From: Pomacea canaliculata
Taxonomy: Eukaryota > Mollusca > Gastropoda > Architaenioglossa > Ampullariidae
Reading direction: 5' to 3'
Assembly (NCBI RefSeq): GCF_003073045.1
Contig: NC_037595.1
Span: 13,260,074 to 13,324,073 of the forward strand
Length of the DNA stretch: 64,000 nt
In this document: in pieces, positions 1 through 64,000 of the stretch
How the letters are laid out: each line of letters opens with the position of its first letter
Position numbering within the stretch: position 1 is the stretch's first letter
Notes under the pieces: generated by a model
Seen by the model: only the letters and a program-made list of their open reading frames with translations
Databases searched by the model: none
Told to the model about the DNA's origin: nothing
Made by a program: the position numbers and the translations under genes

Positions 1-2076
1 AACCCCGACATCCAGAGCACTCCGATACCAACCCCATCTCACCCCACAGCCTGTCATCCGCAACTCGGCCACCATAGCAAACAACCCCCTGCTATACATC
101 CGCACACACTTCCCGCACCGACACACCCCCATCGAACCACTCGCTCCGCACGCATACTGAATAGAGCCAAGATCAACTTAGCACTAGACCCACATACTGA
201 CGCCACTTAAAGTGGAACATACATAACCTCGCTCGCCATTACACAAGCCAATTCAACACTGCTCACTGTCCAATCCACAATCATAAAGACCAGGCGCCCA
301 CCGCAACGGCCCCCTCACCACATCATCACATCAACCCGCGCCTCTCGATCCACTTCAGCGCTTTGACACTAACACCACCACTTGTTTGTTCTGAAGCTTG
401 GCTCCTTTGACTTACAGCGTGGCTGCCGCCTATATCCGGCTCTTTTCTGCTGAATAACACACAAGCACTAGCTTTTATGCCAAACCAAGTTAGTAGCCTC
501 GCTCCTAGCGGGGTAGCGATCTGTGCTAACTTCGGTCTGTTAGCATAGGTCAGTGACAAGTTGTTCCTCTATAAATCAAGTGCTTCTTTTTTTAGCATAC
601 GACGACGTATCCGCGTAGATGATCATCGCACTGCTATCAAGGCTACTCCTGGTCTGATGCTGAAAAGTCTGCTTATGCGATAGGCTTATGCTTACAAGCC
701 CATACACATCCCATCTGGTTCCACCCTGGCTGCATAGCCAAGTCCCAATTCATTGCTATTAACTAAGTGCTTCGCTTGAATTTACTAGACATACCCAGTT
801 GTCACAACCTCCTGTCGACTACGGTTAGTTCTGTCTACGTCCAGTGACTGAACTTTGAAATGATGTTTTTGCTTCCTATTTGTTCCCAGCCGTACTATTT
901 CCACGAAGACGGCAAAGACCCAGTTTTCGTGTTGCCCCTCATCTTTCAACATAGGTTGCTCCCGCTCCTGTGAGTCTAACTGAACAGCCTTCCCTGGACG
1001 TTTAGATCAGTGTCCGGTGAGTCGGCCTGACTCCGCCGAACTACAGGACTAATGGCTGTACTGGCAGCATCAGCTCTTCAAGCCCAACCAGTTCCGATTT
1101 TGGACCACTCTTGCGAAGCTTCCGATTTATCCCAGGTACATCTTGATCGCCACTGAACTTAAAAATCGCTCCGAGTCTCCCAACTGGATTGACGGTAGAG
1201 CGCCAGTCAGATTGATCACCGTCAGGTATGCCACTTCATTGACTTCACTATACACGTATTGATACGCACCAGCGCACAGCCCCTCACTATCTTGACTGCT
1301 ACTGTAGTACATCGTACACACCAGATCGGTAACCCACACTACACACACACGTGAGAGAACTCATGAGACAACTAATCAAGTTGCTGACAGAATATACTAA
1401 TTTAGACTATACGACTGAGCACAGCAAAGCGATCACCAGCTTCACGGGTAAATCAAGCATACTCATGATCGCGCCTGCTCAGCGTCAACTTCTTAGACAG
1501 GTCGCAATGCTTACGAGCTTCGCTGAACTTCCAATGGCTCTGTATACGATTTATTCATATCTTATTTTCGCACAAAATAAATTCAAATAAATAATGTGAA
1601 TCGATGCTTATCTCGTCGGCGGCGTCAGTGTGCAATTATTGTATCATCGGCTACACATATATTCAGCATCACTTCAACGATCTCTTGATACCTTTCTCCT
1701 CATAGGCGATACAACGTTACACAGAGGGCCCAGTCCGCCTTCTCACTCCAAAGCACAGACTTGCAACGGGAGCGCTGTGCCATGCGACCAATACCACGAC
1801 GCAACACCAAGTGTCGTGACTTTTCACTGTCACACCACTTCACCGCTCGTGGGGCATATCATTCATAGCCTTCTCGTAACCTTGTGCTGTCAGGTAAACA
1901 CTACGTATCGATGTCGTACTCTTGGCAAAAAACACGCCCAAAACAAAAACAAACAATACCCGCCGGGAAAGCAGCGCTGAAATTGTCAATGCAAAACAAA
2001 GTTTACATCTAAGTATAATATAGTCTAAAGGAAATTTGCCTCACTGAGTGTATTTTTTTATTTGTCTGAAAAGCAG
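1..2076. other. No firm gene; compositionally odd left edge
   Basis: I recognise no gene here. The first ~330 bases are rich in C and poor in G on the + strand, unlike the AT-rich DNA from about 2000 onward. A weak exon-like interval lies near 1705-1891: a pyrimidine-rich AG acceptor, an open frame with several cysteines, and a GT donor after CAG. Its frame could not be tied to the receptor exons that begin at 2077, so it is not called. Missing extracellular exons of that receptor may lie here or before the window. Confidence 0.4.
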
Positions 2077-3617
2077 GTAACGATGACCATCAAGAAAAAG
2101 GATTAAGTAAGTGAATCGACACTCATTATTTATTTTTACCTGTGCTGTCATTGATTCTTATTTATTCTTGCTGTTTCGTTTTTGTTTTTGAATGTTTTAT
2201 ATATTTATTAGTTTGTTGTAATTAATTGCTTGAATTTTATTGTCTCTAATATTGTTGCTTAGTAGTTTTTAATGTGAGCTCACTGCATTTCATTGGCATT
2301 TTGTTGGAATTCTTCCTAGTTCCAGTTTTGAGTTGATACACTTACCTAATCTTTGGTTAATCTTTCAGTCTTTAATCTGTATTTATACTGAGATTGCTGA
2401 CCTCGTAATCTATAATAATATGTCATTATTTTTAACTGCTTTAGACTTTTAACTTGAGAATAGCTAGAGGGTTTGAAATTAAAATATATCACCTGCAAGT
2501 ACCGCCATAGTACAGTACTCATGACTATGACCATTAGGCTAGTCCTGCAAGTCATTGCATAGCCCTGTAATCACTTTGTAGGCTTGAATACCACGTTCTG
2601 CTCCTACCTGTCAGCTTGTAATCCTGTATACAAGTGTGTATCGCTACCTGTGAGTGTCACGTGGTGGATGTTTCAGGTCTGGTCATCATCGCTGGGGCGG
2701 GAGCTGGCGTAGTCCTCATTGTGTGTGTGTCGACGACATTGCTGGCATGTTCCAGAAGGTGAGTGTGTGTGTGTGCGCGCGCAGCGCGCTCTCGTTCTGA
2801 TTAATGTGTGTGCGTGTGTGTCCATGTTTGCACTCATGCTGACAAATAAATTTCTAAGTATCGGTTCTTTTCTGTCAAAAGGTTAGGTTCTCTTAACCTG
2901 TTAATCTAGTGTCACATATTCTTGTTTGTGCGTTCTACTTCTGGCTTCATAAAAAATTACCACTTCTTCCAGGTTATCATCACGAAATAAGTGAATGCAT
3001 TATTATAAATAAATTATATCGATAGAATGATGTTTCTCATTGTCAGGAATGGAAAACGCCGGTCAACCAGAAATACATCAAGGAACAGTGACTTCACCCT
3101 GGGTGAGCCGCAGGATTTCTTACACGGTCAAAGGTCAGCTGCAAGTCACAAAGTATGTCAGGGCAGGAGTGAGATGCTCGCCGTCTCTCCAAATAACGAT
3201 GGCGGTCACCAACAAGACTGCAGATTGTTTAATTCTTTTGGAAACCGCACTGACGGTCAGTCTACGTGCTTAGTAACCTTCTCAGGACCCGACATCTCCA
3301 GGGTGGATGCTGCACGAGAGGCAAGAAACGACGGATGTCACGTGCAGAAACAAGACAACATTTATGGCAACGTGAACTCGCTGACCCCGAGTTCATCTGG
3401 ATCGAGTTTTTCTCTAGACCCTGACGACCTGCAGGTGGATGATGTTGGGAATGCACTATACGAGAACAATTCATCTTTTCTTGCAGAAGGTGTCCTGTCG
3501 GGCAGTCCCGCAGCAGCAGCATCACGTGACACATATGCGCATCCTAACTTAGAGAATGAGAATCGAGCACAGCGACCCTCGAGACAAATATATCTTTGTT
3601 TACTGTTCAAAATCTGA
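2077..3617 (+). CDS. Single-pass transmembrane receptor, C-terminal exons (partial)
   Basis: Three coding exons join in one frame: 2077-2106, 2677-2758 and 3047-3617 (stop TGA 3615-3617). Each has AG and GT flanks with matching phases. The first encodes a short juxtamembrane linker (NDDHQEKGL). The second encodes a hydrophobic helix (LVIIAGAGAGVVLIVCV) followed by a basic CSRR stop-transfer. The third encodes a ~190-residue Ser/Asn-rich cytoplasmic tail with no enzyme domain. The tail holds DNIYGNV and ALYENNSSF, both of the form YxN, the consensus known for Grb2 SH2 binding. Such tails occur on EGF-repeat or scavenger-type receptors, but the ectodomain is not visible, so no family is assigned. 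ATTAAA at 3709-3714 could be the poly(A) signal. Confidence 0.75.
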
Positions 3618-4911
3618 TTCACTGCATGAAAAATCAGCTGCGGTGCCGTTCGTGGCTTTATACCAAAACAAATAATCAATGGCAGTGAAGAAGGAATCGA
3701 TGTTGTTTATTAAAGAAAAGTAACAGTATTCATACAATTTCGAACATATCTATTTTATAGTTTTAATGATTAATTTATCCAGCCAGGTTTTCAGCCTCTT
3801 CATTTGAAGATTATGAATTTAATTTCGGTATTTAAACTTTAAATTTTATTCGTGGAAAATAATATTTCATTCCATTTTTCCTGAACACTGATTGATTGTC
3901 TAGAATGCTGACAGTTGACTACAGTGAGGTATAATTGAGTGGTTACAGATCCTCCAGCTCAGCTGTACATATTTGTTCATGTTCATGGACTGAGACTGAA
4001 GTGGTCATGTTGTTAGAGTAAATACCCAGTAAGTGATGAGCTCACACTGATTCATGTCCGCTTCCCACAAAACGTGTACATACGAAGGAAGAGAACAAAA
4101 AGTCGCTTGAGGATGTGTTTTAATTTTCAGGAAAACACTAAGCTTATGAGCTCAGAGACAAAGCAAGGTGTTTTTGTATTTGGTCTTTCAATTATATTTT
4201 TATTGAAGTATCCTGCATTACATAGAAAAGTTCAATTAATTGGGTACAGAATTATGTTTTGATTAAATACACGTTTGAAGGCATTACATGTATTTTATCG
4301 CTTGTGGTCAAGAAACTAAAATGAATACTTACTTGCTTTCCATATTATTTTGTACAACTATATTTTATGTATAAATACTTTATATATATGTAAATATATT
4401 TTATATTAAATGTATCAATATATGGATGCAGCTCTATACCAACTAATGTTGTTATTTTTGTTGTGATGTTGATAGTATTTGTGATACAGTATGTTTTAGG
4501 AAATGGTGCTGTTAGGAAATCATAGAATCACACTGATTTTTAATGTAATTGACTTGAAGGTCATTATTTTTACGCATTGTTTTCGTCTCTGTGATGTCTA
4601 TAAGTCTATGTGTTAAAAATGCGTTCATGCACATCAAAGTTCTTTCCCTTGCATGGTTGAGTATTATGGGATTAATTCTTGGTGATTCACAGGAAGTAGC
4701 AATGAAAGCGGAGAAAATTAGACAAGATCTTAACCGAAGACTTTATGATAGTTTCAAGCGAGGGTTTTACCAATGAGCTAGGGACTGTCCCGCTAACAGT
4801 ATTTTGGGAATAACTGGAAATAACAAGCGTTCAGTGGACAAATCATTCTGCCACGTAAGCTTTATAAGATCCGACAAAATATTGAAGACCAAGATTGTAA
4901 TATTGTATTTG
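3618..4911. other. Intergenic, AT-rich
   Basis: This stretch lies between the convergent 3' ends of the receptor gene (+) and the NERD-helicase gene (-). It is AT-rich with short TA runs near 4380-4420. It probably holds the 3' untranslated regions of both genes. No exon, repeat family or RNA gene was recognised. Confidence 0.5.
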
Positions 4912-7900
4912 TCATTCACTGTTAGTAGGTATATCTACTAGAATTAGTTGCACTATACAGCGAGACATTGCCCATAATCTCCCGATCCTGTCCAGATGCT
5001 CGTCGCTGAGCTTGTCGTCGTCACCAGGGATTCTCCCCGGCAACCACACGACGACCTTTCTCTCCATGCCCACCACGTCTCCCCAGTCCGACACGGTGAC
5101 CATGTCCGTCCGGGCCACAGATGTGTCTCTTACATCACAGTCCCACCCTTCCACCCCACGACTCCTATCTCGAACCACTCGGACAGGTATCCCAGCATCC
5201 CTCAAGCCCCGAACAAGGCCGTTAACCTTCCCACTCGAATCTTCGGAAGACGTGCCGAGCAGATCGTAGCTGTGGACAAGGATGAAGACGTCGCAATACC
5301 GTAATGGCGCCGGTCTCTTTTGAACAGGACTCGCGTTAGCTGAATTAAAAAATAAAACAAACAAAAATTAATGACAATGATAAGTACAAAGAGTACGATA
5401 GAGACTGAAAGGTATTGCACAACAAGTTTACATTTCGAAATTTCCCAATCCGGTAATGTTTATGAAGCATTACCTTGTCCTGCTCCAACTTTCAGCTGTT
5501 TCAGCTCTGTTGCTATGTTCCTCCCACACTGCTCACATTCCACAATATTAGCTTCTAGGTGGTCAGGGCCTTGGTGATGTAGTCGAATGACTTGCGGGCC
5601 GTCGAGTGGAGCCGGGATGCCCGCGGAGGTGTAGTCGGGAATGTTCGCGAGCGCACGAACTCCCTTGTCCACCTCCGCGACCACGCTTGGGGCCGACCTG
5701 AGCGGCACTGTTAGTGTTTCTTTGTGAAGTTCCGGTGGAAGATTGGTGCCCTTGGACGAGGCGATCCACAGACGAACGTTTCCGATGTGATTGCAGACTT
5801 CCGACACAAACCTGTGCCACCGCTTGGACAGGTCGCTGTCACAGTAGGAAAGGTTCCACGTGAGAAGGAGAGAGAGAAAGCAGAATCGAGAGAAAGAAAG
5901 AGAAAGTGAAGAAGCTTAAAGGGGACTGATGGAATTTTTTTACTCACTGTTCGCCGTTCTCATATTCGTCCACGAGGATGTTGACTCGTTGTTTCTCAGC
6001 TGCCGCCACCATCGTCTCCACAGCCAACTCTACCTGGCCCTCGTCTTCAAAGAATTGAAAGTTGTGGAGATGGGGCTTCCCCACAGCCTGCTCCTCACTG
6101 GCCTTGATGGTGAGCGACATCTGGTGGTGAATCAGGCTCGAGACGGCCAGGCTGTTGGAAAAGGTGCTGACCACGTGAACGTCCTCGCCCTCCTTGAGCC
6201 ACTGCACGCCCTTCAGCACCAGGACGATCGACTTGCCCGTGCCTGGAGGGCCTGTTACGAAGACCCTGGGCTCGGGGCTCGCTAGCAGCGCCACCTGCTG
6301 TGGAGTGAGGACGAGTCGAGATAGTCGGTCCCCAGCCTCCGACAGAGCTTCTGCTAGCGTCCTTACCTCCAGCCTCGGCGGGCTGATACAGTACACGCTC
6401 ACTTTTGTGGCCGGACCACAGAACCTGCAAGTGACACATCATCATCATCTATACACATATTGTGGCTAACTTTGCATCCCTGCACTTTTATTATGAAACA
6501 ATCACAACTCAAACACACTCTTAAAGATAATGAGTATTTAGGGCGTGGATGAGTCAGTTAAAGGAAGACAGACTGGTCAAGCTTGCCTGGCCAGGATGTC
6601 ATCGTACGTTGAATCACTTATATTCTCTCCAGCAGTCTGCTCCATTCTGGCTCTCCACCACCTCTCCAGTCTAGATGGTTCCCAGGTGCCCGGGCTACTG
6701 TCCTGTAACTCATCTGCGCAAAGACAGAGACTAACTGCACGAGAGTCGTCAGGCACACTGAGACCTAGACTCTTAGAAAGGTCCTGTGAACGGAAACATC
6801 AAGACAATAAGTCAACAACAATTCCAATAAACATAAGAAACTTATATTAATCTTTCATAAAATCTGAGGTCTTCGTTAGGTCAGGACTTTTGTGACAGTA
6901 ACGTATTCAGTGACTCGACTTTTATTTAATAATTGGTAATTAAGTTATTTATTTTATTTACAAATTTAGTAGTAAGTTTATTTATTTTAACTATATATTT
7001 GGGGGAAAGGCGGTGTCCCCGGGTAGTTATAGTGCGATCAACTCCCCAAGCTCACCCTGCTCTGCAGCAACGAGTACCCGAAAGCGTGACATGCTCTTCA
7101 GACAGTGAAGAAGGTTCACAGAAAGCTTCATCTGTGTTTATTTTTTTCTTATTTAGCTATAATTTTCAGCATTTATTTTTGGCACATGAATTACTAGTTT
7201 GGTTGCACGTACCTTCCCCAGCTTGGGGTAACTTTGTAACACCTGGTGCAGCTGACTCCTTTGGATAAAAGGCAGAATGAGCGTTGTGCGGACAGGTATC
7301 TCACACACTGTAGTCAGATCCTTCACCAGGTGCTTAAGGACACTCGCAGACCTCACCATCTGTTGGACTGCCTGCTCAGCCTTCTTACTCACGTGGTCGT
7401 CTGACCTGTACGCTGGGTCATGACCGACGGACTTAACCTCTCCCACCAGTATCCCGTAGTGGCGGTGAATGAGTAGGATGTCGAACTCACCTTTCTTATA
7501 CTGTCTACCCAGGGTGATGGGCCGCGGGTAGCGCAGCTGAGGCATCTGCTTCGCCGTCGCCGCGTAGGACGGTTCGTTGAGGTAGTCCGAGAAGTTGAGC
7601 TGCGAGAGGAGGAACATGGCTTCACTTTGCTGCTTCCCAAATTGCTGCAGGCAGTACAGAACACGCTGCTGACATTCGTCGTCCACGATGTCGGATGCCT
7701 GGACTTTCTTGAGCTGAGACTGCACTTCCGGAAGCTCGGACCACATGCGGCTCGACCCTGGCGTGGTAGTGGCGTCGGCGATGGAGTCGTTTGACGAAGA
7801 AATCGGCGCTGAAGGAACCTCTGCAGAGGGTAACTGGATTTGTTCCTGACCCTGAGGTTGCACAAGGAGAGCTGGCTGATCGCACACAGTCGTTAACGAG

Positions 7901-8037
7901 TATGGAACTTTGCGGAAGTGCACAGGTGGCAGAACATACACCTGAGAATAACGGTCAGGGTACCATTCGTCTAGTCTCTGGCGCCAATACGTCATCGGGT
8001 CAGGTACACCGGATCTTACATCCTCTTGACTCTCCAT
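4912..8037 (-). CDS. NERD nuclease-like domain plus SF1 helicase-like P-loop NTPase
   Basis: Five minus-strand exons join without a frame break: 8037-7213, 6783-6587, 6424-5948, 5835-5474 and 5339-4912, giving 762 residues. Residues ~150-270 carry a NERD signature: GEFD with Asp186, then GEVK with Glu200 and Lys202, the D...ExK arrangement of restriction-type nucleases. Residues ~380-384 (LTPQQ) resemble a helicase Q motif. Walker A GPPGTGKS is at 399-406 and Walker B NILVDEYE at ~489-496. The last exon holds TVSDWGDVVGMERKVVV, like SF1 motif V/VI (GLE...VV), and MSRCIVQLILV, like the terminal arginine-finger motif. The intron between exons 2 and 3 has a GC donor (minus-strand AG/GCAAGC). Acceptor AG at 8044-8043 lies five bases before this ATG, so a 5' exon exists. 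Nucleic-acid processing, perhaps genome defence, is inference. Confidence 0.85.
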
Positions 8038-8619
8038 GTTCCCTGCAAACACACACACAAAGAAAGGGAGAGTGAGTTTAAACATTACTTGGTTAAAATA
8101 GAAAAATAAGACATTAATGCTATGTTTCATGTTGCTCTTTTCTTTTTATCCATTTAATTTGTCTCAAGACTTTGCCAGAAAGTAGATAAAGTCACTCTAC
8201 TTGACAGTGACTTTGCTATCGGATATATTAATGTAGGCATAAACACTTCCTTGTGGCGTGGAATTTTAGTACTTCCTCCTTTAAAACATTCTCACATCGC
8301 GCTGATCGTTGAGCATGACATCGTGTTTGTAAATCACTGAAGTCACTGCACACCTATGTGTCACTAGCTATGTCTTAACACACTACACGTGTGTTTTAGC
8401 AGGTGTTTAACATACTGACTCTTCTGTCCTTTTGCTTCCAAATTTTCTTCCTTTACCTCGATCGAAAAAGAGCTGAAATTAGTCCCGATCAGAGGTCGGA
8501 CTAGAGGTTAGATACTACAACGCGACGACAGTTGGTCACATGACTTCTCTTAGCACATGGGAGGCAGAGGCTAATTACTCCTTTCGATCTGTATTTACTC
8601 GAGTAATCAAGACACTTAC

Positions 8620-8716
8620 CTGATTGAATTTCCGTTCTCTTCCACGTGTTGAATACAATCGCGCGTGCAATAGTGTGATGAATGCACAAAGTGCGTCTCA
8701 GTCTCGTGTCAGGCAT
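8620..8716 (-). other. Probable 5' exon of the NERD-helicase gene
   Basis: A good minus-strand donor (CAG/gtaagtg, exon end at 8620) would splice to the acceptor before 8042. An ATG at 8716 lies in this exon. Splicing here keeps its frame open into the main ATG at 8037 and would add 34 residues (MPDTRLRRTL...). The added peptide has no visible domain. The exon may be untranslated leader or a longer N terminus. The upstream limit is not determined. Confidence 0.45.
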
Positions 8717-11700
8717 GAGTCGATCGGCCTTGACCCTAGCGTTCTACACAACATCTACTGACTTTGTAGACCTGTCTGTGTGTGTGTGGTGGGGGAGATA
8801 GGGGTACGTGAGTGTACGTGTGCTTGTGCACGAATCTGCTTTTACTCGTGGATTTTATTGCACACCCGTACGCAGTCACACTGTGAGGGAGGAAAAGGTC
8901 AACAGAAATAGCTCGGCGGGAAAACCCGCTGCCTCCAGAATTAGAATATGTAAAAAGATCAGGGTTGTTGTCTGGTGGGACTAGTGAGCACACACATAGC
9001 GTAAGCGGGTTTTATGTTTACAGTCCAGTGTGTCCAGTGATTTCAATATATGTGAACAAAATTTCTGGAATGTTCTTACAAGTATGATCGTGAGTGTGAA
9101 TCAAAACCCTTCGATACTAGACATACTGTGATCCTTTCCTCTGTCTTTCTGTATCGCTTACTAACTGGTTTAACAAGCCAGCTTACACAGTCACAGAACA
9201 TGAGCGGCTACCAGCTGGTCAGTCAATACGAAGGGATTAATGTAAAGTAAAGATCGCCTCAATTTGTGAGCGTAGAGCCACTAAACTGTAAGTGGCTCAC
9301 CTTGCCCATATTACTGCATGTATAAGGTGGAGAACTTTGTATAATTTTACCTTCAGTGATACATCAGCTACCATTTATGCTCAAGAGAGGGAGCTCAGCA
9401 CTATAGTCCCAATCTCACTTGAACAAACACTTTGAACATCGCAGAGCTTATTTTATTATGTTTAAGTAAAGGGAAGTAATACAGCTCGGAAAGGACTGTT
9501 TGAAATCATGATGTGTTACGTGTCGCCTCCCTTGCCAACTTTTCCCACTGTTACCTCACGATATCGTGTGTTTTTTTTTGTGTGTTTTTTTTTCCTAGTC
9601 CTGGGTTCAGATCTCGTTGCGGGAGGCATATTCTTTTCCCTGAGTACGACCCTGTCTACAGGGTATCTGTCAGTAGTTTTCTCTAGCTACTTCTCCAGTC
9701 CTTCCTTTCCTTCTTTGTTGCCATATCTCTCACGATGCGTTTTCACCACTTGGTGGAAGTACTTTCAAATAAGTTAGCAACCAAGTTCTTTGAGTGCAGC
9801 TAACCTAGCTTGTTATTGCCTATAACATCTGTTATTAGTTCTAACACTTCCCTAGTGCAGCAGTAAGCTTACTGTACAAAATAAAACAGCCACAAGATTT
9901 TCCAAGTGAATGGTGATAATAGGTAAGGGACATGTTTACGAGCCGCTGTGCCGAGCCATGCAGCCGTCCAGCCAGCCAGCCAGTCTGCAGAAGAGCAAAT
10001 GGAGGTCAAGCTTCAGCCGTGTTGACACAGCCAATCAGTGTTTGCCGGCTCTAACACTATTTACTGTGGTAGCAGGTTTAAACCCTCGCCACAGCGGTGT
10101 GTGTATGTAAACAGCATTAGCAGATATTCTCCATCGGCCCTTAGGTGATTCTCGAAGAAGGCGTAATGGCTAAGACAGACTTAGTAGCCATGAAAGGTAC
10201 AACCGAAGAGTCACTAGTGAGAAAAAGGGATTGAAGGAAAGACAGAAAGAGTTAAAGATAATAATCTTATTCGTTAATAGTGTCACTCTAGTGGAAGATA
10301 TCAACTAGACTAAAATGATGATGATGATGATGATTTGTTAAGCGCATTTCCCCAACTCGCGTGGTAAGATGTCAGTAGTTCATATGGACTACTAGCTACT
10401 TATTTATACTCGAAGAATGATGAACTGATTAATAGCTCGATCGATGGATTGATAATTTCTATAATATAGTCTTCCGTGCTTACGTTGTATATACTAAAGA
10501 GTCGCAAATGAATTAAGAAAAAGCATGAACTAAAGTTTAGAAAAGTCTTTAATCTATGCCTTCTTCGTGCAGTCCATGAAACACTGAAGGAGAGTGTGCC
10601 AGCATCCTGCTGCTCTCCCCACAATAGCTAGGTAGTAAATAAGGGCGCGTGCCCAGTCCAGCAGGGGATTGTGGGTGTTCATATAAAGAGAAGCTAACCA
10701 TTTCTTTTTAGAAGTGGCATCTTACAGGCAAACTTTATCGTCGACAGCTTTGCGAAGTCTGATGAGAAAAGTAGAATTATTTTGTAAAGGCCAATAAACC
10801 TGATCGGTGGTTAAGGTGAGGTTATCTGTAATTGAAAAACGAAAACCTTTACCAAATTATTCTGACTTTATTCCCAAGACTATTATCATCGTATGTATAT
10901 ATATTGGTGTATTTTTTTAAATCACCGTAACCACCCCTACAACTACTGCTGCTAACAACAATAATTTCTGCCATCAGCTAGAGCGATTTAGTAAACTTGG
11001 TGAGACGATGCAAGTAGTGCTGCAGAGACTACAATTTCTCCACTCACTGTTGAAATAAGTCTCCGCAGGTGAAAAATGTTCTTTGCCAGCTTTTTATGTG
11101 TCAGAGATGTGCGACAAATTTCATAGTAACACCAATGACAGGGTTTAGTGACATTCCACCTCGCCCCACGAAGTCGACCAGTTTTTTCGAGGTTGGGGAG
11201 AGTATTCATGCTGTTTACTAGAGACTGGTATTACTTTAGGATAACTTGTTAGCAATTTTGGAATAAATATGTTAGAAAATGTTATTTCAAACAGAACACA
11301 GAATAAGGAGAATATAGAACATATTGCGACCGGTATATTGTACTATTATACCATCTCCCCCCCCAAAAAAAAAAAATAACCAAAAATATATTGTTGGCGA
11401 TTTTCAGTACAAATAAAACGAGGAATAAATACAATCAGAACATACAGCAAAGAGCCGCAATCAGAAGATACACAACACATAAACAGTAACACTTGTGTGA
11501 AATTCTGTTTATTACTAGGTGATTGTTACAGAGTGAAAATTTTCTAGTGGATCCAACAAACCTTTTCTTTTAATTTTGAGATCCAACGGGCTTAATGATC
11601 GTTTAAAAAATTTCATCACAGAATGGAATGACATTTAAAGACAGATAAAAGAAGTTTATGTCTTGGGAAAGGAATGTTTGATATGGGAAGAAGAGACATC

Positions 11701-12455
11701 ACAAATCTCTGTTTGAAACAAATCCGATGGCAAAAATGGGGTTCAATGCAAGGTGTAAAACAAAAATAAACAAAGAAAAAGCTAGGAACAAATATGGCAC
11801 ATGTCCTTGACACACGACTTCAAGTCCTGGATAATCAGACAGCTTTTCCTGCCAAAAGGGAAGATTACCTACACTGCTTCAACCGAAATTTTGCTCGCTA
11901 CACTGCTGATATATTGCTAAAGGTGTCTCCAGCAGAGAATCATGAAACAACTCGAATGTCAAGTCAGCTTAACCCTTGACATGACAAATTACTTCCCCTT
12001 TGATAACACGTCTACAACATCAAAGCTCTTGATGAAACTAGGAAGAGAATGCTTCTTGCAGGTAAATGTCAGACACAGTCATAAGCTTCGTGCCCAGCTA
12101 AAATTTTAATGAAAACAGTTGTATGATGGGCTTAGCCGGACTGCACGAAACTAAAAAAAAAAAAATAAAATAAAATAAAACAAAAATTAACCTTCAAAAT
12201 AAAAAGTATTTTTGTAATAAATTTATACTGTCAGCTTGCATTAAAAAGAACGAGCGATCGCTCTGAGATCATACAATGATCATCTACAGGCAAGAAGCTG
12301 GTGTGTAACGGAGACAGTATTGATGACGTCATCGAAGCCGCCATAAATGCATTTTTCGTTGCATCCTTGTGACTACCTGAAACAGGGCGCCGTAGCTGCC
12401 TATTGGTTGTATCGTGAGCTGCTGAATGTAAACATATCTACCGAAACCATGACAA
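8717..12455. other. Intergenic and repeat fragments, no gene recognised
   Basis: This lies between the 5' end of the NERD-helicase gene and the 3' end of the RERG-like gene. It holds GT-rich simple sequence near 8775, T runs near 9570-9595 followed by a tRNA B-box-like piece (CTGGGTTCAGATC, ~9601), CCAG repeats near 9968, ATG repeats near 10315 with a GCGCATTT-type element tail, and a poly(A)-tailed retroposon at 12018. No exon with consistent splice sites was found. Confidence 0.4.
12018..12184 (+). repeat. Dispersed retroposon copy with A-rich tail (copy 1)
   Basis: About 140 bases ending in GGACTGCACGAAACT and then an A-rich tail. It closely matches 16637-16784, which also ends in poly(A). 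The shared body and tails indicate a SINE or the 3' end of a non-LTR retrotransposon. This copy lies just downstream of the RERG-like stop codon and could be in its 3' UTR, antisense to the gene. Confidence 0.7.
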
Positions 12456-15400
12456 CTACGACTTCTTCTCCGCCGAGTCTGTCGTCTGTTTCTTTTTGTC
12501 CGCATCGCCGCTGGAGTCCTTGCTGCTGCTGCTTTTGCCGAACATGGCGCCCAGCTTCTTGCTGACGGACCCCAGAGAGCTCCTCCGACGCTTGAACAAG
12601 GTTGTCCTTTGCTGCTGGACGATGCGAGCCTCCCGCAGGAAGGCCTGGAAGGCTATGCTGACACTGAGGGCGCTCTCGGCGGCGGACACCTCGTAGTACT
12701 GACAGCCATACTCCAGCGCCACCTCGTGACCCTCCTCCACGCCCACCTCGCGTCGATGCTCAAGATCGGTCATGTTGCCTAGCAACAGCACGGGGACGTA
12801 GGCGGAGGCCCGCGACTTGTTGATGCTGTCGATCAGCGCTCGTGCCGTGTAGAAAGATCGGCGGTTGCAGATGCTGTAGACGATGACAAAGGCGTCTGCC
12901 CAGCTGATGCGGCTCTCGTCCAAACTGCCGTTTGAGTTCTTAAAAAAGAAGAAAAAAATCACAGTAGAGAAAAGTTGAATAAGTTTTGAAAGCTGTTGAA
13001 AAATTCGAAGGGAACAGAAGGAGCGAGGGAAAGAAATGCAAAAAGTAAACGATAATAAAAAGGAAAAAAGAAACGTCTATGAACAGAGAACATTTTAAAG
13101 CAGAGAAGCAAAAAAGGAGATGCCAAGACAATTTATGTAGCGATGATGATGATGATGATTTACAAAGGTAGCTAACGAGACGAGCTGTTGATGAAATATG
13201 TCAATCTGTACATCACACGCTTATTTGTCAGCATTACCTTTGTACGTCACAGCAAGCTCAGCTGTCAGCATTACCTTTGTAACTTGTCAATAAGTACGTC
13301 ACAAGCTCAGCTGTCACCATTACCTTTGTAACTCGTCAATAAGTACGTCACAAGCTCAGCTGTCACCATTACCTTTATAACTCGTCAATAAGTACGTCAC
13401 AAGCTCAGCTGTCACCATTACCTTGGTAACTCGACAATAAGTACGTCACAAGCTCAGCTGTCACCATTACCTTTGTACGTCACAGAAAGCTCAGCTGTCG
13501 GCATTACCTTTGTTACTCGTCAATAAGTACGTCACAAGCTCAGCTGTCAGCATTACCTTTGTACAAGTGTCCAACACTTCCACGTCAGTGATGGTATCAT
13601 CTTGTCGGATTGTGGATCGGTACAGAAGATCTGAAGTAGACAAAAAACCACATAAAGTGGATCAGAACACAAACAAGACTTACACAAACAACAAATAAAT
13701 ATAAAAGATTGGAAACAAAAACCAAGTCTCTCTCGGTGCAGAATGCCTTTGTGCGTCGTACCCTCGAGGTAACCACGTTTAACGCGGTGCCCCAGGCCAA
13801 TCAAGCACATGACCTCAGTACCCTACAGGTCAGAGGAGGCTATTCCTCCCCCACTCACTCCGAAAGACACCATTCTTCTTGTGTTTGGCCAGAAGGGGGC
13901 GGCTTGTAAAAGCCTCATTCAGACTTCCAGCCTTCATTGAAAATTCACGCAAGCCTTTATCGTCACGAGGGTGCGAACGGTGGTGTACAGTAACAGAAGT
14001 GTGTCTGCTCTCTTGTAGTGAATCATGCAGCACTGAATGCCACGGGGGGACAACCCATGCTTAACTGCTTTAGACGGAGTCCACAGCGACAACAATCGGT
14101 CATTAAATTAGAAAAAATACTACCTAGTAAGCCTATATTAGAGCGAGTTATAAAATTTAATTCTAGTTCTCTGGCATCAACTTCTAGTCTCAGTTGAACA
14201 TAATTTTTTTCACAGGATATTGTATGCTGCTCGACCTTTTGATAATGGAGTGAAGACGTGGGTGCGCAAGCAGAGAGGAAGAAGAAATGTGATGGTGTAT
14301 TCAATGTTCAGCACCAACATACAAAGACAGTTTGTCATTGAAGTTTCTCAAATATCTGTAATAATTTGCAGTTCTGTAAAATACTTCCCAACATGTGAAC
14401 ACTATCGCTGACACTTAACTTTCTTCAAGATTAGTCACTTTTTTTTTCTCTGTAAGTCATCGCAATACCTAATAATGAGTCAGGCGAAGTTAGCTACAAC
14501 GACCAAGACTTAAAACTTAGCGGATCGGTTCGAATCTTGCTTATTCTATAAAAGAATGATCACATTGGCGATAGGCTCATAATCCTCTTCTTGGTCTCCT
14601 GCTCTTGGCAGTGCTGAGGACAGCAGCAATGGGCGGCCTGAGGTCATCTCCGGTGGCCCCCGACTTGGAAATTTGAGGTGTGTTTGACAAACCTTGGCCC
14701 TCTGTCACCTGCCTTGGCGCTCGCCAGGACTTTGGCCTCCATTCGCAGTTTCATTGAAAAGGGGTTGAAGGTCCTTGTCGCCAGAGCCCACTGGACTGGT
14801 ACCCGAGACGCCCTGGGGCCGGGATATGTTATCATGGCGCTCGTTGCTTGGTGTCAATCGAGGACGGAAATTGAGTGTTTTTCAAGAGTTATTTTATTGA
14901 AATGTTTTATAACACGGATATAGGTTGGGAGGGGAGACCTTCAAGGCTCTAGGTGTTTGTGCCAAAAAGGGGAGCAGGAGCTGGAGCTGGAAGACTATTA
15001 TTTTCATCTGTCAGTGCTATCAGGAGACTTCCCCCTCCCCATCAACACATACTGTAAATGATAAATCCTTGCTGTGTTAGTCGTGTGCCATGATTATCAT
15101 CGGTGGTGTTAGAAAAAATATATAATTATAAACAAGAAACAGGTTGTGTGGCAACAAGCGACGTTTTCAGAAAATGAGATTTAAAAAAAAAAGACCAAGA
15201 ATAAATGAACAAATTGGAGTAGACATATGTATTACACTTACCTATACTGGAACAATATTCTCCAATAAACCGCTTGGTCAGGAACCTCACTGTGACAGCT
15301 ATGGACAGAAAGAAACAGTTCGTAGTTAACGTGGAGAGATTTTACTTTTTAAAGGTCTACGAAAGCACACTTTTCCCAACGACTGAATGTAAAATATTTT

Positions 15401-18400
15401 CCAAATACTGAGTGAAAAATTCTCTTCATTCTCAGTTCAGAAGTATGGACAGAAAAGCTGTCAAAATAATGACCACAAACACACACAATCCCAACTTTCC
15501 TATTAGTTGAGGCCTGGACGATCTTAGTGATGACTGAACACGAGGATTCGTGACATGATGTGTGACATCTTTTGTGCTTGGTAATCTTTGCATTTGAATA
15601 AAGGGGAACCAATGGAAGTTACTATATATTTTGTCCAATCATTTCTAACATGTTCATCCTAGTCCACTCTGACATACCTTAAGATCCATTTAATAATAGA
15701 ACAGGCTTACATTTAAAACAATCCACGAAAAGTTGTCTTAACACCTACATATTGACTGAGTACAGAAACTTTAAGCAAGAAGACACCTGTGGTACTCCTT
15801 TAAATTATTATGTGATTTTAGTTGCACTTAGCGATACAGAAGCACAATATCATGAGATATGAGGAGTGTGTTTACAGAGATACGAGGAGTGTGTTTACAG
15901 ATATATGAGGAGTGTGTTTATAGAGATATGAGGAGTGTGTTTACAGAGATATGAGGAGTGTGTTTACAGAGATATGAGGAGTGTGTTTACAGAGATATGA
16001 GGAGTGGGAAAACTAATGAACTTCAGAAGCTGAGTCAGAGAAAGGTGAGCCCAGGACGTGTAGGTGGTCCAGTCACGTGCCACAACAAGCACACGCCGTC
16101 ACCACGAGGTCGGTGGACACGAGGGCTACCCTGGGGTTAAGCTTGTGAGGACAGCGACAAGCACGAAGCCAAGGCGGCTCGTGGTAAACACTTCAGGACA
16201 AACCTCCGCTGGAAAAAAAGTCAGGTCTGAGGAGGCGGGGGTGGAACTGGTAAAAACCTGGTTGGTAAACGATCAAAGGGATTTGGAATGCCATGCAAAG
16301 CGCCTGATAGGAGATGACTGGATTGACAACAGAGGGCCACTGGACCGCAGCATTTAATGATCGTGTGAGCGCAGAAACAGTTCCATTTCTCAACAAATCA
16401 TCAGAAACTTGACATTACAAATGTGTCTTGAGGATAACATTACAAATGAGACAATCTGTTTGTGGTTTCAGTCACAAATTAATGGCGCTCTACCTTCGGA
16501 TCCTTTTGGGTTTTCTTTTTATGACAGGCTGATTAAGTGAGCAGGGGTGAAAAGGCAGGCGAGGTAATTCACGGGGACATAACTGAAGGTTAGGACAACC
16601 ACCGCAAGAGTTATCCAAGGATCTTCCCCTTGTTAACATCAAAACTATAAATGAAACTAGAAACAGAATGCTTCTTGCAGTAAATGTCAGACACAGTCAC
16701 GAGCTTCATGCTCAGCTAAAATTTAAATTAAAACAGTTGTATGACGGGCTTAGCCAGACTGCACAAAACTAAAAAAAAAAAAAATTAGTTTAACTGTCAA
16801 AATATTTTGACATTGTTGCGTAAACACACAACATATTGTGGTTAGCACGGTAGTGGGGAGAGACAGTGAAGAGAAACATTTCCGGTGGTGGAGTAGAGCA
16901 AAACTCTAGGATAACATTTATTTTCAGTTGCCTCATGCTGCGAAGGAATGCTCGTAACAGTCAGCAAATAGTGGCATGAGCCCCAGTTAGCCACGAAGGA
17001 GGCAACAAAAGCCAAGTTGTGGGGTTAGAAACTCGCTGGACGGAGTCTGCTGATAACAGGAGGGCGACTTTTGTGTCCGCGAAATGACGGAGTAGGGTAG
17101 ACCCCTTGATGGTTTTGTCTGACAGTGGACTGTGGAATTCCTCAGTCACTTCTTTGTGAAGGAAAGGAAACAGTCGTTTAGCATTTAGATATCATCATCA
17201 ACAACAACAACAACAACAACAACGACGACGACGACGACGATGACGCAGATAATCTCTAGTAACTTTGTGAGCTAAGCTCATCTTTTCTTCTCATTCACAT
17301 GACAAGTCCACTCCTTACTGGAAGCCATTTACAATAATAAAATAAAAAATAAAAATATTTAAGAGAAAATATTATCTGTCAGTTTCATTTTATCATTATT
17401 TAATTTCACATCTTTTCTCGCACTCTCTTATCACTTGCATGCTTGTTTGACCTCAATCTGTTATCGCTCAGTCCTTAACGATAGAATAGGGGAGGTTGTC
17501 TAAGGTATTCATTTCCCAAATGACCCTCTTTTCAAGCTCGAATATCCAAAAGCTGTCCAAGGCCAGCAGGAGGACTGTTTACCGTAATTCTGACTTTGAA
17601 AGGCTCAAGAATTCTGTTCTTGTTGCGATAGTATAGCAGCAGGTACGGCGGCAGCTAATCTCCACTGGAATGTGTCGATAAGCCAGCCCAGGTGAGAGAA
17701 TCGCCTCCCGTTCGCCGAGGAACGCCGCGGACACAGGTGAGAAGTTCGCAGCCGCCGCAAAGGTGAGGAGGCGGAACACTTCAGCGAGGGCTGGACGTGA
17801 GGTCAACGGTGCAGCCAACAGCTGGTCCCTGCCACGACAGGTAGGGGCTTGACACCTGGACGCGGTCGAGCGAACTTATTGTTGGACAACAGGCGGAACT
17901 CTTTGCTTTCCCAGCTGGTCAGCCCATTGGATCGCAGTGAGGTGCCTCGGATTCCATAAGCGCGACAGAGGAGGAAAACAGAGAGAGAGAGAGAAAAAGA
18001 AATTGGTTGGGAGAGGGAAGGTAGAAAGTAGCGAGAGAGAGGAGAGGAGTACCTTCCTCACAACTTCAGAAAGTTATGTTCCCAACGACCTGAATAGGTT
18101 ACATACCGATCTTTACCTTTTTTTCGGAATTCAACAAGCCGGGTAAAGAAAGAGATATGGAAAGCAATGCCGCTTCAGACACCTACAAACTCACCTCTGA
18201 TTTAAAAAGTGTAAAGCTATTCTTTCCACAAAGAGAACTGTGTATTCGCTCACATTCTTTAAGAACGATGTACCTCAAACTTTGCCTTTGCCTAAGACCG
18301 TAGCTATGAGCCGTAGTTTGAAATGAGCCGTGAAACGAATACGAGGCCGATTTCACCGGCAGATTATTCATCTCAAAATGTTTAAAGCGTTCGAGACAGA

Positions 18401-21400
18401 AAGAGGTCAAGTCTTTCAAAATAATAAAAAGAAGTAGGCCTTCAGTTAACCAGAGCTACCTTGTGATATTCATTCAGGGAAGGTCAACGTCCTCATAACA
18501 GCCTGCTTCATAGAAGTCGTATCTGAAATATTGCACTTTAAACACCTCTTACTTATCGTCAAGTATTCATGAGACGATGAGCGATATTAAGCTTATGTCC
18601 CCCCGCCTCCTACTCCCAAAAAAAGCCAAAGAAAACTCACTAAATAATTATTTTTTGATGCTGTTAGAAATTAAAAACTACTACCTGACAATTAGTCAGC
18701 AACACCAAAAACAATTTTCAAGTCGGAATACAGCAAGGAAATTATATCTGTGAGAAAATGATCCTAGAACTATTATAAAACTTCTGAGACTCATGTTGCT
18801 TACTAAACAATTTTGTTTAGATGTTGTTCTCTCGCAACGGTGTTTTTCCTACCTCTTTGGACAGGATACAGACAACATAAAGGCAAGGGAGGTTTTGTTG
18901 ACTTTTTCTCTTATTGTCCCCGAGTCGATCTTACACCGAGAAAACACCAATAAAGGAGAAGGTCGTGGAAGTACGGTATGTTAATGGGTAACACTTTGCC
19001 TCCTCACTTACACAAAGGGAGTCGCCTTGTCCCACCAACATTGCTCTACCCAACGACAGTTATCGGCCTCGGGGGAAAAACAAATACCATCCAAGGAGAG
19101 GCCAAGATCAGTCAGCAGGATTCTTACATCAACTCATACATCAGTTACTGACATCAATTACAGGCTTCAGGTAAGTGGCAGAATGTTGAATGACACCACC
19201 ACAATCAAAAGTCCTCCTTCCAAGGCCAGCTGCTTGTCTGGACTCCAGTAAAAGACTTTCAAGACAAAAATCATAAAAAATTTCAATGTAAGGAATTGTC
19301 ACCATCTACCCGCCCCCTCTTTTTTTGGAGCCATCCATTGGTTTTCCATCACATTAGTCGGTACATGTTCTTATTTGGGAAGAAAGAAATTAAACTAAAT
19401 GAAAACCAAGGGCAGGCAGGGACGAAGCAATGCGTCCTCAGAAGTTCACTTTAGAAACTGAGGTAAAGGTCGACGCTTCGCGGAGTCTCCTACACAACTA
19501 AGACCAGCATGCAGGGATTGGTCGATGTATATCCCTTCTTCAAATCCCCGTCTGCAAGGGTAAACCCGGTTATACTCGGAAAGAGCTTTACAAACGGAAA
19601 CAAAGGATAAAGTCGGTATCAAGTCCAAAAACAGACTGCCGGGAAACCAGTCTGGATAAGTCATCAGGATTTGCCTGTTGGACTGAAAGCCCAGGATAAG
19701 GTTGCCAAGTGTCTGGCAGGTATCATCGGTGAGGCGGACAGTGCAGCCACGTCTGCACACTGCAGGACAAAATAAAAGGGTTTACTAAAATACAGTGCCC
19801 ATGCAATAAAACCTGCGCTGAGTTAATGCCAAGAGATTAGTTGCCATTACAGAATATAATGTGTAATGCAATCGGAGCTCATGAACTCTGCGCAGATTTA
19901 GATGACACTGCTACTACTGTGAGCTTAATGATGAGGCCATTGCGACCTTTTCTTGAAATGTGTGACCATTATAGTGGGATTTACCTTCACATAAATCTCT
20001 TAAGCCCTTTATATGTAAGATATACCTATTTTATATATATATAAGCTTTCTGTGTAACGATGTATTTACTCCAGGCTCAGTTTGCAACGCTAATGCAGTT
20101 ATGACAAACGTAGTTCATAGGTCGATTCATTTATTCTTGCTCTTTAGAATTTAACCGAAGACAGGAGAAATCAATCTTGTTAATTATTGCTTGTTCGAGT
20201 TTTAATACCGAGTCAGCAGTTGAGGCTATATCACAGGGAGCTAGCGAAAACAAACATGCTTGTCAAAGGCGAGAAGTGAACCAACTGTCTTCAGACATCG
20301 GTTTGGCCATGAACGATTTCCCAGTTGCGCCACCGGACCGAGGAGATGGTCTGATGGTCTATGATGAGAATGGCGAACATGACGATAAATGATGCACAAT
20401 GATGATACGAAGTAGAACATTTCAAAATTTGCGTTGTAAGAAATAATTGTCCTGTGTCTCCAATAAAACTGGAAATCGTGACTAACACGAACAACTCTTA
20501 ACACCGATGGTAAGGTCCACAAATGTATCCAGTGGTGTAACAAATGATGAAAGTCAAGATAATGGTGCAGTCTAAAGATTGACCTAATATCAATGATTGG
20601 CATTCTCTGTGAAATCATCCAATAAATACTATTTCGGTACTATTTCTTAAAAGTACAGCACCATGAAAAGTTTGGACCATTCTTTGTCTTTTTTTTTTTG
20701 CGAGCATTGGGAGGAGGGGGAAGGAGAGGACCAGCGCAATCCGCCGTTCGCGGATGTTGCACGACACTTGCATGTATTTGCACACATTAACACATTGCTG
20801 AGGTAATACTTAGTTTAACAATCTCTGTCAATGTCGAGACGAAGAATTTAAATTTGTCCAGCTAACAAGCGAACAATGTGGAGTTGTAACGTACTCAAAC
20901 TTCCAAGCATGACTAAACGTCTCAGTTCAAACTTTCGATGGATTAGTAAACATTTTCTTGGGTTTATTTATCAAAACCAGCCCAAAGCATATTGTGAGTT
21001 GCATAATTTTGCTTTTGCCATGTTATAATGTCTCATCCTTTACTTTTATTTCAAGCAAAATGCCAATCGAAGATTCACATGACCGATAAGCTTTATTTTT
21101 CTTCGCTTCATGACGAGACGTTTGGTTTCGCTGCTGTGCCTTCGAATAGTTTGCTGATATTTTCAAAATATCATCGGTCGTGGTATAGAATAGCGTACTA
21201 TTCGAAGGCACAGCAGCGAAACCAAACGACTCTTCATGAAGCGAAGAAAAATAAAGCTTATCGGTCATGTGAATCTTCGATTGGCATTTTGCTTGAAATA
21301 AAAGTAAAGGATGAGACATTATAGCATGGCAAAAGCAAAATTATGCAACTCACAATATGCTTTGAGCTTGTTTTGATAAATAAACCCAAGAAAATGTTTA

Positions 21401-22973
21401 TTAATCCATCGGAAGTTTGAACTAAGACGTTTAGTCATGCTGGGAAGTTTGAGTACGTTACACACATTAAGGTGACATAAAAAGTTGACATGACCCAGCA
21501 AGCATTTTCCTGTGTCAAGCGACTAAAGACATCGGATACAGGCCTGACCTGGGGCGGCGCCATTTCAGTGCACTCTTTTATGCACAAGAATGCGAGTCAC
21601 ACAAAAATATGCAGCGATTTTAATCCGAGCTGTTTAAGGAATCTGAAGACCCCCTACCCCGCACAGACACAAACACACCCCAATGAGTACCAAACACACA
21701 AAGAAAACTAAGAATACGCATGCAACAAGCAATGAAAATGGAAAGATAAGATATGACAAGATCGTCAGAGACCAATGGATGATGGATGAAGGCTTAACAC
21801 CTGACTGCCATCAAGCTAATGCCATCGACAAGACTACTTTTGAAATAGTGAGCGGGATTCACCGAACCCCGATTACAGTCGCTGTCCTATCTTTTTCCTA
21901 TTGTCTTTCAAGACAGTTCACTTGCTTGAAAGATTGGAACGGCTCAGTCATGCTCTTCTGACAGCTCTGACGTCATATGAACCGTTAAGACAACGTTGAC
22001 AGGCCTTGATGATGGGCAAACTTCTGTGCTTTGTGTGGTGCGGCATGTGTGCGCGCGTGTGTGTGTGTGAGAGAGAGAGGGAGGGTTGCATGAGAGAGAG
22101 AAAGAGTGTGGATTTGTGTGTGAGAGAATGTTTTGTGAGCGATCGGGAAGAGAGAAACATAGATGGGGGTTGGGGGAGGCGTTTTTCTGTCTCGTCACCA
22201 GGCGCCACAGCTGTCACAACGAACGTTTGAAGTCGCAGTCACATCATCGTACATAGGCAGCAGTCTGGGCGGCTTCTTTAGATGTCTGTTGTACCCCCAT
22301 GAACCGTGTGTCTACGACTGTATGTCTCTGTATGTCTCCATACCTGACCCTGACATTTTGGGAGGAGCAAGGGAGAGGTTTTCCCTCAAAGAAGTGACAG
22401 CGGTAGAGCACACACCAGATATTTTCCTTTGTCATTACATTATAATCCTGAGCACCTGCTCAATATGTAGAAAAATCGAGAGACATTTAAAAACAATTTT
22501 TTAATTAGTCATTTAGTTCATACATATACAAGAAAGAAATAAAAAATGTTGATGGATTAATCAGAAATATTTAAGTTTGATTAATAGTTGATATGCTGTG
22601 TGCCTCTAAAACTCTTGTTTGTATCCGCTCCTGGATTATGTCCTAGTGTGTGTACAGTTATATATATATGGCTGACGATGCCTCTTTTAACTAATCTGCA
22701 CACACTGTTTCTGCAAAATGACTATGTAAATTTTCTAAAATCAACAAAACTATTCAGCCATAGTCAACTCAGCACAGTGCTAGAAATGAATCACTTTCAT
22801 GCTGTTCAGACCTACTTGCTAAAGGTCAGGTCTAGATGCTTAGGTCACCCTAGGTTTTGGACAAGAACTTCAAGCAAACACTCGAATGTTGGCACGAACA
22901 CCTGAGTTCACTCACCTGATTTGCCCACTTTCCCGTCCCCCAGGATCGCCAGCCGCAACGAACTCATCCTCAT
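12456..22973 (-). CDS. RERG/RASL-type Ras-like small GTPase with degenerate G motifs
   Basis: Four minus-strand exons join in frame: 22973-22916, 15298-15242, 13630-13557 and 12938-12456, giving 223 residues. G1 is GDGKVGKS (12-19). VRFLTKRFIGEY (23-34) is a hallmark of the RERG family. The remaining motifs are altered. The switch I region reads EYCSSID where relatives have EYDPTLE. G3 reads LDTCTK (58-63) rather than DTAGQ. G4 reads GNMTD (117-121) with Met for the usual Lys. G5 is SAAE (148-151). The tail is basic and Ser/Lys-rich (LFKRRRSSLGSVSKKLGAM) and has no CaaX box, as in RERG. GTP binding and hydrolysis are probably weakened. The first ATG is at 22973, though the frame upstream is open, so the start could be earlier. 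Membership of RERG versus RASL11/12 is unresolved. Confidence 0.87.
13232..13559 (-). repeat. Minisatellite repeating the exon 3 splice donor
   Basis: Tandem units of about 49 bases (two are 37) run from roughly 13195 up to the RERG-like exon 3. CATTACCTT (minus strand AAGGTAATG) begins at 13232, 13269, 13318, 13367, 13416, 13465, 13502 and 13551. The copy at 13551 is the actual exon 3 donor, so seven further donor-like copies lie downstream in the intron. Most units share CAGCTGTCA, CAATAAGTACGTCAC and AAGCT. It is not a CRISPR array: there are no unique spacers. Confidence 0.9.
15854..16006 (+). repeat. 23-bp tandem repeat
   Basis: About seven imperfect copies of AGATATGAGGAGTGTGTTTACAG-like units, in intron 1 of the RERG-like gene. 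Variants include GATACGAGG and TTTATAG. No coding meaning is apparent. Confidence 0.9.
16637..16784 (+). repeat. Dispersed retroposon copy with A-rich tail (copy 2)
   Basis: Second copy of the element at 12018-12184, sharing GAATGCTTCTTGCAG, AAATGTCAGACACAGTCA and CAGACTGCACAAAACT before a run of A. It lies in intron 1 of the RERG-like gene, in the same + orientation as copy 1. Confidence 0.7.
17191..17245 (+). repeat. Trinucleotide microsatellite (AAC/GAC)n
   Basis: ATC, then AAC, then GAC triplets in succession, within intron 1 of the RERG-like gene. Confidence 0.9.
20886..21461. repeat. Long inverted repeat (foldback), 265-bp arms
   Basis: Arms 20886-21150 and 21197-21461 are reverse complements with about nine mismatches (~96-97% identity), around a 46-base loop. 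The loop contains its own small palindrome (GATATTTTC/GAAAATATC). Outer similarity may extend to AATGTG at 20875 and CACATT at 21468. Both arms show the same 40-residue open frame on opposite strands, a by-product of the symmetry. It lies in intron 1 of the RERG-like gene. Either a foldback-type DNA transposon or a local inverted duplication would explain it. No clear target-site duplication was found. Confidence 0.92.
22037..22140 (+). repeat. GT/GA-rich simple sequence
   Basis: GTGTGTGT followed by GAGAGA runs, in intron 1 of the RERG-like gene. Open frames across it are low complexity. Confidence 0.85.
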
Positions 22974-25275
22974 TACGCCACCTAGCGTCCCGCGCAGCTC
23001 AAGGGCCGTAATCACTTGCGGGTCAGTTATTTCTGAGTGTTCTTCCGCACTTTATGATGTTCGAGGACAGAATAAAACTTGGCAACAGATTTGTCAAATG
23101 TCTTGAAGATCTTTGAGTATAAACCACTGTAAGGATTCACAATTCACTTCTTTTGTTGAAACCGAGTTTTTCTATATCCGCCGCGTCTTCATATTCTGCA
23201 CAAGTTTTTAAAATGTTACAAATCATACAAAGTATTGTATTCAAGAAATTTTATCCAAAAGAACTCCACCTTGATGCAAAAATTGCTTAACCAAATTAAC
23301 AGTTTCTGGCAGTGGCATTACTGCTCCGCACCGCTTCAGAACTATACAGTCCGTGAACTCGGGTAGCACTACCTTGTCTTGCAGTAACTTCTGATTTCTG
23401 TGACAAGGTGTTGACAGTGGACAGAAGTCTGTTTTTCTGTGTTCTCACAATGCACCCGAGTGCTTAATGTGAATTCCTTCCCAGCTACAAATCACTTGAG
23501 ATCGGGGTTTCCTAACGAGTCTGTAAAAGAAAAAAAAAAAGTCTGCGATGTCGGTGAGCATGAACACTTATCCGCTCACCTCACTTAGCAGCCGCTGATC
23601 CTCTCTTTTCTTATCTCCTCGGTCAGATAATGCCGATATTTATCGCACAGCAGTTATCGTGGGTGAGGACTAGTTGGCGCCCACCGGTTTCTCCTTCTCG
23701 GCAGCTGCCAAGAAATTCCTGTCGCCTGTCGCATGTCGAAGACAAAAGAAACTTCCACGACACTAACAATGACAACACATACTCGTACATCTGCCGAGGA
23801 CCGCCCAGCTCCAACAATGGCACAAGGTCAGATGACACTTTGTGTGCAAATCTTTCACACCGACCCCGTCAGGACTGATTTCAAGCAGTGCGTAAAGCAT
23901 TTGTTCCGCTTGCTGTCCTGTGAGGACATGACCGTTGATGGTTCGTGGGACATTAGCGAAACTTGCTTGTCACATACCTGTGTCATAATGCAGCACCGCT
24001 GGTTTCAGATGACTGAACTTAATCTCCTCCATGGTTGGTACAAAGTAGGTGGTTCTTTACCGCTAATATAAGTATTGGGAAAGATTCCAGCACAATGCAT
24101 ACCCTGCCTTTTCATAAGACTAGACTAAGATAAGGCTCACACTAAGACGCAAAGAACAAGAGAAGAAAGCTCTAGAAGGAGATCACATTTCAATGTTTTC
24201 AGTCACAAATACTTTGGGCAAAATCTCCTCAAACATCTCTTTTCACATTCATCGCATCACAGGGCGGAAGCAAGGACGTGGTCCATGTGTAGTTATCTAA
24301 AAAAAAATTAAAAAAATTCTAGAAGTATTTCCATGGAAATGTCTTTAGCTCTGACTCACGATAGAACGAGCAGGAGTAGGTGTGTGGGGATGCAAAACAG
24401 TTTGGCTGGAGAGAAAGAAAGAAAAAAGTGAGCAAGGACACGCGCGACTGCTAGTTCTGGCGGGTGGATCAGATGTACAACCGTCTGTCACTCCGTCCAG
24501 CTCCACAATCATGTTCACCTCCCATCTGCACGGCGAGGTTTCCCCCCATCATTGGTCCAGAGTGGAAAAAATGCTTAGCTATGCAGAAATGATAAACATC
24601 ACACCAGACAACATAAACACGTTAAGTGCACCCTGACTGTCGATGTGGCTGTTGGTAAACAGAAAGTAACAGATACCACTCAATCACTTGTTTGCTGATG
24701 CACTCGACAAGTCGAAACTTTACGTAACCTCTCGTTAGCAAGGTAAACCACTCCACCCGACTGCATAGTATCTTCACAAGTCCTGGAGAAAGAAAACAAA
24801 CCACCGGTGACTGAACAAGTTGTGTGAGATCACCGAGGCCCGTCACTCTGTCCGGACCGATGCACGTCCACGGAGAGGAGTGGTGCAGAGTTCCCACTGA
24901 CGACGCAGGGTGACAGTTTGTCATCAGGACCTGCACACATCAGCGCACTGTGCAGCTCTCCACGTCAGCGCTAAAATAACAACAGACCCTCAAGGACTCG
25001 AGCCCCAGAAAGTCTCACAACTGTCCGCGTCCGTCCCGTGGAGATCAACAAAACCTGTTCACTTTACCTGGCGTGCCGTATGTGACAGGCAAATGCCCCG
25101 GCGACGCGCGAGAGAGTGAGAGACCGAGAAGGAATTACCTGTCGAGCGAGCCTGGCTTGAAAACAAGCGGCGTTAGAAGCTCGCGAGTGGTGGTTGGGGG
25201 GACTGGGGTGGAGGAGGGAGGAAAAGGTGACACACTAAAGGGACGCAATCAAGGTAAGCAGCAAGTGGGTGTACC

Positions 25276-25352
25276 TGTGTCCAGGTGAAGTAGACGACGG
25301 CTCGGGTAACAGCGACGCCGACTACATCAACCACGACGACATCACGCCTCAG
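25276..25352 (-). other. Possible signal-peptide exon
   Basis: The minus strand reads MRLRRDVVVVDVVGVAVTR followed by AVVYFTWTQ, then a CAG/gtac donor. A basic start with a hydrophobic run resembles a signal peptide exon. I could not link it to a downstream exon: open frames at 24936-24622 and 19760-19446 share a VLMT/ILMT pattern but their phases do not clearly match. The + strand frame here is acidic and could be the real one. It is a weak call. Confidence 0.2.
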
Positions 25353-28294
25353 TCTCATCGAGATGTGAACGGCGCACCACTCCCTCCACTTGTCGGTGGA
25401 GAGACGAGGGGAGGGTTTTTAATGAAGGGAGAGGAAGAAAGGAGCGAGGCAACCAGAGATGGTTACAAGAGTTGCTCCCGCTTAGGCTGGGAACCTTAAT
25501 GACATCGCTAAGTGACAGCTCGCAAGAAAAGGAAAGACATACATTAGGAGGAGGACCAAAGACCTGGATAATGAGTGAAAGGGGAGGAAATAATGTGGCG
25601 CAAGATTTGGGAGAGGTAAAAAAAAAGTGGCAATGTGTTAAAATGTCAGAAAAAAAATCGGCGGTTGCAGATTGTTATCACGATTTTCTGCGAGATAAAC
25701 ATTTTTAACGAGTCGTCTGCTGCTGTTACAGCTCAGGCTCTTGGTTTTGCATTAAGTTTTAGGTCAAAACATTTCATCTATCTCAGTCCATCACAAAAAA
25801 ATCACATCTGACTGGCCTTCTCTCAAATAGAACTGTAAAGATAAACTTTTCTTCTCCAAAATCTTAAAATTTGTAACAAAGCATGTTGCATTCATAGACT
25901 GAGGAAATTAAGTTATTTCTCAGTATTTACTGTTTCGTTTTGATTAACCCCATTTGGTAAACAACTCTGACCAGGAATGCTGCAAAAGCGGCAGATTGTG
26001 AAGGAAAGGGAAGGTGTAGCCGAGACAGGTGAAAGAGTGAACGACGAGGGAGGGGAGAAAAGGAAAGAAAGAGAACATGAGAGCTTTTATTCGCTCATCT
26101 GAGCTCACTTCAAACGAGCCCGGCGGACCCAGGGGTTGTCCCAGCTACGGGAGACCAGACGTGAGTTGTCTGCCAATCGTAGGTGCACATTAGAGAAACT
26201 TTACTGCACAAGTGCACTCCCCTTCCAATCAGAAGATGCGGGTAGGGGTGGGGTGGGGTGGGGGTGGTTGTGGGATTGTTACGTACATCGTTACCTGTGA
26301 CCTGAGGAGGTCGGCCTCCGATGACCCGGTGTCAAGGTGCAGATTATGTGTTTCTCAGAAATAGCGACGTTTCAGTGGTAGTCTTCGTTTCCTTGGGGTT
26401 AGGACGATACCATGGACATGGAAGACAATCTTTCCGAAATAAAAATAAAGATCATTTGTTGGCAGCCATTTTGAAAACTCTTTACCATGTACATAGATTC
26501 TTTTTCCAGCCTCATTCCAAATCACTGACTATTCAGTGTAGATGTTCTCTTTCTTATCTGTGATGAATGGAATCGAGAATTCATTGTTATTGTAGAATAA
26601 CGGTGGTGTTGCTAAATCATGCGGGTTTTTTTTTCTCTTTTCTTTATATCGCTCTTTTTTGTTTTCATAACCGTGTTAAAACCTCGTTATATTGTTATAG
26701 TATATTTTCCAGTTACAGACACCTAAATAAAACGCTCATGTAAGCTTTTTACTCATGTTTTTATCGTAACTTTCTTTTTATGTAAAATTCTTATGTATTA
26801 TGCGATATTCCTTAATGTATGCAAAGTTGCTTACATAATACATTTTTATGAATAATGTTGTGCCCCAGCATGCTCTGTGTGCAGGTTTTTATGTCATGTG
26901 TTAGCGTGTCTGTCCTTTGGGTGTTGACAGTCTTTTAGTCTTTAGTGTTAATTTGTGACTTGTTTGTGTTTGTGTTTCTTTATAAAGCCTTCTGTTAAGT
27001 AGGAGATGTTGCTATTTACATTTTCTTTGATTATTATACCGTAGGAATATATTCTGTACACTGTAGCTTAGCCAAACACACACACAAAAAAAAAATTCCC
27101 AAACAAAACAAGAAAAGAAAATTAAGATAGAACGTTTCAAAGGGTATCATTTAACGAATAAAGAAAAACGAATCATACTAGAACAACTCTTTGTTCATAT
27201 TTATCTGAGACCCTGTCTTCTTGGTTATAAACACATGTTTTAGTCGATGAATGCGTGGTCAAATGAAAAGGAAGCAAATGCTTATATGCTTACACTAAAT
27301 ATGCTAAATATTAGTATTTTAGTATTTTTGCTTACACTGAGACACCTAACACATATCACCTAAGTAGTAAGGAGCAGGTATAGAATTACCGTTGCTGGCA
27401 ACAGTCAGTGATATTTTCTTCAATCCCTTTGCCACTTCCCACATTTCTGCATCGTATGTTGTCTTCTCGTTCCTCCCATATTTGAGTTTTGGTCAGTCAA
27501 CATTTACAACAAATACTTCAACAAGGGGACGCTACCGTGTGAAGCTATCACCGCATGTAAGTGTGTATTCTCCCCTTTTAACTAGTCAAAAAAAAAATAT
27601 AAATAAATAAAAAAATTAAAATAAAGTAAAAATCAAAATAAAAGTCCGCCTATAATTATTTTCTCTGTCGTTAGTCGAAAACCTACCTTTGCCTAAGCGA
27701 AATAGTTCGCAATGTGTTTTCTATAAATTACTACCTTAAATAATTATTATAAAATTGAGAGTCGCACATTTAAATTTTATTAACATACACTGCCTAATAT
27801 ATAAGCAAATATTTCTTAAACTTCTTATAACAGTTGTGATCAGAATGACAGTCTTTAACGGTTTGATCAAATTTTCCTGTGAACGTCTCCCACATCTTTT
27901 TCTCTCTACACCTGGAATACGATGAATAGAGAAAGTATTCGTATAAATATATTTTTAAAACAGAAGCCTGACTAAGAATAAACTAGTTTATGCTTCACAC
28001 GATCACACCGGTTTTCGAACATTTGCTTCCGTCTGCTTACACAAGCAGAAAATCCCGCCAGTAAAGATGTCTGTAAACTTTGAAATATTTCAGTCGTGCT
28101 ACGAGATTTAAAAGTCGGGATGAAGAGACATACTTTTACAGCAGTGACAATAATTTCATCTTGCTTACAAATGTTCTTTTCCGACATTTATTTAGTGGCC
28201 TAGAGTCAGGTGCACAGACGCGCTAAAATCCTTGTCAAATGTTTAAAGATAACTGTCTCCTGTGTGTTAACATGCAGCTAAAACCTTTTCATGT

Positions 28295-28390
28295 GCGGTC
28301 CCTGCTAGTGCAGTGGTTAAACACTCTATTGTCTTCATTATAATAGGAATCATAGAGTCCCAGGTTCACATCTGTCACTGTCACCTGTTG
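28295..28390 (+). repeat. tRNA-like SINE fragment
   Basis: TGCTAGTGCAGTGGTTAAACAC resembles a pol III A box, and CCCAGGTTCACATCTG about 65 bases on resembles a B box. No folded cloverleaf or CCA end is evident, so this is a SINE remnant rather than a tRNA gene. Confidence 0.35.
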
Positions 28391-29119
28391 ACGAAATCTG
28401 GTCATTTTCTCCCCATCACTAAGTGGATGCACTTTAGGGAAAATGGAAAAACTAAATTCCCTTTTATAGTATTTATAACGTTAAAAGGCCGGCAGATATG
28501 TTGGTCCCTCATCATGGTCCCTCATATTAGTCTTTACACAGTCTCCACGTCACAAGAAACATTCGTGTGTTGAGATAAGTGGCGAGTGTGTCAAACGAGT
28601 GTAGCGTGTTGTGTGTGGTAATTAAGGTAATTCTCATTATCCTTTTCTTCTCTCCGTCCTTGCCCTACATCTACCCTCTTATAGCTGATGTACACATCAG
28701 AGTGCTATAGAAATAGAATATATATAAGTGAGTGAAAAGTGCAAAGCCTGTAAAAATTAGTTTTAATTGTTGTAAATGGGTGGCTGAATATTGTTGAAAA
28801 GAGCTATGTCTACACATACATTTTTAGGAATAGAGAATTGCTATGCGCAAGGCGTACCCAAGGTATACAAATGAGTTAGGGCACAACTACTAATCGTACT
28901 TCCGAAGTTTTGCATCTTTTGCCGTGTCACACCACTGCACTGTTTGTAGGAATTATCATCCACAAGCAGTTTAAAGGTGTTAATATTTAGTCGTGATAAC
29001 GATCGCTTGTACTAAAGTTTCTTGGGTTTGATAAACGATAAAACCTGCTTGGTCTTGAGTGTCTGGACTTAAAGTCTTAGTTTCTTATCTCTGTTGTCAC
29101 TGGCAAACACAGTTGAGCA

Positions 29120-32100
29120 ATGGCGACAACAGGCTGCAGATCACACCTGTCGTGGATTTTACTTTTACAGGTAGGTCACTTCAGCTACATCGATAATATC
29201 GTCCACCATCACCTTTCCCAGCGGCCCGGTGGCGCAACGGTTAGCGCTGTTAGCGCCTGTCACCAATACAGTGAAGGTTGGCTGCCCTGAGTTCATTTCT
29301 CGTCTCGGGCACGCTGTTCTTTCTCTGCACGTGGCACCTGTTTACAGGGCTGGCTGCTCTCCGCCAAGGACGGTCCCAAGCCCGGCTGAAAAAGGAGGAG
29401 GGTTGGGCGTGGGGCCAGCACCCCCACCTCGTAAAAACAAATCCTTGCTACTAAAACATCGACAACAGTAAACTGTCGTCGATGGCCTATGCACCTGGAG
29501 GTGCGAAGGGCAAAAAAAAAAAAAAAAAAAAAAAATCACCTTTCCCGCTGTTTTTGTTGATAATTTTCGTTTGAGCGATGCTCCAGCAGCATCATTATAC
29601 ATGTTCACACTCAGCAAAGACACATTAGCACACACATGTAGTGAATACACCACAGTGGCATGGCAGTATGCTGATTTTACATACATTTGTACTGTCTTAC
29701 AATAGCCTTAGATGTAAATTAGAGTTGGTTATCAAGACACTGTTACAACCACTCGCAGAAGTTGCTGCTTATGAGAAATGCCACTAGTATCAGCTTGTTT
29801 AAAACTCATCTTCTCTCGCCGTGGAAGATCCAAACAAGAGCAGCAAAGTGTGTTATAAACATATGTACACCTAAATAAATAAACGAATATTTTCTGTCAG
29901 GAGACTCATCTTTCTCTAGCCTCAAAAGCATAATAAAGAAAGATACAGAATATTCTGCAATAAGAGTAATAAATTATCATCAATAAATACTGTATCCTAA
30001 AGATAGCTAGAAACGGGCAGACAAGCATTAAAAATAAAAATTAAAAATTTCTATTGAATAATTTCAGTATATGTAAACATATGTTGCTAGATCTGAGACG
30101 CAAAATTGAAATTTTGTCAAATTGTAGGTGCTTACCTGATTCTAATTAGGGATAGAAATACAATGATTAGTATTGCTAAACAGTCTAGTCATACGCTCTT
30201 TACTATTCATATTCTTTTTCCGAGTTTGCCACCTACAGTCCCATGTTTGTATAAACAGTCAGCTTTGCCCCCCACGTTGAGATTAGGAAAGTTTTTCTGG
30301 GGAAGTTTTATCTGTAACATCTCTTTTGCATATCTACCTTTACTTTTTTAAAAGTTATATTTATCACTATTTACCTATCAGTTTACCTGCCCTCTGTAAG
30401 TTAGTCAGCTGTGTCTGCAAACCTGAACGGTTTCTTAGACAGTTACCATGTCGTATTTTAATAATAAGATAAAAATATAAAATCTTGAGTGATTTCAGTG
30501 AGAGGGTGACATCGTTATTTATCACATCAGGTACAAGTTAATGATAACTAAAAAGAACGTCTAACAATGGATAAACAATTAATAGATTCCGCCAGATTAG
30601 CGCAACATCTAATGAATTAGTAAACACATTCTTCAGACAACGAAGTAGTTTTCCTTTGATGCCTTTCTTTAAGAAAATAAGACAAGATACATTTCTGTAG
30701 TTGAAACATTTGTTTAAGTTTATTAAAAAAAAATCTTTAATGTGTTTAATCGCTTAAAATTATTAATTAATCTTTTCCAGCTTATTCTGCAGATCTTGAT
30801 CTCAACCTTGCATGTGACACTTGGTCAAGGTAAGAACTTTGAAAGAAACGATTTAAAGATTAAATTGAAATATTGAATTAAAAAATAAATTTCTCCGTTA
30901 AATATACATTTAAAACATATTGGCTAGAGACACACGCGAATAAATAGTGTCTGTACGCTTTTAGGTCCACCAACATTCAGTTTAATGTTCCATCACAATT
31001 TCATTCAAACATGTTCGCTATAATCGTAGCTGCATCTTTCTCATTCAACAGCGCCGTGAGTGAAGGTGTTATGATATTCCTGCTGCTGTTTGTTTAATGA
31101 TGGATTCTTTCTCATGAGGCTCATACACTGATTTTAAGATCCACTCCAACAGTACATGCAATCACGACCGCAGTAAAAAAAAAAACAAAAAAACAATACA
31201 ACAGAGATTTGCCTCCTTCAGCCAGTTATGCGAGGGGACACCATTCTACATAAATAATTCCATAATGTTTTTATTCTGTAACAGCGGTGGCAGCAGGCTC
31301 TTTCTGCATACCAGGACAGACACAGACCTGTGTGTACCACGCGTCTTGCATCTTCAACAGGTGTGAGTGCGACAACACTCACTATGAAAGCTTTGGCGTC
31401 TGCTTAAACAGTGAGTACACAGTGTATGGAAGGCATCATCGCCAATGAAAAGGACGCGTACCTTTAATTGCAGCTTGTTCTAAAGAATTCACGTTTTAAT
31501 TGCGTAAGATATATACCAATATATACCTATTCCCCGAGGGACGCTACGCTGTGGGCTTCGCTATATTCTCTCCCAGGGGCAGGAACCAATGGCCAGCGCC
31601 CACAACACCCACGTGACGCTACAGCGCGTGAAGGCTTTTGGCGCCAAAACTGCCGACAGGGTTGGGAGGGGCAACGAACAGTGAACTCAGCATCAAGCAG
31701 ATGAAGCGTGACGTAGCATAGGCATGACGTCAGGCGTTGCTACAATCAGCGAAAAAAAGGCCTCGACCTTCCCCTTCTAACCGGATAAAAATAGCCTGGA
31801 ATATGACGTCAAACGTCGTCTGGTGTAAGCCTATTTCCGGTGATTCCCCAGCGCTGAGAGAAACACAGGCACAGAAACATGGCTGACACGTGACACCTGT
31901 CACTGATTAACTTAATTCGCAGCCCCGAGTGGAAGCAGTTACTACAGTACTAGAGACAAGACAAAGTATAGTGTAGGTCCCAATTTGAGGGCATTTCAAG
32001 TTAGAATTTTTGTTATTAAAAGAATCATCAAATACAACTTTTCACTTAGGTTAGACTTAAATTGGAATAGTAATTCCGCTTGATATAATTCATTTCCGGA

Positions 32101-35100
32101 GATAATCTATTTGATAGTATGTTTGGTCGGTAACAGAGGTGGCAGCGGGTAGTGGCTGTTCTACAGGACAGACCTGTGTGGACAACGCGACTTGTACCTG
32201 GAACACCTGTGAGTGTGCGAGTACTCACTACCTGAGTGACGGCGACTGCTTGCAGAGTGAGTATGAAGACCTGCTACAGTGTTGATACCTTTGGTTATTA
32301 TAGTAAACAATCACAGTAGAAAGTATATACAGATGTAAAGTAAACGTACATGCGACCAATTGAGCTTACACATCTAGTCTCACAGACCTGTGACATTTGT
32401 GATTTGAACCCTAATCTTTAATTTTATTCTCCATGCTTACGGTTTGCTGTATGTGTTTACTATAAGATTAAAGTCATCTTCAAAGCGTAGCGGTCACATC
32501 AGCCTTCATTGAAAGAATGAATACATTGCTCTATTTTAAGCAACTTGTTTTGGTGAGATAAATAATTTGATAATGTTTTTGTGTGTAACAGAGGTGCCGG
32601 CGGGATATTATTGCACATCAGGACAGACCTGTGTGGACTACGCCTCTTGCAATTCATACACGTGTGAGTGCGACAACACTCACTATGAAAGGTTTGGTCT
32701 CTGCTTAACCAGTGAGTACACAGTCTGTGGAATGCATCATCGATAATGAAAGGGATTTGCTGGCCCGTTACTGGCCTTAGACGGTCTGTTATCATTATTA
32801 CACATTTTTATAATTAAATACCTGACTTAGGTTGTGGCCAGAAATCCAGTGGTCACTGCTCCGTTAATAGGGTTATTAATCTTGACCAGTGACATGAAAC
32901 ACTGGCTTGAACACGGTAAGTGTGTTTAAGGTTTCAATAAGTACTAGCTTACCTTAATCTGTTCAACATCAAAGGGTGACCAGGGACACTCAACAAGGTT
33001 AAAGAGTACCAAAAACTTAGCACGTTTCCAGTTTGTAAGCTAGCGATTGGAAGTCCGTCTCGAGGAGACTTAAAAAGCTGTTGTGAGTTGGACTATGTGC
33101 CTGCACAATCACAATAAATTTTGGAGTGGCTTATCAGGGTTTGAAAAAAGCAACGCATAGTAGTGGTTTTACATGCTTTTACCGTTAATTACCACCGTCA
33201 CAGTACAAACTACACAGAAAGTCCGGAAAGATATTGTATTCTCTTATTCAGATTACAATAAAAGTAAATATGAGCAATTAAGCTTTTACATCCTGTCTCA
33301 TAGAACTGTGACATTTGTGATGTAGACCTATTGTCTATTTTATTCTCACTATTTGCTGTTGGTGCCTGTTATTTGATTAATGTCGTCTGTCAAGCGAAAT
33401 CCAGATCGGCCTTTGACCTATACAAAAAAGTGCTTTATTTGAAGGCAGTTGTTTTGGTGAGATAAATAATTTGATAATGTTTTTGTGTGTAACAGAGGTG
33501 GCGGCGGGAGATTATTGCACATCAGGACAGACCTGTGTGGACCACGCATCTTGCAATTCATACAGGTGTGAGTGCGACAACACTCACTATCAAAGTCATG
33601 GCGCCTGCTTAAACAGTGAGTACACAGTCTGTGGAATGCATCATCGATAATGAAAGGGACTTTCTGGCCCGTTATTGGCCTTACAATGCATAAAATCAGA
33701 GATCCTTAATACAAAAAGGTTCTAGAAGTCAGATATCGGTCATGGCACTGGATTCACTTCTGTCGAGATATTGGTACAATGTCTCCTCATGTTGGCTCAA
33801 TTTAGTGAGCAATTTAGCTTCTACATCCTGTCTCATATTCTCCATGCTTACAGTTTGCTGTTGGTGCTACTATTGGATTAATGTCGTCTGCAAAGCGTAG
33901 ATGCAATATTGGCCTTTTACTGATGGAAATAGTGCTTTTTAAGCCAGTTGTTTTGGTGAGATAAATAATTTGATGCTATTTTTTGTCTGTAACAGAGGGG
34001 GTGGAATACACTTCTTGCGGACCAGGACAAACCTGCTCCAACAGTGAGTACAGTCTATGAAATGCATTATAGATAATGAAAGGGACTTGCTGGCCCAATA
34101 TTTGCCTCAAATATCATGGCTCCCAAATAATAAGAAATTTCTAGAAGTCAAATACCCGGAGTACGTTGTGTCCAGCAGTCCACTCTGTTACGATTTAACT
34201 GTGGTAGCGGTCTGTGTAAGGTGTCGCCCGGCGTGTGTCAGCTTGGCCTCCGAGTACGAAAAACTTATTTCTTTTCAACTTAAGCTAGCATGTGGAAGTC
34301 CGTCTCGAAGAAATGCAAAAAAAGCTGTTGGCTGCACATTTACTGTGGAGTTTACGCCAAGACGAGACTAGGCAGGCGATATGGGAGCAGTAAGACAAGT
34401 TATGAAATTATAATCCCGACCTAGACGCAAACTATTGCTGTATATATGTTTTGTTCTATCTTTCCTTTAAACTACATTGTTTTGTTTTACACATATAATA
34501 TATATTATTGATTGTGGGGATGCGCCTGCCTGCATGCCGTAATGAAGTGTTAAATGAATGCTGATGAGTGATTTTTATCCATTTGAGCGACAGCGGACCG
34601 TTACAAGCGCTACATCGCCGAGCATCCTTGTTGACGATGTCCATGTCCACCCCGCTCTGTCTATAGCGCCAAAACTTTAACAACAAACCCTGGACTACCG
34701 GCCGCCCCTCTACACTTCTATGAACCAAACCAAATAATAGAAAATTGCATTCGATGATATTAATTTGAAATACTAACACCCGGTTATAATACTAACAGTT
34801 AATTTTACAATACTTTGCAGCATACTGTCAATTTTTTTGTTTTTTGTTTTGTTTTTTGTTTTTTTGTTTTTGCATTGTCTTGTTTCTAGAACTTCTGTTT
34901 TTTTACGCTTTCAATTCTTTCTTTCGGTCCTTCTGAGCTTGTGAATTTACTTTGAAGATCCAACTTCTGCTACTATGAGTTATATTGCAAATACGTTTAA
35001 AATTGCTGGAGAAAATCCATAGATTTTACGGACACCCAAAGAAAAAAGTAAGCATTTTTGTAACCTGTCGTTTATTGGTTGTCTGAAAACTACTAATCAC

Positions 35101-38100
35101 AGAACTAATCTAAACAATTTTCTTTTCCCCTCAGATGGCACGAATGACTACTCCATATTAGGAGGTGTCTTTGGTGGGTTAGCTGTTCTCCTCATTGTTG
35201 TTGTTATTATTATTATCATCGTCTTGCGACGACGCAAACGGTACGTACGAACAATACATAAAGTCAAGAGCACATGACACATAACCTCGAGAACATAGGA
35301 TACATAGTGTCAAGGGAGGTTAAACATGAAGGACATGTAAAAAATATTGTCAACGTCTAGGACTTACAATAGATAACTTTACATATATTGGATACATTTT
35401 TGAAGAACATAGGATGAAGAACATTAAGGACACGGGATAGATATGTATGGATGGTGGGCAGATACTGCTAAATACATACATTAAGGAAATTGGATAGATA
35501 GCGCCAAGGACATGGGATGTATAACATGAGTGACATGCGATACACATCATAAAAGGAGACATGAAGAGTACTGGGGAAGACAGGGTCAGGCGAACAGGGA
35601 AAAGAAGGAGTTATCTCTAATTTCTCACAAAATGTTTTAATTTTTGAGGGAAAAAAATAGGAGAAAACAAATAGTAAACCTTGCTGATTGTATCTGGCTG
35701 AAAGTGGAGAATATATAATAGTCAAGAAGTTGCAAGACGTCAGAGAAAAATATTTAGGTGTAAGATTCTCTATTCTTTCACCATCTCAGGGGTATTGAAA
35801 CATTCAACATTTAGTCTTCCACATTGCATACTATGTAAAGACTACACTGCAGAATTCTTATATATATATATTCCTATCTTTATGTGCAATCTCTCTCACA
35901 CACACACACACACATATTCACTGATCAGTTTGTAGCTACTAATAAAATTAAAGCTAATTTCTGCATCACTTTCTCTTTCCATCTTCTAGAATCTAGACCT
36001 TCAAATCATGTAACATGTCGCTATATATGTAATTAAGGACAGGATACAATTTTCACGGAAAATTTCTGCCTCTCTTTCTCATTCTTATTTAAGTTACCGG
36101 TGCATACAAATATGTTCACAATATCTGCTTGTACACACACACATTCTCCACAGCACACATATACATTCCGTTAAGTCTTGTAGTTCACACTTCTAAACAC
36201 TAATTTAACCGAGCTAATCTAGTGAGGGTCTGTTTATTTCTTGATGTTCATAAAGAATAAAACCTATAGGGGTATTTGGCTTCTCGTTCACTCGTCTGCC
36301 TCTGATGCAGTCTGTGTATCGCTTTCTAAACAAATGCATTTCCTTATTTATTAGACCTACAGAGAGGGCCCAGCGGGGTATGCCAAGTGCAAAAAGACTA
36401 AGGTAAGAACTTGTTTTTCTCGGCTCTAATTTGAATATTTCCTGTCGCACTAAACAAAATATAGTGATTTTGCTATTATTAACATTCCTACTGAAAAAAA
36501 TTCATTGACAGGAAATTCACACGAATTTTCATATTATCCTCCTTGATGGAAATTTTTTTTCTTTGTCGAACTAAATATTAACGATGGAGTATTAAGTGAA
36601 GAGTACTTCGCAATCGAAGTAGTAACCGTAACATTGTCAAAAATGAAATGCATTCGTCTTGAGTCTGAATGATGCTTGAAAAAGTTGCTATAAAAATGAA
36701 CGTGCTATTTATTTATTTATAAATGTCTTGGGTGTCAGTAAAAGGCACTCCACTAAGCTGAGGAACTTCATAACGCGATTGGCTCTACTACACCGTGATT
36801 CCAACCATCTCTTCCAGGAGGAATTTGATGTAAGTCTTTTAATTAAAAAAAATATATTTTTGCATTAACTTATAAAATCCTTAAATGGCTTAGCACAGGG
36901 GTTGGGAATGTCCGGCACGCCAAGGTATCCGCAGGAGGTACTCAAACTTGTCTGCATTGCATGAAAAGCTTGGTGTTACAGCTCGACATCAAATCTTTCT
37001 GAAGCAGCTGCAGGAAGGTAATCAGAGTTTGATGTCGACACTACCGATGTAAAATAAAATGGCCAAGGAAAAGATGAAAAGAGGCTCAGACACAGAAATC
37101 CATCCAGGAACGTAGAAAATATAGTAATAGATGTGCTGATGAACAGTAGACACAAAACTTCATGAAAATCAACGGGCTAATACAAAGACTGATAGAGAGC
37201 AGTCATCCTCAAGCCAGCCAGCCAAAGGGACATATCACTCTCCATTTCACACAGACAAGAACGAGACAGACACGTGTGCTTGTCTTGTGGTGACTTAGAG
37301 AATGCTCAGCATCACACAGGCTTAAGACTACTAATATACCGCTCAAAACAATAAAAAGGCGAGTTGTTTAGTCAATCACTGTTTCATGCCAATAAACACA
37401 GACAATAAACACACATTGAATCAAAGCATTTCTTTATTCATTCAAAGAAACATTATCAGCCAATTTCATTGAAAGAAATCATTTTAACGACAATAATTTG
37501 AGCTTGAACTGACATGTTTTCAAAATTCAGGAAAGTGGTATCAAAGAAAAAGCAAGTGCGTGGCCTTTGCCAACTTTCAAACATAGCGAAATACCGCATT
37601 GGTTGACATTTTCACCAGTTGAAGAGAAGTAATTCATGGTGGAACAATTCCTAAAGGTTACAGTAGTTGCCTCCCTTATGTAGACATTCATTGACACAGA
37701 GCAATGTGTTTTATGATGCTACCCTACTGAGTGCTATTAACCAGCGTTACTACTTGTCGAGTAAAGTTTATTTAGTTTATTATTATTAATATTATGTAAT
37801 GGTCATAATGGATAAATGCTTAGTCTTGGAAATATTTTTGGTGTAGTGAATGTCAGCTGCAAGGAAAGAAGGGGACTGAGTTCTCATTCTTAAATAACCT
37901 ACTATATGAATGGAAATTTTTTTTTTCGCTCTGTTAGTCCAAACCTATGTTAAATGCGTGTGTTTGTTGATAACAGGAACTGCGTAGCAGCCATGGGAAA
38001 CAAGCCTTACAATTCAAGATGCTTGTGGGAAATAAGCCAGTCAACCGTGTAAAGAATAGGAGTCAGCATGCTATTCCATGTAAGTAAGGCTGAAAAAAAT

Positions 38101-41100
38101 TTCCCCAAAAAGTAAGCATCTTATATGTCATAAAACTAGTGTTTCGAGTGTACATTTATCTGCGCATAGGAATACGCAAACAACATCATGATTTGCATGT
38201 GAACTTTAAACTGTGAGGAGTTTGTAATCTCTTTCTAGTTGACCATGCACGAGTAGCATTAATCAACAGCGCACAGGACTACATCAACGCCAGCTACATC
38301 GCAGTGCGTGTTAAGTTTTTTTTCACTACCAGGTATCAAAGTTTAATGCTACTTTCGCAGAATCAAGCAGAATAATAGCGACGTTAATTTAAACTAATGA
38401 GATTCATTTAGCATTTACACAAGTTTGCGATATTTTCGATCATTTAGTAAGAAGACTTCAGATTTAAGAAATTTTGGTTTTCTTCTTAAGGGAATTCATT
38501 TATAACTATCTTTTTTTTTTCAGCTGCGCATCACCAGCACCACGAATTATTTACTTTTTGTGTCCACTATTGACAGGGAGCTGATTCTCCTTGTGAATAC
38601 ATAGCTACACAGGCACCACTGTACTCTACTCTCTCTGACTTCTGGCGAATGGTCTACGAGCACAGGACAAGGGTCATCGTCATGCTATGTGACAGTGTAG
38701 AAAATGGAAAGGTCAGCGGAGTCTACAAGGATATTTCATATATATATATATCATTTGTGCACTTCTCTTCAGCCAGAAGAATCTTTATGTTTATTGGAAA
38801 CAACACACATTTTTCTACTTTTATTGCCAGATTGGAGAAACATCCAATCCTTTGTTTACAAAAATAAAAAAAGGATACGACTAAGAAATTATAAATTAAG
38901 AAACTCCTAATGCATAAAAACAAGAGAGAAGAATGATTTCGTGTCTAGTGACTACGTTTCCTTCATATGTATTCTTTCAATGGCAGAAAATGGTTGACCC
39001 GTACTGGCCTGACGAAATCAACGTACCAGTGCGACATGGGGAGCTGACTGTCACAATGACCGGTGTCTCTGTCCTTGAAACATATGCAGTGCGCAAGATA
39101 ATCGTGACAATGGTAAACTTTATGACATATTTTTATAATAGGTCTAAGCAACATATAAATATTGCCAGGGGTCTTCAAAGTAATTTATCGTATTAAACTT
39201 ATATATATATATCGCGGTATGTAATTTCTGGCTACGTAGGTCCTGACTGTCGGAATGGATGAAACACAAACAGCACACGCCTACTTTGCTTATGTTGCGA
39301 TTTTTCTTGCTCGGAGAGGAGAAGTCTAATTCTAAACTGTGACCAAAGTGGCCTAACCGCAAGTAAAAGCATAACAAGCCCTGCCTTGTAACTAGCATGT
39401 GTTCTATTTGTTATTGTCAGTAACTGAGAACACGTACCCAGTTATAATTACCCATGCGATTTAAAAAACTTGCTATTTGTAATTTGCCATGTGTATTTAA
39501 CAATCAAATTTGTGATCTTGCGGACGGCTGATGGTACAGCGAGAATCTGGAGTGTAGAGCGGATAAGCCAAAGTCAAAACCGGAAGAAGTTATTTTGCAT
39601 CACCTTTATTTTTCGTGTTTTCTATCTTCATTTGACGGTTATTCGAACTTTTGGACTGTGAACCACGCGATACAAGGAGACTTTTTTTCTGTAAAGTTCT
39701 TTCAGTCCTGCTGTTGCTGGAGAAAGACATTAATAAATGTGATTCTCCTTCATTTCTTCTTCGTAAAAGTAGTAGTAGTATTGTGAGTATTATTATTATA
39801 AATACTACGGTCACATGCATTCATAATTCTTTGAAAAGGTGGGTTTCGTCAGAAATGTAGGTAATTTGAAGTCTGTCATCCACATTTGAACTATAAAAAG
39901 GAAAAACAAAATTCTATGTATTGACGTGAACTTAGAAGTTGCGTGAAATCAAGCCATTTACTACTAAATAAATAAAATCAATCAACCAGTGTCTCGCGTC
40001 CCTCAATATTAGATACTTCTTAAGCCAAACATATTTGATTTGCTTTCTGGAATAATTTTTGGTTCTTGTACAACTGTTGTTGACTGTTTGACTCGATGCA
40101 GAGAGGACGACAAGACCTCAGAGTTACTCAGTTGTGCATCCGTGGGTCGAGCGAGTATTGGAGCCTTCGTGTTGAGCAGCTCATTGACTTCATTCGTGTT
40201 GCTGGTCGGCAGGCAAAACATTCCAGAGGACCGGTCACAGTCCACTGCAAGTAATACGGAATTCCATCATATCGCAACACTCGTACTATCCAAGTTATTT
40301 TTTTGGTAAAAATTGAAGGTCTTTCAATTGTGAACTGTGAACAGCTAGTTGGTGAAAAGGCTGTGTTTTCAATTCTCTTGTGAAATAAAAACGTTTTCAT
40401 CCAACACAATGAATAAAAATAATCACAAACAGAAATTACCGAAAAAAAACTTTCAAAAGATCAGAAAGATTCAAATGAATTCCTCCTTACATTGCTGTCA
40501 ACATGTGACTAATCATCACTTCTATTTCCTCTGTACAATAATACATTTTGCATCCACATGGCAAAAAAACAACAAAAAACAAACAAACAAACAAACAAAA
40601 AAAAAAAAAAACTTCTAGTTTTTTACAACAAAAGAAACATTTTCTTTGCGAACTGCATTACTTCTTGAAAAATGTCTTGTTTGTTTGTTTATTATTCTGT
40701 CTTTTGTTTTGCAGTCTCGGCGTTGGCAGGACTGGCATGTTCATTGCCCTCGATCTTTTGACTCGTTTTGTGGAGAAACACAACCTGAACAGTGAGGTGA
40801 ACGTGTATGATGTTGTCAAGAGAATGATGGGATGTCGTCCGAACATAATTCAGTCTCTGGTACTAAATAGGTTTTTTTTTTATATTTCATAATAGTTAAA
40901 AAAGACGTAGGTAAATACTTTTCTTTGTGAGAATCATTAATCATTTTGTCTCAAATATTTATCTAAACAAGCTGCTATTATGGATGTGCAATACTGTTGC
41001 GGCTAAAACACAACCCCTAATGTTGATCTCACAAATATCATTCTCCTCAAGCGATAATCAAAGTCAAAAGCAGTAACCTGATGATTTTTTGTGTGAAGGA

Positions 41101-42110
41101 CCAGTATATGTTCATACATTATGTACTCGGGTTGATCATCGAGGAGAAGATGCAGAACTGTTCTAGAAGAATCCCATCGGGTGTTTTCTATCAGAACGAA
41201 GGGCACACAGTCAATGTGTATAATGAACTCTACGAATCCAGTGAGTCGATCACTGTTATGTTTACACGCTGAGACGCTTTTGTTTGTACGTGTTTGTACA
41301 GGGGTGGGCAATTAATTTTCCCAAGGGGCCGCATGAGAAATTGGGATGGTCTTAGAGGGCCGGACTAACATAGTAAACTCAGTTTTACCCAATACTGTAT
41401 ATATAGTATATATACTGGCGGGCGGGCCAGAGGGCGGGCCGGTCAGAGACAGGAGGCGGGCCGGATGCGGCCCGCGGGCCGGCCTTTGCCCAGGTCTGTG
41501 TTTGTATGTAAGGTCAGATGATTCAAAGATGCAGCATTATGTTCATTTGTTTTCTTAGAATGCTTCAGATCTAGTAAAACGGTGTAACAACATATGTTGA
41601 AATGGGTATAGAGATATTGCTAGAGCAGACCTGGGCAAAGGGCGGCCCGCGGGCCGGATCCGGCCCGCCTCCTGTCTCTGACCGGCCCGCCCGCTGGCCC
41701 GCCAGCCAGTATATATTATATTCTATATATACAGTATTGGGTAAAACTGAGTTAACTATATTAGTCCGGCCCTCTAAAACCATCCCAATTTCTCATGCGG
41801 CCCCTTGGGAAAATTAATTGCCCACCCCTGTGCTAGAGTAAAAAAGTTTGCACTAGAATTAATACTGTTTAGACCGAATGTCCGATAGTATCATTCAAAA
41901 ACAGCATGCTTATTAGATGCTATACAAAGCAAAGTTTCCAATATTTCACCATATCTTGTTATCCTTAAATTATTCATTAATCAATGAGGCTGCCAGATTA
42001 CTGTACTTAGTTCCTCGTTAAAGCGCTTCACGTCTTTTATGTTTAATTATTTTTAAATTGCTTTCCCTTTCCTAGTTGGACACGAGAACATCGATCTACA
42101 GCGCTACTGA
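29120..42110 (+). CDS. Receptor-type tyrosine phosphatase, EGF-like ectodomain, single PTP domain
   Basis: Eighteen exons join with consistent phases (592 residues): 29120-29170, 30781-30829, 31285-31410, 32137-32256, 32592-32711, 33496-33615, 33996-34043, 35135-35240, 36355-36402, 36739-36829, 37977-38079, 38239-38303, 38577-38711, 38987-39112, 40102-40250, 40715-40859, 41099-41240 and 42076-42110. Residues 1-33 are a signal peptide. Four six-cysteine EGF-like modules follow (spacing C-5-C-5-C-4-C-1-C-10-C in modules 3 and 4), then a two-cysteine stub. The membrane helix is at ~219-242, followed by RRRKR. The PTP domain starts near HLFQEEFD (~286) and includes DYINASYI, DFWRMVYEH and VHCNLGVGRTG. 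Catalytic Cys485 and Arg491 and the Q loop (IQSLDQY) are kept. KNRY reads KNRS (322), and the WPD position reads SSE (452-454). The protein is probably weakly active or a pseudophosphatase. The last exon is only 11 codons. Confidence 0.9.
29220..29535 (+). mobile_element. tRNA-derived SINE with target-site duplication
   Basis: It begins GGCCCGGTGGCGCAACGG (A-box-like), has a GAGTTCATTTCTC B-box-like segment, a non-tRNA body, and a poly(A) tail of about 24 bases. An 11-base duplication, TCACCTTTCCC, flanks it at 29209-29219 and 29536-29546. It lies in intron 1 of the receptor phosphatase, about 40 bases past exon 1. The intact duplication and long A tail suggest a fairly recent insertion. Confidence 0.88.
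31530..31900. other. GC-richer island with two CRE-type octamers
   Basis: Within AT-rich intron 3 of the receptor phosphatase, a GC-richer block contains perfect TGACGTCA at 31725-31732 and 31804-31811, and a TATA-like GGATAAAAATAG near 31783. It could be an inserted element or an internal promoter/enhancer. I found no terminal repeats or coding sequence. Confidence 0.35.
32480..34110 (+). repeat. Tandem duplication of an EGF-like exon with flanking introns
   Basis: Exons 5 (32592-32711) and 6 (33496-33615) are nearly identical. Upstream intron sequence is repeated as well (TTTTGGTGAGATAAATAATTTG before each), as is the downstream piece (GAATGCATCATCGATAATGAAAGGGA). A third, shorter copy surrounds exon 7 (33996-34043), where only the first third of the module survives before a GTGAGTAC donor. 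The duplicated unit is about 900 bases for the first pair and 500 for the truncated copy. Confidence 0.85.
41301..41498 (+). mobile_element. Non-autonomous hAT element (MITE) 1
   Basis: A 198-bp element with imperfect terminal inverted repeats CAGGGGTGGGCAA and TTTGCCCAGGTCTG, GC-rich inside (GGGCCGG repeats). An exact 8-bp target duplication TGTTTGTA lies at 41293-41300 and 41499-41506. No transposase is encoded. It sits in the last intron of the receptor phosphatase. Confidence 0.93.
41626..41830 (-). mobile_element. Non-autonomous hAT element (MITE) 2, opposite orientation
   Basis: A 205-bp copy of the same family as 41301-41498, inverted. It begins CAGACCTGGGCAAA and ends TTGCCCACCCCTG. 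Its own 8-bp target duplication TGCTAGAG lies at 41618-41625 and 41831-41838, so it inserted independently. The two copies form a potential hairpin in the pre-mRNA. Confidence 0.93.
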
Positions 42111-42198
42111 CGAGAATCAGATGAATTGACATCATTGCTCAACTGACGCTATTCTCTAACGACGACTGCAAGATGAGAGTAGCTCTGAGGACAATCAA

Positions 42199-42204
42199 AA
42201 TAAA
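42199..42204 (+). terminator. Poly(A) signal AATAAA, receptor phosphatase
   Basis: AATAAA lies 89 bases after the TGA stop of the receptor phosphatase and is the first canonical hexamer downstream. Confidence 0.6.
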
Positions 42205-43764
42205 ATACACACTATAAATTGTTTTCCACATGTAGGCTGACCTTGACAGTTGTAAATCACGTTCTTGAACGTTTATTTATTTTGAATTTTTTCTGTCAGT
42301 CAACAGTCAATGCTATTCTTATTTTTCCTCCAAAATGAAATTCTTATATATGTGTGTGTGAAAGGATTCTTTGGACTAAAAGGCTTAAGCAAAGCTTATC
42401 CCTGCAAAAGCAGAGGCCGCATACTGCCATGCATAGTCCTGTATTAACTCCAGCGAAAACTTAGCTCCGTCGCTTGAAAAGCAGGTTTCATATGAAAAGT
42501 ACTATGGTAACTCACAAAAACATTCTAGCAGCCCTCCTCCCTGAAACAGCTCATTTCTTCTTCGGCTGTTATCTAACAAAATGATCCGACAAGACACATC
42601 AGTGTCAATAAATGTCAAATCTCTATACACACTGTTTCTTTGTCTGAAGTGGCAACGAATGTTCAGGAAGTTTGTAAATAAATGATGCCACTTGGACCAG
42701 GGGGGGGGGTGGTATTATTTCGTGCTCCAGCAACATGTCTGTCCTAAGGCAACGGTCATCATTGGTACCTTAATTATGTCTACAGTTTCTACAGACAAAT
42801 CCCCCCCAAAGAAACAGAAAAGGGCCACCTGTTTCTCCAAGAGTTAAATACCTGCTATTTATTCAAGGACGAATGAAAAATGTGTATTGAATAAGGAAAT
42901 ATAACGTTTTACAGTACTTTTAAAATGTAATAAGGATTAATACAGTGCTTTACAACTAAAATATTAATAAGTATGCATAAAATTTGAGCAGAGTATATAC
43001 AGGTAGCAATTAATCAACCATGTTAACAGGGAAAACCCTATTTGATTGAAATCAATTAAATTCCATTGTCTTTGCTTTACATCATGAACGTTTTCCTAAA
43101 AAATCTAAATTTTATAATAAAAATTAGTGATAAATTTAATTAAATGATATCTACATATATCAGAATCTTCTGTTGTCTGGGTCAGAGTGATGACAGTCGC
43201 GTTCACAAGGAGGTTGCTGATTTCCATGTATCCGTTTTTATGTACAGATTGTTGTCTGCTCGATCATTATTTAGTACACACATCATTTCCCACATGCCTC
43301 TACACCCACATGGCATGTCTTCTCCCTTTATTTGTATGCTGCATTAAAATGAATGCCTTCCATAGGATAAAAAAACAAATTGTCGACCAACTTAAAGGTG
43401 GGGGAGGGGGAACAAAAGAAAACGAAGAATAAAGCAAATGTTTGCATGGTTTACTTAGATTATATATTTTTCACAAAAACTGAAATTTATCAGATATTGA
43501 ATATATTTTCAAATATTATGCTCTTTGTTCACGCTTACTTCTACCCTACTCCCACTGACAGTGGCACTATTGTGTAATTGATACACTTCAGTCTAATGAA
43601 ACAAAGTGCCTTTTTTTTCATAAGTGCTTGAAAAAGAAGCAAGAAAACTGATAACAGACACGAAAGCAATGTCTGGCTACATAACATTCATCTCATGCAG
43701 GCAGTCTATACACACCAATTCTGCATGTTATGTTGCGTGCGTCCATGTATTTCTCTTTGCGTTT

Positions 43765-43830
43765 GTTTTGTAAAGCGCTATGAGCTTGCCCACATGGCAA
43801 GATATAGCGCTGTATCAGTTCACTTTATTA
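43765..43830 (+). repeat. Retroelement 3'-tail-like fragment
   Basis: GTAAAGCGCTATGAGCTTGCCC then GGCAAGATATAGCGCTGTAT, a short inverted GCGCTAT hairpin. Similar tails at 51035-51070 (GTGCTTTGAGCAAA...GCGATATAAATG) and 51640-51690 follow or resemble LINE 3' ends. Confidence 0.5.
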
Positions 43831-43914
43831 TTTATTAATACAATAAAAAATAATTCCTTGGTTTAATGGAACGTCATTCTGTTTTCCGATCTTATTGAAG
43901 CAGCTATAAAGGGT

Positions 43915-44110
43915 GATCTGGTGTTGTAGCCATAAGCGCCTGTCACAAATACAGTGAATGTTGGCTGTCCTGGGTTCAGCTCTTGTCTTGGGCACACTGT
44001 TCTTTCTCTGTATGTGACATCTGTTTACATGGCTGGCTGCCTTGCCGTAATATAGCCTTAGTTGGTGGCTCGGAGTAGAACACAAATCATTCCCCCCACC
44101 CACCCACACA
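43915..44110 (+). repeat. Diverged copy of the tRNA-derived SINE
   Basis: It matches the 29220 SINE from AAGCGCCTGTCACAAATACA through GGCACACTGTTCTTTCTCTG to GGCTGGCTGCC, with a degraded head, an altered 3' body and no poly(A) tail. It is older than the 29220 copy. The 3' part (ATATAGCCTTAGTTG) recurs at ~50690. Confidence 0.75.
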
Positions 44111-44204
44111 AGCAGTTAAAAACAGCTTCTTCTTTTTTGTTCCTATTAACCCCCAGTGCCCATGCTATTCTTAGAATCTTTCGTTTGTTAGTATGTGCAA
44201 CTAA

Positions 44205-44460
44205 GTCTATAGCACAAGCTCACCATTTCTACAAATGTTAAGAAATTTGTGGGAATTAGTTGTGTAAACACATATGCTCCATGCTCTTTCTTCCTGCAGT
44301 TGAAGCATGGGTGATCAAAGGTGTCTTTGGCATGACAAAAGGTTGTCATATATATAGAATTATGAAAATGCATGCTGTTTAAAGTTTTTTTTGTTTTTGT
44401 TTGCTTCAAGCTAGTAACATGACTTCTGGTCCCTTGTGCATGCTAGAACACCAATATATA
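44205..44460. repeat. Segmental duplication upstream of POLR2F (segment a)
   Basis: 44205-44312 (AGCTCACCATTTCTACAAATG...ATGCTCCATGCTC) is repeated at 44860-44955, next to POLR2F exon 1. The adjoining 44330-44460 (AATGCATGCTGTTTAAAG...CCCTTGTGCATGCTA) is repeated at ~47580-47700 in intron 2. Function unknown. Confidence 0.75.
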
Positions 44461-44701
44461 TATATATTAGTTTATGGAATTAGAATAAAGTCTTTTGCCT
44501 ATCTTTCTCACTGAGAGGATAAATTATAGCTCAAATATTTAATTTGGGATTTGTAATGAGTTGTGAAGCTAACTGTTTATTCTAATTGATTGCAGTAAGT
44601 TTTCCAAGAAGTTTGCATAGGAACAGTTTTTTGGTGTGTGTGAAAGAGAGAGTTATACTGAAACAATAATTTTATGATTACAATATTTTTCATCTACCTT
44701 T

Positions 44702-44850
44702 TGAGATTAGCAGTAATAGAGTTTATACCATAGCATGATTACATTTAGATTAGATGGAAATTTTTAATGTCTTCTTTTCATTGAATTGAAATGAATAATA
44801 CAAGTACGTACACACTTCTGAAAAAAGATGCACATTTATGTTTACCTAAC
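44702..44850 (+). repeat. Segmental duplication upstream of POLR2F (segment b)
   Basis: GAGATTAGCAGTAATAGAGT through TTTACCTAA, repeated with ~90% or better identity at 48451-48600 in POLR2F intron 3. With segment a, this suggests a duplicated block of roughly 0.7 kb placed on both sides of exons 1-3, in the same orientation. Confidence 0.8.
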
Positions 44851-45091
44851 TGTACAGCACGAGCTCACCATTTCTACAAATGCTAAGAATTTTTCGGTAA
44901 TTGGTCGTGTACACACACATACGCTCCATGCTCTCTCTTTCTATAGTTGGGGTTAAGGGAATTGAAGGAAATCTTCTGTGTAGAGAGTACAGAAGTGTGG
45001 GACGGAAGTTCTCAAGGGGGATAACTATTAAGCTCGTTTCCACACACTGTGCTCGTTTCTAGAGATTTAAACTCTCGAAGCACGCAGAAAC

Positions 45092-51186
<6,095 letters not shown>

Positions 51187-51198
51187 GACTATTTTTAA

Positions 51199-51204
51199 AA
51201 TAAA
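51199..51204 (+). terminator. Poly(A) signal AATAAA, POLR2F
   Basis: AATAAA lies 12 bases after the TAA stop, followed by a GT- and T-rich stretch. This fits a very short 3' UTR. Confidence 0.75.
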
Positions 51205-53079
51205 GTTGTATTTTATTATTGTATTGTTTATGTTTTGTTTAAATGCTTTGCTATTATTGGACTAGATAGAAAATCCTCCAATAAAGAACTTCTTAGATGG
51301 GTATGTGTGTGTTAGAGAGAATGAACTAAGTAGAAAACATTAAAGCCTTTATATCACACACACTTTCATTTAAAATGAAAAACCCTTTGATATGTTACAT
51401 GGTAGTGCATAAATAGCACATGTTAACATGAATTTATAAGCGATTATTGTAATCTCCTAAAGTATTTAATAAATACAAATTCACTGGTCTATGAGTTTAA
51501 GCTTATTTCTTGCGTTAACGTCTGCATTCACACACGAACATGTGTGTGTGTGGTAAGACCGATAGACAATTCCCCCAAAAATGTAAAAAAGAGAAATTCA
51601 ATTAAAAAATAATAATAGCAATAATAAAGGTGTGATTTATATAGCGCATGATCACGTTCACGAAAGAGCATGCTCTCAGCGCTTAAGGGTAGTAGAACTA
51701 TCCAGACAGATAATAAATGACAAACACAGACGACACAAAGCGGAATTGGGGAACAAACAGTAAGGATGGCGAGTTTTATAAATCTGCAGAGGAAGACGAG
51801 CAAGCGGACTAAATCACAAATATTGACAAGTATATTGATTGGTGGAAGAAGCAATACTCAAAAGATAAATAACAACAGCTTTAGACGTCAGAATAAAGAT
51901 GTCAACAGAATGCCAAGAGGCCAGCACAGAGTCGTGAAGAAGACTTAAATAACGAGTAATCACAGAAGTAACAAGCTCTTTCCTTGTGTACACTGATATA
52001 GACTGAAGTAACAGGAAGTATAGTCATTTGTAAAATAAGGCAGATTGAATGCCAAGTCATCTGCACAATCAAACAAGTATGCAAACCTGACGCTTCAAGG
52101 GAGGCTACCGTCAAGGCAACGTCGTACCGGCAGTTGTCTTCCCATCGAACAATTTCACGAGATGCAGAAGGAAGGTTTACTCCAAATCAGCACAAAGATC
52201 CCACAAGTTTTTGTTTCAACACTGAAATGAGATTTTACTTAAATCGTGACAAAGATAGTAAACATAATGCGCAATGGACGGCTTTCTTACAATCTATTTT
52301 TCTTCCTTGTCGATTGTGAGATGTGCGTGCGTGCGTGCTTGTGTGTCTGTAGCTCGTGCATGCGTTCGATCCTGTTTCTCCTTACAAATACCATATACAT
52401 GTGCTCATGTGGCTTTTGTATCTCTTTTCTCTCATTGTTTCATGAACTTGTGTGTTTGTGTGTGTGTGTGATAGATTCTGTGTTTGTCTCACTTCCTCGC
52501 TACTACGTGTGTGATGTGCACAAAGACGAATGTGTGCATGTGTGAGCATGTGGTATCTTTTGCATTTTATCAAACACCTTTAGTAACAAAATTTGAACAA
52601 ATTAATTAAAAAAAAATGAGAAAAATAAAGAAATAAATAATGTAAAAATAAAAGCAAGTGCTAAGCAAAATAAATTTTACTGCTTTTGATGTTCCATTTC
52701 TCCCACTCTAAAATACTTCCTGCTTGATAAGGCATTTGACAGGGGATTCAATAAACTCCCTTTACCTGCATTATCTCGGCGACATCGTCTTCACGTGATC
52801 GTCACCTCTACTTCCTGTGTCAGTGATAGTCCTGAGAGCACGACCAGTCATCAAACTACACAGGTGACAGTCTCACCTGTACGCGGGACATGACGACAAC
52901 ATCGTCACTGCAGGAGATAGTCTCACCCGTACTCAGGCAACATCGTCACTCGATAACAGCCCGGAGTCGGAGCGACATCGTCTAGCGACTGTCCCGACAG
53001 GTTGGAGGTGTCGGGGAAGTTAGGGGGATCGGAGGCTGGGGTTGACTGTGTGGGGAACCAATGTACCTTGTACCTCACC
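51205..53079. other. Intergenic, no gene recognised
   Basis: Between POLR2F and the FN3 receptor. It holds GT repeats near 51540, an element-tail-like piece at 51640-51690, GT-rich runs at 52320-52540, A-rich DNA to 52680, and short imperfect direct repeats (TCACCTGTACGC/TCACCCGTACTC, GACAACATCGTCACT) at 52860-52980 next to the FN3 gene start. The last may be promoter DNA. Confidence 0.45.
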
Positions 53080-56000
53080 ATGTATCGGATCTACATCATC
53101 TTTTTGATGCTGCCTATGGCAGTATCAACGGTAAGTGGATTGTCACTAGTCTCCATTAATACTCTTATGAAACGAGAAGCAGTTTGCCAGTTGACAATTT
53201 TCTTTTTGCAGGAAGTGAAACACGACAGGCAGACAGACAGTGAAAGAGAAATAAAGATATACGACGAGAGCAAAGAGAGAGAAAGCAAACTAACATTGGC
53301 TATATGGTGCTGTGTATTCAAATCGTAGAAAAGAAAATATTAGACTAGAAGGGGAAGGGAGAGAGAAAGAGGAAAAACGAAGGGATTTCAGAAAAAACGA
53401 AGAGAGTTCAGAAAAAGAATTTCAATTCTTTACTGATATGTGGTAGAGAGAGAGAGAGTGTTTTAAAAGTACAACACATGTACAGGTAGACTATTGTCTT
53501 TATATTTGATGTCAACATCGCCAGAGAACATGAGGAAGAGTCACATTAATGTGGAAAAGCTGCGCTGCGATAAGCATGAAAATGATTTAAAAAAAACCCA
53601 AAGGCTGTTGTATTGCTGTAAAACTAAACTATGTTTAGAAATAGGATGTCGGTTTTTGTAAAGTCTCTGTAGTCTCTTAATGCTAAGGTTAATACACAAT
53701 GTCCGTGTAATAATGCCAGATGAGATAAACTTGATGTATTTAATAATTCATTAATGACAGTTTTCATAAAGCATTGTTCACGTATAAGAGAGGGGGAAGT
53801 GTAAGTGAAAATGAAGGTATGTTTGCTTCGTTGTACATGTGTGTGTGAGAGAGAGAGAGAGGGAGAGAAAGTGAGTGTGTGTGTATATATATATGGTGTG
53901 AGGAGAGAGAGAAAGAGTGTATGTGCGAGAGAGAGAGAGAGAGAGAGTGTGTGTTACAGTTATGAAACTAATACAAAACTAGTTGTACTGTAATGCAAAT
54001 ATTTTTAGTTTTAATTAAAAAAGACTGAAAAAAGTCACCCTAGTCACCATGTTAACTTGAAAAGAAACAAAAGGAGAATCTAAAAAGAACTCAAAGTTAG
54101 CAAACACACATACACGCTCTTACACACGCACGCATGCAGACATGGAAGAATAGAAAGGCAAAACGAACGAAAATAAATCTGAAATAAAAGAAAACATAAA
54201 AGTAGAAACGACAATGAAGTAAAAAGAAAACTTACGAATGTAATACAAATTGAAAGAAACCACATCAAAAACGAATAAAACAATAAAGGAAGGAAACTGT
54301 AAAATCTAGTTTTCAGCAGACTGATGTTTATATTTTTGCTTGCTACTATTTACAGATCGCTACCACAGCCACGTCTTCTACTGATGAACCAGGTATGAAA
54401 ACACGAACACGTGGAGTAGACTTTTGTCCCACTGGGTCTCTATCTTCTTGAAGTATGTAACACTACAGCATCCCACGGGGTCCTCTGGGTACATTCCCCC
54501 CTACCCCCACAAAATCACTTACTGTTCTCCCTACTAAGTCTTCAAGTATTTCAACTGAGGACCAAAAACTGATTTTATGAACATCTACATTTTCTGTATC
54601 ATGTAAGTCACATAAAATATACTTGGTTACTCTTACAAAAATGTGCGCTTGCGTGCATGTGTGTGTGTGTGTGTGTTTCCTCACCTGTGTGTGTGCGTGC
54701 GTGTGTTTACAGTTCCCAACACACCGAGCGACTTTTGGTGGTCCCCACCTTATGGACCTAATGTAACGTTTAACTTCACCGTGGATGGCTCATTTGCCAT
54801 GTGTGACGTCACGGTGCAAGGATTTGACTTTACAGAGAACGTCACCGGCACCTGTGAAAGTGTGTACGTCACTGGTCTAAAGAACGGGAGGATTTACAAC
54901 CTGACCGTGACTGTCTACAGAGGAACTAAAGCCAGTCAACCCGCACTTTTCAACTTTACCACCGATGAGACTGGTGAGCGGACTAACGATGATTAAAATG
55001 ACAGCTACGACAAAAATGATGAAAATGAAAAGAGAGAAACACTTTTGACATACTCCTTTATGAATATAGAAAGAAACGGTTAGTTGTCTAAAAGTTCAGA
55101 GTTCCTTGATGATTTTTGTAACTATGACAAAAGAAATTAAGATGTAGTCCCCTGATTTGTATTCCACTGTAAGTGTTGTTATTCTTCATATTGCCGTCAA
55201 CATGTCTACTAAGAGAATTTAACTCTTAAGTCTGGAAACCCAACAACATTTTAATGGGGTTTTGTGAATCCTTTGATGTATTTGTGGAAAATGTAATCTA
55301 AGGAGGTATGAAGGGTTGACAGGAGAAGAAAATGCCCGGCATTGTTGCTGATGTTGTTGCAATGTAAAGCCACGTTTGATGGCTGTATTTCTGTGTCTTT
55401 CATCGTCTAGCTGTTCAGACAAGGAATACAGGAATATTTTCTCTAGCTTCAACATGTATACTTCTGCTGCCTTGTTGAGATTGTACGGGAAAAGACGGAT
55501 GAAAGCTTTATAGGCTCGACTCCATTAAAAATGTGTTCATCTATCTGTCTGTCCCTCCGTGCATTTATCTGTGTGTTGAGAGAATTCATTTCGGACTTGC
55601 AGCGTCACAGGCTGTGAGAGACCTCGCCGTTAGTGTGAGTGACAACTCCTTAAATGTCACGTGGCAGAAACCAGAAGACATCAACGGAATATTACATGGG
55701 TATGGGTTAATTGTCAGACAAGGATCCCAGTCTGTGCAGGCGATCGTGTACTCGGCCATGGATCAGTCAAGTAATAGCACAAGATGTGAGATAAAGGTGA
55801 GTTATTCTCTCTATCACTCACTTTTTTCTTTCTCTTCCTTAAAAGTCTCTCTCTTTCACACACACACACACACACACGCACACACACAAACATACACATA
55901 CACATGCACAAACAAACTCATGCAAACACATACACATCTGTATTTGCACATCCATAATTTTACTTTAACATCAAACAATATAAGACAAATTACTGTTGAG

Positions 56001-59000
56001 AATCGTTGCACGCTTATTTTAGATTTTGTTTTGTTTACTTTCTGGTGTCTGAGGCGATAGGAAAAAATAGAAAACTGTACAAACAGGAGAATGGAATTCG
56101 GAGATATACAAAAAGAAAAGCAAGAAGTAACCGTCACTGGGCTTCACCCGGCCACAAGCTACAACATCACGGTGTTCGCCATCAATGGCGCTGCTGAAAA
56201 CAACGGAGCAGGTGAAGCAAACACCTGGACTGGAACTACAAATATTGCTGGTATGTACTGTCTGTCACATCGATGTCAGCTACATGTTTTGTCTTATGCT
56301 AATAAACCTTTAAAACAGGAAAATGTGATTCAAAAATATGGACACTTAAAGTAGCTTGTTTGTGTGACATTTCAAGGATAACAAATGTTAAACAAATATA
56401 GGAAAAAAAATCACATTTTGCAGAAGGATGGTTTATAATCCGAGGAGATTAAAGAAAGCTATACTACAGCAACTTGCTGCTGCTTAATAAAGTTTATTTA
56501 TCTCTTTAGAGAGTCATGACAACTGTTTCATGTATCAAGTTGCTCAACGATGTATACATAAATTAAATCACTGGCAATGAAATAAGATCATCAAAATTAA
56601 AACCCATGAGTGTCTTTTGAAATTTGAAGTACTAAAAATCTGCAACCCGTAGAAAATAAAAAAACAACCAATTCTTATTTCTGTACATAAGTAGGCTGAA
56701 AGTGTTTTTCTTTAGCTACGCTTATTTTTGAGATAAATAGCATAAGGTGTAGAGGCAGGTAGCAGACTGCAGTTTGTGTCGTTAATTTTTTCAGTTCCAT
56801 CAAACCTGACAACCTTTACAGCCACAGCGATAACGGAGAACTCAGTCACCCTCAACTGGACATCACCGGACCCCTATCCTGGACCCACTAATTACACCTT
56901 GGTTATCACAGACCTTGGGTCTCGCTACTACAGCAACAGCAACACGGACTCACCTACGAGCACACTTATCCCAGGCTCGTTTAAACTGAACTCTGCATCA
57001 CACTATTTACACAACTGTGAACAGCTAGTTGAATACTTTACTAGATTGTAATATATATTATAGTTTAATCCTAATTATTTGCAATCTATGGTAAGAGTTT
57101 AAAATAAAGATAAAAATAAATGACAATAAAGTGTCATGCTTCCTCTCAGGATATAATAATGTTACCTACACTGTGAGAAGTCTGCGCCCAGCATGGAATT
57201 ACAGCTTTTCACTATCAGCACACACAGAGAGTGGCTCCTCAGGAAACATAACCACATCAATATCTACGAAAAACTCAGGTACCTGACTATCAGTCTGCTT
57301 CATGAAAATTTCACTTGTCGGCGTACATCAAAGTAAAAACTGAGTGCGAATTTATTTTTAAATGAGTAGTTTTGCTTTATTTAAAAAATCTAACTTTCAA
57401 AAGTATGGGAGAAGCTTGCTCTTTTGTGCACAAGCTAGTTACAAGGTTTTGCACATTCTTACTTGGGTTTTGGTAAGAGGTCAAGACATGACCCTACGTC
57501 ACAAATATCTGACTGCTGATTGGCTAACATCTTATTAACAAACGCTCGAAGCTTTCGCATTGGTTTTGGTTTGCCAGAGACGTCAGTCCAAGAGTGCTTA
57601 TTAAAAATGAAATAAGAAAGTTGGTGACCGTCCTATTTATAGTGTTTCGACTTTCCCTTTTCGTTTTTTTAATCTTTACATTGACATCTTAAGATGGTTT
57701 TACCGCTACTTCTACGTATGAAAAGAATCATGGAAGACAGAAATGATGTTCCAATTTACCTACCTTGTTTGTCTGTAAGTGTGAACATGGTGTTGTACAT
57801 GTGTCAGCTCCCGGAACTGTTCAAAACTTGACTGTGACACCTGGGCAGGAGGCTTTCAAGCATCTGACCGCAAGATGGCGATGTCCAGGTGTGGCTGACC
57901 GTCACTCACTTATCAAGGGTTTCTTTGTGAAGACAACAATCGTGGTAAGAACATCAATCACACACCCCGTCACTGAAGGATGTAGTGCATGTCTTAGTTG
58001 AACTGTTTCTTTAAAATAAACCGTTCACTTGACTGCATATACGTTTGTGTGTGTTGACATAATTTTGAAAAACCTCTTTGTGTATACTGGTAGATGACCA
58101 TCAGACACCTAATGAGTACAGCATTACATAACACCAGGGATCAAATACAAAACTGAGAAATGATTACACTGAACTACTCTGGAGTACAGCAACACCATCC
58201 AGTTGACTACAAAGTTAAAAACTTTACAATCGTTTCAGGGACACGGCCCTGGATGCGACATCTCGTCTAGGTACACCTCACCTGTAGTGAAGTCGGTGAC
58301 TCAGGTAAATATGTGTTTTTATTCTCCTTGCACCCATTTGCCACAACAATACCGATTACTATTGTTACTGCACATAATCAAGCTAATAATACATAATAAT
58401 GTCTGATCTTTGTGTTTGTGTGTTTCAGGCAGACCAGACAATACATTGCAGCTCAAGCAGCTGCTACGTGAGTTTGGCAGAAAAAAGTTGCCAAGGTAAC
58501 CAGAGCGTGGTGATTGACGTGCAGCCTGAAAACCGTTATCTTATTCAGGTAATGTCACGATGACAGTCTTCGCTTTACAGTCTTAGTCTTTGGGTAGTAT
58601 GCGTTTATTTCAAAAGCAAGTGTATTAATGTACTCGTTTATTTCTAAAATAAAGTTATAAAAGTAAGTCAAGCAATTCAATTTGTAGATGTTATAAATAT
58701 ATAGGTGAGTTGAATAAGTGTTGAAGATTCTTAATGTAGTTTTTGCTAGGAAAGGTTGAGCGCGTCAGCAATTTTTCGAACACGTTTCGTCTACTCTGTT
58801 TAATTACAAAATCGTGTATACTTGATGAAAGAGATATGAAAAGCTGATATTTGTGGCATGATAATGGGACAGGTGGGGAGTGTTGGTGAGGAGTACAACA
58901 GCTCAGACTGGGCCAACACCACTTACTGTGCACCTGCTGGACGTAAGAGTTATTCTGTAACGTATTGATGATAAACACATTTCATGTTTTATCTTGTACT

Positions 59001-62000
59001 GAAAGTGTCAGATATGTAGTATTCAGATCTCCATCGCAACCCTTATGAATAATAACGCTGACATGAATTGTTTTTTTTTTCTTTCTTTCTCTCTTTCAGT
59101 TTAAATATCTTCCTTTCTCACTTTTCTTTCACCTCTCCTATTTTCTCTCGCTCACATGGGATAGTGTACGAAAACCAGGTTTTTTAACAGTGTGTTTGAC
59201 TTTTACTTATTGGAGATGCTACTTTTACTCAAACAAGCCTTCATTGATGTATATATATATATATAATTTTCTGCTTTCAGCTTCAGAGGCTGTGAGAAAC
59301 CTGAACGTCACTGTTTTGAATGAGTCTGCCTTACAAGTCACGTGGGACGAACCACAAGAAACAAACGGAATGTTGCTTGGGTATGGTTTAAATGTGAGCG
59401 ATGGAAGTGGATGTGTTCAGAAAATCTACTTGAATAACAGCACCAACTGCGAAACACCTGTAAGTACTACTCACTCATATACACACGTACGATCTCGCTT
59501 GATCACTCACTCATATATATATACACACGCTCACTAAGGACAAACGAGGCATGGAGGGAAGTGCTGGGGAAAAATGTGTGACGAGCTCGTTTTCAGGAGA
59601 CAGGGTAAAGGTAGAAGAAGATTCTTTAAAGGGTACATTATACTGAACACTGTTGAATCAGGTAGTATTTCTGCTGCCGATAGACTATGTACGAATAATA
59701 CCACGCTTCACGTAGTCCGATATTAAATCTGGGAGTTACCACAGGGATAACACAACATCACATATCACATAATAATTCTCGGAACTATTAAGTCAATAGA
59801 GGAATATCACACAATGTATCCGAAGACAAAGAGGGCTGTAGGAACTATCGCAGTGGACTCACACTCATCTGTATAACGCCACTCACACGGACAAACCACT
59901 CACACGGAGTACACGTGCTATTCCATGATGTCGGCCATAAAATAAAGTGATTGACATTTCTGAAATATGGACACAGGGTTACTTGGCTAGGCAAGGAATA
60001 GGCTGAAAAGTGATTCCTAGGCTCCGATATACCGAATGTTACTGCTACGGTCTGTTTGGGAAAATTCGACAAGGTTCAAACTCTAAAGGTGAACGGTAAG
60101 CTCTGATGAGCATTTGAGTCATTACCACGGATTTCACGTATACAGGCTGTCATACACACACACACACACATATCATGATACACACTACCATATGTACGTA
60201 CACATCTAAAGGTTAATATCTCCGAGAAAACCTTGAACACGATGAACGATTTATATCTCACTGCTTGTACGAAGCTAATCTATCGGACTTGTATCTTTTT
60301 ACAGAATACAAATTTACTTGTACTTTCAGATAGCAAAATCAAAAGACCCACGTATTGGAACACCCTGTACGAACTGGTCAGTGATATGTAGACAAGATTT
60401 ACAACTTACCATCACGGACCTGCTCCCTGACACCTCCTACACCATCACCGTCTTTGCCATCAACGGTGCTCCTCAGAACAACGGATGGGGCTCTCCAAGC
60501 AGCTTGAATAGAACCACCGCCATCGCTGGTATGTGAAGTTTTGACCGTATAGTTGTACCTCGACTTGTGAAGAGTATTATGATAGTGATTTGTATGTAAT
60601 CTTTATTTGCGAACCTTAATCTTCCTTAAAACCAGAGTCTCGACTAGCTTCTTATAAATTTTTTGAAAGGTGTGCTGTAAACATTGCTCCGTCTAAATAA
60701 TTACTGACCTACACAGACAAATGAGATATTTACAGTAAGTTTTTCCCACAAGAAAATTAACTGATCAGCGAGATTTTCTACCGAGAAATTGTACCGCAAA
60801 TTTTGTTAAAATATATAGAAATTAAGGTTTCTTATGCTCTTTTTGGACTTGAAGTGTTCTAGGTTCTTTTCATGGTTCGATCTTTGTGCTTGTTAGCACT
60901 GATCAACAACATTTGTTGTTATTTATCTAAAGGACGAAAACAAAGACAATGCATACTGTCAGTAGTTATTACCGGCCAAGTCATTATCCCCACATGGGTC
61001 CATAAATCATTTTTTTGATAGTATGTGTACCTGACCACACACTGAGTCATTATTGTTGTCATCGTCAGTTCCATCAAACATAAACAACTTCACAGCGAAG
61101 TGGACAACAAACATCTCTGTGAATCTCACCTGGTCAACTCCGGTACCCCGTCCTGGACCCACCAACTACACTCTGGTCACCACAGACCTTGGTCCTCTAT
61201 ACTACAGCTACAGGGGGGCTTTCTCTACCAACAAAACATTGATAACAGGTAGATGTAAACTCTTCATGAACTTTACTGAACTATGCAGGCTTACGCATCC
61301 TTTTTAACACCAAGAAGCCGAGTGTTGTATTATTTTGTCGACTTTTTCAAGTGACAGAAAGATGTGCCTGGAAAGTGCATCCATGTACCGCATGTACCGT
61401 AGAAAGTTATCTCTAGCAGATGGCATGGAATTTACCAGTTAAAAGGTTAACGTGTAATTAAAATTCTCACATTACCATTTTCCTCCTTAATAAATGAATA
61501 ATCATCATCATCGTCGTCGTCATCGTCGTCGTCGTCGTCATCATCATCATCATCCTCGCCGTTATTAATCATGACTAATACGATACAATTTCTTGCAGGC
61601 TTTGACAGTCACGAATACTTAGTAAAAGAACTACGCCCAGCATGGAACTACAGCTTTACCCTGTCATCACAAACATTGGCAGGATCCTCACAAACTACAA
61701 CCACAACAGCACAAACACAGGACTCAGGTAATTTACTGCTGTACAGATGTGTACATATACATGCTTACCAAATGTTAGAATATTCATTCTCTCTCTCTGT
61801 ATATATATATATACAGACAGCAACTATAGACACAGATGGTGAGCCGCATTAGGTCACTTAGGCTAAGGTAGCGTCATGGCCAGTACAATTTATCAAGTGT
61901 ATTATACATACACAAAAACAGTATTAAAACATCAAAACGAAAACAGTACTTTAATAGGTGTTTATATTCATCTCTAATCTTGATGAAGAACTGTCAATAG

Positions 62001-63476
62001 GTGATGTCAGTGTGATTTAAAATAAACTATTATTTCAAGCAGGTACTTGTTTACTTTCTCGTTACGTAGCTTACACCTACCAGTCATGTTGGTAAGTTCG
62101 ATCCTGAGGATCCATAGCTGCTTCTTTTCCTAAAAACGACAGTTTAGTTGTATCTACTCACCTGGGTGTCCAGACTATCGATGGGTAAATGTAAATTAAC
62201 TTTTCATTTGTTCTTATACTCTTTACAAATAAAATCAATTAATTTTAACAATTATAAAACACATTTTCTGAACAAACTATTCTGCTTGATCTTTAAAATT
62301 TTAAAGTAATGGCGTTAGAATCTTTTGTCATTTTCTTTTAAGCGACTACTTTTGTATGTCTTTGTTTCTGATGTCATTCTTTGAGCGGATAAGTTCTGTC
62401 CAAGAAATATTGAGGACATAAGTCATGTTACAGTATTTCTGTAGTAAAATCATCTATAATGTTTCATAAATGTTGTTGTTTTGTCAGTTCCTGGAGTTGT
62501 TCAGAATCTGACTGTAACACCTGGTCATGAGGCCTACAAACAACAGACCGCAAGCTGGCGATGTCCAGGTGTCACAGAGCGGAATACTCGCATCATAGGA
62601 TTCCTTTTAAACACAACCTCTTGGAATGTAAGAACGCTGTATTTTTGTATGCATACCTATATAAAAGCAATATGAATATATATATAGACAAAACATTTGA
62701 CTGGTTGTTTAAAAAAGGTAAGTACCAAGAGTATAATATTCTGTCTAAATTGCTCGCAATAACCATCAGATTGGAGTAAATTTTATATAAAATTATATCT
62801 ACACTTTTATATAATCAAAAATAAGTCCGGGATGGACTAGTTATGTGATTTGTTGTGTTAAATGAGTAAACATTCAAAGGATTGCATAATGTTTCAGATA
62901 AACGGAGACAAGAAAGAAGACAGCTCTGCCGCTCAGGTACGAATTTTTCACTTCATGATACGACACTAGAGATCAACATGACTATCTTACTCGATACAGA
63001 CGATTATAGAAGTTGTCAAGAGACAATTTTGTTTATTAATAATTTTTATTCAAGTGAAACCTTTTTTTCAGAAAAACCAGTGCAGTGTGGGTATTTGTTT
63101 TGTAAACGTGACGGACGTGGGCTGCGAAAATACCCAAAGTGTTGATATCGTCGTCAAGCCTGAACATCATTATCTTATCCAGGTAGTTATTTTATCTTTG
63201 TAAAGTTTTATTAGTCTGTCTGGTCAGTGTTCCAATATTAAAGTCTTATTTAGTGTAATAAAGGAAAAACTGAAAGATTACATAAGAGAATTACTTCACA
63301 TATGACAATAAATTCATCATAATTTTTTCAGGTGGACTAGGGCTTGAGAATTATGTGTCCAGAGTAGTTTCTGAGATTCATTTTAATGGAAAGTTTGTCT
63401 AAACAGGTGCAAACTGTGGGTGAAAAGTACAACAGCACGGAGTGGGTAAACACAACCTTTGACACACCCGCTGGAC
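53080..63476 (+). CDS. Fibronectin type III repeat receptor, 5' part (gene runs off the window)
   Basis: Nineteen exons join in phase (827 residues so far): 53080-53130, 54356-54392, 54713-54973, 55603-55796, 56061-56250, 56795-56974, 57150-57278, 57808-57944, 58239-58304, 58429-58548, 58873-58942, 59281-59459, 60330-60528, 61069-61248, 61599-61727, 62488-62627, 62898-62936, 63072-63182 and 63407-63476. MYRIYIIFLMLPMAVST is a signal peptide; an in-frame ATG at 53002 is an alternative start. After an Asn-glycosylation-rich N-terminal domain come FN3 domains in two A-B-C sets. A has TSYNITVFAINGA, B has PTNYTLVITDLG and LRPAWNYSF, C has VQNLTVTPG, WRCPGV and extra cysteines. Many NxS/T sites and no membrane segment yet: an ectodomain. 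Introns between domains are phase 1, the class that permits domain duplication. A receptor tyrosine phosphatase is likely but unproven. The intron after 56974 would need a GC donor. Confidence 0.87.
53837..53955 (+). repeat. GT/GA microsatellite
   Basis: Alternating GTGTG, GAGAGA and a TATATA stretch, in intron 1 of the FN3 receptor gene. Confidence 0.9.
54657..54706 (+). repeat. GT microsatellite beside a splice acceptor
   Basis: Runs of GTGTGT and GTGCGTGC end six bases before the AG at 54711-54712 that opens exon 3 of the FN3 receptor. They replace the usual polypyrimidine tract, apart from TGTGTTTACAG. Length variation here could affect splicing. Confidence 0.8.
55603..58942 (+). repeat. 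FN3 cassette 1 (domains A, B, C)
   Basis: Eight exons of 194, 190, 180, 129, 137, 66, 120 and 70 bases. The next eight coding exons (59281-63476) have 179, 199, 180, 129, 140, 39, 111 and 70 bases, with the same phases and matching protein motifs. The cassette was therefore duplicated as a block. Confidence 0.9.
59281..63476 (+). repeat. FN3 cassette 2 (domains A', B', C')
   Basis: The second copy of the three-domain block. Domain borders begin SEAVRNLNVTV, VPSNINNFTAKW and VPGVVQNLTVTPG, against SQAVRDLAVSV, VPSNLTTFTATA and APGTVQNLTVTPG in cassette 1. Introns have diverged in sequence and length, so the duplication is not recent. B is the most conserved domain and the short C exons are the least. 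Confidence 0.9.
61501..61560 (+). repeat. Trinucleotide microsatellite (ATC/GTC)n
   Basis: ATC and GTC triplets upstream of FN3 receptor exon 61599-61727. Confidence 0.95.
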
Positions 63477-64000
63477 GTAAGAATGTTTTTTGCTTCATTA
63501 CCTTTTGTTTGTTTCATTGCTTTCAAGTAATGTTTGTATGGTCTGCTCTGCAAATCTCGCGTTTAAAAACCATTTAAAACAGCCAAGATAATGTGAGATT
63601 GATATGTATATATTTTTTTCTCTCTCTTAACATAAACAGTAAACTCTATTACATACTCTAATTACATTCAAATATTTCAGATAACCTAGCTCATTTAAAA
63701 TTTAAATGCAAATCACTGTGAACAAATAAACGATAATTCTGTTTAAAATATTGCTTCCTTGATGAATGAGAAATTATGCTGAGAAAAAAAAAGTTTAAAG
63801 ACAAACTACTTGATAGTCACACCTACCAAACTCTGTGAACTGACAGTAGACGGCTCTTAAAATAAAAAATATGTGTATCTGACCTTATGCTCTAAGAATC
63901 AGGGTTGACAAATATTTAAGATGAATTGAAAAGCCACCTCTTCATTTAGCTGACATTGTTTACCTCCACCTTTATTTTACACTTAAAGCAATAGTCTTGC
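63477..64000 (+). other. Intron of the FN3 receptor, right edge
   Basis: After the GTAAGA donor at 63477 no further exon is seen. A piece near 63910-63980 (GATGAATTGAAAAGCCACCT then CACCTCCACC) may be repeat-derived. The gene continues beyond the window. Confidence 0.5.

Follow-up and report, generated by a model that had tools for sequence, protein, structure and literature searches.

An apparently intact snail gene joining a NERD-type domain to an SF1-type helicase, a divergent member of a very large Pomacea canaliculata family

Can an animal gene encode a NERD-type domain and an SF1-type helicase in a single polypeptide and, if so, what could such a protein do in a snail? The question is raised by a minus-strand gene at 4912..8037 of the window, the whole 64,000-nucleotide stretch of Pomacea canaliculata DNA analysed here. 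Passages of one report describe NERD from bacteria, some archaea and plants, with only occasional joining to a helicase (PMC9040797), and passages of two others mention it in the eukaryotes common bean (PMC9197503) and Leishmania (PMC9031872). The preliminary description of this locus had regarded the gene as under-described, which is consistent with searches of the open-access literature: none of the papers listed deals with an animal NERD-helicase in its title or the opening of its abstract, and animal protein databases may contain annotations of such proteins that lack a paper. Neither NERD nor helicase is mentioned in the main text of the P. canaliculata genome paper (PMC6129957).

The gene consists of five exons whose in-frame join gives 762 codons, and the splice model reproduces exactly the exon number, coordinates, strand and product length given in the preliminary description. 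Intron phases are 0, 2, 2 and 1, and the introns are of the GT-AG type with the exception of intron 2, which is GC-AG (AG/GCAAGC). Since an alternative GT donor at 6607 also preserves the frame and would make the protein 7 residues shorter, the end of exon 2 is not settled between the two in-frame donors, and the window protein may have 755 or 762 residues. GC3 ranges from 0.49 to 0.73 in the exons and intron GC from 0.29 to 0.42, while the longest stop-free frame reaches 330 amino acids, and none of 300 dinucleotide shuffles exceeds 231. The gene is real and apparently intact. Its features are given below, where the 21 aligned sequences are those of the window gene and of 20 fetched paralog loci that were picked to spread across contigs.

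7213..8037, minus strand: coding exon 1, residues 1-275, with a NERD-type domain (in-frame splice model; Pfam NERD 21.3 bits; homologous block in 20/20 fetched paralog loci)
7273..7503, minus strand: NERD match, residues 179-255, profile positions 33-110 of 111 (Pfam)
7480..7482, minus strand: D186, putative PD-(D/E)XK acidic residue (D in 20/21 aligned sequences)
7432..7440, minus strand: E200-x-K202, putative PD-(D/E)XK motif (E in 20/21 and K in 20/21 aligned sequences)
6587..6783, minus strand: exon 2, linker, followed by the GC-AG intron (weak but collinear block in 17/20 paralog loci)
5948..6424, minus strand: exon 3, predicted first RecA-like helicase domain (AAA_19 and UvrD-helicase below cut-off; block in 20/20 paralog loci)
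6295..6309, minus strand: Q-motif-like LTPQQ, residues 380-384 (paired by hhalign with LTxxQ of bacterial helicases; L380 in 21/21, Q384 in 20/21)
6229..6252, minus strand: Walker A GPPGTGKS, residues 399-406 (K405 in 20/21)
5959..5979, minus strand: Walker B ILVDEYE, residues 490-496 (D493 and E494 in 19/21, the other two gapped)
5474..5835, minus strand: exon 4, central helicase part with a motif-III-like LW (block in 19/20 paralog loci)
4912..5339, minus strand: exon 5 with the stop codon, predicted second RecA-like domain (block in 18/20 paralog loci; family hhalign to 88 bacterial SLFN-g3 helicases)
5050..5079, minus strand: motif V DVVGMERKVV, residues 708-717, family consensus GLERKVV (G711 and E713 in 19/21, two gapped)
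4945..4971, minus strand: motif VI AMSRCIVQL, residues 744-752, family consensus MSRCTSQL (R747 in 18/21, three gapped)

The identity of the N-terminal half was evaluated with the Pfam NERD profile (PF08378), whose gathering cut-off is 22.1 bits. Whole exon 1 scores 21.3 bits (E 4e-4), just under that value, and the profile matches 5/6 trimmed pieces of the exon 1 region at 21.1-23.5 bits, four of which exceed the cut-off (22.7-23.5 bits), the trims having been picked after the first match. NERD is not listed when the full-length window protein, residues 98-340 or residues 100-275 are scanned with Pfam, and the absences in the full-length protein and in some trims are taken to be losses at the HMMER pre-filter. 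Thus, of the profile comparison with NERD and UvrD proposed in the preliminary description, the NERD part held in exon 1 and its trims but not in the full-length sequence, and UvrD stayed below its cut-off. At the level of the family, NERD is recognised at E 0.01 or better in 16/20 exon-1 sequences (the window gene and 19 paralogs), and four other places in the genome exceed the cut-off at 27.8-28 bits, in a NERD search at E 0.001 among whose listed places window exon 1 is absent. The residues D186, E200 and K202 are each conserved in 20/21 sequences and Q226 in 21/21 (window gene and 20 relatives). In the shuffle control, 0/4 shuffles of exon 1 match anything in Pfam, and 1/4 helicase shuffles match unrelated families with a best E of 0.005, which sets the noise level. 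A NERD domain need not be a nuclease, as a divergent one has a role in cell morphology in Staphylococcus SmdA according to passages of one report (PMC9040797). As a separate observation, the score of the window protein's own NERD domain is marginal and is lost with some trims. Single-sequence AlphaFold2 models, built without relatives, have a mean pLDDT of only 38.1 and 46.2.

Whether this domain belongs to the same gene as the helicase can be judged from the paralogs. Recognisable exon blocks are collinear and lie on a single strand in 20/20 fetched loci, with exon 1 found in 20, exon 2 in 17, exon 3 in 20, exon 4 in 19 and exon 5 in 18 of them. Catalytic and motor residues are conserved in 18 to 21 of the 21 sequences, the remainder being mostly gaps. 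The alignments left out L129 (stop) for exon 1; for exon 3, L139 and L144 because of stops and L141 because its block is partial; and L132 (stop) and L139 (short) for exon 5, for which L141 and L144 have no block. D186, E200-x-K202, the Walker A motif at 399-406 and the Walker B motif near 493 (DE at 493-494) had all been pointed out beforehand and are present as described, and the motif V/VI-like C terminus can now be assigned to motifs V and VI in exon 5, which are kept across the aligned relatives. Some copies of the family may be inactive, because 2/20 paralogs have changed NERD residues (D to N in L130, E to N and K to M in L141) and 4/20 carry a stop within one tblastn block; those stops may represent overrun into introns or real damage.

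It is very improbable that two adjacent genes, or a chance domain resemblance, have been wrongly spliced together here. The joining is known in this gene from the splice model rather than from a transcript, and NERD is missing from the Pfam matches of the full-length protein, but the collinearity and conserved motifs of the 20/20 paralog loci, together with a bacterial protein whose single frame combines NERD with helicase motifs, argue against two genes. The presence of NERD and an SF1-type helicase in a single polypeptide is therefore well supported by the splice model and the collinear paralogs, and the fusion proposed in the preliminary description is borne out by the exon-1 NERD match, by those paralogs and by the bacterial protein with both parts. 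The host-like introns and long residence that it had proposed also find support, since the exon layout is shared by relatives that have no more than 32-53% exon identity with the window gene.

The helicase half is recognised by its motifs more than by any single profile. In both the window protein and the family, Q-like, Walker A, Walker B, V and VI motifs follow in this order; these names, and the likening of V and VI to SF1 motifs, are our own assignments. No Pfam helicase model and no NCBIfam model of any kind exceeds its cut-off in the window protein, the best Pfam scores in the exon 3 region being 20.0 of the required 25.1 bits for AAA_19 and 17.1 of 23 bits for UvrD-helicase, with SLFN-g3 at 15.9 of 24 bits for the helicase part. 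Judged from this one sequence, a NERD-helicase fusion is plausible rather than firm. When the exon-3 family profile was searched against the PDB, 84 sequences were found; among the best 60, the AAA+ ATPase CDC48 comes first and NFX1-type ZNFX1, which we take to be an SF1-type protein, ninth (E 0.0011). Exon 5 and exon 1 profiles retrieve nothing from the PDB below E 0.1, and phmmer with the single window sequence retrieves only mS29 (E 0.29). Among PHROGs, the exon-3 piece matches PhoH-like proteins (E 1e-4) and DNA helicase (E 2e-4), and the NERD pieces give nothing useful.

A bacterial group that looks alike by eye is that of the Schlafen group 3 (SLFN-g3, PF09848) nuclease-helicases, which include a family common in bacteria whose N terminus is PD-(D/E)XK-like and were represented by 88 proteins (8 from plasmids and the best 80 of 197 from genomes). 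Their motifs I, V and VI are comparable to those of the snail protein, and 84/88 carry an N-terminal FDxx..ExK motif. The snail family profile aligns with them over 128 columns of the second helicase domain (hhalign probability 91.3), the single snail protein at the P-loop (hhalign 93%), and snail exon 3 scores 5.8 bits against the 88-protein profile in hmmsearch, at the P-loop only. Window exon 5 alone has no match among these helicases, and the snail N-terminal domain has none in the 88-protein set. As profiles match only the P-loop and the second helicase domain, these proteins were rejected as the snail family; they may work similarly without being the same family.

A closer parallel is provided by bacterial NERD-helicases. 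A profile of snail exon 1 was run over 398 bacterial genomes, all from the phylum to which a Bacillus genome belongs, with a threshold of E 0.01 per genome, and matched 7 places in 6/398 genomes, against about 4 of 398 expected by chance at this threshold; the bacterial link therefore depends on where the matches fall and not on their count. An independent Pfam search of those six genomes places NERD on 6/7 of the matched places (45-63 bits), and for 5 of these the open frame has 574-603 amino acids, the length of a helicase fusion. Over a set of 19 bacterial genomes, the snail NERD profile found nothing. Among four bacterial loci that were read, only L145 and L147 have frames of at least 300 amino acids, L146 and L148 having none; L147 is a protein of 318 amino acids with NERD and without helicase. 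The best match, L145, has 592 residues (E 3.6e-5 for its genome) and combines NERD with P-loop, KGLE and SRA motifs in one frame, its stretch CDFTIFHRIYGILIVEVKS corresponding to snail FDILLIHRHYGILVGEVKS. The full snail profile aligns with L145 in three blocks that are collinear (18.8 bits for NERD, 6.2 for Q/Walker A and 4.3 for motif V), for a total of 33.3 bits, and none of 150 shuffles scores above 1.4. Judged by these motifs, L145 is built like Nhi-like proteins, with NERD joined to an SF1 helicase, and we take staphylococcal Nhi itself to be NERD plus SF1.

Nhi and Nhi-like NERD+UvrD proteins (PADLOC PDLC02372, C3a187 PDLC01087) resemble the snail protein in being one polypeptide with NERD at the N terminus and an SF1-type helicase at the C terminus, and in their similar size and domain order. 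The snail gene differs in its five exons, N-terminal extension and linker, with only distant sequence similarity, and it belongs to a family that numbers at least 150 copies. Direct comparison with PADLOC gives trace-level matches restricted to the P-loop part, namely Nhi (E 0.017, 11.8 bits), RTasNERD-Hel (0.028) and NERD+UvrD (0.046-0.051); the unrelated families GajB (0.0055) and DinG (0.011) score better, and two NERD pieces of the window protein match nothing there. In passages of one report, Nhi is a nuclease-helicase encoded by one gene; it nicks DNA, unwinds it and is listed as sensing the phage single-stranded-DNA-binding protein, which decides sensitivity (PMC12904381), and a passage of another lists NERD under Nhi-like (PMC10952713).

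A larger fact than the single fusion, and one that was not visible from the window, is that this gene belongs, as a divergent member, to a family with at least 150 copies, a scale that makes the case more interesting than a lone odd fusion. The genome searched comprises 440,159,624 bases in 24 contigs. The window protein matches at least 67 places (59 of 1477 candidates scored) on C1, C2, C3, C4, C6, C9, C10, C11 and C14; 5 of them are the window gene's own exons, and the remaining 62 show 32-53% identity by exon, with 57/62 free of internal stops. The helicase exon of L138, a copy of the tandem type, has at least 150 matches, and the best 150 of 566 candidates share 81 to 100% identity with it, 148/150 being stop-free. 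These best 150 lie on C11 (83), C14 (44), C7 (19), C3 (3) and C2 (1), and the window gene is absent from them, so that it appears as a dispersed, divergent member. When a cluster is defined as three or more copies with gaps up to 100 kb, 126 of the best 150 copies are clustered, the ten largest clusters having median gaps of about 21-37 kb. The largest one, at the start of its contig (C14:12,033-1,134,994), contains 39 copies, 35 of them on the plus strand, at a median spacing of 23 kb. Other clusters lie wholly on one strand (13/13 copies on C7, 11/11 on C11), while some are mixed, with 13 minus and 9 plus copies in the second largest and 8 and 5, or 7 and 3, in others. Clusters on C11 extend to 24.24 Mb of the 24.34 Mb contig, and the arrays are thus partly subtelomeric.

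Selection was estimated as dN/dS by NG86 on 32 loci, with the exclusion of blocks with stops, pairs of fewer than 100 codons and pairs with dS outside 0.02-0.8. The median is 0.34 for exon 1 (range 0.21-0.65; 159 pairs from 31 copies) and 0.37 for exon 3 (range 0.25-0.83; 32 pairs from 19 copies), in both cases from pairs that have a common history and thus lack independence; no exon 5 pair was usable. Since dN/dS is below 1 in every usable exon-1 and exon-3 pair, with zero pairs above 1, an arms race leaves no trace at the level of whole exons.

By analogy with Nhi, we infer for the snail protein a cutting and unwinding activity, its nucleic-acid substrate and a role in defence. The helicase half would load on aberrant or foreign nucleic acid, such as single-stranded regions, ends, or viral or transposon intermediates, and would then travel along it using ATP, while the NERD half would nick or cut it; many differing copies could widen the target range or the dosage. 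The chances are about even that the locus is all of this, that is, an apparently intact animal NERD-SF1 helicase gene of Nhi-like build and a divergent member of a very large P. canaliculata family that acts in this way on foreign or aberrant nucleic acid. More doubtful, though possible, is the wider proposal that an animal lineage has a bacterial anti-phage type of protein, the NERD-helicase, in spliced form and has amplified it to at least 150 copies, in tandem and partly subtelomeric arrays, as an innate arsenal that attacks nucleic acid. If true, such an arsenal would match receptor families in scale but consist of effector enzymes, and an animal NERD-helicase that is spliced, present in at least 150 copies and conserved in its catalytic residues, at a dN/dS well below 1, would extend the list of defence-type proteins common to bacteria and animals; an invasive snail with a chromosome-level genome offers a direct test.

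Two other explanations of function and copy number have to be weighed against this. SF1 helicase-nucleases serve repair, and the family could be an amplified genome-maintenance or germline enzyme, acting in repair, telomere or replication-fork processing rather than as an anti-virus effector. The position of the largest cluster at the start of C14 and of others near the end of C11, partly subtelomeric as they are, would fit such a role, as would dN/dS below 1. To our knowledge, however, core repair genes seldom exceed a hundred copies, which makes this reading fairly unlikely. The nearest known single-gene build, that of Nhi, is in addition anti-phage in the passages cited for it (PMC12904381).

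The copies could also be those of a mobile element that carries the NERD-helicase as cargo or as machinery for its own copying, an explanation we consider unlikely. At least 150 similar copies, with both strands represented in some clusters (the second largest has 13 minus and 9 plus copies), are what such an element might leave. Helitrons are elements that carry helicases. Passages of the genome paper further report a recent DNA/hAT-Charlie burst in this snail (PMC6129957). Yet the clustering of 126 of the best 150 copies, where the ten largest clusters have median gaps of some 21-37 kb, and the clusters that are nearly or wholly on a single strand (35/39, 13/13 and 11/11) are as tandem duplication gives; moreover, five exon blocks are common to the relatives, and the divergent dispersed exons are mostly open (57/62 places outside the window gene are stop-free). 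The reading as a family of genes for attack on foreign or aberrant nucleic acid is preferred.

Recent transfer or contamination as a source of the gene is disfavoured by pattern scans, which reach only close relatives and therefore speak against recent events, not against distant kinship. With the single sequence, the phage search returned 30 records, with PhoH at E 0.2 in the best rows, and the plasmid search 6 records, with UvrD at E 0.2 as the best; exon 1 was found on no plasmid, the viral contigs searched gave none, and prokaryote genome contigs gave 9 pattern matches and zero relatives. Proteins that have NERD without a helicase, such as SmdA and the kinase-fused PglW, share this domain with the snail gene and differ from it in having other fusions or none, according to passages of two reports (PMC9040797, PMC12839542). 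Agrobacterium phage gp10, tried as a NERD yardstick, scores 23.2 bits with the NERD profile and was set aside, since on plasmids it pointed to hypothetical and sce7726 proteins rather than helicase fusions.

An N-terminal motif of the form FDxx..ExK, similar to that of PD-(D/E)XK nucleases, is present in 84 of 88 bacterial helicases of the SLFN-g3 type (PF09848), a set composed of eight plasmid proteins and the best 80 of 197 proteins from bacterial genomes. Several of the 88 are annotated as 'DNA/RNA helicase domain-containing protein', and no nuclease domain is found among the 25 Pfam families listed for eight of the set. This set looks like a widespread nuclease-helicase-like build that seems to have escaped annotation. 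As for NERD itself, a Pfam search of one bacterial genome (G414) returned 13 places, most of them within frames of about 300 amino acids, which is an unusual number for a single genome.

In the snail, the closest relatives of the NERD-helicase gene include two neighbouring paralogs, L127 and L128 (contig C9, positions 8144628 and 8151118), which are 38-39% identical to it in exon 1 and 44-47% in exon 3, and which lie outside the young tandem arrays of the family. The NERD catalytic residues are changed in two other paralogs, L141 and L130, which on these substitutions are possibly inactive copies.

The window also contains the following features:

12459-13076, minus strand, exon of a Ras-family small GTPase (Pfam Ras, E 6e-17)
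13253-13563, tandem repeat, 49 bp unit, 6.6 copies
15854-16006, tandem repeat, 23 bp unit, 6.7 copies
21007-21340, long, near-perfect palindrome; the open frames of its two strands are nearly the same
40542-40889, plus strand, protein-tyrosine-phosphatase exon (Pfam, E 2e-9)
41310-41510 and 41630-41835, a pair of GC-rich copies in inverted orientation, noted by eye, whose ends are similar to CAGGGGTGGGCAAT
54616-59534, plus strand, four frames with FN3 matches slightly below the Pfam cut-off

The phosphatase exon and the FN3 frames downstream of it perhaps form a row of receptor phosphatase genes. By eye, the GC-rich copies resemble short elements of the hAT type, and a hAT-Charlie burst is reported for the Pomacea canaliculata genome (PMC6129957).
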